A stretch of 64,000 bases of DNA from Enterococcus florum (lineage in GTDB: Bacteria > Bacillota > Bacilli > Lactobacillales > Enterococcaceae): positions 1-64,000 of the forward strand of contig NZ_BJCC01000006.1 in assembly GCF_004309355.1 (NCBI RefSeq). Direction: 5' to 3'. The position numbers and the translations under genes were made by a program. Shown piece by piece: positions 1-64,000 of the stretch. The number at the start of each line of letters is the position of its first letter. The stretch's first letter is position 1. Below the pieces are notes generated by a model that saw nothing but the letters and a program-made list of their open reading frames with translations, was not told where the DNA came from and made no database searches.

Positions 1-23
1 GAGAGGCTTCCAGCCGAAGAGCA

Positions 24-47
24 AACCACCCGTTTTCACGGGTGGTT
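24..47 (+). terminator. Hairpin, probable terminator of a gene left of the window
   Basis: A nine-base stem (AACCACCCG paired with CGGGTGGTT) closes on a six-base loop. No long T run follows, so termination strength is uncertain. It lies just left of the IS remnant and probably belongs to the gene upstream of the window. Confidence 0.45.
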
Positions 48-64
48 ATGATTTGTATGTTTTG

Positions 65-1250
65 AAAAGAGGCTGACCTAAAAGCTTCTTTAAAGAAAAA
101 TTAGCAAAATTAAGCTGAACGAAAGAGATACTGAAAATGATTTTTTGCGATTTTTACGAGTTCATTGAAGAAGTCCCTACAATTTTCTAGAAGATATCCG
201 TGAGGGGTATCCTTACACTTTCGCGAGAAAAATTACGCCACTTAGCCTGATGCTTCAAATGTTTTCGCAAAAGGGAACTACGCAATTTTCGGAACTGTTT
301 AATTTCTACACAGCTTAAAATAAACCGTTTGATATTTCAACAGTTGCTTTTTGCAACCGACGAATGAAATTTAATCCTGAGGTACTTCATTTAATGATGG
401 GTGATTATTTGTCAATGGTCTATGAAAACTACGACGATAATCTGGCGAAATTGAACGCTTATAGTGCCAAAGCGATTGATGGATCGGTTATTATTCTGTC
501 TTCAACAGAATAAAATGATAAAGGTTATGGCAAAAATAAGCCTAATCAAAGCATTAGTCCAGTGATGGCAAAAATTCCATTTCTGTATGATTGTATCAAT
601 AAGATTGTGTTGGACACCTGTATTAAACCGTATAAATTTAGTGAGCATGAATGCGCTTCGCGCCAAACTGATGAATACTACCTATTCCCTGCGTTTTGTA
701 AAAATCCCTTTAGTCAAGGGCAGTACTGGTGACACTTACGATGAGTTGCTTTTGATAAATTTAACGCCGGAAGAATTTTCATTGGATGGGTTAAAGGAAA
801 TCTATCGTTTGAGAAGGGAAATTGAAACGGCCTATAATATCTTGAAAAATCGCATGAAGTTTGGAAGAATTCAGTGGCATACGTGAGCGCTTGATTCGAC
901 AAGGTATTTACTGTTGTGTCTAGTTATACAATTTAATTATGCTCTACATCATCGAAATAAATGAAGCAGAGCAAATACTCTAAGAACAAAATAAATACGA
1001 AATGAGGTGAAACATCGGTCTCTCTATTGGCATTGTAAAAACGTATTTTATTCAATCGGTTATTCAAAAGATCCAGAAAAACGACAAGAATATGTGGCAC
1101 AAATGGAAGATTTAATTAAACATCACCTTGTCCCTGTTCGTCCAAAACGAACTGCTAAAAGATAGCATAGCGTAAATAAATCAAGCCGATCGTACCGTTG
1201 TACCTATTAAAAATAGGTAGAATGAGATGGCTTATTTAGTCATGGCTTTT
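65..1250 (+). mobile_element. Decayed IS4-family insertion sequence
   Basis: The segment holds a degenerate transposase gene and ends in possible imperfect inverted repeats: AAAAG..TGAC..TAAA..AGC around 65-85 and its approximate complement around 1229-1250. The coding part is broken by stops and shifts, so it should not move by itself. The family call rests on the transposase C-terminal signature. The ends are inferred by eye from a weak match and may be off; no target-site duplication could be confirmed. Confidence 0.45.
130..1165 (+). pseudogene. IS4-family transposase pseudogene
   Basis: Fragments of one DDE transposase can be read in several frames. A piece at about 364-512 contains AIDGSVII, which fits the first catalytic Asp region, and ends in a stop. 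The piece at 587-886 contains YRLRREIETAYNILK, which matches the IS4 signature Y-x2-R-x3-E-x6-K exactly. A tail ending in VPVRPKRTAKR stops near 1165. In-frame stops and frameshifts separate the pieces, and no intact start with a ribosome site is visible. It is a relic without an active product. Confidence 0.75.
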
Positions 1251-1264
1251 GCATGTAAAATACA

Positions 1265-1313
1265 AAGCAGTAGATCAGATTGAAGAAAAATTTCTTAATC
1301 CGATCTACTGCTT
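1265..1313. terminator. Long hairpin downstream of the IS remnant
   Basis: A 17-base stem with one mismatch (AAGCAGTAGATC pairs with GATCTACTGCTT) encloses a 15-base loop. The run TTATTTG follows on the plus strand. The rest of the non-coding stretch between the IS remnant and 1628 shows no gene that I can support. Confidence 0.5.
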
Positions 1314-1627
1314 ATTTGTCAATATACTTAAGTTAATGACATTGCGTTCACACGGGTGATTTTGATTGTCTTGGATACCGTAGTGATAAAAATTGATTTT
1401 ACGATGATTTTTAACTATTCTCGAAATTTAACATAAAGTAGGACAAGATTTACGTTGAATTCCTATTCTTTCCTCACAGAGAGTATCGGAATGAAAAATG
1501 ATAATAAAATTGATTGCAGAATTGGGCTCTTTTAGTAAAGATTTTTTTTAATTGTATAAGTAGAATTGGTTTTAGATAATGAACAGCTGGAATTGATGCG
1601 CTTACAAAAAATAGGAGGAGTGATAAC

Positions 1628-3376
1628 ATGGGACAACCGTCAGTTTTTCCAACAGGTACGACAATTTATAAACCCGAAGAATGTTGGAACGGATACACAC
1701 TTTATAACGCACATAATTTAGGTGCAATGTTAGTTGATATGAATGGAAAGATTGTAAGACACTGGCAGAATTTTCAGGGGTTTCCGAACAAAATCTTACC
1801 AAATGGAGACATTATGGGACACTTTGGTAATCGTAGTGGAAAGTTCGGTTTTCAAGATGGACTTCAATTAGTTCAAGTAGATTGGGAAGGCAACGTAGTA
1901 TGGAAATTTGATAAAGGAGAATATATTGAAGATCCAGGAGAAACCCCTCAATGGATGGCGAGGTGTCACCACGATTATCAAAGAGAAGGAAACCCAGTCG
2001 GCTACTACACGCCGGAGTTAAATGCTAAAACTGATTCAGGCAATACATTGATACTAAGTCACAAAAATGTAGTTAACTCTAAAATTAGTGAAAAAACATT
2101 ACTTGATGATTGTATTTATGAAGTTGATTGGACGGGAAAAATTATTTGGGAATGGTATTGTCACGAGCATTTTGATGAGCTCGGTTTTACTGAGCAAATG
2201 AAAACCGTCTTATTCCGTGATCCTAATATGATGTCGATTGGTGAAGGTATGGGTGATTGGGTTCATATTAATTGTATGTCAATGTTAGGACCTAATAAAT
2301 GGTATGAAGCTGGGGATAGCCGCTTTCATCCAGATAATATTATTTGTGACTGTCGAGAAGCTAATATATTATTTATCATTGACAAAAAAACAGGAGAATT
2401 ATGTTGGAAACTTGGTCCGGATTATTCAGATCCTGAACTATCTCATATTGGTGCTATTATCGGCCAACATCACACCCATATGATTCCTAAAGGACTACCA
2501 GGAGAAGGGAATATATTAGTTTTCGATAATGGTGGATGGGCTGGTTATGGATTTCCAAACGAACAATCAACTTTTGGTGAAAAAAGTGCGCGCCGTGATT
2601 ACTCTCGTGTTCTAGAAATTAATCCTATTACACTGGATTTAGAATGGCAATATACGAAATGTACTTTTGGGGTTCCATATCCTGTTGGAAGTCATCATTT
2701 TTATAGTGAATTAGTAAGCTCTGCTCAACGGTTGGAAAATGGAAATACATTGATATGCGAGGGAACGGAGGGTAGATTCTTAGAAGTAACAAAAAATCAT
2801 GAGGTAGTTTGGGAGTTTGTTAATCCCTATATTGGTCCAGGGAATGTTTATCGAGCTTATAGGATTCCATACGAATGGATACCAACTGAAAAACCCGAAG
2901 AAGTACCCGTACTTCCTATCGACAATACAGAATTACGTTTAGATGGTGCAGCACCAAAAAAAATGGAAAATGTATTTATTATCAATGGAACCTTTGAGCA
3001 ACCCACAGCTCCAAAAGCGACAAGTTTAATGGAAGCACAAAAAATAAATGCACTCAAATTACCCAAATTATTTGCTATTGATTCAAAAAGAATTAAAGAG
3101 ATTACTTCAGATAAGGTTGACTTACTTAAGTTGAATGCGAGTAAAGCGGTTATCGTTTTTGGCGCATTAAGATGTGAAAACAGTAGGGTGTTTTACCAGA
3201 AAATTTCGGGTAGTAATAAAGTAAGAGAAGAAGAACCAGTATATTGGGTCGATGTTGATAAATATCCAAAGTTTGCTGATGAGTATGAAATATCAGTAAC
3301 ACCTACAACAAAAATTGTAGAAAAAAACGAGGTGGTAAAAACTTTTGTAGGCGTTTCCAGTGCAGATTTTCTTTAG
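1628..3376 (+). CDS. Arylsulfotransferase-family protein with C-terminal thioredoxin-like domain
   Basis: Residues 1 to about 440 resemble the bacterial arylsulfate sulfotransferase (ASST) beta-propeller family: repeated blades of the form 'G.IVW.....', a DWVHINCMS segment, a His-rich QHHTHMIPKG followed by ILVFDNGG, and a YSRVLEINP stretch. Family members move sulfate from one phenol to another without PAPS. Residues from about 475 to 582 look like a thioredoxin fold: VIVFGALRC, a YWVDVDKYPKFADEY strand-helix, a cis-proline-like SVTPT, then a beta hairpin. The usual CxxC is reduced to a single Cys (RCENS), so ordinary disulfide redox activity is unlikely. There is no signal peptide, so it should be cytoplasmic, unlike E. 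coli AssT. The start is fixed by AGGAGG at 1613-1618. It lies 33 bases ahead of a permease gene and probably forms an operon with it. The substrate is unknown. Confidence 0.7.
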   Translation: MGQPSVFPTGTTIYKPEECWNGYTLYNAHNLGAMLVDMNGKIVRHWQNFQGFPNKILPNGDIMGHFGNRSGKFGFQDGLQLVQVDWEGNVVWKFDKGEYIEDPGETPQWMARCHHDYQREGNPVGYYTPELNAKTDSGNTLILSHKNVVNSKISEKTLLDDCIYEVDWTGKIIWEWYCHEHFDELGFTEQMKTVLFRDPNMMSIGEGMGDWVHINCMSMLGPNKWYEAGDSRFHPDNIICDCREANILFIIDKKTGELCWKLGPDYSDPELSHIGAIIGQHHTHMIPKGLPGEGNILVFDNGGWAGYGFPNEQSTFGEKSARRDYSRVLEINPITLDLEWQYTKCTFGVPYPVGSHHFYSELVSSAQRLENGNTLICEGTEGRFLEVTKNHEVVWEFVNPYIGPGNVYRAYRIPYEWIPTEKPEEVPVLPIDNTELRLDGAAPKKMENVFIINGTFEQPTAPKATSLMEAQKINALKLPKLFAIDSKRIKEITSDKVDLLKLNASKAVIVFGALRCENSRVFYQKISGSNKVREEEPVYWVDVDKYPKFADEYEISVTPTTKIVEKNEVVKTFVGVSSADFL

Positions 3377-3409
3377 TAAAAGGTAAGTGTCATTTAAGGA
3401 GGAATAAAA

Positions 3410-4912
3410 ATGGAAACTGAGGAAAAAGAAGTCCTTTTGGTTAGATCTGAGAAAAAAAAGATTAGTATCTCAAGTATTATTGATATATTTGCGGTTTTTG
3501 TAATGTTCATATTTTGGATCCTTCCTCCGATAAGTACTATTACTCCAATAGGCATGCGTGTATTGGGTGCTTTTTTAGGGATGGTGATATTGTGGGCGAA
3601 AGGAAACATTTTATGGCCTAGTATCATGGGGCTAGTCATGATAGCTTTATCTGGTTATGCAGGAGAGGGTAGTGCGGGATTTGGTGCTGTTTTTAAAGAT
3701 GCTTTTGGAAATGAAACGGTCATACTTGTTATTATGGCAACCATTCTATTTGGAGGCATGACAGAATCTGGTGTTACAAAGCATATCGCAAACTGGATTT
3801 TGACACGGAAAATGATAACAGGAAGACCTTATGTTTTCATTGCCTTTGTATTTTTAGCAGGATGGATACTATGTCTTTTAGTTGGGGGGGCAGTTCCAGC
3901 ATTAATCATGATGTGGCCTATTGCCATTCGACTTATCGAATCTCTTAATATAAAAAAGGAAGATAGGATTTGGTCATTTTTCTTTATCGGAATGTTTGCT
4001 ACAATTACTCTCGGAATGCCGTTATTACCCTTTAGAGGGGCGGTATTAGCTGTAGTGGGAGCTTATGAAGGCATGACTGGTTTATCCGTGGATTATTTGC
4101 CATTTATGCTTTTGAACTTTATTATTACATCACTATTCATTTTTCTATACATCATTGTTTTAAAATTTATTATTAAACCAGATGTTTCAAAAATGAAAGA
4201 TGTAGATGCTGAAAAAATGAAAAAAGAAAATGAACTTGAGCCAATGAACATTGCACAGAAGATTTATCTGTTCATGGTCCCGACATATGTCATTATGTTG
4301 CTTCTCCCAAGTGTTCTACCCGAAACTATTCCAGGGGTCAAGTTACTTTCAACACTAGGTACTCTAGGAGTTACATCTCTATGGATCGTTGCCTTCTTGA
4401 TTGTGAAATATCAGAGTAGAGAATTACTGAATTTTAAAGAAGCAGCCTATAAACATTTTGCGTGGGGGATCTATTTTATGATCGCCGCAGCTGTATATGC
4501 CGGTAACACACTCTCAAATGATGTAACTGGTATTAAAGGATTTTTAATTCAAATACTTGATCCTATTCTAGGTGGGCGATCGGAGTTTGTTTTCGTTGCC
4601 ATACTATTTTTAGCTGCATTAATCCTAACATCTTTCGCGAACAATGCTGCGATGGGGATTGTACTTCTTCCTGTCGCAATCGCTTTTTGCGAACAAAAAG
4701 GAATTGCGCCAACGCCAGTTATCATGTGCTTGACGATGTTAGTATTTATGGCAATGTTAACACCAGCTGCCTCTCCTCATGCGAGTATGATGTTTGGACA
4801 TAAGGATATCTATGATTCAAAAGATATCATGAAATTAGGTTTTCCGATTGTCTTTTCAGTTTGGTTGTTATATCTTTTTGTTGGCTATCCGTTAGCAAAA
4901 ATTCTATTTTAA
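3410..4912 (+). CDS. DASS/SLC13-type anion permease
   Basis: A 500-residue integral membrane protein with about 11-12 hydrophobic segments arranged in two halves. The first half has a GGAVPALIMMWP loop, and the second half has TSFANNAAMGIVLLP and LTPAASPHASMMFG. These resemble the two re-entrant anion-binding motifs of the divalent anion/Na+ symporter and ion transporter superfamily. Such carriers move dicarboxylates, sulfate or related anions. The N-terminus is charged and cytoplasmic, with GGAGG ahead of the ATG. Its position directly after the sulfotransferase-like gene suggests a sulfated or carboxylated aromatic substrate, but this is inference from context. A terminator follows at 4932. 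Confidence 0.75.
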   Translation: METEEKEVLLVRSEKKKISISSIIDIFAVFVMFIFWILPPISTITPIGMRVLGAFLGMVILWAKGNILWPSIMGLVMIALSGYAGEGSAGFGAVFKDAFGNETVILVIMATILFGGMTESGVTKHIANWILTRKMITGRPYVFIAFVFLAGWILCLLVGGAVPALIMMWPIAIRLIESLNIKKEDRIWSFFFIGMFATITLGMPLLPFRGAVLAVVGAYEGMTGLSVDYLPFMLLNFIITSLFIFLYIIVLKFIIKPDVSKMKDVDAEKMKKENELEPMNIAQKIYLFMVPTYVIMLLLPSVLPETIPGVKLLSTLGTLGVTSLWIVAFLIVKYQSRELLNFKEAAYKHFAWGIYFMIAAAVYAGNTLSNDVTGIKGFLIQILDPILGGRSEFVFVAILFLAALILTSFANNAAMGIVLLPVAIAFCEQKGIAPTPVIMCLTMLVFMAMLTPAASPHASMMFGHKDIYDSKDIMKLGFPIVFSVWLLYLFVGYPLAKILF

Positions 4913-4931
4913 AAATGTAACTACAAGAATT

Positions 4932-4973
4932 ACCACTAACCAATTTTTATTGAAATCTGGTTAGTGGTTTTTA
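4932..4973 (+). terminator. Intrinsic terminator after the permease
   Basis: An 11-base perfect stem (ACCACTAACCA with TGGTTAGTGGT) is followed by a T run. Apart from this hairpin, the non-coding stretch 4913-5254 shows only AT-rich sequence with no gene or convincing promoter. Confidence 0.85.
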
Positions 4974-5254
4974 GATGTGTTTCAAGAAAATACAGGAATG
5001 CATATTTAAAGGCATTATTACCCATTTATTTAAGTATTCCATACTCTTGATCTGAAAAGAAATGGTAGACATTTTAGAATTTACTCATGCTAATAACATA
5101 AATAGAATATTAAATTATGTTCTCAAAAAGAAAGAGGGGAAATCTTGAAGGAAAGATATAAATATTTCAATCAGTATTGAGCAAAACTTCCAATGATTCG
5201 CTGAAATAAAGTCTTTAAAATGAAAGTCAAATAGAACAGAAAGAAGGAATAATC

Positions 5255-6169
5255 ATGAAACTAGGAATCGTTAGTGCTATTTTTGATCAAAGTAATTTCG
5301 AAGAGATGATTGATATCGTAGCAGAAAACGGTCTTGATTGTGTTGAAGTTGCTTGTTGGCCGGCAGGAAAAGCAGAAAGGCGATATGCGGGTGTATCCCA
5401 TATTGATACTAAAAATTTGACCCAAGAAAAAGCGGAAGAAATCTTAACTTACTGTAAACAAAAAAATGTGGAGTTGTCGGCTTTGGCTTATTATCCTAAT
5501 CCGTTGGATGAAAATTTAGCTAAGCGGCAAGAAGTGATTGATCATTTATACACTTTGATTGATGCAGCGAGCTTAATGAATATCAATTTAGTGACAACAT
5601 TTGTCGGACGTATGCCAAGTAAATCAGTTTCTGAAAATATTCAGGAAGCGGCTAATGTTTGGAACCCAATTGTAAAATATGCTGAAGAGAAAGAAGTGAA
5701 AATCGCGATTGAAAATTGTCCGATGCTCTTCACTGAAGATGAATGGCCAGGTGGACAAAATATCATGACCTCGCCAAGTAATTGGCGCAAAGTCTTTGAA
5801 GTGATCGACAGCGACTATTTTGGGATCAATTATGATCCATCACACTTCATTTGGCAGCGGATTGATTATATAAGCCCATTGTACGAGTTCAAAGACAAGA
5901 TTTTCCATGTTCATTACAAAGATATCAAGGTTTCTGCAGAAAAATTGGCTGATGTTGGTGTCATGGCAACCCCACTAGAATATATGAGTCCGAAGCTGCC
6001 TGGTTTAGGCGATGTTGATTGGGGAAAATACGTATCGGCATTAACTGATATTGGTTATGAAGGCTATACCTGTATTGAAGTGGAAGATAAGGCTTTTGAG
6101 AAAACTTATGAAGATGTGAAGAAATCTGTGGCATTAAGTACGAAATATTTAAGAAACTTCGTTATTTAG
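5255..6169 (+). CDS. Sugar phosphate isomerase/epimerase family protein (xylose isomerase-like TIM barrel)
   Basis: A 304-residue AP-endonuclease-2/xylose-isomerase-like TIM barrel. The expected metal ligands are visible: Glu in IAIENCP (about 152), Asp and His in YDPSHF (about 194-197), His residues in HVHYKD (about 218-220) and Glu in CIEVEDK (about 274). Members isomerise or epimerise free or phosphorylated keto sugars. The start has AGAAGGAAT upstream. It is followed by its own strong terminator and then by a ROK kinase, and the deglycosidase operon comes next. A role in processing the sugar released by that operon is plausible but not shown. Confidence 0.8.
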   Translation: MKLGIVSAIFDQSNFEEMIDIVAENGLDCVEVACWPAGKAERRYAGVSHIDTKNLTQEKAEEILTYCKQKNVELSALAYYPNPLDENLAKRQEVIDHLYTLIDAASLMNINLVTTFVGRMPSKSVSENIQEAANVWNPIVKYAEEKEVKIAIENCPMLFTEDEWPGGQNIMTSPSNWRKVFEVIDSDYFGINYDPSHFIWQRIDYISPLYEFKDKIFHVHYKDIKVSAEKLADVGVMATPLEYMSPKLPGLGDVDWGKYVSALTDIGYEGYTCIEVEDKAFEKTYEDVKKSVALSTKYLRNFVI

Positions 6170-6178
6170 AAAATTTAT

Positions 6179-6215
6179 ATGAAGAGAACGAGGAGATTCG
6201 TTCTCTTCATTTTTA
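6179..6215 (+). terminator. Intrinsic terminator after the isomerase gene
   Basis: A 13-base perfect stem (ATGAAGAGAACGA with TCGTTCTCTTCAT) with a six-base loop is followed by TTTT. It lies between the isomerase and the ROK kinase, so the kinase may depend on partial read-through. Confidence 0.85.
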
Positions 6216-6250
6216 GGTGTTAGGTCTTTTTAATTTGAGGAGGAAAAATA

Positions 6251-7216
6251 ATGATAAAACAAATGATCGGTATTGATATAGGTGGAACGGCGATCAAGTT
6301 AGCTCTGATTGATGTCTATGGAGAGATTCACAAGAAATGGCAGATCCCCACTAATATCTCGGATAATGGTAGAAAGATTCCAACCGACATCATCAGCAGT
6401 ATTCAACATACAATCCTTGATCAAAAGCATCAGGAATCGGAGATCATCGGTGTTGGCATCGGTGTTCCGGGTCCTATTTCACCAGACGGACAGACCGTTG
6501 TTCGTGCGGTCAATTTAGGGTGGGAAGATATGCCACTAAAATCCGCTATTGAAAAAGAGTTGGATATTCCTGTCGTACTTTTGAACGATGCCAATGCGGC
6601 GGCCTTAGGAGAAATGTGGAAGGGGGCAGCTAGAGGAAAAGCCAGTCTAGTTTTTATCACTTTAGGAACTGGTGTGGGAGGCGGAATCATTATTGATGGG
6701 AAGGTCATCAACGGTGTCCATTCTTCTGGCGGTGAGATTGGACATATTCCGGTTTATTCGGAAGAAAAGCGCGTGTGCGGCTGCGGCAATATTAATTGCT
6801 TAGAAACATTTGCTTCAGCTAATGGGTTTGTTAAAACGATGAAAATGTTGTTGCCAGATAAGACGACCAAATTTACCGCAGTTGATATTTTTGATTGGGC
6901 TAAAGCTGATGATTCCAAAGCTAAAGAGGCTTTAGCAATAACGGTGACTTATTTAGGTAAGGCGATTGCAGGTATCATGAATACGGTCGATGCCGAAGAA
7001 GTAGTTATTGGAGGCGGCTTGTCTGGAGCGGGAACTGCGCTATTAAAGCCGTTAAAAGAACAAATTGATCGTTCTATTTTTCCGGCGATTCGCGGAAATT
7101 ATAAATTAAGCAGGGCACAGTTGGGAAATGATGCTGGGATTTATGGTGCTGTTTATTCCTATTTATCAAGTGACGATAGTTTAACCTTCGAAGAGACGAC
7201 CGGCATAAATGCCTGA
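6251..7216 (+). CDS. ROK-family sugar kinase
   Basis: A 321-residue ROK (repressor/ORF/kinase) protein without the N-terminal winged helix, hence a kinase and not a repressor. Visible motifs are the N-terminal phosphate loop DIGGTAIKLALID, the catalytic LNDANAAALGE, the second phosphate loop ITLGTGVGGGII, the ROK signature GGEIGHIPV, and the zinc-binding CGCGNINCLE. Glucose, mannose, N-acetylmannosamine and allose kinases share this layout, so the sugar cannot be fixed. GGAGG precedes the ATG. It could phosphorylate the hexose released from glycosides by the downstream operon. Confidence 0.85.
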   Translation: MIKQMIGIDIGGTAIKLALIDVYGEIHKKWQIPTNISDNGRKIPTDIISSIQHTILDQKHQESEIIGVGIGVPGPISPDGQTVVRAVNLGWEDMPLKSAIEKELDIPVVLLNDANAAALGEMWKGAARGKASLVFITLGTGVGGGIIIDGKVINGVHSSGGEIGHIPVYSEEKRVCGCGNINCLETFASANGFVKTMKMLLPDKTTKFTAVDIFDWAKADDSKAKEALAITVTYLGKAIAGIMNTVDAEEVVIGGGLSGAGTALLKPLKEQIDRSIFPAIRGNYKLSRAQLGNDAGIYGAVYSYLSSDDSLTFEETTGINA

Positions 7217-7279
7217 TTTTGTCCTAAACCAATTGTTGGTAAAGACAAATAAGGAGCTTCGATATTGTTAGGACAAAAT
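7216..7279. repeat. 12-base inverted repeat between the kinase and deglycosidase operons
   Basis: ATTTTGTCCTAA at 7216-7227 is matched by its perfect complement TTAGGACAAAAT at 7268-7279, with a 40-base interior that holds a smaller ACCAATTGTTGGT dyad. There is no T run. It may be a weak terminator or a protein-binding site. Confidence 0.4.
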
Positions 7280-7342
7280 TAATGGGTTAAATTTTGATCT
7301 GAAACTTCTAATTTCTGAAGATAAAAAAAAAGAAGTGAGATT

Positions 7343-7384
7343 TTGCTGTATTTTTGAGTAAAATTAAAATGGAGTGCGCTTCCA
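7343..7384 (+). promoter_or_regulatory. Promoter and operator-like palindrome of the C-glycoside operon
   Basis: TTGCTG (7343-7348), a 16-base spacer and TAAAAT (7365-7370) make a plausible sigma-A promoter. Directly after it, TGGAGTGCGCTTCCA (7370-7384) is an imperfect palindrome with TGGA/TCCA arms over the likely transcription start, a typical place for a repressor. It matches the CcpA cre consensus only partly. The AraC-type protein at 14077 is a candidate regulator; the link is inferred. Confidence 0.45.
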
Positions 7385-7435
7385 AAAAAGCTTAAATTAT
7401 GAGTATAGCAAATAACAAAAAAGGAGGACATTCAA

Positions 7436-7894
7436 ATGTTCGATAATTTTTTAATTCGAAAAGATAGTTTGAAAAACGATGTTGATAAAGAGGGCAATGT
7501 CGTAGGATTTCAATTTGCGGCAAGAAACGCTAACTACCGGGGAGTATTTTTATCCCTTCATAATGGCTACTATATCAAGATTGATGACACCGAATATCCG
7601 AAAGAATTACAAACCTTTGAAATCAATGGAAAAGAACCTCGTGATTTTGAAGAAATCAAAACAGCCGTATGGGAGCATTGGGATTATGACGATGAAGGAA
7701 TCGTCCATGTGAAAAAGCCAGGGGGATTAGCCCCGGGGAAACATACTTTAGCCTTCCAACAATCGGTTCTGGCAGCATACGGATACATGCCAACAGATGA
7801 GGAGTGGGTAAAAAACCCTCCAGTTCCCGGTTCAGGTGCTGGATCAGATAAGACACGCAACATCGTAAAATACGATTTGGAATTGCAAGCATAG
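7436..7894 (+). CDS. dfgB: C-glycoside deglycosidase beta subunit (DUF6379-type)
   Basis: A 152-residue protein resembling the small subunit of bacterial C-glycoside deglycosidases (DfgB of Eubacterium cellulosolvens, DgpC of strain PUE). The pattern is an N-terminal MFDNFLIRKDSL, a central YIKIDDTEYP and a C-terminal proline/glycine-rich section before IVKYDLELQA. It is expected to be a compact beta-barrel without enzyme motifs of its own. In the known systems it forms a hetero-oligomer with the alpha subunit and helps shape the active site that breaks the C-C bond of 3-keto C-glucosides. AAGGAGG precedes the ATG, and the alpha subunit begins 17 bases downstream. The pairing with the alpha subunit is the main support for the call. 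Confidence 0.8.
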   Translation: MFDNFLIRKDSLKNDVDKEGNVVGFQFAARNANYRGVFLSLHNGYYIKIDDTEYPKELQTFEINGKEPRDFEEIKTAVWEHWDYDDEGIVHVKKPGGLAPGKHTLAFQQSVLAAYGYMPTDEEWVKNPPVPGSGAGSDKTRNIVKYDLELQA

Positions 7895-7910
7895 AAGGGA
7901 GCAATTAGTA

Positions 7911-9044
7911 ATGGGAAAAATCAAACGCGGTGTTTCATTTTATAGTTACCAACAAACGCAGTTTTTTAAAGAATTAGATTTAGAAGGACAGGTTAAAGAA
8001 GTCGGTACAAATCTTTTCGGAGCGGATGGGATCGAGATTCTAGATGAGATGTCCCTTCGACAATATCCAAACCCGCCAGAGGAATTTTTCGATCAATGGT
8101 TTGAATGGATGGATAAATACAAAACGACTCCTGTAACAATGGATGTGTTCCATGATGTATTGCAATTTCGGGATCATGTGATGAGCTATTCAGAATCAGC
8201 GGAGCGCTTGAAAAATGATATTCGTTTAGCGAAACGCTTAGGCTTTAAAAATGTTCGTACACTAGCAACCACACCAGTGGAGATCATGATTGAAGCTTTA
8301 CCAGTCGCGGAGGAATGCGATATCAAATTAGGCAAAGAAATCCACGCACCGATCCCGATCAATGGTCAATATGTCAATGAGATCGTGGATTATGCCAAGA
8401 AATCTGGCACTAAGCATTTAGGACTTGTTCCTGACTGGGGCATCTTCGCTTTTCGCCCTTCTGAAGCAGCGTTGGAATGGTACATGCGTCAAGGAGCGAA
8501 ACAAGAAAGCTGTGATCTAGTCGTTCAATTATGTATGGACAATCATTTAGGTAAGAGCAATGAATTAAATGAAATTGATCTTTCCCTATATAGTGCCGGC
8601 AATGTCCAATCTTTGTTCCACCGTTATTTGAAGCATGATGAAGCACCAGCTGATTTATTGCCAGCCTTCAAAAAAATGCAGCAAATGATTCGTGACAATG
8701 TGCCAAATTATACCGATATCGATTTTGAAGTCATGTCACAAGCACTATTGCTTTCTAGAACGAAACCAGAGGACTTAGGAGCGATCATGCCATACATCGT
8801 GAGTATCCACGGCAAATTTTACAATATGTCTGAAATCCCTGGAAACCCTGGTCAATATCAAGATATCGCTATTGATTACGAAGGACCAATCAAATTCTTG
8901 AAGGAAAATGGCTATGAGGGTTATATCAATTCAGAATATGAAGGCCAACGCTACTATCAAGACCGCACGGAAAAAGAACTAAATAATGAAATCGAACAAG
9001 TGAGAAGACATCAAGAAATGCTAAAACGATTGATTGGTGAATAG
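7911..9044 (+). CDS. dfgA: C-glycoside deglycosidase alpha subunit (TIM-barrel, metal-dependent)
   Basis: A 377-residue member of the sugar phosphate isomerase/epimerase superfamily resembling DfgA/DgpB, the catalytic subunit of C-glycoside deglycosidases. Candidate metal ligands and catalytic residues are Glu and His in GKEIHAP (about 143-145), Asp in LVPDWG (about 175), His in SIHGKF (about 299) and Glu in NSEYEG (about 341). Known enzymes cleave the bond between C1 of a 3-keto-glucosyl unit and the aromatic carbon. They need prior oxidation by a Gfo/Idh/MocA dehydrogenase, and two such genes lie downstream. GGGAG sits before the ATG. The start MGKIKRGVSFYSYQQ agrees with the barrel's first strand. 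An ordinary keto-sugar isomerase is the alternative if the beta subunit call is wrong. Confidence 0.8.
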   Translation: MGKIKRGVSFYSYQQTQFFKELDLEGQVKEVGTNLFGADGIEILDEMSLRQYPNPPEEFFDQWFEWMDKYKTTPVTMDVFHDVLQFRDHVMSYSESAERLKNDIRLAKRLGFKNVRTLATTPVEIMIEALPVAEECDIKLGKEIHAPIPINGQYVNEIVDYAKKSGTKHLGLVPDWGIFAFRPSEAALEWYMRQGAKQESCDLVVQLCMDNHLGKSNELNEIDLSLYSAGNVQSLFHRYLKHDEAPADLLPAFKKMQQMIRDNVPNYTDIDFEVMSQALLLSRTKPEDLGAIMPYIVSIHGKFYNMSEIPGNPGQYQDIAIDYEGPIKFLKENGYEGYINSEYEGQRYYQDRTEKELNNEIEQVRRHQEMLKRLIGE

Positions 9045-9045
9045 G

Positions 9046-10233
9046 ATGAATAAACAAGAGATCATTTATGTAGGCGCATGGGGCGCGGATATTCAAGGGG
9101 TAAATAATCCCGAAGCCGGCAATGGCGGGATCAAGGCCTATGATGCGGAAACGTTTGAGTTAGTCAGCAAAGTTACGCCAGATGTCAATGTCGGCAGTAT
9201 GGCGGTTGCTAAAAATGGTCGCTATATCTATGCCACGGATGAGCGCAAAGATCTAGGTGGTGTACATGGAAATGGCGGGGGTATCGCTGCTTATGCAGTT
9301 GATGCAGCTGGAAAACTTTCTTTCTTAAATGAAGTTTCTTCAGCCGGAGCCTATCCTTGCTACATTACAGTAGATAGTCAAAATAGATACGCTTTTGCGG
9401 CGAATCATGGCAATCATGAAGAAGTCATTACCCGAAGTGTGCGAACAGAACAAGGAACATATGCAGCCAAACGCTTCTTCGATGAAGGCAGCATCGCGAT
9501 GTTTCCGATCAAAACAGATGGGAGTTTAGGAGAATGCTGCGAACTTAAGGTTTTGGAAGGTTCTAGCGAATTGCCGCTATTCCAATGGACAAGTCATCCC
9601 CATAGTGTTTGTCTCGATCCAACCGAAAACTATCTCCTTTGTGCAGATAAGGGCTGCGATCTGATTCATGTCTATAAGATCGATTATGAAGTCGGAGCCT
9701 TGAAGGAAGTCTGGGCTCAAAAAACCGAAAAAGGATCAGGACCGCGACATATTGCGTTTCATCCAACCCAGCCGCTTCTTTATTGTAACAGTGAACAAAA
9801 TCATACAGTCCATAGTTACTCTTTTGATCCTCAAACAGGTGAGATGAACCATTTAAATCGCGCAGTTACAGTATCAGACGACTATCAACCAAAGGACGAT
9901 CCGACTGATATCTTCGCTCACAATCAAACCGCCGATCTGAAAGTCCATAAATCTGGCAACTTTTTATATGTCTCAAATCGCGGCGACGACAGCATCGCAA
10001 GCTATCGGCTGAATGGGGATGGAAAAATGCAATTGATCGAGATTATTTCTTCTGGCGGAGCGATACCTCGCAGTATCAATTTTGATTTAGCGGGTGAACA
10101 GTTATATGTCGTAAATCAACGTTCTGGTACGATCAATAAGTTTTCAGTCGATGATGATAGTGGAAAGTTAACAAATACAGACTCAGAAATTCAAGTCAAT
10201 AATCCAGTGAATATTCAATTTAGTGAGAGATAG
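9046..10233 (+). CDS. Lactonase-family seven-bladed beta-propeller protein (6-phosphogluconolactonase-like)
   Basis: A 395-residue protein of the lactonase/YbhE-type propeller family. Repeated blade ends such as YIYATDERKD, NRYAFAANHG, ENYLLCADKG, PLLYCNSEQN, NFLYVSNRGDDSI and QLYVVNQRSGT are visible, and HSVCLDP and GPRHIAFHP carry the family's conserved His-containing loops. Members hydrolyse 6-phosphogluconolactone or related aldonolactones. The ATG at 9046 follows the alpha-subunit stop by one base, so translation is probably coupled; an in-frame TTG at 9034 is less likely. In this operon it may open a lactone formed from the oxidised sugar; that step is inference. Confidence 0.8.
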   Translation: MNKQEIIYVGAWGADIQGVNNPEAGNGGIKAYDAETFELVSKVTPDVNVGSMAVAKNGRYIYATDERKDLGGVHGNGGGIAAYAVDAAGKLSFLNEVSSAGAYPCYITVDSQNRYAFAANHGNHEEVITRSVRTEQGTYAAKRFFDEGSIAMFPIKTDGSLGECCELKVLEGSSELPLFQWTSHPHSVCLDPTENYLLCADKGCDLIHVYKIDYEVGALKEVWAQKTEKGSGPRHIAFHPTQPLLYCNSEQNHTVHSYSFDPQTGEMNHLNRAVTVSDDYQPKDDPTDIFAHNQTADLKVHKSGNFLYVSNRGDDSIASYRLNGDGKMQLIEIISSGGAIPRSINFDLAGEQLYVVNQRSGTINKFSVDDDSGKLTNTDSEIQVNNPVNIQFSER

Positions 10234-10250
10234 AAAGAAGGAAGAGACAA

Positions 10251-11363
10251 ATGGAAAAACTAAAAATCGGTATTATCGGTACAGGAGGTATTTGCAACAA
10301 CAAACACCTGCCGTCTTTAGAAAAAGTTGCAGATAAAGCGGAAGTCGTGGCGTTATGCGATATCGAAGAAGAAAAAGCGTTAGCAACGGCTGAACGTCAC
10401 AATCTAACCGATGTCAAAATCTACACAGATTACCATGAATTGTTGAAGGACCCAAGTATTGATATTGTTCATGTGTGTACTCCAAACGTATCTCATTGTG
10501 AGATCACAGTCGCAGCGTTCGCGGCTGACAAGCATGTGTTATGTGAAAAACCAATGGCAGCGACCACAGAAGATGCCCGTAAAATGATGGAAGCTTGGAA
10601 AAAGAGCGACAAGAAATTTACTGTTGGCTATCAAAATCGCTTCCGGCATGATGTACAGGTATTGAAGAAATCATGTCAAGCTGGTGATTTAGGGGATATT
10701 TACTATGGTGAAGCCAATGCGATTCGTCGTAAAGCCGTACCAACTTGGGGTGTCTTTCCAGACAAATCGAAGCAAGGCGGCGGTCCATTGATCGATATTG
10801 GCACTCACGCATTAGATATTACGTTATGGTGCATGGACAACTATGAAGTGGATAGTGTGAGCGGTCAAGTCTTCTATAAATTGGGTAATTTGCCATCAGC
10901 AGCGGAAGGCAATACCTACGGTGCTTGGGATACTGAAACCTTTGAAGTAGAAGACTCAGCGATGGGCTTTATCAAATTCAAAAATGGTGCGTTGATCAAC
11001 CTGCGAGCATCGTGGGCATTGAACTATATGGATGCCAGAGAAGCGGCAACGACGCTTTGCGGAACCTTAGAAGGTGCTGAAATCAAATACGGCGGCAGCT
11101 ATGAAAATGCGGAACTGTGGTTTAACCATACGCGTCATGGAAAAATGAGTGAAGAAACCTTATCAGGCGAAGCGTTAGTGGATTATTTTGAAGGCGTCAA
11201 TGAGCCGGCTGGAGTGGTTGAAGCAAAGCAATGGATCGATGCGATTTTGACAGATGGCGAGCCGTGTGTGAAGCCAAGTGAAGCCTTCAAAGTTACACAA
11301 ATTTTAGATGCGATCTACCAAGCTTCTGATGGAAATCAAACAATCAAATTAGCGATGGAATAA
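10251..11363 (+). CDS. Gfo/Idh/MocA-family oxidoreductase (candidate glycoside 3-dehydrogenase)
   Basis: A 370-residue NAD(P)-dependent dehydrogenase. It has the Rossmann motif GIIGTGGICNNKHLP, then HVCTPNVSH, the catalytic-lysine motif CEKPMA (Lys about 101), and the substrate-domain motif GGGPLIDIGTHALD with the usual Asp and His. DgpA-type enzymes of this family oxidise C3 of C-glucosides so the deglycosidase can act. Position within the operon makes this or the next oxidoreductase the best candidate; the sequence alone does not decide which. GAAGGAAG lies before the ATG. A terminator-like hairpin follows at 11371, so the next gene may be expressed at a lower level. Confidence 0.82.
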   Translation: MEKLKIGIIGTGGICNNKHLPSLEKVADKAEVVALCDIEEEKALATAERHNLTDVKIYTDYHELLKDPSIDIVHVCTPNVSHCEITVAAFAADKHVLCEKPMAATTEDARKMMEAWKKSDKKFTVGYQNRFRHDVQVLKKSCQAGDLGDIYYGEANAIRRKAVPTWGVFPDKSKQGGGPLIDIGTHALDITLWCMDNYEVDSVSGQVFYKLGNLPSAAEGNTYGAWDTETFEVEDSAMGFIKFKNGALINLRASWALNYMDAREAATTLCGTLEGAEIKYGGSYENAELWFNHTRHGKMSEETLSGEALVDYFEGVNEPAGVVEAKQWIDAILTDGEPCVKPSEAFKVTQILDAIYQASDGNQTIKLAME

Positions 11364-11370
11364 GCTGAAT

Positions 11371-11403
11371 AAGACGGTCAAGTATTGGCCGTCTTTTTTT
11401 AAA
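11371..11403 (+). terminator. Internal terminator between the two oxidoreductases
   Basis: AAGACGGTCA at 11371-11380 pairs with TGGCCGTCTT at 11386-11395 (one G-U pair) and runs into seven Ts. It may give partial termination inside the operon. Confidence 0.75.
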
Positions 11404-11422
11404 AAGAAAGGACGGAATTATC

Positions 11423-12517
11423 ATGAAATACAGATATGCAGTAGTCGGATACGGCTTTATCGGTCGCCGTCATGTAGCGACGCTAAAAAGTATAGACAAT
11501 GTAGATTGCGTAGCGGTTTGTGACACAAATCCGCAACGGTTAGAAGAAGTACGTGAGATTTATCCAGAAATTGAGATTTATAGAACAATTGACCAGCTTT
11601 TGGAAGAGTCAGATATTAACGGTGTGATCATCTCGGCAAACAATAACCAGCACAAAGAATTAGTCATAAAATCCGCACGGGCAGGAATGGATATTATTTG
11701 TGAGAAACCTGCTGCAATGAGTGTAGCGGAATTCGATGAGATGATGGAGGCCGTTGATCAAGCAGGCGTTACCTTAACGGTTCATCAGCAACGTCGCTTT
11801 GATAAGGATTTTCAAACCATCAAGAAATGCTACGAAGACAGGTCTTTAGGCGATGTTTATACGATCAAGAGCTCGTTATACGGCTACAACGGTAATATGC
11901 ATGATTGGCATGTATATAAATCTGAGGGGGGCGGCATGCTTTATGATTGGGGTGTTCATCTGATCGATCAGATTTTGTATATGATGGATAGTCCATTGAA
12001 AGCAGTCTTTGCGGATATTCGCAATGTAATCAATAAAGAAGTCGATGATTATTTCAATATTCTGCTGCGTTTTGAAAATGGTGTGACGGCTGAGATAGAA
12101 CTAGGAACCTATTACCTATCGGATCAAAAAGACTGGTTCGAACGTCACTGGTATATGGGCGGCAATACTGGAAGCATGTACGCTAATAAGTTCGATCCAG
12201 AGGGCAAGATCGTTCGTACAACGAAACTATTAGAAAACGTGAATGAAGATCAAGATAAATCAGCCAAGTCTTACGGGCCAACTCGTTCATTCGGTGTGCC
12301 GGAACCAGGTTTGATCGTGACTGAAGACATTCCAAAAGTCGAGACAGAACATATTGAATTCTTCGAAAATTACTTTGCCACCTTGGCCGGAAAGGCTGAA
12401 CTTTTAGTTAAACCGCAAGAAGTTCGTAAAGTATTGGAAGTTATGGAAGCCTGTTGGAAGTCTGCCGAAACGTTCTCAAGTGTGGCATTTGAGCCATCTA
12501 TGGAAGTAAAAGTCTAG
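11423..12517 (+). CDS. Gfo/Idh/MocA-family oxidoreductase
   Basis: A 364-residue paralogue-type oxidoreductase with the nucleotide-binding motif AVVGYGFIGRRHVA, VCDTNPQRL at the end of strand 2, CEKPAAM with the catalytic lysine, and GGGMLYDWGVHLIDQIL in the substrate domain. It is clearly different in sequence from the preceding oxidoreductase, so it is not a recent duplicate. Possible roles are oxidation of a second glycoside class, or reduction of the released 3-keto sugar to recycle cofactor. AAAGGAC precedes the ATG, and the MFS gene starts 19 bases after the stop. Confidence 0.82.
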   Translation: MKYRYAVVGYGFIGRRHVATLKSIDNVDCVAVCDTNPQRLEEVREIYPEIEIYRTIDQLLEESDINGVIISANNNQHKELVIKSARAGMDIICEKPAAMSVAEFDEMMEAVDQAGVTLTVHQQRRFDKDFQTIKKCYEDRSLGDVYTIKSSLYGYNGNMHDWHVYKSEGGGMLYDWGVHLIDQILYMMDSPLKAVFADIRNVINKEVDDYFNILLRFENGVTAEIELGTYYLSDQKDWFERHWYMGGNTGSMYANKFDPEGKIVRTTKLLENVNEDQDKSAKSYGPTRSFGVPEPGLIVTEDIPKVETEHIEFFENYFATLAGKAELLVKPQEVRKVLEVMEACWKSAETFSSVAFEPSMEVKV

Positions 12518-12536
12518 TTTTTAAGGGGAAATAAAC

Positions 12537-13892
12537 ATGCAAGAAAATGTAGTAAGTAACTTTATTGATAATAGTAAACTCGGAAAATTTCATGTTACAT
12601 TGGTCGCTTTGGGGGTCTTTCTGATTGCCTTTACCGGGTATGGTGCGACAGCTTATGGATCAATTATCACTTCAATTACGTCTGAATGGAACTTGAATGC
12701 GACAGTGTTGGGATATATGGGTAGTTTATCCGAATTTGGTTCGATGTTTGGTGCAGTAATCTTAAGTATCATCAGCAATCGTTTAGGTGTGAAAAAGGTC
12801 TTGATCGGTTCGGTCTTGATGTTCTGTGTCTTTACCTTTGGACAATCCGTAGTGAATACTCCAGTTTTATTCGCAATTTTCCGATTTTTTGCAGGGGTTG
12901 GTTTTGGTGGGGTAATTCCGTTGGTCATTTCATTGTTGTCGGAATATGCGCCAAAGAGCAGCAAAAGTAAATCCGTGGCAATCGCTTTGTGCGGGAATCA
13001 AATCGGCTCGATCATTGCTTCTTTGTTAGCAATCGTGATTCTGCCACGTTTGGGATGGCGTCCGGTGCTGTGGATGGCCTTCGTTCCTGTTTTGTTTTTG
13101 TTTTTCATTATTAAACTCGTGCCAGAGTCAGCCCAGTATTTAGTGAAGCACAAGGAAACTGAAAAGCTGAAAAAAGTTCTGGGGAGAATTGATCAGGATT
13201 ACACTAAAAAGATCAATCTTGAGCAGTTGGAGACTATGAACAATGAAAGTATGCATTCAGAAAATAAAGTATCATACTTTGCTCTATTTAATAGTCGTTT
13301 CATTCTCGTGACGTTATTGGCTTGTATCATTTATATTATGGGGCTGCTTTTCATCAACGGAGTCATTGTTTGGCTGCCGGGGGTAATGATACAAAATGGG
13401 TTCTCTTTAGGCTCCAGCTTAGCTTTCTCGATTTTCTTAAATGTGGGAACGATTGCGGGGACGGTAGTTTGGGGAGCTGTGGCTGATCGCAAAGGTTTTA
13501 AGATACTCTTGCCAGCTGTTTATGGCATCGGAGCAGTTGTATTGATGCTGATGGGTGTAAAAACCAATATCATCATTTTGTATCTTTTTGTATTCTTAAT
13601 TGGTTTCTTCTTGTTCTCAGCTCATAGTTTAGTGAATGCATTTGTTTCACAACACTATCCAGAAGAATTACGGACTTCAGCAGTTGGTTTGGTGAACAGT
13701 GTCGGTCGGCTAGGCGGAATCTTTGGTCCAACATTAGGTGGTCTGCTATTATCCGCCAATGCTTCAATCAGTACCTGGTTCGTTACCTTTGGTGCTACCG
13801 GCTTGATTGCTGCAATATCATTCGTAGCAATCAATCTGATTACCAAGGTAAAGGATGCTGAAATAGATAAAGCGGATGCTGTTGAAGGGTAA
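12537..13892 (+). CDS. MFS transporter, possibly for glycoside or aromatic substrate
   Basis: A 451-residue major facilitator protein with about 12 membrane helices. The loop SNRLGVKKVLIGS between helices 2 and 3 fits the family's motif A, and ADRKGFKILLP is its counterpart in the second half. FRFFAGVGFGGVIPLVISLLSEYAP resembles the R-x-x-x-G-x-G-x-G-G segment of the sugar and aromatic-acid:H+ symporter branches. It is the last gene of the C-glycoside operon and may import the glycoside or export or import the phenolic aglycone. AGGGG is visible before the ATG. Confidence 0.78.
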   Translation: MQENVVSNFIDNSKLGKFHVTLVALGVFLIAFTGYGATAYGSIITSITSEWNLNATVLGYMGSLSEFGSMFGAVILSIISNRLGVKKVLIGSVLMFCVFTFGQSVVNTPVLFAIFRFFAGVGFGGVIPLVISLLSEYAPKSSKSKSVAIALCGNQIGSIIASLLAIVILPRLGWRPVLWMAFVPVLFLFFIIKLVPESAQYLVKHKETEKLKKVLGRIDQDYTKKINLEQLETMNNESMHSENKVSYFALFNSRFILVTLLACIIYIMGLLFINGVIVWLPGVMIQNGFSLGSSLAFSIFLNVGTIAGTVVWGAVADRKGFKILLPAVYGIGAVVLMLMGVKTNIIILYLFVFLIGFFLFSAHSLVNAFVSQHYPEELRTSAVGLVNSVGRLGGIFGPTLGGLLLSANASISTWFVTFGATGLIAAISFVAINLITKVKDAEIDKADAVEG

Positions 13893-13905
13893 TCGAAATG
13901 AATAG

Positions 13906-13950
13906 TAGCAAAAGCAGTTGGTAAAGAATTATCAGCTGCTTCTTTTGCTA
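13906..13950 (+). terminator. Hairpin at the end of the C-glycoside operon
   Basis: TAGCAAAAG (13906-13914) pairs with CTTTTGCTA (near 13942-13950), with an inner CAGTTG/CAGCTG pairing and an imperfect middle. No long T run follows. Confidence 0.45.
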
Positions 13951-13971
13951 AGTGATGCTCAGGAAGGCTAG

Positions 13972-13999
13972 TTACTTACTGAAACTGTTTTGCTATAAT
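13972..13999 (+). promoter_or_regulatory. Promoter of the AraC-GH39 regulator gene
   Basis: TATAAT (13994-13999) preceded by TGC gives an extended -10, with a weak TTACTT about 16 bases upstream. The untranslated leader is about 70 bases. Confidence 0.5.
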
Positions 14000-14076
14000 T
14001 GGTCAATAAGCTAAATTACTTGGCTGCTATACAGCTTGATAAAGGAACTGAGATTTAGCTGATAAGGAGGATAAAA

Positions 14077-16521
14077 ATGGAAAAGGATTATCTCTCTTCG
14101 GATTTATTAATGGATGTTGAATTTACGACTCAAGGTGAAACAAAGACCCATTACCACGAAAATTTTGAGCTCTTATATGTATTGAATGGTGAATTATCGA
14201 TCATTGTCGAAGGCGAAGAGTATCAGCTGAAGCAAAAAGACTTGATCATTATTAATTACAATCGTAAGCATCGCTACATAGGTTCAGATGATCTTTTTCT
14301 TGCCCGCTTCGTTATTTCATACAGCAAGGTAAAAGAGTTATTATCCAATGATATGATTTTATTTTGGTGCAATTCGACTTTGGAAAAAAATGAATCTTAT
14401 GACGAAATGAGAAAAATCATCGATCAGATTCTCAATCAGCAGATCATGACCAATCATAAAAATCAAATCTATAAAATGAGTTTGTATTATCAATTGCTTC
14501 ATGTGATTTCCAAGAATTTTCTTTTAACTTCAGAGAATGTACGCTATCAATCGGAGAAGAAGAGCGACAGTCGGATGGAAGAAATTTTTCAATTCATTCG
14601 CGCAAATTATCAGAAGAGCATCACTTTGCAGGAATTAGCTGATCATTTCTTTCTTTCGACGGCGTACTTGTCAAAATATATCAAAAAGAAATGCAATGTC
14701 AGTTTTACGGATTTGGTCAATTCTGTGCGACTGACACACTCTATGACCGATTTGCTGTATACGGATGCTTCCATCATGAAGATCGCGATGGACAACGGCT
14801 TTGCCAGTGTGGCGGCTTACAATAAAGTTTTTAAAGAAGCCTACGACATGACGCCATCTCTATTTCGAAAAAATTCAGTGACTGCTGAGAAGAAGGAACG
14901 CGATACGCAAGATAGTGATCAGTTACGTGAACGATTAAATAGCTATCTGAATGAGAACAAGATCACGGATGATCAAGATGAGGAAAGTCATGATCGCAAT
15001 ATTTCTTTCATGCTGGATAAGCAGAATATTTATAAGCAAACGAGCTATTATAGCAAGCTGATCAATGCCGGAACAGCAATTGATTTGACCAAGTCAGATT
15101 TTCAGGAGCAGATCATCTATTTGAAGAATAAGCTTGGTGCAGAATATATTCGCTTCTGGGATATTTATGACCCTAATCTATACTTAGACATCCATGCTCC
15201 GAAAGAGGCTTTAAACTTCAGCAAACTGGATACAGTGATTGATTTCCTAGTCAAGAATCAATTGAAGCCTTATATTGAACTTGGTTCTAAACCCATTCGC
15301 TTATTAAAAAATACTCAAGATGCTTTGGTGGAGATCCCGAGAAATGAAAACTTCGATTCGGCGGAAGAGATGCAGCGCTTTTTTAGAGAATTGATCCGGC
15401 ATTTTATTAAGCGTTATGGATCAGAAGAAGTTCAACAGTGGTATTTTGAATATTGGAAAAAAGAAGACATCGCCTTTCTCGATTTACGCTATAATTATTC
15501 GCCGCAGACCGAAGACGTGCATCGTAAATACTTTGCAACTTTTGATAAAATTGCCGGAACGCTTAGAAAAATATTACCAGACATCAAAATCGGCGGCGGT
15601 GGTTTTCCGGTGCAGCACTATGGAAATAAAGGCTTTAGCGATCTGTTATCTTTATGGCAAGAGTACGATGAAAAACCGAATTTTTTGACGATTACTTGCT
15701 ATCCTTATCAGTTGGAAAAGGAATCAGATAACTATTATGAAAAGAAATCAACGGATGTTTTCTTTATCAAACATAATTTGGAAGTCGTTAAGGAATCAAT
15801 GGAGCATAGTGATTTTCCGGACACTCCGATTCATGTTTCTGAATACAGCTTGACACTTTCCAATCGTAATCCAGTCAACGATCATTGTTCGAAGGGAAGC
15901 TATCTGATCCAAAATATGATCTCGACCATCGGAGGCGCTGAGCTGTTTGGTCATTGGTTGGGAACGGATATCTATGCCGATCTGCAAGATTCTCAAGGTT
16001 TTCTTTTTGGGGGATGCGGGTTACTTACGAAGACGGGTGTGGCGAAACCAGCGTTCTATGCACTTGAATTTCTAAACTCACTTTATGAAGATGTCTATTA
16101 TAAAGAGAAACACTGCATCATCACAGGGAACACAAGAGGATCATTTCGTATCGCATGTCATAATTACCGTAAGTTGAATTTCAATTACTATTTGATGGAT
16201 GAGAGCAAAATCCAATTAGATAACTTACAAAATCTGTTTGAAGATAATGAGTCTTTGACCTTGAATATCGATATCAATGGTGTCGAAAATGGCAGTTATG
16301 TCATCAAATCGCGCGTGGTGAATCGATCGCATGGCAGTGTACAAGATGAATGGAGCCGCTTTGACTTAAAAGAATTGAGTATGAACGAACAAGATTATCT
16401 GCATCGGATCAGCACGCCAAGACTCTTGAACACAAAAGTCAAAGTTGAAAACAGTCGACTGCAATTTTCGATTCATCTAAAGCCTCATGAAATACGTTAT
16501 TTACACGTGACAGCTGAATAA
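14077..16521 (+). CDS. AraC-family regulator fused to a GH39-like domain
   Basis: An 814-residue three-part protein. Residues 1 to about 140 form a cupin-like sensor (THYHENFELLYVLNGEL, then a KQKDLIIINYNRKH strand). Residues about 167-267 form two AraC helix-turn-helix units (ITLQELADHFFLSTAYLSKY and IMKIAMDNGFASVAAYNKVFK). Residues about 320-814 resemble glycoside hydrolase family 39. In GH39 enzymes the acid/base Glu sits in an N-E-P motif; here the equivalent stretch reads YFEYWKKED (about 453-461), with Lys-Lys in its place. The nucleophile-like Glu in HVSEYS (about 587) remains. This suggests a catalytically dead, sugar-sensing domain. It lacks a signal peptide and has AAGGAGG before the ATG. 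It probably controls the operon to its left, the PTS operon to its right, or both. Confidence 0.85.
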   Translation: MEKDYLSSDLLMDVEFTTQGETKTHYHENFELLYVLNGELSIIVEGEEYQLKQKDLIIINYNRKHRYIGSDDLFLARFVISYSKVKELLSNDMILFWCNSTLEKNESYDEMRKIIDQILNQQIMTNHKNQIYKMSLYYQLLHVISKNFLLTSENVRYQSEKKSDSRMEEIFQFIRANYQKSITLQELADHFFLSTAYLSKYIKKKCNVSFTDLVNSVRLTHSMTDLLYTDASIMKIAMDNGFASVAAYNKVFKEAYDMTPSLFRKNSVTAEKKERDTQDSDQLRERLNSYLNENKITDDQDEESHDRNISFMLDKQNIYKQTSYYSKLINAGTAIDLTKSDFQEQIIYLKNKLGAEYIRFWDIYDPNLYLDIHAPKEALNFSKLDTVIDFLVKNQLKPYIELGSKPIRLLKNTQDALVEIPRNENFDSAEEMQRFFRELIRHFIKRYGSEEVQQWYFEYWKKEDIAFLDLRYNYSPQTEDVHRKYFATFDKIAGTLRKILPDIKIGGGGFPVQHYGNKGFSDLLSLWQEYDEKPNFLTITCYPYQLEKESDNYYEKKSTDVFFIKHNLEVVKESMEHSDFPDTPIHVSEYSLTLSNRNPVNDHCSKGSYLIQNMISTIGGAELFGHWLGTDIYADLQDSQGFLFGGCGLLTKTGVAKPAFYALEFLNSLYEDVYYKEKHCIITGNTRGSFRIACHNYRKLNFNYYLMDESKIQLDNLQNLFEDNESLTLNIDINGVENGSYVIKSRVVNRSHGSVQDEWSRFDLKELSMNEQDYLHRISTPRLLNTKVKVENSRLQFSIHLKPHEIRYLHVTAE

Positions 16522-16523
16522 GT

Positions 16524-16573
16524 AAAGACCTGAAATGCCTCTAACTCAGCAGAGGCAACTCAGGTCTTTTTTT
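16524..16573 (+). terminator. Intrinsic terminator after the AraC-GH39 gene
   Basis: AAAGACCTGA pairs with TCAGGTCTTT, an inner GCCTCT pairs with AGAGGC, and the hairpin ends in seven Ts. Confidence 0.85.
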
Positions 16574-16582
16574 GGACAAAAT

Positions 16583-16612
16583 TTGACTGTCATATTATTG
16601 CTTTTCTAAAAT
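16583..16612 (+). promoter_or_regulatory. Promoter of the PTS operon
   Basis: TTGACT (16583-16588), an 18-base spacer and TAAAAT (16607-16612) form a good sigma-A promoter. The leader to the ATG is about 155 bases. I see no clear LicT-type antiterminator hairpin in it. Confidence 0.55.
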
Positions 16613-16772
16613 CGCCTTTATTTTTTTGGAGAAAAACAGCCAAATATGCTCACCATATTGCGTATAACTTCGGATGAGTTCATGCTGGAAAGCTTCTATT
16701 ATTAGCAGTAAGAAAGAGTTATCTTTGCAGGATCAAAACGCATTACAAAAAGGAGAAAGGACTTAAATTGAG

Positions 16773-18647
16773 ATGAGTGAAAAAGAACAAATTCATGGTA
16801 TTACTCAAGGAGAGATTGTTCCATTAAGAAAGGTAAAAGATCCAATTTTTTCTGAGGGGATGATGGGAAAAGGGGTGGCGATGAGACCGTCCTTAGGAGA
16901 GGTGTATGCTCCGTTTGATGGTGTCGTAGTTAGCGTATTCCCAACAAAACATGCGATTACTTTGAAAAGTGATCAGGGCTGTGAAGTGCTAATCCATGTA
17001 GGCATTGACACAGTCAACTTGAATGGTGAGCTTTTAGAGCCGCTCGTTTCTGAAACTGATCGAGTAAAAACCGGTGAGCTTATTATGCGCTTCAATTTAT
17101 CACAGATCCGTGAAAGAGGGTATGATACCATCATTCCATTAGTGATCCTCAATACGCCTGATTATGAAACGTTTGACACTACTAATGAGACGAATGGCAA
17201 TCAAGAGACTCTCTTAATGGCAATCAAGAAAGCAGCAACTTCAATAGAAGTAAAAGAAACAAATCAAAAGGAAATTGCCTTAGAACACGCTATTATTCGT
17301 ACATTAGGCGGCAAAGACAATATTACTTCGATCGGCCATTGCGCCACCCGGTTAAGAATCAATTTGAAGGATGAAAAAGTGGTGGATGAAGAGAAGCTTG
17401 AAAAGATACCGGGAGTTCTAGGTGTCGTCAAATCAATGGGCGGACTGCAAGTCGTAATCGGGAATACGGTCAATCAAGTTTACGCCAACATTCAAAAACT
17501 CTATCATATCGAAAATTCGACAGAAGAGAACAAAGAAAAGGGATCAATTCCTAATCGGATCTTGAATGTTCTGTCAGATATTTTAAGTCCGGCTGTTCCC
17601 TTGATTATGGCTAGTGGATTCATCTCGGCCATTTTGGTGATTATGACCAGATTAGGAATGGATCAGGAAAGCTCGAGCTATGTGATCTTGAATGGTGCGG
17701 CCAATGTTGTTTTCTATTTTTTACCAGTCATGCTGGCCTATACTGCATCAAAACGCTTTAAGTGTAATACGATTTATGCGCTATTTTTAGGCGGCTTGTT
17801 CCTGCATCCAGATATTATGGGGTTCGCTTCAAAAGGCGGGAGCGTTGATCTATTTCATTTGCCGGTAACGGCTGTCGATTATTCTTCTAGTTTGCTGCCG
17901 ATCGTTTTAAGCGTTTGGGTGCTGTCATATGTGGAAAAACTAGCGGATAAATATGTTCCAGATGCGGCCAAATATGTTTTCAATCCATTTGCGATTGTTG
18001 TAGTCATGTTACCGATTGCTTTATGTATCACTGGCCCAGCAGGGTATTTACTAGGTGAAGGCATTGGCAGTATTTTGACTTTGATCTATAGTCACGCTAG
18101 CTGGTTAGCGATCTTGCTAATTGCTTCTTTTGCGCCGCTTTTAGTAATGACGGGGATGCACATCGCTTTAACACCAATCATTATATTAGCGAACTTTGAA
18201 CATTTAGGGTATGACAACATGTTACTGATCGCCTTTATCGGAATGAACTTTTCGCAATTTGCCGTAGCGTTAGCCGTGATGCTCAAGACAAAAAAACGCA
18301 ATTTGAAACAGCTTGCAGCTAGCTGTGCCATCACCGCATTTTTAAGTGGAATCACTGAACCGACACTCTATGGAATCAGTGTGAAACTGAAAAAACCATT
18401 TTATGCGACATTCATTGGTTGTATTGCGAATGGAATATTTTGTGCAATCGCTAATGTTAAAGTCTTCTCTTTTGCTCCACCATCCTTCTTTACGTTGCCG
18501 ATTTTCATGAATCCAGATGGGTCTAATACAAATTTTATACTAGCTCTATGTACGGTTGGTCTTACGATCGTCGTCACTTTTGTCGCTACGTGGATACTTG
18601 GTTTTGATGATTCTGTTTTTGATACTGAGAGTTTAGAGGAAGCATGA
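16773..18647 (+). CDS. Glucoside-type PTS transporter EIIABC, domain order A-B-C
   Basis: A 624-residue phosphotransferase permease. The N-terminal EIIA domain (about 1-150) has both conserved His residues (KHAITLKS and LIHVGIDTVNLNG, the second being the phosphorylated one). EIIB (about 170-250) has the phosphocysteine motif GHCATRLRINL. EIIC (about 260-620) has about ten membrane segments and GITEPTLYG. The usual BglF order is B-C-A, so the A domain has moved to the front. It should import and 6-phosphorylate a beta-glucoside-like sugar. No phospho-beta-glucosidase gene accompanies it; the partner is a HAD phosphatase that overlaps its stop codon by four bases. Confidence 0.88.
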   Translation: MSEKEQIHGITQGEIVPLRKVKDPIFSEGMMGKGVAMRPSLGEVYAPFDGVVVSVFPTKHAITLKSDQGCEVLIHVGIDTVNLNGELLEPLVSETDRVKTGELIMRFNLSQIRERGYDTIIPLVILNTPDYETFDTTNETNGNQETLLMAIKKAATSIEVKETNQKEIALEHAIIRTLGGKDNITSIGHCATRLRINLKDEKVVDEEKLEKIPGVLGVVKSMGGLQVVIGNTVNQVYANIQKLYHIENSTEENKEKGSIPNRILNVLSDILSPAVPLIMASGFISAILVIMTRLGMDQESSSYVILNGAANVVFYFLPVMLAYTASKRFKCNTIYALFLGGLFLHPDIMGFASKGGSVDLFHLPVTAVDYSSSLLPIVLSVWVLSYVEKLADKYVPDAAKYVFNPFAIVVVMLPIALCITGPAGYLLGEGIGSILTLIYSHASWLAILLIASFAPLLVMTGMHIALTPIIILANFEHLGYDNMLLIAFIGMNFSQFAVALAVMLKTKKRNLKQLAASCAITAFLSGITEPTLYGISVKLKKPFYATFIGCIANGIFCAIANVKVFSFAPPSFFTLPIFMNPDGSNTNFILALCTVGLTIVVTFVATWILGFDDSVFDTESLEEA

Positions 18648-19432
18648 TGGAGAAAAAGTTATTTGTCTTTGATCTTGATGGTACTTTGCTGACGAGTAAC
18701 AATCAAATTTTACCAAGTACGATTGTTGCTTTAGATTATTTAAAAAGAGATCATACAATCATGTTGGCTACAGGTAGAAGCCGTTTCTTGATTCAAGATT
18801 ATTTGGATCAACTATCGATCAAGGATTATATCGTTTGTAACGGTTCGGCTGCTTTTCTAAATGATCAACAAGTTTATAAAAATACTTTGGACAAGGACAA
18901 ATTAGCCAGTTTGTTAGAGTATTTCCATGATCAAAAAATTGATATCGCTTTAACTGGTTTAGATAATTTCTGTCGGATTTCTTCTTTTCGTGTCGAAAAA
19001 ATGGAACAGGCGATGCGTTCGATTGGCGGACTAATCCCAGAGTATCAGCCGCAATTTTATCAAGAAAATGACATTTATCAAGGTTTGGCTTTTTACGATG
19101 CGACGAATGATCAACTATTTGAAAAAGAGTATCCAGAATTTCGTTTTGTCCGGTGGCATCAATTATTTGTAGACATTGTGCCGAACCAAGGATCAAAAGC
19201 TGTGACTCTGCATGAAGTTGCTGCTGAGTTAGGAATATCAAAGAAGAACATCATTGCTTTTGGCGATGAGAACAATGATATCGAGATGTTACAGGAAGCT
19301 GGGATTGGCATAGCTATGGGAAACGCGAACAATTCTGTAAAAGCTGTCGCTGATTTTATTACTAGAACTAATGATGATGATGGAATAGTTTATGCAATGG
19401 AAAAGTTGAATTTATTACAACAAAAAAATTGA
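18644..19432 (+). CDS. Cof-type HAD-superfamily sugar phosphatase
   Basis: A 262-residue HAD IIB (Cof) hydrolase. Motif I is VFDLDGTLLTSNN with the nucleophile and acid/base Asp pair, motif II is MLATGRSR, the conserved Lys is in NQGSKAVTL, and motif IV is AFGDENNDIEML. Such enzymes dephosphorylate sugar phosphates and similar small molecules. Its start overlaps the PTS stop (ATGATG), so the two are translationally coupled. In this setting it may remove the phosphate that the PTS adds to its substrate. An alternative ATG lies three bases downstream. Confidence 0.85.
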   Translation: MMEKKLFVFDLDGTLLTSNNQILPSTIVALDYLKRDHTIMLATGRSRFLIQDYLDQLSIKDYIVCNGSAAFLNDQQVYKNTLDKDKLASLLEYFHDQKIDIALTGLDNFCRISSFRVEKMEQAMRSIGGLIPEYQPQFYQENDIYQGLAFYDATNDQLFEKEYPEFRFVRWHQLFVDIVPNQGSKAVTLHEVAAELGISKKNIIAFGDENNDIEMLQEAGIGIAMGNANNSVKAVADFITRTNDDDGIVYAMEKLNLLQQKN

Positions 19433-19525
19433 GAACATTTGACAATTTATATCTCGCTATCCGAAATTAAATGTACATTGCAGGCTCATATATGCAAGAG
19501 TATTTTAAAAATGGAGGTAAGAAAA

Positions 19526-19684
19526 GTGAAGTACTTAGTAGTATGTGTAAATAGAGATAAAACAAGAGAAGAAAAAAAGTTTACCACCTGTCGAGAGGCG
19601 CTCTGCTTTGCTACTAATTACAGTAAAATCAAATCGAGTAAGGTCTATAAAGAGAATAAAATAGTTCAGAGTTTCAAATATTAA
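19526..19684 (+). CDS. Small hypothetical protein, 52 residues
   Basis: A GTG start at 19526 follows GGAGGT at 19513-19518 with good spacing. The product, beginning MKYLVVCVNRDK and ending NKIVQSFKY, is basic and probably folds as a short beta-alpha-beta unit (it carries two Cys). The upstream in-frame extension has no ribosome site. It follows the HAD gene and ends before the terminator at 19802, so it may be the last gene of the PTS operon. I do not recognise the family. Confidence 0.5.
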   Translation: MKYLVVCVNRDKTREEKKFTTCREALCFATNYSKIKSSKVYKENKIVQSFKY

Positions 19685-19707
19685 TTTCTTGTTAAATACC
19701 GTACATT

Positions 19708-19731
19708 AGTTGTATAGAATCCCATACAACT
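19708..19731. repeat. Short hairpin after the small gene
   Basis: AGTTGTAT and ATACAACT form an eight-base stem around an eight-base loop, without a T run. Confidence 0.4.
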
Positions 19732-19801
19732 TCAAAGATAAATTTACTTTTTTCTAAATAGATGAGATAGTTTTCTCTTATTCATAGTAAATAATGACTC
19801 G

Positions 19802-19837
19802 AACCCAAATGTCTAAATTGATTTTTGGGTTTTTTTA
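19802..19837 (+). terminator. Intrinsic terminator of the PTS operon
   Basis: AACCCAAA pairs with TTTGGGTT across a 14-base loop and runs into seven Ts. Confidence 0.7.
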
Positions 19838-20018
19838 TTTTTTCAAAGAAATATCGAAATATGCAGAGAATCAAAAAAATTAGAGAATTCAACTAACCAA
19901 GTTTCATTTCTAAACATTCGAATTTTATGTAGTTGATGAAAAGTATTTTTGATCTTTGAAAAGTGAATAGAAAATTTCCAGGTACAAGAACCTTCAGAAA
20001 GAGCCATAACACTTCTAG

Positions 20019-20042
20019 CGCTTAATCTAATTAGATTAAGCG
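20019..20042. repeat. Perfect 24-base palindrome
   Basis: The 24 bases from CGCTTAATCTA to its exact complement TAGATTAAGCG are self-complementary with no loop. It lies alone in the long non-coding stretch 19838-20790. The form suits a dimeric DNA-binding protein better than a terminator because it has no loop and no T run. Confidence 0.6.
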
Positions 20043-20089
20043 AGTACTTAGATGGGGTTAATCATGAGCTAACATGATGCGATGAAATC

Positions 20090-20520
20090 TGGAGATATAA
20101 TGATACTTCTTTAAAGATCGGCGTAAATAGCGGAGAGGTGAAATTCCTATGCTCTCAATATTAGTAAATGCGGATTCACGGGAGTTGCTACTATGTGCAT
20201 CGTACAAGTAGGGACTATTACTGAAAAGGATCGCATATCATTAATTTCCTATTATGGCTATCAACTTAAACCAACTGTCTTAAATTATGTGGTTACCCAA
20301 AATATTATTTGGGAAGAGTTAGGAGATACATTACTCTCCACAACACTGCCGAATTATGCTGTGCATAAAAGCAGATTATGGAAAAGGTTATGAAACATCA
20401 TGCAAAATCATCCTTCAATGGTCAAACAGTTGAAATAAATATGGAAGTTTTTGGTACTAAGATATATTTGAAAAGACAGGATCAGCTGACTATTTTGAAT
20501 AAGAATGTCAATTTATCATA
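20090..20520 (+). pseudogene. Possible gene relic of unknown family
   Basis: Two short open stretches (20193-20393, ending LWKRL, and 20390-20521, beginning MKHHAKSSFNG) lie in different frames, and the first has no ribosome site. The composition looks protein-like (YYGYQLKPTVLNYVVTQN) but I do not recognise a family. It may be a decayed gene. Confidence 0.25.
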
Positions 20521-20567
20521 GCTTCTCTTGAAAAACCATTTCGAAAATGCATTTATTTTTAGAGAGA

Positions 20568-20596
20568 AGAGAAAAAGCAAGAAGTTTTCTCTTTTT
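20568..20596 (+). terminator. Terminator-like hairpin
   Basis: AGAGAAAA pairs with TTTTCTCT across a nine-base loop, followed by Ts. It ends the possible relic and insulates the surface-protein gene. Confidence 0.55.
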
Positions 20597-20790
20597 AAAA
20601 AAACAGATTTCTACATTTTTGCTGTTTGTTCTAACACAACCTCCACAAACTGAAATAGATGTGTTTTAATTAAATTGAGTCCTATTTTATAAGAGGGAAA
20701 TAACGATAGCTGCTACAGTCGAAGAGGTTAACTGGTTGAAAATATCCACTAGAAAAAAGAAGTGATGCAAAATAAAGGAGGGTCAAAAAA

Positions 20791-23700
20791 ATGAAGAAGC
20801 GGGGTAAAAATGAAGAGATTAAAAAAGGTCATCTGCAGCAGCGTTTTGTCTTCAAGAAATTCAATAGGCAGCTGATTAGTATTGTTGGATCAACCATGTT
20901 GCTATTAGGAAATTACGCTTTTGTTCCGATCCAAGTCTTGGCTAATGAAACAACTGAAATAAAGGGTGAAGAAACGCTTTCCACAGAATCCGAATTACCT
21001 ATTCTTTCTACCAATGAATCGCTGCCCACAGCCGATCCAGTCGAACAGCCACAAGAAGATATTACACCATCTAGTGAAACTACTGAGACAGCAGAACAAA
21101 TACTACAATCAGAGAAAACGGAAGTTACAGAGGAAGAAACACTAGAGTCAACAGAGGAATCAGATAAATTATCTGTGCGAGGACGAGGATTGCCGCAAAG
21201 TCCCACTGCAAATGCAGGAGACTGGTACGCCGAAGAAGAAAACGGTTATATGGTTATAAAGGGTTACAGCGGTGACGGTGTAAGCATCACGATCCCTTCA
21301 GAAATTGAGAACAAACCAGTAGCGATTGATCTCAAAACGGTACTAGGCTCACACCTTGAAGGATATGACGTAATGACTCAAACCTTTGCAATTGAAGCAT
21401 CAGGCACTAGTGGACCAGTAAAGTTGACGGGATCATTCGCAGGGTTGTTTGCGAATAATTCTGCTTTAGCATCTGCTGCATTTGCAGATGCAGATACTTC
21501 AGCAATTACTAACATGGCTCATATGTTCCGAGGTTGTAGCAACCTCATCAGTTTGGATGTGTCAAACTGGAATACAGAAAACGTAACAAACATGGGTAGT
21601 ATGTTTACTGGCTGTAGCAATCTTAGTAGTTTGAATGTGTCAAGCTGGAATACAGAAAAAGTAACAAGGATGGACTATATGTTTGCTGAATGTAGTAATC
21701 TCAGCAGCTTAGATCTGTCAAATTGGAATACAGAAAACGTAATAGAGATGTACTGGATGTTTGCTAACTGTGGCAATCTCACTAGTTTAGAGGTCTCAAA
21801 CTGGAAAACGGAAAACGCAACAGATATGAACTATATGTTCTATAACTGTAGCAACCTCATCAGTTTGGACGTGTCAAACTGGAATACAGAAAACGCAACA
21901 ATAAATAGAATGTTTGAAAACTGCAACAACCTCTCCGAGCTAACCTGTTCCAAATCGTTCAAAATGGACTCTCAGCAACAATTACGCAGTCTACCCACTC
22001 CAGAAAATGATGGGAAAACGACCTATCATTGGGTGAGGGATAATCGCGAAGAAGTGTACCCTTCGACGGCTGATCTAATCAGTGGGCACAATAGTTTATC
22101 AGATGCGAATGTTCATACCTACACGATTCAAAAGAAACACGCAGTTTCTTTTGATGCAGATGGTGGAAGCGATCAACCTGCAGCAACCACTGTCTGGGAT
22201 CAGGAAGTACTTGCTGTTCCTGACTATAAGGGAACCAAAAGAGACCACAACTTTATCGGATGGAACTTGAACGGTCAGCCTTATGATTTTACCCAGCAAG
22301 TGACTGAACCACTAGAACTAAAGGCAAATTGGGAGCAATCTGAGTGGATAACTGAGGATGCAGGTACTTACACTAGGATTATTGGTTATACCGGAACAGG
22401 AGAGAACATCAAGGTTCCGTCAACACTTTATGATAAGCCTGTAGAGATTGATCTAGGGGCGGTTCTAGGTTCAAAATTGAGTAAAACAAAAACCTTTGCA
22501 ATTGAAGCATCAGGCACTAGTGGACCAGTGAAGTTGACGGGATCATTCGAAAGGTTGTTTATGATTAATTATGGGCTAACGTCTGCTACATTTGCAGATG
22601 CAGATACTTCAGCAATTACTAACATGGCTTATATGTTCCAAGACTGTAGGAATCTCATAAGTTTGGATGTGTCAAACTGGAATACAGAAAACGTAACAAA
22701 CATGAGTGATATGTTCTATGACTGTAGGAATCTCAACAGTTTGGATGTGTCAAACTGGAATACAGAAAACGTAACAAGCATGAGTAGTATGTTTTGTGGT
22801 TGTGAGAAGCTCATTAGTCTAGATATCTCAAACTGGAATACAGAAAACGTAACAAGAATGAATGCTATGTTCTATAACTGTAGCAACCTCAACAGTTTGG
22901 ATATCTCAAACTGGAATACAGAAAACGTAACAAGCATGAGTAGTATGTTTGCTGGCTGTAGCAACCTCAACAGTTTGGATATCTCAAACTGGGATACAGA
23001 AAAAGTAGATCACATGTATAATATGTTTGATGGTTGTGGGAAGCTCATTAGTTTAGATATCTCAAACTGGAATACAGAAAATGTAAAGAATATGGAATTT
23101 ATGTTTGATGGCTGTAGTAACCTCATCAGTTTGGACTTGTCAAGCTGGAATACAGAAAACGTAATATGGATGAACTGGATGTTTGCTAACTGTGGCAATC
23201 TCACCAGTTTAGATATCTCAAGCTGGAAAACCGAAAACGCAGCAATAAATAAAATGTTTGAAAACTGCAACAACCTCTCCGAGCTAACCTGTTCCAAATC
23301 GTTCAAAATGGACTCTCAGCAAGATTTACGCAGTCTGCCCACTTCAGAAAATGATGGAAAAACGACCTACCATTGGGTGATGGATGACGAAGAGAATGTG
23401 TTTGATTCAACAACTGATTTAATTAGTGGACATAATGGATTATCGGATACGAAGGCACATACTTACACGATTCAAAAGAAACATAAAGTAGCCTTTGATG
23501 TCACCGGTGGCAGTACGGAGTTGACTGCTCAACGAATTTTCGAAAATAGAAAAGTGGCTGATCCGAACTATAATGGAACGAAAGCCAACCATCAATTTAC
23601 CGGCTGGACGCTTGAGGGGGAAGCATTTGACTTTGATCAGACGAAAATTACTGCGCCTATTCAATTGGTCGCAACTTGGCGGCTGAATCAATATTCGATT

Positions 23701-26700
23701 GGTTTCAATAAAAATGGCGGGACAGGAACGATGCAGGATCAAGAGCTGAAGTATGACGAAGAAAAACCATTGTCTGCGAACGCTTTTAGCAAAACAGGTT
23801 ACACCTTCACTGGCTGGAACTCCCAAGCCGATGGACATGGAGAGAAATCGTATACAGATCAGCAGACGGTAAAGAATCTTTCTGCCACAGATGGTGAGAC
23901 AATTACTCTTTACGCGCAATGGCAAGCCAATTCCTATCAGATTCACTTTGATTCGAATGGTGGCGAGGGAACTCAAGCACCCCAAGGGATGACCTATGAT
24001 CAGGATGCGAAGCTGACAGAGCATATTTTTACCAAAAAAGGCTATAAATTTAGTGGCTGGAATACTCAAAAGGATGGTAAAGGGCAAGCCTATGCAGACA
24101 AAGAAACTGTAAAAAATCTTACAGATGAGAACAATGGTCAGGTTACGCTGTTTGCTCAATGGACCGCTGAAACCTACACCATCACTTTCGATAGCAAAGG
24201 CGGTGAAGCTGTTCCGAATAAAGAATACACCGTCGAAACTGAAACATTCTTATTGCCTGAAGCTAATCGTAAAGGCTATACCTTCTTAGGCTGGTACGAT
24301 GATGAAACCAAAGTCGAATCAATCGAAAAAGGAACGACCGGCAATAAACAGCTGGTAGCCAAATGGGAAGCCATCGAATATAAAGTCACCTTCGACAGCG
24401 CAGGTGGTTCAGAAGTTCCAGCCCAAAGCTACACAGTGGAAAAAGGGATCGATGCTTTCACCACACCAACCAGAACGGGCTACGCGTTCCAAGGCTGGTA
24501 TGACGGCGAAACCAAAGTTGAATCAATCAAAAAAGGCTCCATCGGAAATAAAAATCTGATAGCCAAATGGAAAACGATTGCCTACGAGGTAACTTTTGAT
24601 AGTGCGGGTGGCAGCACCATCCTAGCCCAAAGCTATACGATCGAAAAAGGCATTGACAGTTTCGATACACCAACCAGAAAAGGGTATACGTTCCAAGGCT
24701 GGTACGACGGCGAAACGAAAGTCGAATCAATCGAAAAAGGAACAACTGGCAATAAACAGCTGTTAGCCAAATGGGAAGTCATCGAATACCAAGTCAGCTT
24801 TGACAGCGCAGGTGGTTCAGAAGTTCCAGTCCAAAACTATACAGTGGAAAAAGGGATTGATACGTTCACCACACCAACTAGGACTGGCTACACCTTCTTA
24901 GGCTGGTATGACGGCGAAACCAAAGTAGAAAGCATCAAAGCAGGAGAAACGGGCAACCGTGCATTGACTGCCAAATGGACAATGGACACTTATACCATCA
25001 CCTTTGACAGTAATGGTGGCGAAGCAGTTGAGGATAAGAAGTATACAGTTGAAACGGACACTTTCTCATTACCAGAGCTAACTCGTGAAGGCTACACATT
25101 CCAAGGCTGGTACGACGGCGAAACGAAAGTCGAATCAATCGAAAAAGGAACAACTGGCAATAAACAGCTGTTAGCCAAATGGGAAGTCATCGAATACCAA
25201 GTCAGCTTTGACAGCGCAGGTGGTTCAGAAGTTCCAGCCCAAAACTATACGATCGAAAAAGGCATTGACAGTTTCGATACACCAACCAGAACCGGATACA
25301 CGTTCCAAGGCTGGTACGATGGCGAAACGAAAGTCGAATCAATCGAAAAAGGAACGACTGGCAATAAACAGCTGGCAGCCAAATGGGAAGTCATCGAATA
25401 CCAAGTCAACTTTGACAGCGCAGGCGGTTCAGAAGTTCCAGCCCAAAGTTACACGGTGGAACAAGGCATTGATACTTTCACGACACCGAGCAGAACCGGA
25501 TACACGTTCCAAGGCTGGTATGATGGTGAGACCAAAGTAGAAAGCATTCAAGCAGGAGAAACCGGTAACCGTACATTGACTGCCAAATGGACAATGGACA
25601 CTTATACCATTACCTTTGACAGTAATGGTGGCGAAGCGGTTCCAAATAAAGAATACACCGTCGAAACTGCAACCTTTAAACTACCAGAGCTAACGCGTGA
25701 AGGCTACATCTTCCAAGGCTGGTACGATGGCGAGACGAAAATCAAATCCATCGAAAAAGGAACGACTGGCAATAAACAGCTGTTAGCCAAATGGGAAGTC
25801 ATCGAATACCAAGTCACCTTCGACAGCGCAGGTGGTTCAGCAATTCCAGTCCAAAGTTACACGGTGGAACAAGGCATAGATACGTTCACGACACCGAGCA
25901 GAACAGGCTACACATTCCAAGGCTGGTATGACGGCGAAACCAAAGTAGAAAGCATCCAAGCAGGAGAAACGGGCAACCGTACATTGACTGCTAAATGGAC
26001 AATGGACACTTATACCATTACCTTTGACAGTAATGGTGGCGAAGCAGTTTCACCAATCGAGTATAACGTTGAAACGAAGACCTTCTCCTTGCCTAACCTA
26101 GAACGAGAGAGCTACATCTTCTTGGGCTGGTACGATGGGGAAACCAAAGTCGAAACGATTGAAAAAGGAATGACGGGGAATAGAGCATTGATTGCTAAAT
26201 GGACAGCCGTTGAGTATACAGTCACCTTCGATAGTGCTGGCGGTTCAGCACTTCCAGCCGAAACTTATACAATCGAAAAAGGGATCGATGAGTTCACCAC
26301 ACCAACCAAGACTGGCTACACCTTCTTGGGCTGGTTCAATGAAGACAAAGAAAAGATCACAAGTATTAAAGCTGGCGCAACCGGCAATTGTACGCTGACT
26401 GCTCAATGGCAAGCCAATCAATATACCGTAACCTTTGATTCAAATGGCGGAGCAGGGGAGCTTCCACCGCAGCAATTGATCTATGACGAAGCAGCCAAAC
26501 TATCTGAAAATACCTTTACCCGTGATGGTTATACCTTCGTCGGCTGGAACACCCAAGCAGACGGAAAAGGTACCACCTACACAGATAGCCAAGAGGTCAA
26601 AAATTTGATTGCAGAACCAAACGGCGCAATCACACTATTTGCCCAATGGAAAACCAAGAAGACTGCATTGGAGGACCTGGTCAACAAAGAACAAGAAACC

Positions 26701-27051
26701 CAACGCGACAAAAACAAGTACACAGAAGACAGCTGGAAGAACTACGAAGCGGCACTGGAAAAAGCGAAAAAAGTGCTGGCGGACGAAAAAGCCACCCCTC
26801 AACAAATCGACACAGCTTTCACAGAACTAAAAACAGCTATCGCCAACTTAAAGCCAATCGAGAAGCCTAGCGGAACAACAACCGGAACGTCAAGCAAGCC
26901 AACCAGTACGCATAAGACCTACCCGACAACCTATACCGCAGCAAAGAATTATCCTCGAACAGGAATGATCGCAGATCCCGGTCTAGTGATCGTTGGATTA
27001 GCCACAGTAGGTGTTGCTTTGGCAGGTTGGTGGAAGCGAAAAGAGAAATAA
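20791..27051 (+). CDS. Large cell-wall surface protein with DUF285 and InlB B-type repeats
   Basis: A 2086-residue secreted protein. A long signal peptide ends near residue 51 (QVLANE), followed by a Glu/Ser/Thr-rich stalk to about 130. Two blocks of 26-residue DUF285/BspA-type leucine-rich repeats (six, then nine copies of the form MF.GCSNL.SLDVSNWNTENVT.M) are each followed by an InlB B/Listeria-Bacteroides repeat. Then comes an array bringing these to 16 copies, mostly 68 residues (FDS.GG ... GYTFQGWYDGETKVESI ... AKW). A FIVAR-like helical domain and a Thr/Ser spacer lead to a sorting signal with the unusual motif YPRTG, a hydrophobic stretch and KRKEK. It is probably anchored by sortase and acts in adhesion; the ligand is unknown. 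AGGAGGG lies before the ATG, and it is flanked by terminators. Confidence 0.88.
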   Translation: MKKRGKNEEIKKGHLQQRFVFKKFNRQLISIVGSTMLLLGNYAFVPIQVLANETTEIKGEETLSTESELPILSTNESLPTADPVEQPQEDITPSSETTETAEQILQSEKTEVTEEETLESTEESDKLSVRGRGLPQSPTANAGDWYAEEENGYMVIKGYSGDGVSITIPSEIENKPVAIDLKTVLGSHLEGYDVMTQTFAIEASGTSGPVKLTGSFAGLFANNSALASAAFADADTSAITNMAHMFRGCSNLISLDVSNWNTENVTNMGSMFTGCSNLSSLNVSSWNTEKVTRMDYMFAECSNLSSLDLSNWNTENVIEMYWMFANCGNLTSLEVSNWKTENATDMNYMFYNCSNLISLDVSNWNTENATINRMFENCNNLSELTCSKSFKMDSQQQLRSLPTPENDGKTTYHWVRDNREEVYPSTADLISGHNSLSDANVHTYTIQKKHAVSFDADGGSDQPAATTVWDQEVLAVPDYKGTKRDHNFIGWNLNGQPYDFTQQVTEPLELKANWEQSEWITEDAGTYTRIIGYTGTGENIKVPSTLYDKPVEIDLGAVLGSKLSKTKTFAIEASGTSGPVKLTGSFERLFMINYGLTSATFADADTSAITNMAYMFQDCRNLISLDVSNWNTENVTNMSDMFYDCRNLNSLDVSNWNTENVTSMSSMFCGCEKLISLDISNWNTENVTRMNAMFYNCSNLNSLDISNWNTENVTSMSSMFAGCSNLNSLDISNWDTEKVDHMYNMFDGCGKLISLDISNWNTENVKNMEFMFDGCSNLISLDLSSWNTENVIWMNWMFANCGNLTSLDISSWKTENAAINKMFENCNNLSELTCSKSFKMDSQQDLRSLPTSENDGKTTYHWVMDDEENVFDSTTDLISGHNGLSDTKAHTYTIQKKHKVAFDVTGGSTELTAQRIFENRKVADPNYNGTKANHQFTGWTLEGEAFDFDQTKITAPIQLVATWRLNQYSIGFNKNGGTGTMQDQELKYDEEKPLSANAFSKTGYTFTGWNSQADGHGEKSYTDQQTVKNLSATDGETITLYAQWQANSYQIHFDSNGGEGTQAPQGMTYDQDAKLTEHIFTKKGYKFSGWNTQKDGKGQAYADKETVKNLTDENNGQVTLFAQWTAETYTITFDSKGGEAVPNKEYTVETETFLLPEANRKGYTFLGWYDDETKVESIEKGTTGNKQLVAKWEAIEYKVTFDSAGGSEVPAQSYTVEKGIDAFTTPTRTGYAFQGWYDGETKVESIKKGSIGNKNLIAKWKTIAYEVTFDSAGGSTILAQSYTIEKGIDSFDTPTRKGYTFQGWYDGETKVESIEKGTTGNKQLLAKWEVIEYQVSFDSAGGSEVPVQNYTVEKGIDTFTTPTRTGYTFLGWYDGETKVESIKAGETGNRALTAKWTMDTYTITFDSNGGEAVEDKKYTVETDTFSLPELTREGYTFQGWYDGETKVESIEKGTTGNKQLLAKWEVIEYQVSFDSAGGSEVPAQNYTIEKGIDSFDTPTRTGYTFQGWYDGETKVESIEKGTTGNKQLAAKWEVIEYQVNFDSAGGSEVPAQSYTVEQGIDTFTTPSRTGYTFQGWYDGETKVESIQAGETGNRTLTAKWTMDTYTITFDSNGGEAVPNKEYTVETATFKLPELTREGYIFQGWYDGETKIKSIEKGTTGNKQLLAKWEVIEYQVTFDSAGGSAIPVQSYTVEQGIDTFTTPSRTGYTFQGWYDGETKVESIQAGETGNRTLTAKWTMDTYTITFDSNGGEAVSPIEYNVETKTFSLPNLERESYIFLGWYDGETKVETIEKGMTGNRALIAKWTAVEYTVTFDSAGGSALPAETYTIEKGIDEFTTPTKTGYTFLGWFNEDKEKITSIKAGATGNCTLTAQWQANQYTVTFDSNGGAGELPPQQLIYDEAAKLSENTFTRDGYTFVGWNTQADGKGTTYTDSQEVKNLIAEPNGAITLFAQWKTKKTALEDLVNKEQETQRDKNKYTEDSWKNYEAALEKAKKVLADEKATPQQIDTAFTELKTAIANLKPIEKPSGTTTGTSSKPTSTHKTYPTTYTAAKNYPRTGMIADPGLVIVGLATVGVALAGWWKRKEK
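21533..21945 (+). repeat. DUF285 repeat block 1 (six units of 78 bp)
   Basis: Six in-frame units, each starting at an MF codon pair and spaced about 78 bp apart, encode 26-residue leucine-rich-type repeats. The block with its flanks (the FAIEASGTSGPVKLTGSF lead-in and the CNNLSELTCSKSFK tail) recurs as block 2. Confidence 0.85.
22633..23295 (+). repeat. DUF285 repeat block 2 (nine units of 78 bp)
   Basis: Nine units of the same 26-residue repeat. Lead-in and tail are nearly identical to block 1, so a segment of around one kilobase was duplicated and then differed in unit number. Confidence 0.85.
24175..26410 (+). repeat. Tandem InlB B-type repeats of about 204 bp
   Basis: Eleven consecutive repeats of about 68 codons are nearly identical at DNA level in places (for example TGGTATGACGGCGAAACC recurs). 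Units starting at 24379 and 24583 are exactly 204 bp apart. Such an array can change length by recombination. Confidence 0.85.
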
Positions 27052-27060
27052 GTAAAGCAT

Positions 27061-27104
27061 AAAGGATCAAAAACAAATGAAACGTTTGTTTTTGATCCTT
27101 TTGT
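27061..27104 (+). terminator. Intrinsic terminator of the surface-protein gene
   Basis: A perfect 17-base stem (AAAGGATCAAAAACAAA and its complement) with a seven-base loop ends in Ts. The remaining non-coding stretch to 27423 holds only a possible TATAAT at 27373-27378 for the next gene. Confidence 0.9.
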
Positions 27105-27423
27105 ATGACCTATAGAGTAAAGCCGAATCGTATCCGATAATAATTAATCCTTGGAATGCTCTTATCAATTTTCGAAAAGCTTGCGAACCTATAAAATCAA
27201 TTCATTACAATTCCTTATCCTCTTCTTGTTAGCTTCTAATAAGCTCGAACTCGGTCTACCTGTACTTTTCGTAGGTTGACGGGATCCCTTCATCTTGACG
27301 TTAAGCCAAGCGGATTTTTTCAATTTTTTGGCAATTGTATGGAGTATCGATCAGATAGATTTGATTTCATGCTATAATACCCAAATAATACAAGATTCGA
27401 TTCAGAAAAATGGGGGGTTACTT

Positions 27424-28197
27424 TTGGAGAAGAAGTATATTTTTTTCGACATTGATGGGACACTGACTGACCGAAAAACCGATCAGATCGTTCCTAGTGC
27501 GCAAAGGGCTTTGGAGCAGCTGCAGGCCAATGGTCATTTTGTGGCGATCGCCACAGGTCGTGCGCACTACAAAGCAGCGCCTTTTATGGAAGAGATTGGT
27601 TTGGAAAATATGGTGTGCTGTGGTGGTGGTGGGCTGGTGCGAGAACACAAACTTTTGCGAAACAAGCCTTTAGAGATCGAGAAGGCGCGAGCACTGATTC
27701 ATCAAGCCGAAGAATTGGGTTATGGCATGTTGATCATGTTGGAGGATTCAATCAAAGTCTGGGCCAAAGATGACAAATTTCGTGAGCAGGTAGGGGAACG
27801 TCAAGAGGTGACAGAATATGTCTTTGATCCTGACTTGGATGTTGACAGTCTTGAGGAAATCTACAAAATCTATATTTCTATTTCAAAAGAAGAAGAGCAC
27901 AGACTCACGCTGAAAGACACGATAGGTTATCTGCGTTTCGTGCCTGAATATTTGATTTTCCAGTATGATGATAAATACAGCGGCATCGTGGAGATGATGC
28001 AGCTTGTGGGTGGTGAGCTTTCGGATGTAGTCGTGTTTGGCGACGACACCAATGATTTAGTGATGTTCCATCCGCAATGGACCAATATCGCTATGGGCAA
28101 TGCTCCACAAGAATTGAAAGACAAAGCCGACTATGTGACACAGCCGAATGTCAACGATGGCATTTTTAAAGCCTGCCGCAAGTTCGGCTGGATCTAA
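27424..28197 (+). CDS. Cof-type HAD-superfamily hydrolase
   Basis: A 257-residue HAD IIB phosphatase if translation starts at TTG 27424, which follows GGGGGG at good spacing and puts the motif IFFDIDGTLTDRKT near the N-terminus as in the family. Other motifs are AIATGRAHYK (motif II) and VFGDDTNDLVMF (motif IV). A longer reading from 27295 would add about 43 non-family residues and lacks a ribosome site. A TATAAT at 27373-27378 fits the shorter start. The substrate cannot be told from sequence; a phosphosugar is likely. Confidence 0.82.
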   Translation: MEKKYIFFDIDGTLTDRKTDQIVPSAQRALEQLQANGHFVAIATGRAHYKAAPFMEEIGLENMVCCGGGGLVREHKLLRNKPLEIEKARALIHQAEELGYGMLIMLEDSIKVWAKDDKFREQVGERQEVTEYVFDPDLDVDSLEEIYKIYISISKEEEHRLTLKDTIGYLRFVPEYLIFQYDDKYSGIVEMMQLVGGELSDVVVFGDDTNDLVMFHPQWTNIAMGNAPQELKDKADYVTQPNVNDGIFKACRKFGWI

Positions 28198-28212
28198 GTT
28201 CTAACAAGTAGA

Positions 28213-28272
28213 AAACCCAAGGCCTCGTCTTCAGTAGAATTCCACTGAAGCAGGAGGTCTTGGGTTTATTTT
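28213..28272. terminator. Bidirectional terminator between the HAD and MATE genes
   Basis: AAACCCAAGGCCTC pairs with GAGGTCTTGGGTTT, with an inner CTTCAGT/ACTGAAG arm. Ts follow on the plus strand and matching As precede it, so it can serve both converging genes. Confidence 0.85.
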
Positions 28273-28273
28273 T

Positions 28274-29617
28274 TTAAACGCCTTTATATATCTTAAGTGG
28301 CCGCTCGCGTTTGCTGAATTTTAGAAACAGCTCCGACAAGAGATAGTGGCATAATTCGCCGCAGAAGAAGGCGAGATAAATTCCAACGACCCCTAAAAAA
28401 GGCGGCAGAAGCAACAGAGCCAGCTGAATAAAACCAACACATCTCAAGAAGGAAAGCAAAATCGCCATGATACTTTGCTCTGTTACTTGGAAATACAAGA
28501 TGTTCATTAGAGTGACCCCAATCGGAAAAAAAGCCAGAAAGTAGACCTTCATCATAGCCGCCGCCATCTCCGTCAATTCTGGACTCCTAGTGACGAAAAT
28601 CGCAGAAAGTGAATCTCCGAAAAAGAATACGGCAGCGTAGATAAGGATCGTAGCAGTCAAAGCTGCTTTGATGGCCATTTTTCGAACAGCTCTGACAGAA
28701 TCCAATTCGGCCTGGCCATAGCGGAAACTCATGATCGGCTGTGTCCCTTGTGTCAACCCAATCAAAACCATATTGAACATTGAACAAATGTACATCACGA
28801 TACTGTAATAAGAAACGCCGATTGCTCCGACGACCGACATTAGAACTAAATTGAAGCTAAACGCTACGACAGATTGACTGAATTCCATTAAAAAGGTAGG
28901 TAATCCGTTGAAGAGTATTTTTTGGATATCTTGTTTGTTCCAATAAACTTTTGTAAAACGCAGGACTCGCTTTTCCTGCAAGAAATGGGTCGCAAAGATC
29001 AAAACCGAGATCGTTTGGCCAATCCCAGTCGCAATGGCGGCACCAGCCAGGCCCATGTCGAAAACCATGATAAATAAGTAATCCAATACAATATTTACAA
29101 CAGTCCCCGTCAATGTCCCCGCTAATTCTCTTCGTGGGGCATTGTCATTTCGCACAAAAATGCTGAGACCTAATCCAGGAATATAAATGGTGCCAAATAG
29201 AGCGATCCACCAGAGGTACTCTCGTACATAGGGCAGCAACGTGTCATTGGCCCCTAGTAGTCGTCCAACCGTTGGCGTAAAGATTAGAACAAAAACATTA
29301 AGCAAAATACCGATTGCGACCAATAAATACAGGCTTTGCAAAAAGATATTGTTGGCAACCTGTTCCTTTTGACGTCCTCGGTTGATCGAAAATTGATTGG
29401 CACCACCGATCCCGATCAGCATCGTCAACGCAATTTCCAGCATAATAAATGGATAGACAATGTTGATTGCGCCCAATCCAAGCTCGCCAACCCCGCGTCC
29501 AACGAAAATTCCATCAATGATATTGTAAAGAGAAGAGACCACCATACCGATCACCGCGGGAATCGCGTATCGGGAAAGCTCTTTGCCAAGACCGCGTGTT
29601 TTTTGTGTTTGAGACAT
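28274..29617 (-). CDS. MATE-family efflux transporter
   Basis: A 447-residue multidrug and toxin extrusion protein with about 12 membrane segments in two similar halves. Features include the N-terminal IPAVIGMVVSSLYNIIDGIFVGRGVGELGLGA, typical of the DinF/NorM branch, and the middle GLTQGTQPIMSFRYGQ, the second-half counterpart. It would export drugs or metabolites in exchange for H+ or Na+. AGGAGG precedes the ATG. Expression is probably controlled by the attenuator-like leader upstream. Nothing in the neighbours indicates the substrate. Confidence 0.88.
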   Translation of the reverse strand: MSQTQKTRGLGKELSRYAIPAVIGMVVSSLYNIIDGIFVGRGVGELGLGAINIVYPFIMLEIALTMLIGIGGANQFSINRGRQKEQVANNIFLQSLYLLVAIGILLNVFVLIFTPTVGRLLGANDTLLPYVREYLWWIALFGTIYIPGLGLSIFVRNDNAPRRELAGTLTGTVVNIVLDYLFIMVFDMGLAGAAIATGIGQTISVLIFATHFLQEKRVLRFTKVYWNKQDIQKILFNGLPTFLMEFSQSVVAFSFNLVLMSVVGAIGVSYYSIVMYICSMFNMVLIGLTQGTQPIMSFRYGQAELDSVRAVRKMAIKAALTATILIYAAVFFFGDSLSAIFVTRSPELTEMAAAMMKVYFLAFFPIGVTLMNILYFQVTEQSIMAILLSFLRCVGFIQLALLLLPPFLGVVGIYLAFFCGELCHYLLSELFLKFSKRERPLKIYKGV

Positions 29618-29652
29618 TTACATGTACCTCCTGGATACGATGTTTTGCCTGC

Positions 29653-29716
29653 AAAAAAGGATAAGCGAATCCTTCGATGCGATGCCTAGCCATCGTAAAG
29701 AAATTTTCGCTTATCC
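29653..29716 (-). promoter_or_regulatory. Attenuator-like leader of the MATE gene
   Basis: Between promoter and gene, GGATAAGCGAA pairs perfectly with TTCGCTTATCC (11 bases). An inner CGATG/CATCG hairpin is enclosed, and six Ts follow directly on the minus strand. A terminator in the 5' leader suggests conditional read-through by a ligand, a stalled ribosome or a protein. I cannot match it to a known riboswitch class. Confidence 0.6.
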
Positions 29717-29752
29717 GGTATAAATACGTTTGTTACCTCCGCGTCACTAGGT

Positions 29753-29781
29753 AGTCTAGCAAAGTTAAAATTTAATGTCAA
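29753..29781 (-). promoter_or_regulatory. Promoter of the MATE gene
   Basis: On the minus strand TTGACA (29781-29776), a 17-base spacer and TAGACT (29758-29753) form a near-consensus sigma-A promoter, about 135 bases before the start codon. Confidence 0.75.
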
Positions 29782-30032
29782 TCTCGCAAAAAACTGCTTG
29801 CTCCAAACTCCATAATGAAACAACCCAACCAGCACTATGCTGTTTAAGAACAGAAGGGCATCATCGTAAAGAGCTTCTTTAATATTCGTTATGAGATCTC
29901 CTTGGAATAGTTGCTTTTTTAAACTCGTTGTTCGTGGATTGCCATCGATAATTTATGTTTATCAAGATCGCTGAATGAGGCTATCGACGAAATGAAAGCG
30001 GTTAATGAAGAGTAGTGACTTTTTGTGCAAGG

Positions 30033-30067
30033 CATTCTATACTTACTATATAGTGTGATACAGAATG
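30033..30067. promoter_or_regulatory. Dyad element upstream of the deoC-like gene
   Basis: CATTCT and AGAATG bracket a region with the perfect core ACTATATAGT; the whole is roughly symmetric about 30050. It sits about 90 bases before the aldolase start, where an operator or promoter would be. The non-coding stretch 29782-30155 holds nothing else that I can name. Confidence 0.35.
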
Positions 30068-30155
30068 AGGCTGTAGGAAAGGGTGTCGATCCATTTTTAA
30101 AAGAAATTTTTACATGGTTTGGCAAAGAGAAAATCAATATAAAGGAGTGTTTATC

Positions 30156-30878
30156 TTGAAACCGACAAAAAAGGCAAGTGAAATGACTGTAGAGGAATTG
30201 GGCAGCTACATCGATCAGTCTGTATTAAAACCAGAATTTACAGAAGCAGAAATTCGCCAGTACATTCAAGAAGGTATCGACTATCACTGTAAAACAGTGT
30301 GTATCAATCCAACGGCATTGGATATTGCAGCTGAATTAGTAAAAGGGACAAAGACGGAAATCTGTGTGGTTTGTGATTTCCCATTCGGTGCCAGCACAAC
30401 AGAATCAAAAGCTGTTCAAGCGGAATTGTATTGCAAACGCGGTGATGTAGCAGAATTGGATATCGTAGCAAATTATGGGTGGATCCGCAGCGGAAAATGG
30501 GCAGACGTAACAGCCGACATCAAAGCAGTGGTGGATGTTTGTCATAAATATGGTACGATCGTCAAAGTCATTTTCGAGACAGACGCATTGACAGTGGAGG
30601 AAGTGAAAAAAGCAGCAGAATGTGCGATTGAATCAGGTGCCGATTTCTTGAAGACCAGCACCGGATTCCTGACTGGTTTCGAGGCGCATGGCGCAACACC
30701 GGAAATTATTCAAGTGATAATGGACGTTGCTAAGGGCCGAGCAAAGATCAAGGGTAGCGGTTGCATCCGTGATCAAAAGCACTTCTTCCAATTGATCGAT
30801 ATGGGGATTGATCGGATGGGAATCGGCTATAAATCAACACCTGTTGTATTAGGAGTAGACAAACCAGAAAAAAGCTAG
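30156..30878 (+). CDS. deoC: Deoxyribose-phosphate aldolase family protein
   Basis: A 240-residue class I aldolase of the DeoC family. The proton-relay Asp is in AELDIVANYG, the Schiff-base Lys is in FLKTSTGF, and the second Lys is in IKGSGCIR. All three catalytic residues of DERA are therefore present, though the surrounding motifs depart from the usual MVIN and KASGGIR. The TTG start at 30156 is chosen because AAAGGAGTG lies just ahead; an upstream ATG at 30114 has no such site. It is not next to other deoxynucleoside genes, so a related aldolase role on another sugar phosphate is possible. Confidence 0.8.
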   Translation: MKPTKKASEMTVEELGSYIDQSVLKPEFTEAEIRQYIQEGIDYHCKTVCINPTALDIAAELVKGTKTEICVVCDFPFGASTTESKAVQAELYCKRGDVAELDIVANYGWIRSGKWADVTADIKAVVDVCHKYGTIVKVIFETDALTVEEVKKAAECAIESGADFLKTSTGFLTGFEAHGATPEIIQVIMDVAKGRAKIKGSGCIRDQKHFFQLIDMGIDRMGIGYKSTPVVLGVDKPEKS

Positions 30879-30912
30879 AAAACTTTTTAATTAGAATCGG
30901 CTTGATACATGA

Positions 30913-30948
30913 GGGAACAAAGCGCTTTTTGCTATTGTTCCCTTTTTT
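30913..30948 (+). terminator. Intrinsic terminator of the deoC-like gene
   Basis: GGGAACAA pairs with TTGTTCCC and six Ts follow. The stretch to 31440 holds no gene that I can support; about 31190-31440 is richer in G+C than its surroundings. Confidence 0.85.
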
Positions 30949-31440
30949 GACTGAAGTGTGGAAGAAGCGCTAGATAAAAAGTGAAACCAACACTTGCATT
31001 GTTGATTTCACTTTTAATCTAATTCAATAGAAAACTATTAACACCAACGATCAATCAATGTATCTCTTGTTTCTTCAAATCCTCTCTCGGAAACCTCGAT
31101 CTATTCGTCCATAGTGTAGTGGTATGGGGAAAATTCTTTCAGATTTATAGTTGTATAAGTAATTCTTCATTCGATTTTTTTATGCGTGGAAAAAAATCGG
31201 ATGAAGGCGTAGCGAGGAACAGTAACCGAGGCGGCTGTTATTGTCTGCTGGCTAAAAGAGGCCGTTATATTTTTGCAGCGGCCAATATTTCAGACAGCAA
31301 TTTTGAGAAAAGATGAGCAGGGTAACACCCTCCCGATTGCCGCCGTTTGTCTACTCTCTTGTTGTTTCGGACACGCCTATCCAGCCGCTGCTACAATTTT
31401 TTTATTTCCGTTGGGTGTTCGTTTAGCACAAATCATGTTC

Positions 31441-32616
31441 TCATTGTATCCTTGTTACCCGTAAAACTTCTTCAACAAAGCGTTCACTTTCATTTATCCA
31501 CGGACTATGCCCGGAATGTTCAAACCATATAATTTCTTTTTCAGGTGCAGATAATATAGAGAAGTAATCTTCAACTAAAGAAGTAGGTGCGTTCACATCA
31601 TGCCGCCCCAAAAAGAAGTAGACTGGGACTTCAAGCGTCGGATAATCTATTCTCAAATCAACATCATAAAGCTGTGGATAAACACCGTTGAACGTGTTGA
31701 CAATGCCTCGCAGATAGTTACTCTTGTCAAGTAAGCCATACTCGTTGGAAAACAGGTCGCGGAATGTATTATAGCCGCCATTTTGGATTGCCGGATTTTG
31801 TGCCATATGCGAGCTTAAGTAATTTAGATATGCTGCGCTTTTCCATGTGACATCTTTCCCGTAATAAGGGGGCATTCCATTGGCTTCAAGAGTCTTTATT
31901 ATTTTACCATCACCTTTATCACGGGCAATTTCCATAGCCAGTTCATAATCCGTAACCTCGGTTTCAAGGAAGGACACCATCTGGCCTGTGCCAATAAAGG
32001 AATGATACAATTCGGGGGCTTTATCAATAAGAAAAATCCCTAACGCGCTGCCCCACGACTCCCCAACAAGATATATTTTTTTCTGTCTAAAAGTTTCACA
32101 CAAGTATTTTGTCAGCTCGTAACCATCTTCTATATAGGTGTCAACTGTAATATTTCCAATCCTCATTGCCCCGTAGGATTTGCCCGATCCGGCTTGATCC
32201 CAATTCACCACAACAAAATATTGCTCAAGTTCAGCTAGGTCATGCCTTACCGCCGCCATTTGTGAGCCGCCTGGACCACCGGCCAGAAACAGCAAAACCG
32301 GTTTGTTTTTATCGTTTCCGCGAATGCTAATCCATTCCTCGCGCCCGTTCAATGACACCTTGCGAAGTTCCGCTATACTATTCTCACCACTTATTGCGGG
32401 CGTTGATGCTGTAAATTGTGAGATACTTACTAATCCAGCACACAAGCCTATTGCTACTACTAAAACTATCATGTTCTTTTTTGTCCGGCGATTTGCCGAG
32501 CCTTTTTCCATCTTTCGTATGTGCTTCACCAACAAGGCAATTCCGTTAATAAGGAAAGCAATTAGAGCAACTACGACAATAATTAGCAATATCGCAAAGA
32601 CAATCGTAACAATCAT
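31441..32616 (-). CDS. Membrane-anchored alpha/beta hydrolase (prolyl aminopeptidase-like)
   Basis: A 391-residue protein. Two N-terminal membrane segments (about 4-28 and 45-65) precede an alpha/beta-hydrolase domain. This carries the oxyanion motif LAGGPGGSQ, the WDQAGSGKS turn, the nucleophile elbow GESWGSALG, the acid in FLGRHDVNAP and the catalytic His in EHSGHSPW. The HGGPG-like motif places it near proline iminopeptidases and related hydrolases. The ATG at 32616 follows AAGGTGGGGG; longer readings overlap the promoter. It is transcribed divergently from a TetR regulator and shares operators with it. The substrate is unknown; a hydrolysed antimicrobial or peptide is possible. Confidence 0.82.
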   Translation of the reverse strand: MIVTIVFAILLIIVVVALIAFLINGIALLVKHIRKMEKGSANRRTKKNMIVLVVAIGLCAGLVSISQFTASTPAISGENSIAELRKVSLNGREEWISIRGNDKNKPVLLFLAGGPGGSQMAAVRHDLAELEQYFVVVNWDQAGSGKSYGAMRIGNITVDTYIEDGYELTKYLCETFRQKKIYLVGESWGSALGIFLIDKAPELYHSFIGTGQMVSFLETEVTDYELAMEIARDKGDGKIIKTLEANGMPPYYGKDVTWKSAAYLNYLSSHMAQNPAIQNGGYNTFRDLFSNEYGLLDKSNYLRGIVNTFNGVYPQLYDVDLRIDYPTLEVPVYFFLGRHDVNAPTSLVEDYFSILSAPEKEIIWFEHSGHSPWINESERFVEEVLRVTRIQ

Positions 32617-32637
32617 AAGCCCCCACCTTGAATTTTT

Positions 32638-32700
32638 TTGACCAATGGTCAACTTTAATATAGCAGATATTTGAACGGTGGTCAACTTAGGTTTTATGAT
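32638..32700. promoter_or_regulatory. Divergent promoters with two TetR-type operators
   Basis: TTGACCAATGGTCAA (32638-32652) is a perfect palindrome, and TTGAACGGTGGTCAA (32671-32685) is a second, imperfect copy. For the hydrolase (minus), TTGACC lies in the right copy with a 17-base spacer to TATATT. For the regulator (plus), TTGAAC lies in the same copy with an 18-base spacer to TATGAT (32695-32700). A dimeric repressor bound here would cover both promoters. Confidence 0.75.
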
Positions 32701-32727
32701 ATACTGCATTTAAAGGTGGTGATGAAC

Positions 32728-33324
32728 GTGGATAAGAAAGAAATCATTTTAGATGCTTTGCGGGAGTTATTCAAAGAAGGCAAGGCGGGTACGGCTTCAG
32801 TAAGCGATATTGCAAAGAAAGCCGGGATTGCCAAAGGTGGACTATATTATTACTTTCGTTCAAAGGAAGAAGTATTGGATGCTCTAGTGATGCGTGAATA
32901 TGAAGACATTATTCAGGCTTGCAAAGAGCTTGTGGAGCAGAGCAATGGAAATGCCCTCCAAAAGCTGGCACTTTTACTCAAAACGTATCGCAATTCCTAT
33001 GTTGACACCTCTTTGGACGAATATTTGCACATGCCGCAGAACGCCGCCATACATCAAAAATCTTTGGCACAGATATTGTCCTCACTGTCGCAAATTATAT
33101 CGCGTATCATTGAGCAAGGTATTGAAGAAAATACCTTTATTTGCGAATATCCACAAGAATACGCTGAAATCCTCATGTCGGTGTTTACATTCCTGCTTGA
33201 CCCAGGCATTTTCCCGTGGACAGCTGAGCAATATGTTATGAAACTAAAGGCTTTAGCTGATATGTTGGAAAAAGGGCTTCGTGCGCCGAAAGACAGTTTC
33301 GCATTTCTTTATTCAAATAATTAA
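32728..33324 (+). CDS. TetR-family transcriptional regulator
   Basis: A 198-residue regulator. The N-terminal helix-turn-helix reads ASVSDIAKKAGIAKGGLYYYFRSKEEVLDAL, a clear TetR signature, and an all-helical ligand domain follows. The GTG start at 32728 is eight bases after AGGTGG; an ATG at 32722 is only two bases away and less likely. Palindromes in the shared promoter region predict that it represses itself and the divergent hydrolase gene. The inducer is unknown. Confidence 0.85.
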   Translation: MDKKEIILDALRELFKEGKAGTASVSDIAKKAGIAKGGLYYYFRSKEEVLDALVMREYEDIIQACKELVEQSNGNALQKLALLLKTYRNSYVDTSLDEYLHMPQNAAIHQKSLAQILSSLSQIISRIIEQGIEENTFICEYPQEYAEILMSVFTFLLDPGIFPWTAEQYVMKLKALADMLEKGLRAPKDSFAFLYSNN

Positions 33325-33362
33325 TCGCCTTTGGCTTTCTCTACAAACTCAAAAACTTCGAG

Positions 33363-34181
33363 TCAACTTGACCCGAAGTTTTTTCTATTCGCTAACTCAT
33401 AGATAGAAGCTTTCTCTTGCAATAGCTCGGCTAATTCAAGCAGGTTGTGTACGCAAAGATCGGCTCCTTCTTGGTAGAATGTATTCGCTGCTTGCTGATT
33501 GAGTTCCTGTTTTTCCTCTGGGAGCAGCGCTTGGTATTCCTCCATCGACAATCCCATGACTGAGCTGCCTTCTGTTACAGCAATACTAAAAACACCAGCA
33601 TTTTTTCCTTCTCGAATGTCTGAAATGGTATCGCCAACTTTAATGACCTCACTCATTTCACGATTTTTAAAAAAGCGCATGTTTTCAAAAATCATGAACG
33701 GATAGGGTCTGCCTAAAGAGTTTACGTCATCAGGTGTTACCAGGTGATCGGGTGCATAGCCCTCAATTTTTGCGGTTTCGGCTACTACCTTCATCATTTC
33801 GTTAGTGTAGCCGGTCGTAGAGCCGATCTTAAACCCAGCTGCCTGCAGCTGATCGACGGCTTTTTTTGTATCCGGCTTTAGATGACTATTTTCAGCTAAA
33901 TCGGCAAATAAGTAATGTTCAAAATCTTGGTAGATACTGTCTACGTCATTTTCGTCAGAAGGGCTGCCGTACTGCTCCAACCATTCTTGTTTAACGCGAT
34001 CTAGTGCCAATAACTGCCGAATGTGTTCGACCTTCAACAGGCCCATCGGTTTTCTAATTTCTTGGTTGTTCAGTTGAATGCCTTTATTAGCAAAAGCTTT
34101 TTGAAAGGCCAAGACCGGAGCCATACAGCCAAAGTCCACAGTCGTCCCGGCCCAATCTAAAATAATAGTTTTAACTGACAT
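33363..34181 (-). CDS. phnX: Phosphonoacetaldehyde hydrolase
   Basis: A 272-residue HAD enzyme that splits phosphonoacetaldehyde into acetaldehyde and phosphate. IILDWAGTTVDFG holds the nucleophile Asp, MGLLKVEHIRQLL holds the Schiff-base Lys that sets PhnX apart from other HAD proteins, and KVGDTISDIREG is the metal-binding loop. The ATG at 34181 follows GGGGAGG and overlaps the end of phnW by 11 bases. It is the last gene of the operon and completes the two-step 2-aminoethylphosphonate route. Confidence 0.93.
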   Translation of the reverse strand: MSVKTIILDWAGTTVDFGCMAPVLAFQKAFANKGIQLNNQEIRKPMGLLKVEHIRQLLALDRVKQEWLEQYGSPSDENDVDSIYQDFEHYLFADLAENSHLKPDTKKAVDQLQAAGFKIGSTTGYTNEMMKVVAETAKIEGYAPDHLVTPDDVNSLGRPYPFMIFENMRFFKNREMSEVIKVGDTISDIREGKNAGVFSIAVTEGSSVMGLSMEEYQALLPEEKQELNQQAANTFYQEGADLCVHNLLELAELLQEKASIYELANRKNFGSS

Positions 34182-35265
34182 GTGCGACCTCCCCATATTT
34201 TCCAATGACTTCTGATAAACGATGGATATCCTCTGGATACACTTCCCCAATGTTTCCGATTCTGAAACAGTCGACATCACTGATTTTTCCTGGATAGATG
34301 ACGAATCCGTTGATTTTCAAATGGTTGTAAAAGCTCTTGAAATCAAAATCTTGATTTTTCGGATACAAAAAGGAACTGATAAACGGTCCTTGATGCTTAT
34401 CCAGCAAGGGTTCATACCCAAGCTCGCTCATTTTACGACGCAAAAGACAATTGTTCGTACTGTAGCGTAAAAAGCGCTGTGTGATGCCTCCTTCCAAACG
34501 CAATTCTTCTAACGCTTGGCGAAAAGCCAGGACAGTATGCGTAGGGGAGGTGAAGCGCCATTTCCCATCTTTTTCCATCGTGACATATTGGTCGTATAAA
34601 TCTAAGGAAATGGTCTTTGCTAAATGTTTCCGTTTCAACAGCTCATGCCGTTTGGCAAGAACAAAGGAAAATCCTGGAACGCCTTGAATGCATTTGTTGG
34701 CACTGGAGACTAGGAAATCGATTTTTAATTCTCCAACATTGATTGGGATGCCTCCAAAGCTGGACATGGCGTCTACGATAAAGAGCACTCCCTGTTGAGC
34801 AGCCACTGCAGAAATAGCCTCTAAATCGTTCAAGATTCCTGAGGTAGTCTCGCTGTGGACCATCGCTAGAGCGGTAATAGATGTATCGGATTCAAGGATC
34901 CTCTGGATGTCTTTGGCTTTTAAAGCTTTTGTTTCTGGTACCTCATAAACAGTATGGGTTACTTGGTGTCGTTCGCACATATCGACCATTCGATGCCCAT
35001 AGGCACCATTGACGCAGACCAAGATGTGATCGTTCGGCCGCAGCATGGAACTTAAGACAGATTCAACTCCGAATGAGCCGCTGCCTTGCATAAGGATCGT
35101 CGTATAATCAATCGCTGAAACTTCAGCCAAATCTAGCAGCTCTTGACGAATTTCTTGCGTAATGGTTTTGTATTCATCATCCCAAGTGCAATGATCTTGC
35201 ATCATAACCTTTTTAACAGTGCTGGTCGTAGTGAGCGGACCTGGGGTCAATAATTTGTAGTTCAT
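34171..35265 (-). CDS. phnW: 2-aminoethylphosphonate-pyruvate transaminase
   Basis: A 364-residue class V PLP aminotransferase that converts 2-aminoethylphosphonate plus pyruvate to phosphonoacetaldehyde plus alanine. Visible are the N-terminal LLTPGPLTTT of this family, QGSGSFGVESVL, the PLP-holding DAMSSFGG, and VSSANKCIQG with the Schiff-base Lys. The length is as expected. It starts about ten bases after the binding-protein gene and overlaps phnX, so transport and catabolism are co-expressed. Confidence 0.93.
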   Translation of the reverse strand: MNYKLLTPGPLTTTSTVKKVMMQDHCTWDDEYKTITQEIRQELLDLAEVSAIDYTTILMQGSGSFGVESVLSSMLRPNDHILVCVNGAYGHRMVDMCERHQVTHTVYEVPETKALKAKDIQRILESDTSITALAMVHSETTSGILNDLEAISAVAAQQGVLFIVDAMSSFGGIPINVGELKIDFLVSSANKCIQGVPGFSFVLAKRHELLKRKHLAKTISLDLYDQYVTMEKDGKWRFTSPTHTVLAFRQALEELRLEGGITQRFLRYSTNNCLLRRKMSELGYEPLLDKHQGPFISSFLYPKNQDFDFKSFYNHLKINGFVIYPGKISDVDCFRIGNIGEVYPEDIHRLSEVIGKYGEVAHVS

Positions 35266-35275
35266 TTTCCACCTC

Positions 35276-36250
35276 TTAGTCGATTAATTTCTGATGTTCT
35301 GTTAACAATTCAGCGGTCAATTCTTCTGGAAAGACTTTCTGCTGTTGGGCAACTTGCAGGCTGCTGACATCTTCCTTCTCATATAGAGCACTTGGGTAGA
35401 TCGTCAATAACTCTTTTCTCCCATGCTCTAAAATTGTATTGACCATTTTCATTGCTTCAGGTTTAGTGTTATCGCCTTTGTTTACAACAGCTAAGGATTC
35501 TGTCAAGGTGTAGGTCCCTTCTTCAGGTTCAACATAATTGATCGGCAGGCCTTCATTTTTATCTTTGACTGCTTGATGGCGTAGACCGAAGCCGACTGCA
35601 ACTTCACCTAACCGGACTTTTTTGATCGGGCCAGAGCCAGAGCTTTCCAAATGATCGCCAGCATTTTGATAGATCTCCTTTAAGATCGTCTTCGCATCGT
35701 CTTTTCCATAGCTGTCGATCAGGGCTTGGAATAAAAGCCATGCTGTAGAGGATTGTTTGATATCAGAGATTGACAACACGCCTTTGTATTTTGGATCAGC
35801 AAGATCCTTTAAGCTGGTAGGCACAGGTAAATTCAGTTCTTTCATCCGTTCCGTATTGTAGAAGATCGCTCCTTCTTGTACGGTAAAAGGAGCAGCATAC
35901 TCTGGAATCTTTGCGATGGGATCAAGAGCGAGGTCTAGTTTTTCAAACATGTCCTTTTTATTTTGAGCACTGGTGAGATAGAAGGTGCTCATCGTGACCA
36001 GATCGGCTTCGATCTTTTCTCCTTCTGCTAACAGCTTGCTGCCAAGCTCAGACGTACCGTAAGTTTGCAGGATATAGTTGTCTTCGTAGCCATTATCGTC
36101 TAATACCTTTTTGATGACTTCAACAGGTTCTTCGTCTGCGTTGGTGTAAATCACCACTTTCTTATTTTCTGCACTACCGTTGCTGCAGGCGCCGAAGAAG
36201 AGGACGCACAAGATGCAAGAGAGACAAGCGAAAAGATGTTTTTTGTTCAT
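35276..36250 (-). CDS. phnS: 2-aminoethylphosphonate ABC transporter substrate-binding lipoprotein
   Basis: A 324-residue extracellular solute-binding lipoprotein. The signal ends in a lipobox (VLFFGACSNG), and the mature domain begins KKVVIYTNADEEPVEVIKKVL, typical of Fe3+/thiamine/2-AEP-type binding proteins. Other segments (GAIFYNTERMKEL, SSTAWLLFQAL) fit cluster F proteins. The assignment to 2-AEP follows from phnW and phnX next door. The start, with AAGGAG upstream, lies 77 bases inside the permease gene. Confidence 0.87.
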   Translation of the reverse strand: MNKKHLFACLSCILCVLFFGACSNGSAENKKVVIYTNADEEPVEVIKKVLDDNGYEDNYILQTYGTSELGSKLLAEGEKIEADLVTMSTFYLTSAQNKKDMFEKLDLALDPIAKIPEYAAPFTVQEGAIFYNTERMKELNLPVPTSLKDLADPKYKGVLSISDIKQSSTAWLLFQALIDSYGKDDAKTILKEIYQNAGDHLESSGSGPIKKVRLGEVAVGFGLRHQAVKDKNEGLPINYVEPEEGTYTLTESLAVVNKGDNTKPEAMKMVNTILEHGRKELLTIYPSALYEKEDVSSLQVAQQQKVFPEELTAELLTEHQKLID

Positions 36251-37865
36251 GATTGGTTAAACTCCTTTTTAATAGTTGGATGATGCCTTGCATGATCAGA
36301 TTGATCATTAACAAGAAAAGTGAAAGCATAAATATATCGTTAAACCGACCAAAATGCTGCAATTCTTTCAATTTGGCCGTAATAACCATCGTGTTGGCAC
36401 TAGTCAGGAAGATGACTGCGCTGATAGTGATCATTGCGTTGAAAAAGTAATAGCCGAACATTTCTAAGATCGTCAGCTTTGAATTTGGAATCAAAATCCG
36501 GCGGATCGTATCGATCCAACGGTCTCCCATCAATTTGGCTGTGTTTTCCCAGTTCAGATTCATTTTTTGCAGGGCCTCTTTTGCCAGTTGGTAAGGTGTT
36601 GCAAAGTAATGAACCACAGTAGAAATAATCAGAATAGCCAACGTGTTGTGTAAAATACTGCCGCCAAACAGCAGCAAGAAAGCAACTCCGAGAACCATAC
36701 CAGGAATCGAATTGGTGACCGTGGAGATGCTGTCAATTATGTTGTGCAGTCTGCCGGTTTTCCGCTCTCTGGAGGTAAGGATCGCTGCAAAATAGGCCAA
36801 AACCGTTCCGATCACTGCTGTTGATACGGCCATTGTCAAAGAATTTCTCAAGGTCAATCGCAGGCTGTCGTCTTCTAAAAAACGAGTTAAATGGACCAAA
36901 GTCGGTTGGATGCGATAGGGCCATTCCGTTGTAAATGGAATCACTACTAGAATCAAAAAGATACATAGGAGAAAGCCTGAGGTCGTCAAAAAGAGCAGGC
37001 GGAATCCCCAATCGCGGAGTTTGTTGGTTTTTAGAACAACTCTTTGCGGTTTCTCATAGCGTACGATTTTTTTCTGTAAATGGTTCAGCACGATGATACT
37101 GATGATCGAAGGCAAAAGCATGGTTATCGCGATCATTGCCCCATATTGAAAATCTGGAATCGTTCCCATGAACCCTTCATAAAGTAAAGTAGTAATGAAT
37201 GGCGTTTGACCGCCGACTGCACTAGGTACCCCAAAATCTGTGAATGCCATAAAAAAGCCCTGCAGAAATGCAACTGCCAACACACGATACAACGGTTCAA
37301 AAATAGTTTTTTTCAGCGTTCGAGCAGGTGAATCCCCCATTAATCGTGAGACCAAAAAGAGGCGTGCATCTAAATATTTCATGGCATTGTTGATCAAGAT
37401 AAAGATCGGCGGCAGAGTATAGATAATAAAGCCCATCAAAATACCGATACTTCCATAAATATTAAATAATTGATGCTGGAACAGCTTGCTCCAAAGCCCT
37501 TGCTTGCCAAAAGCATAAATCAAGACGAAGCCATAAGTGATCGTCGGTAGAAGCATCGGAAACTGCAAGATGCTGGAATTGATCATCAAAAACGGCTGTC
37601 CGATTTTTGTGAAATTATTACCGTAAGCCAATAAAAAGGCCAAGATAGTAGAGATACTTGCTGCAAGGACTGCATACCATAAACTGTTCGAGAAAGCAGT
37701 CTGCCATTTTTGATTAAAGATTTGCGAAAATTGAGCGAAATCTCCGCCTTGAGCAAAAGGAAAAGCAGTCAAACCGATCTTTATCAAGGGGATGGCTAGA
37801 AAAAGCAGAAAGAAGAATAGAACAACCCAATTTGTCAGCTGCTTTAATGAGAGTTTGTTTTTCAT
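36174..37865 (-). CDS. 2-aminoethylphosphonate ABC transporter permease, two fused permease domains
   Basis: A 563-residue membrane protein with about 12 helices and two BPD_transp_1 domains in one chain. EAA-type loops are seen in both halves (ARLFLVSRLMGDSPARTLKKTIFEPL and WENTAKLMGDRWIDTIRRILIP). Fused permeases of this size belong to the iron/2-AEP group. The reading frame continues 77 bases into the binding-protein gene and ends in a basic tail (LLRRLQQR), so the last 25 residues may be dispensable. Its ATG overlaps the ATPase stop. Confidence 0.88.
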   Translation of the reverse strand: MKNKLSLKQLTNWVVLFFFLLFLAIPLIKIGLTAFPFAQGGDFAQFSQIFNQKWQTAFSNSLWYAVLAASISTILAFLLAYGNNFTKIGQPFLMINSSILQFPMLLPTITYGFVLIYAFGKQGLWSKLFQHQLFNIYGSIGILMGFIIYTLPPIFILINNAMKYLDARLFLVSRLMGDSPARTLKKTIFEPLYRVLAVAFLQGFFMAFTDFGVPSAVGGQTPFITTLLYEGFMGTIPDFQYGAMIAITMLLPSIISIIVLNHLQKKIVRYEKPQRVVLKTNKLRDWGFRLLFLTTSGFLLCIFLILVVIPFTTEWPYRIQPTLVHLTRFLEDDSLRLTLRNSLTMAVSTAVIGTVLAYFAAILTSRERKTGRLHNIIDSISTVTNSIPGMVLGVAFLLLFGGSILHNTLAILIISTVVHYFATPYQLAKEALQKMNLNWENTAKLMGDRWIDTIRRILIPNSKLTILEMFGYYFFNAMITISAVIFLTSANTMVITAKLKELQHFGRFNDIFMLSLFLLMINLIMQGIIQLLKRSLTNHEQKTSFRLSLLHLVRPLLRRLQQR

Positions 37866-38626
37866 GATTCTTTCCTTTGCAATGATTGTTGGAATATTTC
37901 TTGAATGTTTCGCTGTTTGATCATTAATTGATTAATGATGAATTCCTGAACGAAATGACAAGACGCACGATTCATGATTTCGATCGGCGTGCTGTATTGA
38001 GCGATTTTTCCGTTGTCTAACACGACGATTTTATCTGACATAGTCAACGCCTCTTCGGGATCGTGAGTCACGATGATGATCGTCAAATGAAGCTTTTTTG
38101 CGATCTCCTGAATTCGAGCTTTGATCGACTCCTTGATAACGCCGTCCAAAGCGCTCAACGGTTCGTCTAAAAGTAGAATCTGCGGTTTCATCACCAAAGT
38201 CCTTCCTAAAGCCACGCGTTGCTTTTGCCCGCCAGACAGCTGGTGAATCAGTTTGTCCAAATGTTTTGTCAAGTCCAGCAGCTGAATCAATTCATTGATC
38301 TCTTCCTCTGAGGAGTGCTCTTTGCGATTTTTTAACCCATAAGTCAGGTTTTGATAAGCTGTCAAATTGGGGAAAAGGGCATAGTCTTGAAAGACTATGT
38401 TGAAGGGACGTTTTTCCATTGGGACATTCGTGATGTCTACGCCTTTAAAAAAAAGATTCCCTTCTGAAGGCTCTTCAAGACCAAGGATGATATTCAACAG
38501 TGTTGTTTTCCCTGATCCAGATTGACCTAAGATCGACACGATCTCTCCCTGATGGATTTCTAAGTTGATGTTGTCCAACACCGTTTGCTTATGAAACTGC
38601 TTAGAAATATGTTTGATTGTTAACAT
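37862..38626 (-). CDS. phnT: 2-aminoethylphosphonate ABC transporter ATP-binding protein
   Basis: A 254-residue ABC ATPase. Walker A is GQSGSGKTTL, the Q-loop is in FQDYALFPNLT, the signature is LSGGQKQR, Walker B is ILLLDEP and the H-loop is VTHDPEEA. It lacks the C-terminal TOBE extension of longer relatives. The ATG at 38626 follows AAGGAG; a longer reading to 38767 runs through the promoter region. It is the first gene of the minus-strand phosphonate operon. Confidence 0.88.
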   Translation of the reverse strand: MLTIKHISKQFHKQTVLDNINLEIHQGEIVSILGQSGSGKTTLLNIILGLEEPSEGNLFFKGVDITNVPMEKRPFNIVFQDYALFPNLTAYQNLTYGLKNRKEHSSEEEINELIQLLDLTKHLDKLIHQLSGGQKQRVALGRTLVMKPQILLLDEPLSALDGVIKESIKARIQEIAKKLHLTIIIVTHDPEEALTMSDKIVVLDNGKIAQYSTPIEIMNRASCHFVQEFIINQLMIKQRNIQEIFQQSLQRKES

Positions 38627-38639
38627 GGTCTCAACTCCT

Positions 38640-38730
38640 TTAACGCGAGTATAGCGAAGTAGTGTAAAGGCAAGATCAAGTTTGTGAAAAAATAGAATAA
38701 AGTTTGTTATGTTTGTGTAAAGAATGTAAA
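38640..38730 (-). promoter_or_regulatory. Phosphonate operon promoter region with repeated CTTTACA
   Basis: On the minus strand, TATACT lies about 25 bases before the phnT ribosome site. CTTTACA occurs three times upstream (CCTTTACATTCTTTACAC and CCTTTACACTAC). These may be operator half-sites for an unidentified regulator. Confidence 0.4.
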
Positions 38731-38823
38731 GGCAAAAAAACAAAACAACTATCAAGATCCAAATCATCTATAGTGCACTAATTTTTCCGTTCAATGTGTC
38801 AAGACACTTAATGGAGTTAGAAG

Positions 38824-39668
38824 ATGAAGAGAACAATGAAATGGACCTGCTTAGCAGTTGTTTTTTTGTTGACGGGTTGCGGGAGAGAATCAGAAGAATC
38901 TGTGGAAGAAAAAGAATTAGCACCAAAAACATCATTGATTTCAGGAGTTGACGGTGTGGATGATCGGTCATTTAATCAAGCTGGCTGGGAGGGTTTGGAT
39001 AAGTGGGGAAAAGAACACGGATTAAAAGCAAGGAAGACTACACCTATGTCGAAACAAATCAGCCGCAAGACAACAGTACAAACATCAGTCAGGCAGTTGA
39101 GAATGACTACGACCTGATCATTAGTCTGAGCTACCTGCAGGCAGATGCATTAAAAGAAGCAGCTGAATTGAATCCTGAGAAAAAATTTGCGTTGATTGAT
39201 GATACAATCGAAGGTGTAGATAATAGTACCTCCGCAACCTTTAGAGACAACGAAAGTGCCTATTTAGCAGGGATCGCTGCGGCATACACCACCAGAACAA
39301 ATAAGGCTGGGTTTATCGGTGATCCAACGTTTTGACACGGGGGTCGCCGCAGGTGTAAAAGCGGGTGCTGAAGAACTGGGAAAGGAAATTGACGTGATCA
39401 AGAAGATGAAGGAGAATATACGGATGTAAATGGCTGTGCCGACAATTTCACCTTGACTTCTACCAAGAAAAATGTAGGAACAGCCGTTACTACCATTGCA
39501 CAATCTGCTTATGATGATACCTTTTCCGGCGGCAAACACTTGGTTTTGGGGATGGAGGAAGTCGGCGTTGATTTAACAGATGGAGAACTGACGGAAGAAG
39601 TGAAGCAGGTAGTTAAAACAGCTAGAGAAAAAATCATTTCTGGGAAAATCGTTGTTCCTGAGAGCTAA
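38824..39668 (+). pseudogene. BMP-family (PnrA-like) substrate-binding lipoprotein, frameshifted
   Basis: The start encodes a lipoprotein signal (VFLLTGCGRES) and LISGVDGVDDRSFNQAGWEGLDKWG, typical of basic membrane protein/nucleoside-binding lipoproteins. The frame then shifts near 39035 into YTYVETNQPQDNS..YLQADALKEAAELNPEKKFALIDD. It breaks again near 39335 after KAGFIGDP and resumes at about 39453 with VGTAVTTIAQSAYDDTFSGG up to the stop at 39668. Two or more frameshifts and missing middle sequence mean no full product. No companion permease is present. Confidence 0.85.
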
Positions 39669-39671
39669 ACG

Positions 39672-39709
39672 CAAATGTCCGGCCCCTAGTCATTCAGAGG
39701 ACGGACATT
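39672..39709. terminator. Terminator after the lipoprotein pseudogene
   Basis: AAATGTCCG pairs with CGGACATTT, with a further weak inner pairing. It lies between the pseudogene and the convergent argR. Confidence 0.6.
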
Positions 39710-39776
39710 TATTTGAGTTTGCTTTCACCAATTCGATTTGCCGAAAAGACTTTCTTCTATTATAAATGAGGAAAAC

Positions 39777-40253
39777 TCAACTAAGAGAATGAGTAGTGGG
39801 GTTTTTCAAGAAATTCTCAACCACTTGCGCATCCTCTTCGGTGCGTGAAATCACTAATAAGGTATCAAAGCTGGCCATCGTAGCAACGATATACGGAGTG
39901 GAGAAATCGTCCAGTACAGCTGCAAACAGATTGGCATTGTCAGGAATCGTATGGACCACGGTCATGAATTGCACACGATCGACTTTGACGACCACATCTT
40001 CGATCATGCGCTCCAATCGCTCGATATCTTCATCTTCGGTATTTTGCTTTGGCTCCTCGAACAACTCAAATCGCGGCAGACCGTTCTCATCAATGGTTTT
40101 GACGATTTGAAGATCGCGAATGTCTCTTGAAATAGTTGCCTGAGTTGGGGTAACTCCTTCCTTTTGCAGGTAGTCCATCAGTTCATTTTGATTACGGATG
40201 GCGTGTATGGCAACCAGCTGTTTGATCAGTTCATGACGTTCTTTTTTACGCAT
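39777..40253 (-). CDS. argR: ArgR/AhrC-family arginine repressor
   Basis: A 158-residue regulator of arginine metabolism. The N-terminal winged helix has RNQNELMDYLQKEGVTPTQATISRDIRDL with the family's SRD motif. The C-terminal domain holds TIPDNANLFAAVLDD, where the hexamer-forming and arginine-binding GT-N-A-N region lies. AAGGAG precedes the ATG. Enterococci usually carry more than one ArgR-type protein, so the exact role (biosynthesis or deiminase control) is not determined. Confidence 0.88.
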   Translation of the reverse strand: MRKKERHELIKQLVAIHAIRNQNELMDYLQKEGVTPTQATISRDIRDLQIVKTIDENGLPRFELFEEPKQNTEDEDIERLERMIEDVVVKVDRVQFMTVVHTIPDNANLFAAVLDDFSTPYIVATMASFDTLLVISRTEEDAQVVENFLKNPTTHSLS

Positions 40254-40449
40254 AGTTTTCTCCTTGGAATTTTATCTTTTGAATAGGTATCTAGAAAGGT
40301 CAAGCTTAAGAATGACCGATAGCAGAATGAAAAAATCCATTGCTGGATTGATTTTTATGCATTAAGTATAGCAGAAAAGAATATTTTTAAAAGGTTTATT
40401 CATAAAAAGGTTTTTAGACCGATTTTCGCTAAATAGAAAAGAATAATCG

Positions 40450-40478
40450 TTGCTTTCTTGAAGTGTCTCCTGTATAAT
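40450..40478 (+). promoter_or_regulatory. Promoter of rpsB
   Basis: TTGCTT (40450-40455), a 17-base spacer and TATAAT (40473-40478) form a strong promoter. A leader of about 130 bases follows, with GTGTGTGGGCGACCACA able to fold, which may serve S2 autoregulation. The rest of the stretch 40254-40616 holds no gene. Confidence 0.75.
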
Positions 40479-40616
40479 ATCTAATTGTGTGTGGGCGACC
40501 ACAGACAAAATCCACATCTTGATTTGATTAGCGAGAGGGTGCTTCATACATGAAGTCTGTTGCTGAGTTGACGGTCAGGAGAGGGAACAAAAAAACCAAA
40601 TTGGAGGAAACAAAAC

Positions 40617-41414
40617 ATGTCAGTATTGTCTATGAAACAATTACTTGAAGCCGGCGTACATTTTGGACACCAAACACGTCGCTGGAACCCAAAAATGAAG
40701 AAGTACATCTTCACAGAAAGAAACGGAATCTACATCATTGACTTGCAAAAAACAGTTAAATTGGTAGATTCAGCTTACAACTACATGAAGGATGTTGCTG
40801 AAGACGGCGGCGTTGCTTTATTTGTAGGTACTAAAAAACAAGCACAAGAAGCCATTAAAGAAGAAGCGACTCGTGCAGGCCAATACTATGTAAACCATCG
40901 TTGGTTAGGCGGAACATTGACGAACTGGGATACGATCCAAAAACGTATCGCTCGTTTGAAAAACATCAATGCGATGGAAGCAGACGGAACATTTGATGTA
41001 TTGCCTAAAAAAGAAGTTGTTGGCTTGAATAAAGAACGTGAACGTCTTGAAAAATTCTTGGGCGGTATCGCTGATATGCCAAGAATTCCAGATGTAATGT
41101 ATATCGTTGACCCTCGTAAAGAACGTATCGCGGTTCAAGAAGCACATAAATTGAACATTCCGATCGTTGCAATGGTTGATACAAACTGTGATCCAGATGA
41201 GATCGATGTAGTGATCCCTTCAAATGACGATGCGATCCGTGCTGTGAAATTGATCACTGCTAAAATGGCGGATGCATTTATCGAAGGCAACCAAGGGGAA
41301 GACCAAGTAGCTGAAGCAGACTTCGTAGCAGAAGATGGCGGACAAGCAACTTCAATCGAAGAAATCGTTGATGTTGTAGAAGGCGGCAACGCTTCTACAG
41401 AATCAGCTGAATAA
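40617..41414 (+). CDS. rpsB: 30S ribosomal protein S2
   Basis: A 265-residue S2 with the family's [22 protein letters not shown] start, [10 protein letters not shown], and [13 protein letters not shown]. The C-terminal tail is acidic, as in other lactic acid bacteria. TTGGAGG precedes the ATG. It leads the rpsB-tsf pair, separated by a hairpin that can lower tsf transcription. Confidence 0.97.
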
Positions 41415-41425
41415 TTTCGTAGCTT

Positions 41426-41468
41426 AAGCTGCTTCAAAGATAAAACCAACCTTTGAAGCAGCTTTTTT
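41426..41468 (+). terminator. Terminator-like hairpin between rpsB and tsf
   Basis: A perfect 14-base stem (AAGCTGCTTCAAAG and its complement) with a T run. As tsf has no obvious promoter of its own here, it probably terminates only partly. Confidence 0.8.
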
Positions 41469-41494
41469 AGAAAAATTAGAGGAGGCCCATGAAA

Positions 41495-42376
41495 ATGGCA
41501 CAAGTAACAGCTAAACTAGTTAAAGAATTACGCGACATGACTGGCGTAGGTATGATGGATGCGAAAAAAGCATTAGTAGAAGTAGAAGGCGACATCGACA
41601 AAGCTGTAGACTTCTTACGTGAAAAAGGCATGGCGAAAGCGGCTAAGAAAAATGACCGTATCGCTGCTGAAGGATTGGCTTCTGTTGCTGTAAACGGCAA
41701 TACTGCAGCAATCGTTGAAGTGAACTCTGAAACTGACTTCGTTTCTAAAAACGAAAAATTCCAAAACCTAGTAAAAGAAATCGCTGAATTAGTAGCTGCA
41801 AATAAACCTGCTAACTTAGAAGAAGCGATGGAATTGAAAGCTTCAAAAGGCACAATCGCTGAAGAATTGATCGAAGCAACCCAAGTTATTGGAGAAAAAA
41901 TCAGCTTCCGTCGCTTCAACGTACTAGAAAAAGCAGATAATGCTGCATTTGGCGGATACTTGCATATGGGCGGCCGTATTGCGGTATTGACAGTTTTAAG
42001 TGGGACAACTGACGAAGAAGTTGCAAAAGATGTGGCTATGCACGTAGCAGCGATCAACCCTCGTTATGTGAATGAATCTCAAATTCCTCAAGAAGAATTA
42101 GAACACGAAAAAGCTGTTTTAACAGAACAAGCTTTAAATGAAGGCAAACCTGAAAAAATCGTTGAAAAAATGGTTGAAGGTCGTCTGCAAAAATTCAAAG
42201 CAGAAATCGCTTTGGTTGACCAGCCATTCGTAAAAGATCCTGATATGACTGTTGAAAAATACGTAGCTTCAAAAGGCGCAACTGTTGAAGGCTTCGTACG
42301 TTTTGAAGTTGGCGAAGGTATCGAAAAACGCGAAGACAACTTTGTAGAAGAAGTAATGAACCAAGTCAAAAAATAA
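41495..42376 (+). CDS. tsf: Translation elongation factor Ts
   Basis: A 293-residue EF-Ts, the nucleotide exchange factor for EF-Tu. It has the N-terminal UBA-like part ([19 protein letters not shown]), SETDFVSKN, and HVAAINPRY. The second ATG (41495) is chosen because AGGAGG at 41480-41485 is nine bases before it, while the ATG at 41489 is only three bases away; [12 protein letters not shown] is also the usual start. Confidence 0.96.
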
Positions 42377-42393
42377 GTCTGTTTTTTAACAGT

Positions 42394-42430
42394 TGGGGAC
42401 GCATGATTGATTGATGCGCTCCCTTTTTTT
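42394..42430 (+). terminator. Terminator after tsf
   Basis: A GGGA-CGCAT arm pairs with ATGCG-CTCCC with a small bulge, followed by seven Ts. Confidence 0.7.
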
Positions 42431-42468
42431 AAGCAAAACCAATAAAAACTGGCTTCAAAAGCAGAGTA

Positions 42469-42477
42469 TGCTAAAAT
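42469..42477 (+). promoter_or_regulatory. Extended -10 promoter of pyrH
   Basis: TGCTAAAAT (42469-42477) is an extended -10 placed 30 bases before the pyrH start; the -35 is weak. Confidence 0.45.
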
Positions 42478-42506
42478 GGCTATAGAGTGACTGTGGAGGA
42501 ATCGAA

Positions 42507-43229
42507 ATGAAAGAACCAAGATACAAACGTGTCGTATTGAAATTAAGTGGTGAAGCATTAGCAGGTGAAGAAAAATTCGGCATCAACCCACCAATCATTT
42601 CAGAAATCGTGGAAGAAATCAAAGAGGTTCACGAATTGGGCATTGAGATGGCGATCATCGTAGGCGGCGGAAATATCTGGCGCGGACAAATCGGCGCTCA
42701 AATGGGCATGGAACGTGCACAGGCTGACTACATGGGGATGCTGGCAACGGTGATGAATGCTTTGGCTTTGCAGGATGCATTGGAAAATATCAATGTACCA
42801 ACGCGAGTTCAAACGTCCATCGAGATGCGCCAAATAGCAGAACCTTATATTCGTCGGAAGGCAGAACGTCATCTTGAAAAAGGACGAATCGTTATTTTTG
42901 CCGGCGGAACTGGAAATCCCTATTTCTCAACAGATACCACTGCTGCTTTACGCGCTGCTGAAATCAATGCAGACGTGATCCTAATGGCGAAAAATAATGT
43001 CGATGGTGTTTACTCGGCAGATCCAAAAATTGATCAAAATGCGATCAAATTTGATGAGTTGACACATTTAGATGTGATTGCCAAAGGACTACAGGTAATG
43101 GATTCTACTGCAAGCTCTCTAAGTATGGACAACGACATTCCATTGGTTGTCTTTAATTTGAACGAAGCTGGCAATATCAAACGTGTCGTTTTAGGTGAAA
43201 ATATCGGAACGACAGTAAGGGGGAAATAA
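42507..43229 (+). CDS. pyrH: UMP kinase
   Basis: A 240-residue amino acid kinase-fold enzyme that makes UDP from UMP. It shows [35 protein letters not shown] and the C-terminal [16 protein letters not shown] precedes the ATG. The frr gene starts two bases after its stop. Confidence 0.97.
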
Positions 43230-43231
43230 AC

Positions 43232-43789
43232 ATGGCAGATGCAATAATGAACGAAACAAAAGACAAGATGAAAAAGGCTGAGGAGTCATTACAGCGTCAA
43301 CTTGGCCAAATTCGTGCGGGGCGTGCGAATGCAAGTCTGCTAGACCGCATTACCGTCAACTATTATGGTGCGCCAACGCCGGTCAACCAGTTGGCTTCGA
43401 TCTCAATTCCTGAAGCACGTGTCTTGATGATCACACCATTTGATAAAAGCACGATCGGAGATGTCGAAAAAGCGATCTTGGCAAGTGACATCGGGTTGAA
43501 TCCTGCAAACGACGGCAATGTGATTCGTCTTGTGATTCCTCAACTAACAGAAGACCGTCGGAAGGAATTGGCTAAAGAAGTAAAGAAAGAAGCAGAAAAT
43601 GCGAAAATCGCTGTCCGCAACATCCGACGCGATGCAATGGATGACTACAAAAAACAACAAAAAAATGGCGACATCACTGAGGATGACTTACGCAACATGG
43701 AAAAAGACATCCAAAAACTAACCGATGACAGTGTAAAAAGAATTGATACGATCGTTGCTGAAAAAGAAAAAGAATTATTGGATGTTTAA
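43232..43789 (+). CDS. frr: Ribosome recycling factor
   Basis: A 185-residue RRF. It has the typical [37 protein letters not shown] and [14 protein letters not shown] segments and normal length. The ATG follows the pyrH stop with AGGGGG overlapping the pyrH end. A terminator follows. Confidence 0.97.
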
Positions 43790-43795
43790 TACTTA

Positions 43796-43828
43796 AACTG
43801 ATACATGTAAACGTGTATCAGTTTTTTG
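43796..43828 (+). terminator. Intrinsic terminator after frr
   Basis: AACTGATACA pairs with TGTATCAGTT and six Ts follow. In the stretch from here to 44242 I see no gene. Confidence 0.85.
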
Positions 43829-44242
43829 TTTTTTTACCATTAGTAACTTGTGATTTAAAGCGCAATTGTGCGACTACTCACTTTTTTGAATCAGGAAGAT
43901 AAATTAGAAAACCAACAGCGAGATTCAATGACTTCTGAGTCTCTTGATGTTTGTTAAAATAAAGGAATTAATCTAACAGGTCTTGAAGTGACACATTATC
44001 GGATTGAAAATCAAAAATTGCCGCATTGCTGTTTATGAAAAATAATAATTGAATAAGGACGTTTGAAAAATACTTCTGTCTAGTTCTTCTATTTATTCAA
44101 TTTGTTATGTATTCAAAAAGACAGTACGATAAATGAATCATAGGTCTTCACTTTCTCTTAGCTTATTCCCTGATAAGATACTTTTTTCATTGCCACATTG
44201 AAGAAAGTTTGAAAATCTCTAAATACCTTTGGATTTGCATAG

Positions 44243-44291
44243 GCAAGCTTTTAGATTATTGCTATAATGGCTGATGAATCTAAAAGCTTGC
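44243..44291 (+). promoter_or_regulatory. uppS promoter inside a 15-base inverted repeat
   Basis: TATAAT (44263-44268) with TGC ahead is an extended -10. GCAAGCTTTTAGATT (44243-44257) and its exact complement AATCTAAAAGCTTGC (44277-44291) flank it symmetrically, so that the dyad centre at 44267 lies within the -10. This is the geometry of an operator. Confidence 0.6.
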
Positions 44292-44363
44292 TTCTTTTAT
44301 TTGATGAAAGAAACGACCTTTTTAAGAAAAGCATCGCTGTTTAACGAAAGTAGGAGGGAAAAC

Positions 44364-45164
44364 ATGGTTTTACGTTTTTTTCCACAAAAAGAAAAATACA
44401 CACCTGAAAAAAGTGATCTGACGTTTGATCCAGAAGGGGCGATTCCGCAACACGTCGCCATCATCATGGATGGCAATGGCCGTTGGGCTCAGAATCGTCG
44501 TTTGCCGAGAGTAGCTGGGCATAAAGAGGGCATGGAGACGGTCAAAAAAATCACGAAATATGCCAATAAGCTAGGAATCAAGGTTCTAACCCTTTATGCG
44601 TTTTCGACAGAAAATTGGAAGCGTCCGGAAGAAGAGGTCAACTTTTTGATGCAGCTGCCGGTGGATTTTTTTGATACCTTCGTTCCAGAGTTGATCGAAG
44701 AAAACGTGCAGGTACGAGTGATGGGGTATGAAGAGTTTTTACCCGAACATACACAGGATGCAGTGAAAAGGGCGATTGAACAAACCGCGCAAAATGATGG
44801 CTTGGTTCTGAATTTTGCGCTGAACTATGGCAGTCGAGCAGAAATGGTCACGGCAATTCAAGAAATCGCTTCTGAAGTAAAAGCTGGGGGACTAGAAACG
44901 AAAAACATCACAGAAGAAACAGTATCTGATCATTTGATGACAGGATTTTTACCTAAGGAATTACGGGACCCTGAACTGGTGATCCGTACAAGTGGAGAAG
45001 AGCGGATCAGCAACTTTTTATTGTGGCAGCTGGCGTATAGTGAACTTTTCTTTACAAAAGCGTTATGGCCGGACTTCGACGGGAATCATTTGGAAACGGC
45101 GATCGCTTCTTTCCAAAAGCGGAATCGACGTTTCGGAGGATTGAACAAGGAGGATAAAAAATGA
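44364..45164 (+). CDS. uppS: Undecaprenyl diphosphate synthase
   Basis: A 266-residue cis-prenyltransferase that makes the C55 lipid carrier for wall synthesis. HVAIIMDGNGRWAQ holds the catalytic Asp, GHKEGMETVKKI follows, and RTSGEERISNFLLWQLAYSEL is the C-terminal signature. The ATG at 44364 follows AGGAGGG. It overlaps cdsA by four bases. Confidence 0.96.
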   Translation: MVLRFFPQKEKYTPEKSDLTFDPEGAIPQHVAIIMDGNGRWAQNRRLPRVAGHKEGMETVKKITKYANKLGIKVLTLYAFSTENWKRPEEEVNFLMQLPVDFFDTFVPELIEENVQVRVMGYEEFLPEHTQDAVKRAIEQTAQNDGLVLNFALNYGSRAEMVTAIQEIASEVKAGGLETKNITEETVSDHLMTGFLPKELRDPELVIRTSGEERISNFLLWQLAYSELFFTKALWPDFDGNHLETAIASFQKRNRRFGGLNKEDKK

Positions 45165-45952
45165 GACAACGTGTCATCACGGCTGTAGTTGCGTTAGCAA
45201 TTTTTTTGCCAATTTTATATGTAGGAGGCATCGCTATTGAACTGACGGCGGCTGCTTTAGCAGGAGTCGGAGTTTATGAGCTGTTTCGTATGAAAGGGCT
45301 GGCTGTATTAAGCTTTGAAGGGGTTTTAGCGATTTTGGGTGCAGTCTTTTTGGTGCTCCCGGCAGAACGGTGGTTTCCATTTTTGGATGCATCTAGCAAT
45401 TTTTTACTGTTTTATCTAGTTGTTATGATTTTATTAGGGATCTCAGTCATTTCGAAAAATGTTTATACGATCGATGAAGCGAGTTTTCCGATCGTGGCTA
45501 GTCTCTATGCGGGAGTCGGATTTCAAAATTTAGTAGTGGCTCGTTCGGAAGGGATCGCCATGGTGATTTTTGCCTTCTTTATTGTTTGGGCAACCGATAT
45601 CGGGGCTTATATGGTGGGGCGGAAAGTTGGCAAGCATAAGCTATGGCCAGACATTTCACCTAATAAAACAGTCGAAGGCGCATTAGGAGGGATCGCCAGT
45701 GCAGTGATAGTGGCAGTGCTCTTTGTTCTAGTGCAGTCGAATCTGTTTCAGCAAAATCTGCTGACGATGATAGTCTTTACGATTGTCTTTTCAATCGTCG
45801 GCCAGTTCGGTGACTTGGTCGAATCGGCGATCAAGCGCCATTATGATGTAAAAGATTCTGGGAATATTCTGCCGGGACATGGCGGGATCCTTGATCGATT
45901 TGACAGTATGCTGTTTGTGTTTCCGATTATGCACTTATTTGGTATCTTTTAA
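45161..45952 (+). CDS. cdsA: Phosphatidate cytidylyltransferase
   Basis: A 263-residue membrane enzyme that makes CDP-diacylglycerol. It has about eight membrane segments and the CDS signature near the C-terminus (KRHYDVKDSGNILPGHGGI, then LDRFDS). It starts with ATGA overlap to uppS and ends at a strong terminator, so rseP has its own transcription start. Confidence 0.96.
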   Translation: MRQRVITAVVALAIFLPILYVGGIAIELTAAALAGVGVYELFRMKGLAVLSFEGVLAILGAVFLVLPAERWFPFLDASSNFLLFYLVVMILLGISVISKNVYTIDEASFPIVASLYAGVGFQNLVVARSEGIAMVIFAFFIVWATDIGAYMVGRKVGKHKLWPDISPNKTVEGALGGIASAVIVAVLFVLVQSNLFQQNLLTMIVFTIVFSIVGQFGDLVESAIKRHYDVKDSGNILPGHGGILDRFDSMLFVFPIMHLFGIF

Positions 45953-45977
45953 AAAAGCTCTGTTGCAGAGCTTTTTT
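45951..45977. terminator. Intrinsic terminator after cdsA
   Basis: AAAAAAGCTCTG pairs with CAGAGCTTTTTT across a three-base loop; it is symmetric enough to work in both directions. Confidence 0.9.
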
Positions 45978-46109
45978 ACTATTGCAAACGGCTTTGTCTA
46001 TAAAGTGTGTGTTTTCTTGTAAAAATGATCGAATAATGATAGAACTACATATTAATTAAAAGGATTGTGATACACTTATCCTAAGAAAAAAATCGAAGGC
46101 GGTTTTACC

Positions 46110-47378
46110 ATGCGTACAGTAATAACATTTTTAATTGTTTTTGGCGTATTAGTGATCGTGCATGAGTTTGGGCACTTTTTCTTTGCCAAACGTGCAGGGA
46201 TTTTAGTCAGAGAATTTGCGATCGGAATGGGTCCAAAAATCTATGCTCATATGGGAAAGGACGGAACAACTTACACGCTGCGGTTGTTGCCAATCGGCGG
46301 GTATGTTCGAATGGCCGGTTTGGAGGACGAAGAGACCGATCTGAGTCCCGGTATGCCGTTATCTTTAGAATTAGATAAGCAAGGCAATGTTCAACGAATC
46401 AATGTAAGTAAAAAGGTGCAGCTGCCAAACAGTATACCTTTAGAATTGATCCGGGCTGATTTGTTGGATGAATTAACGATCAGCGGCTATGTTTATGGCG
46501 ATGAAAGCCAGGAGACGACATACAAAGTCAACCATGAGGCAACCGTGATTGAAGAGAACGGTACAGAAGTGCGAATCGCACCGCGCGATGTCCAATTCCA
46601 ATCTGCCAAGATCGGTTCGAGAATCTTGACCAATTTTGCTGGTCCAATGAACAATTTTATATTGACGGTTCTTTTATTCATTGCCCTAGCCTTCGTCCAA
46701 GGCGGCGTACCTGACTACGATACGAACCAGATCGGGACTGTCGAGCCCGATAGTCCTGCCATGAAAGCCGGACTAACAGACAACGCTGAGATTCTCAGTA
46801 TCGATGATCAGCAGATCTCGAAATGGGAAGATCTTACAAAAGTTGTATCTAAAAATCCCGGTAAAGAATTGTCTGTTACAGCCGTACAAAATGGAAAACA
46901 AGAAACACTGATGCTTGTTCCGGAAGAACGAGAATCAAACGGAGAGAAAATCGGCATGATTGGTGTCGGCCTGCATATGAATACCAGTTTGGGAGCGAAA
47001 TTGTTGAGCGGCTTTACTCAAACCTGGGATTTGATGGGCCGAATCTTTGAAGCACTCGGGTCCTTGTTTACCGGCTTCAGCCTAGACAAGCTTGGCGGTC
47101 CTGTCATGATGTACAAGCTCTCCTCAGAAGCAGCTCAACAAGGCGTTCGAACAGTTATCTATTTAATGGCTTTCTTGTCGGTGAATCTGGGAATCGTCAA
47201 TCTTCTGCCTATTCCGGCTTTTGATGGAGGGAAAATTCTCTTGAACATCATTGAGGCCTTTCGAGGCAAGCCTTTGGATCCTGAAAAGGAAGGTATGATC
47301 ACGATGGTCGGATTTGTTTTCATTATGGTCTTAATGATTTTAGTCACATGGAACGATATTTCTCGTTTCTTCTTTTAA
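46110..47378 (+). CDS. rseP: RseP/Eep-type site-2 intramembrane metalloprotease
   Basis: A 422-residue protease. The zinc motif HEFGHFFFAKRAG lies in the first membrane helix (His about 17 and 21), a PDZ domain spans about 200-275, and the second zinc motif NLLPIPAFDGG is near the C-terminus. The enterococcal orthologue Eep processes sex-pheromone lipoprotein signals and the anti-sigma factor RsiV. AAGGCGG lies before the ATG. The neighbour normally downstream in enterococci, proS, is absent. Confidence 0.95.
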   Translation: MRTVITFLIVFGVLVIVHEFGHFFFAKRAGILVREFAIGMGPKIYAHMGKDGTTYTLRLLPIGGYVRMAGLEDEETDLSPGMPLSLELDKQGNVQRINVSKKVQLPNSIPLELIRADLLDELTISGYVYGDESQETTYKVNHEATVIEENGTEVRIAPRDVQFQSAKIGSRILTNFAGPMNNFILTVLLFIALAFVQGGVPDYDTNQIGTVEPDSPAMKAGLTDNAEILSIDDQQISKWEDLTKVVSKNPGKELSVTAVQNGKQETLMLVPEERESNGEKIGMIGVGLHMNTSLGAKLLSGFTQTWDLMGRIFEALGSLFTGFSLDKLGGPVMMYKLSSEAAQQGVRTVIYLMAFLSVNLGIVNLLPIPAFDGGKILLNIIEAFRGKPLDPEKEGMITMVGFVFIMVLMILVTWNDISRFFF

Positions 47379-47380
47379 GC

Positions 47381-47408
47381 AAAAGGTCGAAGCTGCTTCG
47401 ACCTTTTT
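47381..47408. terminator. Intrinsic terminator between rseP and polC
   Basis: AAAAGGTCGAAG pairs with CTTCGACCTTTT with a three-base loop and a T run. Confidence 0.88.
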
Positions 47409-47475
47409 TCTAATGCAAAAATGCCTAAAAAAAGTTATACTGAATAGTACGTGAAAAAGTGAAGGAGATGTCATT

Positions 47476-50400
47476 TTGTCTGCAAATCGTGAGTTATTTG
47501 AGAATTTGCTTCGTCAAATCGAACTAGCAGAAGAGGACCAGCACCATCCGTCGATCCAACAAGCAGAGATCCGACAAGTGGTGGTCCATGAGAAGTCTCG
47601 TGTTTGGGAATTCTTTATTCAAACACCGGAGATTTTACCGGCGGAGCTGTACTATACCTTCCACCAAAAATTACGTTTGGCCTTTCAAGCGATTGCAAGT
47701 GTCAAATTACATATTGAGGCGCAGAATGCGGCTTTCAATGAGTCCCTGCTGCAGCAGTATTGGCGAATTGCGTTAAAAGATCAAGATTGCGATACTCCTT
47801 TGGTCAAGCAAGTCTTGGATAAGCCGCTTCCTCTATTGCAAGGAAAACGGATCGTGCTGTTGATCGACAATCAAACAGTGATCCCCTTTCTGAAGCAACA
47901 ATACCTGCCATTAATTGAGGAACATCTTGTTTCATTCGGGTTTCCGAAGCTGCGGATCGATCCAGAGGTTGATGAAAAACAACAAGAACGTGTCCTGCAA
48001 TTGTTCGAGGAAAGAAAACAAGAACAGGATGCCGTTTTCCAGGAACGTGCGGCAGAAAGTATTGCACAGTATGAATCAAAGAAAAAAGAAAAAGACAAAG
48101 CAACAATCGATGGACCGATCCAAATGGGTAGAAACATCCCGGCAGACGAAGCTATCACACCGATGAATACGATTATCGAGGAAGAGCGTCGGGTAACGAT
48201 CGAAGGATTCATTTTTGACAAGGAAGTCCGAGAACTGCGCTCAAAACGTAAGATCCTAATCCTAAAAATGACCGATTACACCTCGTCCTTTGTGGTGAAA
48301 AAATTCTCCAATGGAGAGAAGGATGAACAGATTTTTGACGCAATCGCCAAAAACAGCTGGATTCGTGTTCGCGGAAGTGTACAAGAGGATACGTTCATGC
48401 GTGATCTGGTAATGAACGCGCAGGACATTCAAGAGGTCAAACATCCTGATCGTAAAGATTATGGTGAAGAAAAACGGGTCGAGCTGCATCTGCATAGCAA
48501 TATGAGTACAATGGATGCGACAGCGAGCGTCAGCGATCTTGTTGCTCAAGCTGGGAAGTGGGGCCACAAAGCGATCGCTATCACTGATCACGGTGGTGCA
48601 CAAGCTTTCCCTGATGCCCATGCAGCCGGCAAAAAGGCCGGCGTTAAAATTTTGTACGGGGTCGAAGCAAATGTGGTGGATGATGGTGTGCCGATTGCCT
48701 ATAATGACAAGCATGAATCACTGACAGATGCAACCTATGTCGTGTTCGATGTGGAAACCACAGGACTTTCAGCTGTATACGATACGATCATCGAGCTGGC
48801 GGCTGTGAAAATGCATAAGGGAAATGTCATCGAGACCTTTGAAGAGTTCATTGATCCGGGCCATCGATTGTCAGAGACGACAGTCAATTTGACTGGGATC
48901 ACGGATGAGATGGTTCGCGGCTCTAAATCGGAAAAAGAAGTGTTGTCCCTGTTTGAAAAATTTAGTGAAGACACTATTTTGGTTGCCCATAATGCAGCTT
49001 TTGATATCGGCTTTTTAAACACCAGCTATGTTCGTCATGGCATGGATGAGACGCCAAATCCAGTGATCGATACATTGGAATTAGCACGGTATTTGTATCC
49101 AGAATTCAAGCGTTTTGGATTGGGTGTTCTGACGAAAAAATTTGGTGTCAGTTTGGAGCAGCATCACCGAGCAGTTTATGATGCGGAAGCAACTGGACAC
49201 CTGGCATGGATTTTTGTCAAGGAGGCTATGGAAAAACACCAGATGATGTATCATGACCAACTGAACGATCATGTTGGGGAGGGGGACTCTTATAAACGTG
49301 CACGGCCGTTTCATGTCACCCTGCTTGCGAAAAATCAAGCAGGATTAAAAGATCTATTTAAATTGATCTCGATGTCCAACGTGGAGTATTTTGAGCGTGT
49401 TCCACGGATCCCACGCTCGCAGCTGAAAAAACTGCGGGAAAACTTGTTGGTTGGTTCAGCCTGCGCACAAGGCGAGATTTTCGAAGCTATGATGCAAAAA
49501 GGCGTGGAAGAGGCGAAAAATCGTGCAGCTTTTTACGATTACATCGAGGTCATGCCCAAAGCGGTTTATGCGCCGCTGATTGAACAAGAACTGGTCAAAA
49601 ATGAGGAAGATCTAGAGGATATTATTCGAAATTTGGTGAAGATCGGTGAAGAATTGGAGAAGCCAGTGGTTGCGACTGGTGATGTTCACTATTTAAATAA
49701 AGAGGACGCTATTTACCGTAAAATTTTGGTGGGTTCGATGGGTGGAGCTAATCCGTTGAATCGCCATAGCCTGCCGGAGGTCCATTTTAGAACGACGGAT
49801 GAAATGCTGCAGGCGTTCCATTTCTTAGGCGAGGATCTGGCGAAGAAGCTGGTGATCGATAATACTAATCTGATTGCCGATACCTGCGAGGAAGTCATTC
49901 CTGTTAAGGATGAATTATATACTCCTAAGATTCCTGGTTCAGAAGATGAAATTCGGGCGTTGAGTTATGGACGAGCAAAAGAACTCTACGGTGATCCTTT
50001 GCCAGAAATCATTGAAAAACGCTTGAAAAAAGAATTGGATTCCATCATCGGAAACGGATTTTCAGTGATCTATCTGATTTCACAAAAGTTAGTGCATAAA
50101 AGTAATGAAGATGGATACTTAGTCGGTTCTCGAGGATCGGTCGGATCAAGTTTTGTGGCAACTATGACTGGGATTACAGAGGTCAACCCATTGCCGCCGC
50201 ATTATTATTGTCCTGATTGTCAATACTCAGAATTCTTTGAGGATGGTTCTTACGGCTCTGGGTTTGATATGCCAGAAAAAGCTTGTCCTAAATGCGGTAC
50301 GCGCTTAAACAAAGACGGCCATGACATTCCGTTTGAGACCTTCTTAGGCTTTCACGGCGACAAAGTGCCCGATATCGATTTGAACTTCTCTGGAGACTAT

Positions 50401-51813
50401 CAAGCGGAAGCACACAACTATACTAAGGTGCTATTTGGTGAAGAGTACGTTTATCGTGCTGGAACGATTGGTACGGTGGCTGATAAAACAGCGTTCGGCT
50501 TTGTAAAGGGGTATGAAAGAGATCACAACCTGCAGTTACGCTCCGCAGAGATCGATCGTCTGGCAAAAGGTGCGACCGGAGTCAAACGAACCACCGGCCA
50601 GCACCCGGGAGGGATCATCGTTATTCCAGATTACATGGATGTTTATGATTTTACTCCGATTCAGTATCCAGCGGATGATCGGAATTCGGAATGGAAAACT
50701 ACACACTTTGATTTCCACTCAATCCACGATAATGTTTTAAAACTGGATATCCTAGGACATGATGATCCGACGGTAATCCGGATGCTGCAGGATTTATCGG
50801 GAGTGGACCCAAAAACGATCCCAACTGATGACCCAGAGGTGATGAGGATTTTTGATGGTCCGCAGGTATTAGGAGTCGAACCAGAGCAGATCTATTCCAA
50901 AACCGGAACCTTAGGAATTCCTGAATTTGGGACGCGTTTTGTAAGGGGGATGCTGGAAGAAACGCACCCGTCCACCTTCGCGGAATTGCTGCAGATTTCT
51001 GGACTGTCTCACGGCACGGATGTTTGGTTGGGCAATGCAGAAGAGCTGATTCGTCGGGGAGAAGCTACCTTAGCAGATGTGATCGGTTGTCGGGATGATA
51101 TCATGGTGTATTTAATGCACGCCGGACTGGAAAGTGGAATGGCCTTCAAAATCATGGAGACAGTGCGGAAAGGGCAATGGAACAAGATTCCAGACGAGCT
51201 GCGCGAGACTTACTTGACTGCTATGCGTGAAAATAATGTACCAGACTGGTACATCGATTCTTGTTCGAAAATCAAATACATGTTTCCTAAGGCCCATGCG
51301 GCAGCTTATGTGCTGATGGCGCTGCGGGTTGCTTATTTTAAAGTGTACTACCCAATCCTTTATTACTGTGCCTATTTCTCTGTTCGTGCCGATGACTTCG
51401 ATCTGACTTCAATGGCTAAAGGAAAAGAGGCGGTCAAGGCCGCTATGAAGGCGATCACGGATAAAGGCATGGATGCGACAACAAAGGAGAAGAATCAGCT
51501 GACTGTTCTGGAGCTGTGCAACGAAATGCTGGAGCGCGATTATCATTTTGGCATGATCGATCTGTATAAATCAGATGCAGTAAATTTTGTGATTGATGGG
51601 GATACCTTGATTGCGCCATTCCGGGCAGTACCAGGCTTGGGTGCCAACGTGGCCAAACAAATCGTAGAGGCGCGAAAAGACGGGATCTTCCTTTCAAAGG
51701 AAGATTTAGCGAGCCGCGGCAAGGTTTCAAAAACACTGATCGAGTACATGGATACCCATGGTGTTTTAAAAGATTTACCGGATGAAAACCAGCTTTCATT
51801 GTTTGATATGTAA
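47476..51813 (+). CDS. polC: DNA polymerase III PolC-type alpha subunit
   Basis: A 1445-residue replicative polymerase of low-GC gram-positives. In order: N-terminal domain, OB fold (about 235-325), PHP domain from about 334 ([17 protein letters not shown]), an inserted 3'-5' exonuclease from about 418 ([20 protein letters not shown]), a zinc motif (YYCPDCQ then CPKCG), catalytic Asp residues in [13 protein letters not shown] (about 965), and a helix-hairpin-helix near the end. The TTG start at 47476 follows AAGGAG. It ends with the clamp-binding motif QLSLFDM. Confidence 0.97.
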
Positions 51814-51871
51814 GAAGCAGAGGAACACAAGCAATAAATGAAAGAACTATTTCAAAATGAAAATGGTTCGG

Positions 51872-51954
51872 TTGAATTTTCATTCTATTTATGGTACTAT
51901 AACAATGTAATCAGACACTGAGGTGAGTGAGCGGAATTTTCGCTCACTCTTTTT
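51872..51954 (+). promoter_or_regulatory. Promoter and terminator-like leader of the rimP-nusA-infB operon
   Basis: TTGAAT (51872-51877), a 17-base spacer and TACTAT (51895-51900) form a promoter. Soon after the likely start, GAGTGAGCG (51925-51933) pairs with CGCTCACTC (51941-51949) and runs into Ts. A terminator placed just after a promoter suggests attenuation of this operon. Confidence 0.6.
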
Positions 51955-51986
51955 AATGGATTGAAAGCAAGAAGGAGGCCGACAGA

Positions 51987-52460
51987 TTGAGCAGTGTAGT
52001 TGAAACAATTACCGACTTGGTGACGCCGATTTTGGATGAACAGCAGTTTGAATTGGTAGAAGTCGAATTTGTCAAAGAAGGAAAAAATTGGTTTTTAAGA
52101 GTGTTCATCGATAAAGAGGGCGGCATCGATATCGAGGAATGTGCATTTGTCAGCGAAAAATTAAGTGAAAAAATCGATCAGCTTGATCCTGATCCAATCC
52201 CACAGGCATACTTCCTGGAAGTATCATCTCCTGGCGCTGAACGTCCATTGAAAAAGGAAAAAGATTATCAGAATGCCATTGGAGAATATATTCACCTTTC
52301 ACTGTATCAAAATGTTGATGGAGAGAAACAATATGACGGCTTTTTGAAGGAATTGACTACGGACCAGTTGACATTGACGGTCAAAATCAAAACACGTCAA
52401 AAGGACATCACTTTCGAACGCAGCAATATTGCGAAAGCTCGTTTGGCAATTGAGTTTTAA
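51987..52460 (+). CDS. rimP: Ribosome maturation factor RimP
   Basis: A 157-residue protein needed for 30S assembly. It has the two-domain layout with [25 protein letters not shown] in the first and [14 protein letters not shown] at the join. The start is TTG at 51987 with AAGGAGG upstream. It is first in the rimP-nusA-rnpM-ylxQ-infB-rbfA operon. Confidence 0.95.
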
Positions 52461-52588
52461 ACAAAAAATAAGCGATACGACGATTCACGTATCAGCATTC
52501 ATTGAAAAGTCGGTTTAATCGACAGGATGGATGTACTTCATACTTATGATAAAAATGAATCCTGCAATATGAACGAGGAGGAAAAACA

Positions 52589-53764
52589 ATGAGTAAAGAA
52601 ATGCTGAATGCATTAGACACTTTAGAAGCAGAAAAAGGAATTTCTAAAGAAATCGTCATTGAAGCATTGGAAGCAGCATTGGTATCTGCGTACAAACGTC
52701 ATTATGGCCAATCGCAAAATGTTGAAGTCGAATTCAATGAAAAGAAAGGCGATATCCATGTTTACGCAGTAAAAGAAGTAACAGAAGAAGTAATGGATTC
52801 ACAATTAGAGGTCTCGCTGAAAGATGCAATGGCAATCAATCCGGCCTATGAGATCGGTGATAAAATTCGTTTTGAAGTAACGCCGCGTGATTTTGGACGG
52901 ATCGCTGCTCAGACGGCTAAACAGGTGATTTTGCAGCGAGTGCGCGAAGCCGAACGCAGTATTATCTACAATGAATACAGTGCCTATGAGAAAGATATCA
53001 TGCAAGGAGTCGTCGAGCGTCAAGACAACCGTTATATTTATGTTAACCTCGGTAAGATCGAAGCGGTTCTTTCTAAGCAAGATCAAATGCCGAATGAACA
53101 TTACCAGCCGCATGACCGAATCAAGGTGTATGTGTCTCGTGTAGAGAATACATCTAAAGGTCCACAAGTCTTTGTTAGCCGAAGCCATCCTGATTTGCTG
53201 CGCCGCTTATTTGAACAAGAGGTTCCAGAGGTATATGATGGTATCGTAGAGATCGTCAGCATTGCCCGTGAAGCCGGAGACCGTGCGAAAGTCGCTGTTC
53301 GTTCGAATGATCCGAACATTGATCCTGTGGGAACGTGTGTCGGGCCCAAAGGCCAACGGGTTCAGGCGATCGTCAATGAATTAAAAGGCGAAAACATGGA
53401 TATCGTCGAGTGGGATGAAGATCCAGCGGTGTTTATCGCAAACTCCTTGAATCCAGCGCAAGTTGAGGATGTTATCTTCGATACAGAGAATCCGAAAGTA
53501 TGTACAGTAGTCGTGCCTGATTACCAACTGTCCTTAGCGATCGGAAAACGTGGTCAAAATGCACGTCTTGCAGCGAAATTGACAGCCCACAAAATCGACA
53601 TTAAAGCAGAGTCGGACATGGAAGAATTCTATGCGAATTATGTAGAAGACGATTATGAGGAACTGCCTGAAGAGTTTGCGGCAGATGAAGAGCTGTTGGA
53701 GAGCACACCTGATTTGACGGATGATGATAGTGAAAATGCAGTATTTGAGGAAGGCGAAGAATAA
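52589..53764 (+). CDS. nusA: Transcription termination/antitermination factor NusA
   Basis: A 391-residue NusA with an N-terminal polymerase-binding domain, an S1 domain (about 135-200, GVVERQDNRYIYVNLGKIEAVL) and two KH domains (VGPKGQRVQAIVNEL and AIGKRGQNARLAAKL). The acidic C-terminal tail (about 360-391) lacks the repeats of proteobacterial NusA, as usual for Firmicutes. GAGGAGG precedes the ATG. Confidence 0.97.
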   Translation: MSKEMLNALDTLEAEKGISKEIVIEALEAALVSAYKRHYGQSQNVEVEFNEKKGDIHVYAVKEVTEEVMDSQLEVSLKDAMAINPAYEIGDKIRFEVTPRDFGRIAAQTAKQVILQRVREAERSIIYNEYSAYEKDIMQGVVERQDNRYIYVNLGKIEAVLSKQDQMPNEHYQPHDRIKVYVSRVENTSKGPQVFVSRSHPDLLRRLFEQEVPEVYDGIVEIVSIAREAGDRAKVAVRSNDPNIDPVGTCVGPKGQRVQAIVNELKGENMDIVEWDEDPAVFIANSLNPAQVEDVIFDTENPKVCTVVVPDYQLSLAIGKRGQNARLAAKLTAHKIDIKAESDMEEFYANYVEDDYEELPEEFAADEELLESTPDLTDDDSENAVFEEGEE

Positions 53765-53782
53765 CCAAGGGGGCCAGCTAAG

Positions 53783-54079
53783 ATGAAAAAAAGAAAAGTT
53801 CCTTTGCGAAAATCGGTCGTTTCTGGTGAAATGAAACCAAAAAAAGAATTGATCCGTATCGCTAAGTCGAAGGAAGGCGAAGTGTCGATCGATCCGACTG
53901 GAAAGAAACCAGGAAGAGGGGCGTATGTCGCTCTAGAGCCTGAAGAAGTAAAAGAAGCTTGGAAGAAAAAAATCTTAGATCGAGTCTTGGATATCGAATT
54001 GACAGAGGATTTTTATCAAGAACTTTTAGACTATGTGACTCATCAAAAAGCCAGAAAAGAGCTTTTTGGTAATGAATAG
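53783..54079 (+). CDS. rnpM: RNase P modulator RnpM (YlxR)
   Basis: A 98-residue basic protein of the YlxR family with the RKVPLRKSVVSGEMKPKKEL start and the conserved GRGAYVAL core. YlxR binds nucleic acid and modulates RNase P. It is joined to ylxQ by an overlap and follows nusA by 18 bases, as in most Firmicutes. Confidence 0.92.
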   Translation: MKKRKVPLRKSVVSGEMKPKKELIRIAKSKEGEVSIDPTGKKPGRGAYVALEPEEVKEAWKKKILDRVLDIELTEDFYQELLDYVTHQKARKELFGNE

Positions 54080-54374
54080 AGACAAGGCGCTAAACATGTT
54101 AGGTTTAGCCATGCGTGCAGGCAAACTGATCACTGGTGAAGAAATGACGATCAATGAGATTCGAAAAAACAAGGTCAAGTTGGTCATAGTCGCTTCAGAC
54201 GCCAGTGAAAATACGAAAAAAAAGGTGACAGACAAAAGCAAGTTTTATCAAACGGCATATCTGATGGACTTTTCGGAAAGTGAGCTGACCAATGCGATCG
54301 GCAGGCCGCGAAAGGTCATCGGTGTAATGGATACAGGATTTGCCGAAAGGATCGTGTCGTTAATAAAAGGTTAG
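54072..54374 (+). CDS. ylxQ: L7Ae-family RNA-binding protein YlxQ
   Basis: A 100-residue protein of the L7Ae/L30e fold that binds kink-turn RNA. It begins MNRDKALNMLGLAMRAGKLITGEE and contains KVKLVIVASDASENTKKKV. The ATG at 54072 overlaps the rnpM stop by eight bases; a TTG six bases upstream is possible but less likely. Confidence 0.92.
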   Translation: MNRDKALNMLGLAMRAGKLITGEEMTINEIRKNKVKLVIVASDASENTKKKVTDKSKFYQTAYLMDFSESELTNAIGRPRKVIGVMDTGFAERIVSLIKG

Positions 54375-54386
54375 GAAGGTGATTGC

Positions 54387-57188
54387 ATGGGAAAAAAACG
54401 AGTATACGAATTTGCCAAGGAAATTAATCAATCAAGTAAGGAAGTTGTGGAGCGAGCGAACAAGCTAGGGATCGATGTCTCAAACCACATGGGTGCATTG
54501 TCGAGTGATGATGAGTCCAAATTGAAGCAAGCTTTTTCAAGCAAATCGTCGCAACAAGCAAATACTCAAGCAAAACCATCAGCTAACCAGCACGAAAAAC
54601 CGAAGTTTAGAAGTTCAAGAAACAATCCGAAATTTCAAAATAGAAAAGCAAACCAAGAAGCCGCTAGACAGACGGGTGGTTATTCACAACAGCGATCAAC
54701 CAGTAATCAACACGGCCAAGGACAACAATCCAGCAATCAAGGTAGACAGGGGCAAAGACCAATAAATAATCAAAATCAAAGACCAACTAACCAAGGTGGA
54801 CAAAACCAACGTCCAGCAAATAATCAAGGTCAACGACCAACTAATCAAGGCGGACAGAATCAACGTCCAGCAAATAATCAAGGCCAACGACCAACTAACC
54901 AAGGCGGACAAAACCAACGTCCAGCAAACAATCAAGGCCAACGACCAAACAACCAAGGCGGACAGAATCAACGTCCAGCAAATAATCAAGGCCAACGACC
55001 AGCTAATCAAGGTGGACAAAATCAACGTCCAGCAAATAATCAAGGTCAACGACCAGCTAATCAAGGTGGACAAAATCAACGTCCAACGAATAATCAAGGT
55101 CAGCGACCAAACAACCAAAGTGGACAGAACCAACGTCCAGCGAACAATCAAGGTCAACGACCAAACAACCAAGGCGGACAAAACCAACGTCCAGCGAATA
55201 ACCAAAGTCAACGACCAAGTACTCAAGGCGCACAAGGCCAACGTTCGAACAGCCAGGGCGGCGGGCAAGCAAACCGGAATAAAAACAACAATTACGGAAA
55301 CCAAAACCGTAACAGTTATGGCGGCAACAATAATTTCCGCAATAAGAACAAATTTAATAAAAAAGGCAAGAAAGGCAAACAGCAGCAAAGTCAGAAACCT
55401 GCTGTACCGCCACGTAAATTCCGTGAGCTGCCTGAAATCCTTGAATATACAGAAGGAATGAACGTAGCAGACATCGCGAAGAAAATCTATCGCGAACCAG
55501 CAGAGATTATCAAAAAGCTATTCATGTTAGGTGTGATGGTCAACCAAAACCAACCATTAGACAAGGATACGATCGAGCTGTTAGCAACGGATTACGGCAT
55601 TGAGCCGCAAGAGAAAGTCCAAGTGGATATTGCCGACATCGACCGCTTCTTTGAAGTAGAAGAAGTGAACGAGGAAAATCTGGTTCCGCGTCCGCCCGTT
55701 GTAACGATCATGGGACACGTTGACCACGGGAAAACAACTTTGCTTGATACCTTGCGTCATTCACGAGTAACCAGTGGAGAAGCAGGCGGAATCACACAGC
55801 ATATTGGTGCCTATCAAATTGACATCAACGGCAAGCCAATCACGTTCTTGGATACACCAGGACACGCGGCATTTACCAGCATGCGTGCGCGTGGAGCAAG
55901 TATCACGGATATTACCATCCTAGTGGTGGCAGCTGATGATGGTGTTATGCCGCAGACTATTGAGGCGATCAACCATGCGAAGGCTGCAAAAGTTCCGATT
56001 ATCGTTGCAGTCAATAAAATCGATAAACCAGGTGCGAATCCAGAGCGGGTCATGCAAGAATTGAGTGAACGTGAGTTAGTGCCAGAAGCGTGGAGCGGCG
56101 ATACGATCTTTGTTGAAATTTCAGCGAAATTCAATCAAAACATTGAAGAATTACTAGAGATGATTTTATTGGTAGCTGAAGTAGAAGATCTGAAGGCTGA
56201 CCCAACTCAAAATGCGATCGGCACAGTGATCGAAGCACGTTTGGATAAAGGAAAAGGCCCAGTAGCGACCTTACTTGTTCAACAGGGGACGTTAAAAGTC
56301 GGTGATCCAATTGTTGTGGGAGACACCTATGGACGCGTTCGGGTAATGACCAATGACATTGGCCGCAGAGACAAAACTGCTGGTCCGGCAACCCCAGTTG
56401 AGATTACTGGTCTGAATGATGTGCCACAAGCCGGCGATCGTTTCGCCGTATTCGCAGATGAAAAAACAGCGCGTGCAGCTGGGGAAGAGCGTGCAAAACG
56501 TGCATTGCTCGAACACCGCAGTGCCAATGCTCGTGTGACGCTTGATACCTTGTTTGAATCACTCAAAGAAGGCGAATTGAAAGCTGTAAATGTCATCATC
56601 AAGGCAGACGTACAAGGATCTGCAGAAGCACTGGCGGCGTCTCTGCAAAAGATCGATGTTGAAGGTGTTCGTGTCAATATCGTCCATTCTGCGGTCGGCG
56701 CAATCAATGAAAGTGATGTAACCCTTGCAGCAGCAAGTAACGCAATCATCATTGGGTTCAATGTGCGTCCTACACCACAGGCCAAACAACAGGCGGATGG
56801 GGAAGAAGTGGATATTCGTTTGCATCGAATCATTTATCAAGCGATCGAAGAAATCGAAACAGCGATGAGAGGGATGCTTGATCCTGAATACGAAGAAAAA
56901 ATCACTGGTCAAATGACGGTTCGTGAAACATATAAGGTATCGAAAGTCGGCATCATTGCAGGTTGTTATGTCAACGAAGGCAGCATTTCTCGTGACAGCG
57001 GTGTTCGTGTCATCCGTGACGGTATCGTAATTTTTGAAGGCAAACTTGCTAGCTTGAAACGTTTCAAAGATGACGTGAAGGAAGTCAAAATGGGCTACGA
57101 GTGTGGTGCCATGGTTGAAAACTTTAACGATCTAAAAATTGATGATGTGATCGAAGCCTTTGTGATGCAAGAAATCAAAAAAGCGTAG
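54387..57188 (+). CDS. infB: Translation initiation factor IF-2 with repeat-rich N-terminal region
   Basis: A 933-residue IF-2. The N-terminal IF2N domain (1 to about 50, [25 protein letters not shown]) is followed by a long disordered Gln/Asn/Gly/Pro linker (about 60-325) with eight 18-residue repeats. A second IF2N-type domain lies at about 350-410. The GTPase has [12 protein letters not shown] (about 441), DTPGHAAF and NKID, and domains II to IV complete the factor. The linker is the variable part of IF-2 and is unusually regular here. GTTAGGAAGGTGATTGC lies just before the ATG and includes AAGGTGAT. Confidence 0.97.
54786..55217 (+). repeat. Eight tandem 54-bp repeats inside infB
   Basis: Eight in-frame units encode variants of (T/A/N)[17 protein letters not shown]. 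Differences are mostly synonymous third-base changes plus a few substitutions (NQSG, RPTNN, NQSQ). The region is open in other frames simply because of its repeated composition. Confidence 0.92.
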
Positions 57189-57205
57189 AGAAGGAGGCAT
57201 TTCTT

Positions 57206-57553
57206 ATGCCAAACTATCGTGATCGTCGCGTAGCGCAAGAAATTTTAAAAGAAGTCAATGACATTTTGCGCAAACGGGTTCGTGACCCGCGCGTCCAAAA
57301 TGTCAATATCACCGATGTCCATGTAACCGGAGATCTGCAGCAAGCTACGATCTATTACAGCTTGTTGTCAGATAAGGCATCAGAAAAACAAAAAGCGCAG
57401 GAAGGGTTAGATAAAGCGAAAGGATTAGTTCGCCGTGAATTAGGTAAAGCCTTATCGATTTACAAGACCCCTGAATTATTATTTGAGTTAGATGAATCAG
57501 TAGAATATGGTTCAAAAATCGACCAAATGATTCGCGATCTGCATAAAGAGTAA
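57206..57553 (+). CDS. rbfA: Ribosome-binding factor A
   Basis: A 115-residue KH-like 30S assembly factor beginning [21 protein letters not shown] and containing [28 protein letters not shown] precedes the ATG. It ends the nusA-infB operon before a terminator. Confidence 0.96.
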
Positions 57554-57560
57554 CGATCAT

Positions 57561-57593
57561 GAAACCTAGGCCGTGTGGTCTAGGTTTCTTTTT
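57561..57593 (+). terminator. Intrinsic terminator after rbfA
   Basis: GAAACCTAG pairs with CTAGGTTTC and five Ts follow. Confidence 0.85.
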
Positions 57594-57676
57594 ACTTTTT
57601 GATTATTTTCACAGCAGTATTCTTGAATATCTGTTAAAGTTGCTCTAAAATGGTCGAGCAGAGAGGATAGAGAAAC

Positions 57677-57970
57677 ATGACGACTGAATTTGAGGAACGC
57701 ATGCAACAACTGCATGCGGCGTATAAAGAATTTTCACCAGAAGAACGGAAATACTTGCTCCAACAAATCAAAAGAAACAACTTTTTGCTGTTTCGTAAAA
57801 CAGAGCGGATCAAACATGATCTCTTGCGAATGGAAGCCAGGAGAGCACAACTGTCATTGGATGAGAACTCAGAGGAATTGAGCCAGCTGGAAGATAAAAT
57901 CATCGCGAAAAAAACAGTTTTTCTGAAATGCTTAGCTGAAGCGAGAACCAAATGTCAGGGGCGTCAATAA
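57677..57970 (+). CDS. Hypothetical helical protein, 97 residues
   Basis: A charged, Leu/Glu/Arg-rich protein (MTTEFEERMQQLHAAYKEF.. RRAQLSLDENSEELSQLEDKII) that is probably all helical, with coiled-coil character and no membrane segment. AGAGAGGATAG is upstream of the ATG. Its stop codon directly abuts the GTG start of the antiporter gene, so the two are translationally coupled, and it may be a partner or regulator of that carrier. I do not recognise the family. Confidence 0.7.
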   Translation: MTTEFEERMQQLHAAYKEFSPEERKYLLQQIKRNNFLLFRKTERIKHDLLRMEARRAQLSLDENSEELSQLEDKIIAKKTVFLKCLAEARTKCQGRQ

Positions 57971-60031
57971 GTGCTGCTGATTGAAATAATTATTTTTCTG
58001 GCGATCACCATCACCTTATCCAATGTTTTAGCGAAAGTGCTTCCGACAGTACCTATGTTTATGATCCAAATCGTTCTAGGCATTTTGCTGGGATTAACTG
58101 AAATTGGGCGATCGATCAATTTCCAACCAGAAGTTTTTTTGGTCATGATCATCGCTCCGTTGTTGTTTCACGAAGGTGAGACTGCAGATATTCCGGCGAT
58201 TTTAGAGCATTATGGTGCAATCATCTTTCTGGCGTTTGGCGGAGTGATCCTGACGCTCTTTAGCATCGGGTTGGTTACTCATCAACTGCTGCCGACATTG
58301 CCTTTAGCTGCATGTCTGGCTTTTGGTGCGGCTTTAGGACCTACCGACGCAGTTGCAGTGAAATCTTTAGCGCAACGTTTGAGAATGCCAGGAGCAGTGA
58401 TGCATATTTTAGAAGGAGAAGGCTTGCTGAATGATGCTTCCGGGGTTACTGCTTTTCAATTTGCTGTCGCAGCATTGGTTACGGGCCAGTTTTCCGCTGC
58501 AGACGCTTCATTTTCGCTTCTAACCTCGACACTAGGAGGCGTTTTAGCAGGGGTCATCGTTGTGTACGTCAAAAGACAATTGGTCCAACTGATTGAACGA
58601 ATCTCCGCAAAGGATATCACGGGCTACTTACTAATCGAATTGACCCTGCCTTTTTTGGCATATTTAGCAGCGGAGCTTCTTCATTCTTCTGGGATCATTG
58701 CAGCAGTAGTCTGCGGAGTATTGGAGTCTCGCGGATTCAGAAAAATCACGTTGTTTGATGCAGAACTCTCCAATGTTAAGGAGACAACCTGGCAGACGAT
58801 TAGTTTCACCTTAAATGCATTGGTCTTTTTATTCTTAGGGATCGAATTGTCTCAGGTTTTTTCACCTATTTGGAACAGTCGTACGTACTCAAATGTACAT
58901 CTGTTTTTGATTATCGGCGTACTCACAGCCCTTCTATTTATCATCCGGTATTTATTCATTACTCTGTTTTATTTGATCACCAAAGGCTTTAAATTAACAA
59001 GACAGTATTTCCGAGAGCGACTGATTTTAACAGTTGGCGGTGTCAAAGGGACAGTCAGTATTGCGACTATTTTTATTCTGCCGACTACAATCAATGGGAT
59101 GGACTTCCCTGAACGTTCATTGTTGCTGTTCATGACAGCCTGTGTCACCTTCTTAAGTTTGATCGTCGGCATGATCTTGCTGCCATTACTTGCAGATGGT
59201 GAAAAAGAGGTGGCACCAAACTTTCGCCAAGCCCAAATCTATCAACAAGTAATCGAGACATTGAGAAATGGAATCGAGACAGAGCAGTTGTCGGAGAAAG
59301 AAATCTTCGCAACACAGGCAGTGATTACTAACTATCAGGAACGTATTCAAGAGCTGTACACGGAGACGATGTCGAAAAGTGTGCAGCAAGAATTTCAGGA
59401 GATCCAAGCTTTGATTATTTCAGTAGAGCGGGATGGATTAGACGAAAGCTATCGACGACAATTGATCGATCAAGAAGGCTATCGAATGTATTACCGCTTT
59501 GTTGCCCGTTTTCAACAGACAGTTTCCCGTCAAATCTTGTCTTTTATTGGGTTTTGGCTGATTTTCGTTCGACGCTTTCTTAGAGTCGTTTTTCATCCGC
59601 TGCTGTTTTGGAAACGGCGCCGATTTAATCAAAGGACCGGATTATTTGATCGACAAGACCTCTCTATGGTAAAGAAAGTCTTTTTGCGCAACAGCCAGAC
59701 AGTTTTGTCTAGTTTGGATAATTTGCGGGATGTGTACGACGAAGAACTGATCGATTTCTTTATTGCTGAGCGAGAAAATCTAATGGATCAAGTAAAAAAA
59801 AGGGGGCTTATTGGCACACTTTTCATTCAACAGGATCCCATGTATACAAAGGAATTGTTGAGGGGATATTATTTGGAAAGAAAAGTGATCGATGAGTATG
59901 AAAGCACAGAAGAAATTTCGACCTTTGAAGCCAACAATTATCGGCACAGGGTTAATCTGCTGGAATCTTATACGATGCGCCAGCCTTCGGATCCGCCGCT
60001 TCGATTTATTGCGAAAAAAAATAAAAAATAA
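57971..60031 (+). CDS. CPA1-family Na+/H+ antiporter with long cytoplasmic tail
   Basis: A 686-residue protein. About 12 membrane segments fill residues 1-410, with the ion-binding core in ALGPTDAVAVKSLAQR, LEGEGLLNDASGVTAFQ and LTVGGVKGTVSIAT, typical of NhaP/NHE carriers. The C-terminal about 270 residues are cytoplasmic and helical (ERIQELYTETMSKSV onward) and may be regulatory. The GTG start at 57971 follows the preceding stop without a gap. A role in pH or sodium tolerance is likely. Confidence 0.87.
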   Translation: MLLIEIIIFLAITITLSNVLAKVLPTVPMFMIQIVLGILLGLTEIGRSINFQPEVFLVMIIAPLLFHEGETADIPAILEHYGAIIFLAFGGVILTLFSIGLVTHQLLPTLPLAACLAFGAALGPTDAVAVKSLAQRLRMPGAVMHILEGEGLLNDASGVTAFQFAVAALVTGQFSAADASFSLLTSTLGGVLAGVIVVYVKRQLVQLIERISAKDITGYLLIELTLPFLAYLAAELLHSSGIIAAVVCGVLESRGFRKITLFDAELSNVKETTWQTISFTLNALVFLFLGIELSQVFSPIWNSRTYSNVHLFLIIGVLTALLFIIRYLFITLFYLITKGFKLTRQYFRERLILTVGGVKGTVSIATIFILPTTINGMDFPERSLLLFMTACVTFLSLIVGMILLPLLADGEKEVAPNFRQAQIYQQVIETLRNGIETEQLSEKEIFATQAVITNYQERIQELYTETMSKSVQQEFQEIQALIISVERDGLDESYRRQLIDQEGYRMYYRFVARFQQTVSRQILSFIGFWLIFVRRFLRVVFHPLLFWKRRRFNQRTGLFDRQDLSMVKKVFLRNSQTVLSSLDNLRDVYDEELIDFFIAERENLMDQVKKRGLIGTLFIQQDPMYTKELLRGYYLERKVIDEYESTEEISTFEANNYRHRVNLLESYTMRQPSDPPLRFIAKKNKK

Positions 60032-60035
60032 GACA

Positions 60036-60105
60036 CCCCTCATTCTTGAGAACGAACTTTGCGAACGAAAGCAAAGAAGACTTCCTGATTGAGGGTTTTT
60101 CTTTG
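60036..60105 (+). terminator. Probable terminator after the antiporter gene
   Basis: CCCTCA pairs with TGAGGG, with an inner TTTGC/GCAAA hairpin, and a T run follows. Confidence 0.5.
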
Positions 60106-60124
60106 TTTTTTCTACTTTTCGATA

Positions 60125-60133
60125 TGGTATAAT
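60125..60133 (+). promoter_or_regulatory. Extended -10 promoter of truB
   Basis: TGGTATAAT is an extended -10 about 36 bases before the truB start; the -35 region is only T-rich. Confidence 0.55.
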
Positions 60134-60168
60134 GGCAACGTTGAAATTTCTTGAAACGGAGTAGATCA

Positions 60169-61089
60169 ATGGACGGAATTTTACCTTTATGGAAAGAGCG
60201 CGGTATGACCAGCCACGACTGTGTCTTTAAACTACGCAAAATCCTGAAAATGAAAAAAATCGGTCACGGAGGCACCTTGGACCCCGATGTCGACGGAGTA
60301 TTGCCGATTTGTATTGGCAAGGGAACCAAAGTAATCGAATACTTGCAGGAAAACGGCAAAATTTACGAGGGAGAGATTACATTAGGTTTTTCGACAACGA
60401 CTGAAGACAGCAGTGGTGATCTCGTCGAAAAACAACCGGTCACCGAGGCTGTTTCGATCGAAGAGATCGATCAAGCGATGCGGCATTTTATTGGAGAAAT
60501 CACTCAAGTGCCTCCTATGTATTCTGCAGTTAAGGTCAACGGGAAACGGCTATATGAGTATGCCAGGGCCGGGGAAAGTGTGGAGCGTCCGATACGAACA
60601 ACAAAGATCGAAGTCTTCGATCGTATCAGTGCTCCTGTTTATGACCATGAACGACAAATCCAATCCTGGCGTTTTCGAGTGACTTGCGGCAAGGGAACGT
60701 ATGTCAGAACATTGGCTGTTGATTTGGGTAAAGCGTTGGGCTTTCCAGCGCATATGTCTGATTTGACCCGTCTAGCCAGCGGTGGTTTTTCTGTTGGGCA
60801 GGCGGTAACGTTAGAACAAGTCAAAAAACACATGGAGCAAAATACCTTAAATGAGATCTTGCAACCAATCGAACAAGCGGTGGTAGAATTTCCTCGCGTC
60901 GATCTGACAGAAGAATTATGGGAGATGGTGAAAAACGGCCGTCCCATGACAGCTAAAATGCTCGGTGCAGCAAATACAGCAGCAGATTTAACGGCTGTTT
61001 TTTACCAAGACCGTTTAGTGAGTCTGTATGGAAAACTTCCAGATAAAGCAGGGCTATTAAAACCTGTGAAAGTGATACGAAATGAATAG
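60169..61089 (+). CDS. truB: tRNA pseudouridine(55) synthase
   Basis: A 306-residue TruB. It has DGILPLWKERGMTSHDCVFKLR, the catalytic Asp in GHGGTLDPDVDGVLP, and YSAVKVNGKRLYEYAR. The C-terminal RNA-binding domain is present. The ATG at 60169 follows CGGAG at good spacing; an in-frame TTG at 60151 has no support. ribF follows after 15 bases. Confidence 0.95.
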   Translation: MDGILPLWKERGMTSHDCVFKLRKILKMKKIGHGGTLDPDVDGVLPICIGKGTKVIEYLQENGKIYEGEITLGFSTTTEDSSGDLVEKQPVTEAVSIEEIDQAMRHFIGEITQVPPMYSAVKVNGKRLYEYARAGESVERPIRTTKIEVFDRISAPVYDHERQIQSWRFRVTCGKGTYVRTLAVDLGKALGFPAHMSDLTRLASGGFSVGQAVTLEQVKKHMEQNTLNEILQPIEQAVVEFPRVDLTEELWEMVKNGRPMTAKMLGAANTAADLTAVFYQDRLVSLYGKLPDKAGLLKPVKVIRNE

Positions 61090-61104
61090 GAGAATCGGTT
61101 AGTT

Positions 61105-62046
61105 ATGGAAATCATCAAATTGCATCATCCTTATCATCCCTCTGAGATTCCAGCTGAAGAGGTCGTCATGGTTTTAGGCTTTTTTGACGGCGTCCATAAA
61201 GGCCATCAAGAGGTTATTCAAACAGGAAAAAGAATTGCACAAAAAAGAGAACTAAAATTGGCTGTAATGACCTTCAATCAGCATCCTGCAGTTGTTTTTC
61301 AGAAAGTCGACCAGCATCCGATCCATTATTTATCAAACTTGAACCAAAAGGAACGCTTGATGGAACAATTAGGCGTCGATTATTTGTACGAAGTAGCCTT
61401 TACTTCTGCTTTTGCTGCGCAATCACCGCAGGAGTTTGTGGATCGATACATTGTTGATTTGCACGGAAAGGTTGCTGTTTCTGGTTTTGATTATACCTAT
61501 GGCAAGGGAGCCGAAGCAGACGTAGCCCATCTGCCGATTTATGCCAAGGAACGTTTCGATGTAGTGACGGTTCCTAAACAAATCGATCATGACGAGAAAA
61601 TCAGTTCATCTAGGATCCGACGCCTGTTGAATGAAGGAAACATGGAGGAAGCGAATCATCTGCTGGGCTATATCTATGAAACCAACGGAATCGTGATCCA
61701 CGGAGATGCCCGAGGAAGAGAATTAGGCTATCCGACCGCCAATATCCAGATCGAGAATGACATGACTCTGCCAAAAATGGGTGTTTATGCCAACAAGGTA
61801 TTGGTCAATGGAGAATGGTATATCGGAATGGGCTCGATCGGACGCAACGATACCTTTGAACCAAATCGAAAAATCACCGTGGAGATCAATCTTTTAGACT
61901 TCGATCAAAATATCTATGGGGAAGAAGTGAATGTCCGCTGGTATTCTCTTTTAAGAGACCAAGTCAAATTTGAATCCGCTGAAAAGCTAATTGAACAATT
62001 GAAGATAGATGAAAACAATACTAGAGATTATTTTTTGCAGCATTGA
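61105..62046 (+). CDS. ribF: Bifunctional riboflavin kinase/FAD synthetase
   Basis: A 313-residue enzyme. The N-terminal FMN adenylyltransferase has LGFFDGVHKGHQEVI and KISSSRIRRLLNEG. The C-terminal riboflavin kinase has GDARGRELGYPTANI and PNRKITVEINLLDFD. The order truB-ribF is conserved in Firmicutes. GGAGAAT is upstream of the ATG. Confidence 0.95.
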   Translation: MEIIKLHHPYHPSEIPAEEVVMVLGFFDGVHKGHQEVIQTGKRIAQKRELKLAVMTFNQHPAVVFQKVDQHPIHYLSNLNQKERLMEQLGVDYLYEVAFTSAFAAQSPQEFVDRYIVDLHGKVAVSGFDYTYGKGAEADVAHLPIYAKERFDVVTVPKQIDHDEKISSSRIRRLLNEGNMEEANHLLGYIYETNGIVIHGDARGRELGYPTANIQIENDMTLPKMGVYANKVLVNGEWYIGMGSIGRNDTFEPNRKITVEINLLDFDQNIYGEEVNVRWYSLLRDQVKFESAEKLIEQLKIDENNTRDYFLQH

Positions 62047-62064
62047 TCTATCTTGTCTGATTAG

Positions 62065-62101
62065 ACCTGAATTCTTTGGCCAAAAGAGTTCAGGTTTTTT
62101 C
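62065..62101 (+). terminator. Intrinsic terminator after ribF
   Basis: ACCTGAATTCTTT pairs with AAAGAGTTCAGGT apart from one mismatch, and six Ts follow. Confidence 0.85.
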
Positions 62102-62268
62102 TATACCATTAAAAAATGAATAGAAGTGATCTTTATTCTCAATGTTATTGAATAGCAAAAGCGAAAATCATAACCGAAGATTCGAAAAGCTATTCCATTC
62201 TTTTGAATGATGATTGCGGAAGAGAGCAAAAATGCCACCGATTTACGAAAGCGTATCTCTCAGGTTAG

Positions 62269-62312
62269 AAACAGAAGACGACTGCATAAGGTGACGTTGT
62301 CTTCTGTTTTTG
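62269..62312 (+). terminator. Hairpin in the non-coding stretch after ribF
   Basis: AAACAGAAGACGAC pairs with GTTGTCTTCTGTTT (one G-U pair) and Ts follow. The stretch 62102-62551 shows no supported gene; the hairpin may end a small untranslated transcript. Confidence 0.55.
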
Positions 62313-62551
62313 CACGGTAGTGAGGAGAAGAACTGTATTTGCGAAAAAAATCTAATTGATGACGTCATGATGAGGACTGTTACCAATAATCTATTAGTTT
62401 TGGGGAACTGCAAGACGATTATCAACTGTATGTTGTTTTAAGCAGGAAAGCAGCATACGGAGACCATGAACCAGCGAGGCGGCGGAAATTTTGCCAAGTC
62501 CATCGCTGCATTTTGCGGATGTTTACACGTCACGGGCAGTAATATCCGCTT

Positions 62552-63754
62552 TTAGAACATAGATACCGATCGCTTTCTTTTGCTGAGAAGAGAAACAAAG
62601 AAAACGAGTGAAGCCATTAAAATGCAAGGAATGATCTCAAACTGTACAGGAGTGATCGCATGTCCTTTGAGATAAATAAACGCCCCCAGTATTTCGGTCC
62701 ACAAAAAGGCAAAGAAGAAGGAACCTATCCAAACGCGTTTACGAATAGGCGTTCTCTTGATTTGAATCAGGCAGCAGCTTAAAAAATGAGTAAACAGCCA
62801 AGCAAGCAGAAAACTGAAAGGGCCTGATCGTAAAACCGGCAGATGGAAGCCATTGCCAATTTCATATAGAATAATGATCACTATTGGATGAATGAAATAG
62901 TAATATTGAGAACATCGTCGAAGCTTGTCAGTAGGAAAAGAAAAGTGATACCGGCTTGTTGCACCTGTTAAAAATAGAAGAAAGCTAAATGGCACTAATA
63001 TAATTAAAAAATTGCAATCTAAACGGTTCAATTGAAAAGCAAACAGACCTTCTAAAATGAGAAACAAGCCAACAGGGAACAGCCAGCGCTTAAACAACTC
63101 TCTTTTCAGAAACAATTCATGTTGGTGATCAAAGATATAAAATCCAACAGTCGTGAAGATCAGTCCATAAAATAGACCGTTTCGCGTTGTAAAAAAGAGT
63201 TGAATAAACTGATCGAAGAATTGCCTAAATGCAGAGACAGTAATCAACTCATAATACGTTTCAAAACTGCCGAAGAGATAGAACAATCCTGCTATTAAGA
63301 ACACTGCTTTATAGGATAGTCGTTTTAAGAGGTGGTCAACGAGTACCAGCGAAAGCATCAATGCTGGGATATACCAAAGATGATAATAGGTGCCAATGTA
63401 GCCAAGACCAAAAAGCAAGGCAAAGGGATACATCGCCTGGCTGATTTGCAAATTTTGATGAAGCCAATCTAAGCCGATCGGTATGAATAAGAAGCTCCAC
63501 AGCAGATAATTTTTCCCCATAGAAAAGAGCTTCTGTTTGAAATAATTTGGCTGGTCGATGGTTTTCTTACGGATAAAATAGGCACCGCTGATAAAGAAAA
63601 ATGGGACAGCTAGTCGACAAAGAATGTTTTGAATGAAGAAATTTGCAAGAGGATGCCCCAGCATCGTCCCACAATGGACACAAATCACGAGTAGTGCTGC
63701 AGCAAATTTCATCACGTTTAACATTGAATAATTGATCGAATACTGCTTTTCCAT
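62552..63754 (-). CDS. Acyltransferase-3 family membrane protein
   Basis: A 400-residue protein with about ten membrane segments. The first has NVMKFAAALLVICVHCG with the family's conserved His, followed by FFISGAYFIRKK. Later helices carry HLWYIPALMLSLVLVD, the usual second motif. Such enzymes O-acetylate or otherwise acylate cell-envelope glycans. The ATG at 63754 follows GAAGGAGGG; a longer reading to 63817 has no ribosome site. It is isolated, so the substrate is unknown. Confidence 0.83.
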   Translation of the reverse strand: MEKQYSINYSMLNVMKFAAALLVICVHCGTMLGHPLANFFIQNILCRLAVPFFFISGAYFIRKKTIDQPNYFKQKLFSMGKNYLLWSFLFIPIGLDWLHQNLQISQAMYPFALLFGLGYIGTYYHLWYIPALMLSLVLVDHLLKRLSYKAVFLIAGLFYLFGSFETYYELITVSAFRQFFDQFIQLFFTTRNGLFYGLIFTTVGFYIFDHQHELFLKRELFKRWLFPVGLFLILEGLFAFQLNRLDCNFLIILVPFSFLLFLTGATSRYHFSFPTDKLRRCSQYYYFIHPIVIIILYEIGNGFHLPVLRSGPFSFLLAWLFTHFLSCCLIQIKRTPIRKRVWIGSFFFAFLWTEILGAFIYLKGHAITPVQFEIIPCILMASLVFFVSLLSKRKRSVSMF

Positions 63755-63856
63755 GATCAATCCCTCCTTCTTCTTTCCTGACAAGCTAAGTGTATAAAGA
63801 AAACCTCCGGAGAACATCCAACCAGAGACTGAATATTCTCTAAGACAAACTCACCG

Positions 63857-63887
63857 TTGACTCTCCAGTTACGGTAGACTTTATACT
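63857..63887 (+). promoter_or_regulatory. MerR-type promoter of the UvrA-like gene
   Basis: TTGACT (63857-63862) and TATACT (63882-63887) are 19 bases apart, the long spacing characteristic of promoters activated by MerR-family proteins. The spacer carries an imperfect dyad (ACTCTCCAGT against ACGGTAGACT). The regulator is not in this window. Confidence 0.6.
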
Positions 63888-63906
63888 ACAGGAAAGGGGG
63901 AGTGAC

Positions 63907-64000
63907 ATGAATTCGTTGAAATTAACAGAAGTGTCCCAAAACAATTTAAAAAAGATCTCTTTGGAGCTGCAGAAGAATCAACTGATCGTTTTTACAGGAG
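63907..64000 (+). CDS. UvrA-like ABC ATPase, partial at the window end
   Basis: The first 31 codons read MNSLKLTEVSQNNLKKISLELQ and continue to a Walker A approach (NQLIVFTG) that is cut by the window edge. The 'NNLK.IS.E....LIVFTG' pattern is that of UvrA and of short UvrA-like resistance proteins. GGGGGAG lies ahead of the ATG. The MerR-type promoter favours a drug-inducible UvrA paralogue over the repair enzyme itself. Confidence 0.65.
   Translation, partial: MNSLKLTEVSQNNLKKISLELQKNQLIVFTG

Follow-up and report, generated by a model that had tools for sequence, protein, structure and literature searches.

C-C bond cleaving deglycosidases (CGDs) decide the gut activation of C-glucoside drugs and food compounds. 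Two of the closest described systems, DgpABC, with which strain PUE handles puerarin, and DfgABE from Eubacterium cellulosolvens, combine an alpha/beta CGD with a 3-oxidase of the Gfo/Idh/MocA family, as does the locus analysed here. DgpA, which keeps NAD(H) bound, is reported to use 3-oxo-glucose in a ping-pong mechanism (PMC11239390), and for relatives of the proteins of this locus C3 oxidation with a 3-oxo-glucose acceptor, metal-dependent elimination, hydration and reduction are known. In the papers that we consulted for comparison, CGDs were assayed with carminic acid, mangiferin and C-glucosides of flavonoids.

Gene content and extent of the locus

Within the window, that is, the whole 64,000-nucleotide stretch of Enterococcus florum DNA, the initial annotation had placed a beta-alpha-lactonase-Gfo-Gfo-carrier unit at 7343..13892. 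The ORF positions and Pfam matches bear out this gene content, order and strand, and an Enterococcus-like host was correctly recognized. The interval proved too short, as iso and the ROK gene on the 5' side and the AraC-GH39, PTS and HAD genes on the 3' side share one conserved stretch with it:

5255..6169, + strand: iso, TIM-barrel AP_endonuc_2 protein, candidate 2-hydroxy-3-keto-glucal hydratase (Pfam PF01261, 6e-39)
6251..7216, + strand: ROK family glucokinase (NCBIfam TIGR00744, 265.5 bits, cutoff 260.35)
7350..7435, no strand: conserved block 5' of beta in the E. phoeniculicola alignment, possible regulatory region
7436..7894, + strand: CGD beta subunit (DUF6379/CGDB), 152 aa (Pfam CGDB PF19906, 1.7e-35)
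7911..9044, + strand: CGD alpha subunit, TIM barrel with helical lid, 377 aa (CGD-type PDB matches)
9034..10233, + strand: 7-bladed beta-propeller lactonase (PF10282, 4.7e-80; start TTG 9034 or ATG 9046)
10251..11363, + strand: gfo1, DgpA-type glycoside 3-dehydrogenase, Gfo/Idh/MocA (PDB 7xr9, DgpA, 1.2e-149, residues 1-365)
11371..11395, + strand: terminator-like hairpin between gfo1 and gfo2 (11 pairs, T tail)
11423..12517, + strand: gfo2, DgpA2-type glycoside 3-dehydrogenase, Gfo/Idh/MocA (PDB 9m37, P581a DgpA2 with isoorientin, 7e-121)
12537..13892, + strand: MFS carrier, nearest to aromatic acid/H+ symporters (TIGR00895, 3.3e-78, 263.4 bits, below the cutoff of 418.55)
14077..16521, + strand: AraC-type regulator fused to a GH39-like domain (PF12833, PF01229)
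16773..18647, + strand: PTS EIIA-B-C (PF00358, PF00367, PF02378)
18644..19432, + strand: Cof-type HAD phosphatase (PF08282, 1e-62)

With the lactonase starting at TTG 9034, the gaps from beta through alpha, lactonase, gfo1 and gfo2 to the MFS gene are 16, -11, 17, 59 and 19 nt. In Enterococcus phoeniculicola, one 13.97 kb alignment covers window positions 5160-19095 at 82.4% identity; it starts 5' of iso, spans the PTS gene and stops in the HAD gene, the end of the compared locus. Between the two species, dN/dS is 0.008 for alpha and 0.009 for gfo1. E. phoeniculicola is classified in another genus of the same family. The arylsulfotransferase and DASS symporter genes at 1628-4912 were also considered as pathway genes and rejected, because E. 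phoeniculicola carries an MFS gene there instead. In the AraC-GH39 fusion, the GH39-like domain is without its expected acid/base motif, which we take to be NEP and which is missing at the aligned place in 22/22 proteins.

The CGD pair and its partner proteins

The CGDB match of beta, together with the matches of alpha to eight distinct CGD-type PDB sequences (2e-50 to 2.7e-22), indicates that the resemblance is not due to chance. The CGDB domain, the CGD folds and the aligned residues thus uphold the earlier prediction that beta and alpha are CGD subunits, and no relationship of the pair to any clade of different established function emerged. Motif and alignment to solved CGDs other than AgCGD2 place the metal ligands of alpha at E143, D175, H300, K302 and E342 and its base at H145 with E344; these residues match the ones studied in AgCGD2, where the ligands are E147, D179, H269, K271 and E305 and the base is His149, with Glu307 (Mori 2021, PMC8563793). 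In beta, Y34 is the equivalent of PuCGE Tyr39 (counted on the alignment), whose role has been described (PMC10628242), and is invariant in 18/18 sequences. The beta of the window also has a conserved C-terminal stretch. Helices predicted between residues 185 and 291 of alpha (pLDDT 85-97 per 10-residue block) would form the helical lid that covers the active site in PuCGD and AgCGD2 and is absent in EuCGD. Counting against the C-glucoside reading, Tyr303 and Asn144 of PuCGE are not conserved, being Q346 and A146 in alpha by ungapped count, so that aglycone binding would differ. The predicted activity of an alpha-beta complex is cleavage of 3-keto C-glucosides with a divalent metal.

The two Gfo proteins, already proposed to supply the 3-keto sugar, are related to the DgpA family over their full length, and DgpA and DgpA2 are their best solved matches (values listed above). 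This supports the proposed supply of the 3-keto sugar; their predicted activity is C3 oxidation of C-glucosides with 3-oxo-glucose as acceptor. The proteins of known structure related to gfo1, gfo2 and the alphas of C22 and C32 come from P581a and W974-1, on neither of which a relevant paper was found in the open-licence PMC literature. iso is a TIM barrel, as is the solved 2-hydroxy-3-keto-glucal hydratase AtHYD (8ro4), which catalyses the expected next step; the match between them is weak, at just 3.9e-5, and is not the best one, as other TIM barrels, 2zds and 3cny among them, score better (2zds, 1.9e-16; IolE, 5.1e-6). In addition, the MFS carrier shares 51% identity with a protein of Niallia that bears the annotation aromatic acid/H+ symporter, and the PTS is conserved at 66% in a Niallia plasmid cluster.

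Each of the three CGD clusters in the genome carries iso, ROK, gfo1 and gfo2, with identities of 49-78% (iso 75-78%, ROK 52-58%), whereas alpha and beta share just 24-42% identity between clusters. Conserved sugar-side genes beside diverged CGD pairs are the pattern predicted for the processing of a single shared sugar product, and suggest that the clusters differ mainly in aglycone specificity.

Proposed pathway

Gene content, family membership, catalytic residues, predicted folds and the sugar-side genes conserved between paralogous clusters make it very probable that the locus, whatever its substrate, encodes a C-glucoside oxidation/elimination pathway. The MFS or PTS carrier would import the glucoside, and the lactonase would most likely first open a lactone in the substrate. 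gfo1/gfo2 would then oxidise the 3''-OH of its glucose, after which the alpha-beta metal enzyme would cut the C-C bond by eliminating the aglycone. The sugar would be left as 2-hydroxy-3-keto-glucal, which iso would presumably hydrate to 3-keto-glucose. Reduction of 3-keto-glucose to glucose by gfo1/gfo2 would regain their NAD+, so that the loop would be redox-neutral, and the ROK kinase would convert glucose into glucose-6-phosphate.

Substrate of the pathway

The initial annotation had proposed removal of C-linked glucose from plant polyphenols. The CGD and the 3-oxidases are consistent with the removal itself, but polyphenols in general are an unsupported or incomplete description of the substrate; the wider gene neighbourhoods point to the bergenin type. 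The lactonase had been listed without a role, which left that reading incomplete, and a bergenin-type substrate would give the propeller gene one. In other bacteria, some relatives adjoin gallic-acid-degrading genes, which makes bergenin a candidate. We give about an even chance to a lactone-bearing hydroxybenzoate C-glucoside of this type, rather than puerarin, orientin or mangiferin.

A beta-propeller lactonase lies beside the CGD in 7/15 loci of this subclade (the window and six further), accompanying it in three phyla, and in 0/40 of the other stretches searched. A PF04909 amidohydrolase is found in 4/15 subclade loci, with an overlap of 0 (chance about 0.05), so that mutual exclusivity of the two is suggestive only. 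It is near the lactonase-bearing members that VanA/VanB and gallate-type genes are concentrated: gallate-type or O-demethylation genes are near the CGD in 4/4 lactonase-bearing aerobic hosts with enough flank. VanA is present in 3/4 lactonase-bearing hosts vs 0/10 other-clade controls (Fisher 0.011; 3/5 and 0.022 with Niallia) and the lower pathway in 4/4 vs 2/10 (0.015; 4/5 and 0.047 with Niallia), values that are descriptive, since the comparison was set up after the first two plasmids had been seen and the loci are related. A GMC oxidase is encoded in three lactonase-bearing relatives, those of Actinoplanes, Novosphingobium and Pantoea. Searching viral contigs with beta revealed no relative, and viral spread of the cluster was rejected on this basis.

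As a less probable but realistic alternative, the same pathway may serve a C-glucoside of the flavonoid or xanthone class (puerarin, orientin, mangiferin), and the lactonase would then act on a sugar lactone from a Gfo protein. Gfo-type enzymes are able to make lactones, and the lactonase resembles gluconolactonase 6igb (1.3e-23). Carminic acid, C-glucosides of flavonoids and similar compounds are substrates of the CGDs that Mori 2021 assayed (PMC8563793), and two reports describe Enterococcus strains that cleave puerarin or orientin (PMC10772555; PMC6537369). Moreover, the 64 kb window and the Niallia relative (29 kb) have no gallate genes, and no VanA_C (O-demethylase) gene was found in E. 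phoeniculicola or the genome of the window. Nor is this subclade alone in having aromatic or lactonase genes near its CGDs: LigK-type and extradiol dioxygenase genes also lie close by in 2/10 aerobic controls from other CGD clades (L152, L161), and a Deinococcus control carries two genes of the SMP-30/gluconolactonase type within about 11 kb. However, the sugar chemistry is common to the other two clusters of the genome, yet among the stretches searched the beta-propeller lactonase occurs only with this subclade, and it is the lactonase-bearing members that VanA/VanB and gallate-type genes accompany.

That the main substrates of the pair are phenolic acid 3-keto O-glucosides rather than C-glucosides is improbable. 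PuCGE, the CGD of strain PUE, cleaves 3-keto O-glucosides too, so a natural O-glucoside substrate is conceivable, and a practically identical Mn2+ site occurs in an O-glucoside eliminase whose sequence is unrelated; against this, isolated PuCGE alpha retains about 1.4% of native O-glucoside activity and none on C-glucosides (PMC10628242), which, with a strongly conserved beta and its Tyr here, suggests C-glucosides. Plasmid-borne alpha relatives carry annotations such as xylose isomerase or sugar phosphate isomerase; it is nevertheless very improbable that the operon is of another TIM-barrel kind, for a sugar isomerase/epimerase with no connection to C-glycosides.

Returning to the bergenin-type reading, its broader form, to which we give similarly balanced chances, is that the CGD subclade and the lactonase constitute the bacterial route for gallic acid C-glucoside lactones. 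The lactonase would open the ring, DgpA (or a GMC oxidase in aerobes) would oxidise C3'' and the CGD would cut the C-C bond; aerobes would then O-demethylate 4-O-methylgallate and cleave gallate, whereas Enterococcus and gut relatives would keep the glucose only. The operon would be mobile, including on plasmids, and PF04909 may replace the lactonase in some hosts. If true, a CGD clade tied to lactonase and gallate catabolism would extend the chemistry to hydroxybenzoate C-glucosides and supply candidates for the genes with which bacteria degrade bergenin, a drug in clinical use (PMC11053098). No description of bacterial genes for bergenin catabolism was found in the titles and abstract openings of the open-licence PMC papers listed; PMC10772555 reports that a Dorea strain failed to convert bergenin.

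Transcription and regulation

A single upstream promoter, as previously suggested, is not supported, since 51 promoter-like sites were found vs 55.2 expected in shuffles, and one transcript for the operon is at most a possibility. Terminator-like hairpins at 6179-6210 and 11371-11395 both lie within the unit; such hairpins are no commoner than chance (12 vs 11.5 expected) and give no sign of function. A cre-like site with one mismatch at 7371, in the conserved block 5' of beta, is weaker in E. phoeniculicola as judged by eye. One-mismatch sites number 14 in 20 kb vs 7.2 in mononucleotide shuffles, and most are intragenic, so this single match means little; CcpA control of the beta-alpha-lactonase cluster, which had no other basis, was rejected. 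The C22 cluster of the same genome has a perfect cre-like site.

Comparison with known systems

DgpABC and DfgABE share the metal ligands and base of the window pair. In structure alignments, the window alpha is 26-29% identical to DgpC and 38-39% to DfgA, and beta is 24% identical to DgpB and 20-23% to DfgB; unlike these systems, the window unit holds a lactonase, iso and ROK. The Deinococcus aerius CGD (PDB 8qvc, 8umc) has a shorter beta, of 125 aa vs 152 aa. CarABC and PurABC of soil actinobacteria are described as also pairing a CGD with C3 oxidation (PMC12724307), which is carried out there by an FAD enzyme and here, as predicted, by NAD-dependent Gfo proteins; the GMC oxidase of the three lactonase-bearing relatives is a parallel to these systems. 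Both Novosphingobium resinovorum pSA2 and Pantoea piersonii p174224 carry a CGD-lactonase cluster, on neither of which a paper was found among the open-licence PMC papers listed. The two clusters have the beta-alpha-lactonase order of the window, with alpha 52-54%, beta 67-69% and lactonase just 28-31% identical; unlike the window, they have a GMC oxidase in place of DgpA, and VanA/VanB and gallate-type genes nearby.

A lactonase-bearing clade of candidate deglycosidases

Trees of candidate C-glycoside deglycosidases (CGDs) were built from 55 alphas and 52 betas, with some rows on long branches. The window pair falls within a group of 26 alphas (support 100/100) and 25 betas (support 100/99), and the three remaining pairs of the same genome lie outside this group. 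Inside this group, 12 alphas with a long lid form a subclade (support 99/98) from Enterococcus, Lachnospiraceae, Cohnella, an alphaproteobacterial MAG, Propionibacteriaceae and Actinoplanes; three loci outside the tree (L141-L143) were assigned to it by identity (alpha 52-88%, beta 67-80%) and alignment. Subclade betas are 61-93% identical to the window beta, except for a second MAG copy (58%), and have a conserved C-terminal stretch, YGYxPTDEEWVK...GSGAGSDKT. The group is rare: beta matches at E 1e-30 or better occurred in 7/397 genomes of the Catenibacillus family, 1/394 of the Actinoplanes class and 1/392 of the Cohnella order; the genome on which a search was centred is always counted in. 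Any gene of the beta family CGDB (PF19906) was found in 5/394 actinomycete genomes, and of these the Actinoplanes gene alone seems to belong to the window's clade. In the short-lid sister group (L065-L071, L095-L100), betas are 66-73% identical to the window beta (L099 43%) and alphas 41-46% to the window alpha by BLAST (L099 34-36%), or 49-52% for six aligned. Judged by these identities, the beta is better kept than the alpha, the opposite of what would be expected of a small accessory subunit. One sister locus, from Catenibacillus scindens (L066:8315-11047), has one beta followed by two alphas.

A beta-propeller lactonase is present in seven of the 15 subclade loci (window, L056-L064, L074, L094, L141-L143), namely the window, L056 (a near copy of its cluster), L063, L064, L074, L142 and L143, which span Bacillota, Pseudomonadota and Actinomycetota. 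Four others (L057, L058, L062, L141) carry a PF04909 amidohydrolase that shares 70-100% identity with that of Niallia, four (L059-L061, L094) have neither within the DNA examined, and none of the 15 has both. Counted from the alpha stop, the lactonase begins at -11 to +9 nt in five loci (window, E. phoeniculicola, Cohnella, Novosphingobium, Pantoea); it likewise follows alpha in Actinoplanes, and lies ~4 kb off on the opposite strand in the MAG (L063). Subclade lactonases are of two sorts, with a mutual identity of about 28-35%. At 1e-15, no beta-propeller lactonase was detected in 40 other stretches from the sister group and other clades, which represent 36 places, as four genomes contributed two stretches each; two SMP-30/gluconolactonase-type genes do occur in a Deinococcus control. 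The second lactonase of the window genome, on contig C27, shows 31% identity over the matched part. The Pantoea plasmid also bears a second beta-propeller lactonase (L145:15088-16398), 52% identical to the CGD-adjacent one and near an extradiol dioxygenase gene.

Aglycone-side genes and predicted substrate

Bergenin was first considered because of the lactonase and the aromatic-acid-type carrier, before the plasmid relatives were looked at. It is described as the lactone of 4-O-methyl gallic acid 2-C-glucoside (PMC11053098). The Novosphingobium resinovorum pSA2 cluster contains a VanA_C Rieske protein, a VanB-type reductase, a gallate dioxygenase (NF009904, 748.6 bits, cutoff 412), 4-oxalomesaconate tautomerase, LigK aldolase and an amidohydrolase, a gene list that matches bergenin breakdown step for step. 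In Pantoea piersonii p174224, VanA_C Rieske and VanB genes adjoin Gfo, isomerase and glucokinase, and genes annotated galB, aldolase and tautomerase follow, reaching ~18 kb from alpha; this neighbourhood has no NF009904-type gallate dioxygenase and holds a catechol-type extradiol dioxygenase under its model's cutoff. In the Cohnella locus, DUF1932 and a catechol-type extradiol dioxygenase are accompanied by galB- and LigK-like genes (41-45%), with no VanA found; the Actinoplanes locus has VanA (74%), VanB (58%), a dioxygenase, a tautomerase and an aldolase, partial at the stretch end. Thus, among these lactonase-bearing hosts with enough flank, all of which we take to be aerobic, lower-pathway genes occur in 4/4 and VanA in 3/4.

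Other results speak against this link: neither VanA nor lower-pathway genes were found in Niallia (29 kb examined, no lactonase), in the 64 kb window, in 21 kb of E. phoeniculicola or in L057-L062 and L094 (6.5-19 kb), and VanA_C is absent from the window's and the E. phoeniculicola genomes. Ten aerobic controls of other clades (L072, four actinomycete genomes, five plasmids) gave VanA in 0/10 and lower-pathway genes in 2/10 (L152, L161). Lower-pathway genes by themselves are weak evidence, since the L161 set is of the protocatechuate type. We predict a substrate of bergenin type for the CGD-lactonase clade. A DUF1932 NAD-binding oxidoreductase recurs near four of its clusters:

Cohnella, L064:17342-18241
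Actinoplanes, L074:4231-5052
Novosphingobium, L144:5430-6287
Pantoea, L145:10718-11605 (by similarity)

Catalytic residues and sugar processing

The initial annotation had read the pair as CGD subunits, and the metal ligands do align with those of solved CGDs. In AgCGD2, E147, D179, H269, K271 and E305 are described as metal binding and essential, the proposed mechanism also involving His149 and Glu307 (Mori 2021, PMC8563793). Their window equivalents are E143, D175, H300, K302 and E342, with H145 and E344; all seven are invariant across 19 aligned alphas, except that H300 is Q in Actinoplanes. Tyr39 of PuCGE beta is reported to matter for C-glucosides (Bitter 2023, PMC10628242); its counterpart, by manual count on an alignment, is Y34, invariant in 18/18 aligned betas.

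The best solved matches of gfo1 and gfo2 are DgpA (1.2e-149) and DgpA2 (7e-121). D3dgpA is described as oxidising C-glucosides at C3 with NAD(H) bound, the acceptor being 3-oxo-glucose or its methyl glycoside (PMC11239390). As for DgpA, gfo1 and gfo2 would oxidise the C-glucoside at C3, and iso and ROK would perform the final steps of sugar processing. We infer that iso is a hydratase; its similarity to the solved 2-hydroxy-3-keto-glucal hydratase is weak.

Extent, regulation and possible exchange of the unit

The unit had been drawn too narrowly, as the following also belong to it:

5255-6169, iso, upstream of beta
6251-7216, ROK glucokinase, upstream of beta
downstream, AraC regulator with GH39-like domain, PTS EIIABC and HAD phosphatase

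A single 13.97 kb alignment with E. phoeniculicola (82.4% identity) runs from iso through PTS and part of HAD. The single upstream promoter also proposed received no support from a scan for promoter-like sites. The two genomes diverge 5' of iso: where the window has genes for an arylsulfotransferase and a DASS protein, E. phoeniculicola has an MFS gene. This left edge of the window's cluster (1628-4912) encodes an arylsulfotransferase-family protein, one end of which is thioredoxin-like, followed by a DASS anion symporter; a transposase-like fragment (translation, judged by eye) lies near the contig start (587-886), and the 2086-aa product of 20791-27051 is a surface-type protein containing 16 List_Bact_rpt stretches as well as DUF285 and leucine-rich repeats.

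In GH39 domains, the acid/base motif is expected to be NEP. It is absent at the aligned position from the AraC-fused protein (14077-16521) and all 22 aligned, so this domain may be a dead enzyme serving as glucoside sensor. In cluster C22 of the same genome, a perfect cre-like palindrome lies between the AraC and MFS genes (L015:7857). It would be consistent with carbon repression of C-deglycosylation, which has been reported for a strain of E. faecalis (PMC6537369).

In the comparison with E. phoeniculicola, alpha and gfo1 have dN/dS values of 0.008 and 0.009. Across the beta-to-MFS block of six genes, dS (0.57-0.95) is lower than that of the flanks (iso 1.46, PTS 2.73, ROK and AraC saturated) and of an rpoB fragment (1.30), which, with this one yardstick gene, suggests that the central block was exchanged later than its flanks. 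On a Niallia plasmid from shrimp gut, alpha is 88% identical to the window alpha.

Paralogous clusters

Four CGDB genes of the genome score above the curated cut-off, and they lie in three clusters: C6 (the window's), C22 and C32 (two pairs). Identity between clusters is high on the sugar side (iso 75-78%, ROK 52-58%, gfo1 50-63%, gfo2 49-70%) and low elsewhere (alpha 24-42%, beta 25-35%, MFS 22-24%, AraC 23-29%); on these figures, the sugar-handling genes are constant and the aglycone-facing part, carrier and regulator variable. The C22 alpha is near the solved P581a DgpC1 (5.1e-133), C32 alpha1 near W974-1 DgpC2 (5.5e-122) and PUE DgpC (3.2e-98), and C32 alpha2 near the solved D. aerius CGD (2.8e-93); the C6 alpha has no comparably near relative among solved structures. 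Transposase-like and integrase-like pieces (translations, judged by eye) lie beside C32 (L014:653-2932). A fourth cluster (L016:5323-9221) comprises Gfo, TIM barrel, a 243-aa protein and Gfo without CGD; one Gfo is 51-59% identical to gfo1 proteins, and the cluster is perhaps an O-glucoside version. Five Enterococcus raffinosus plasmids (~1 Mb; hits H32-H36) have a distant CGD-alpha-like gene (26% to window alpha), placing CGD clusters of Enterococcus also on large plasmids.

Comparison with known systems

The CGD pathway is already known. C-glycoside-cleaving Enterococcus strains have been reported (PMC10772555, PMC6537369), Enterococcus is listed as a DgpABC holder in the Discussion of PMC12724307, and several dgpBC sets are described for Catenibacillus (PMC11170127). 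Within the reach of our searches, what is new is the clade together with its lactonase and its neighbours on the aglycone side, and the substrate prediction to which they lead.
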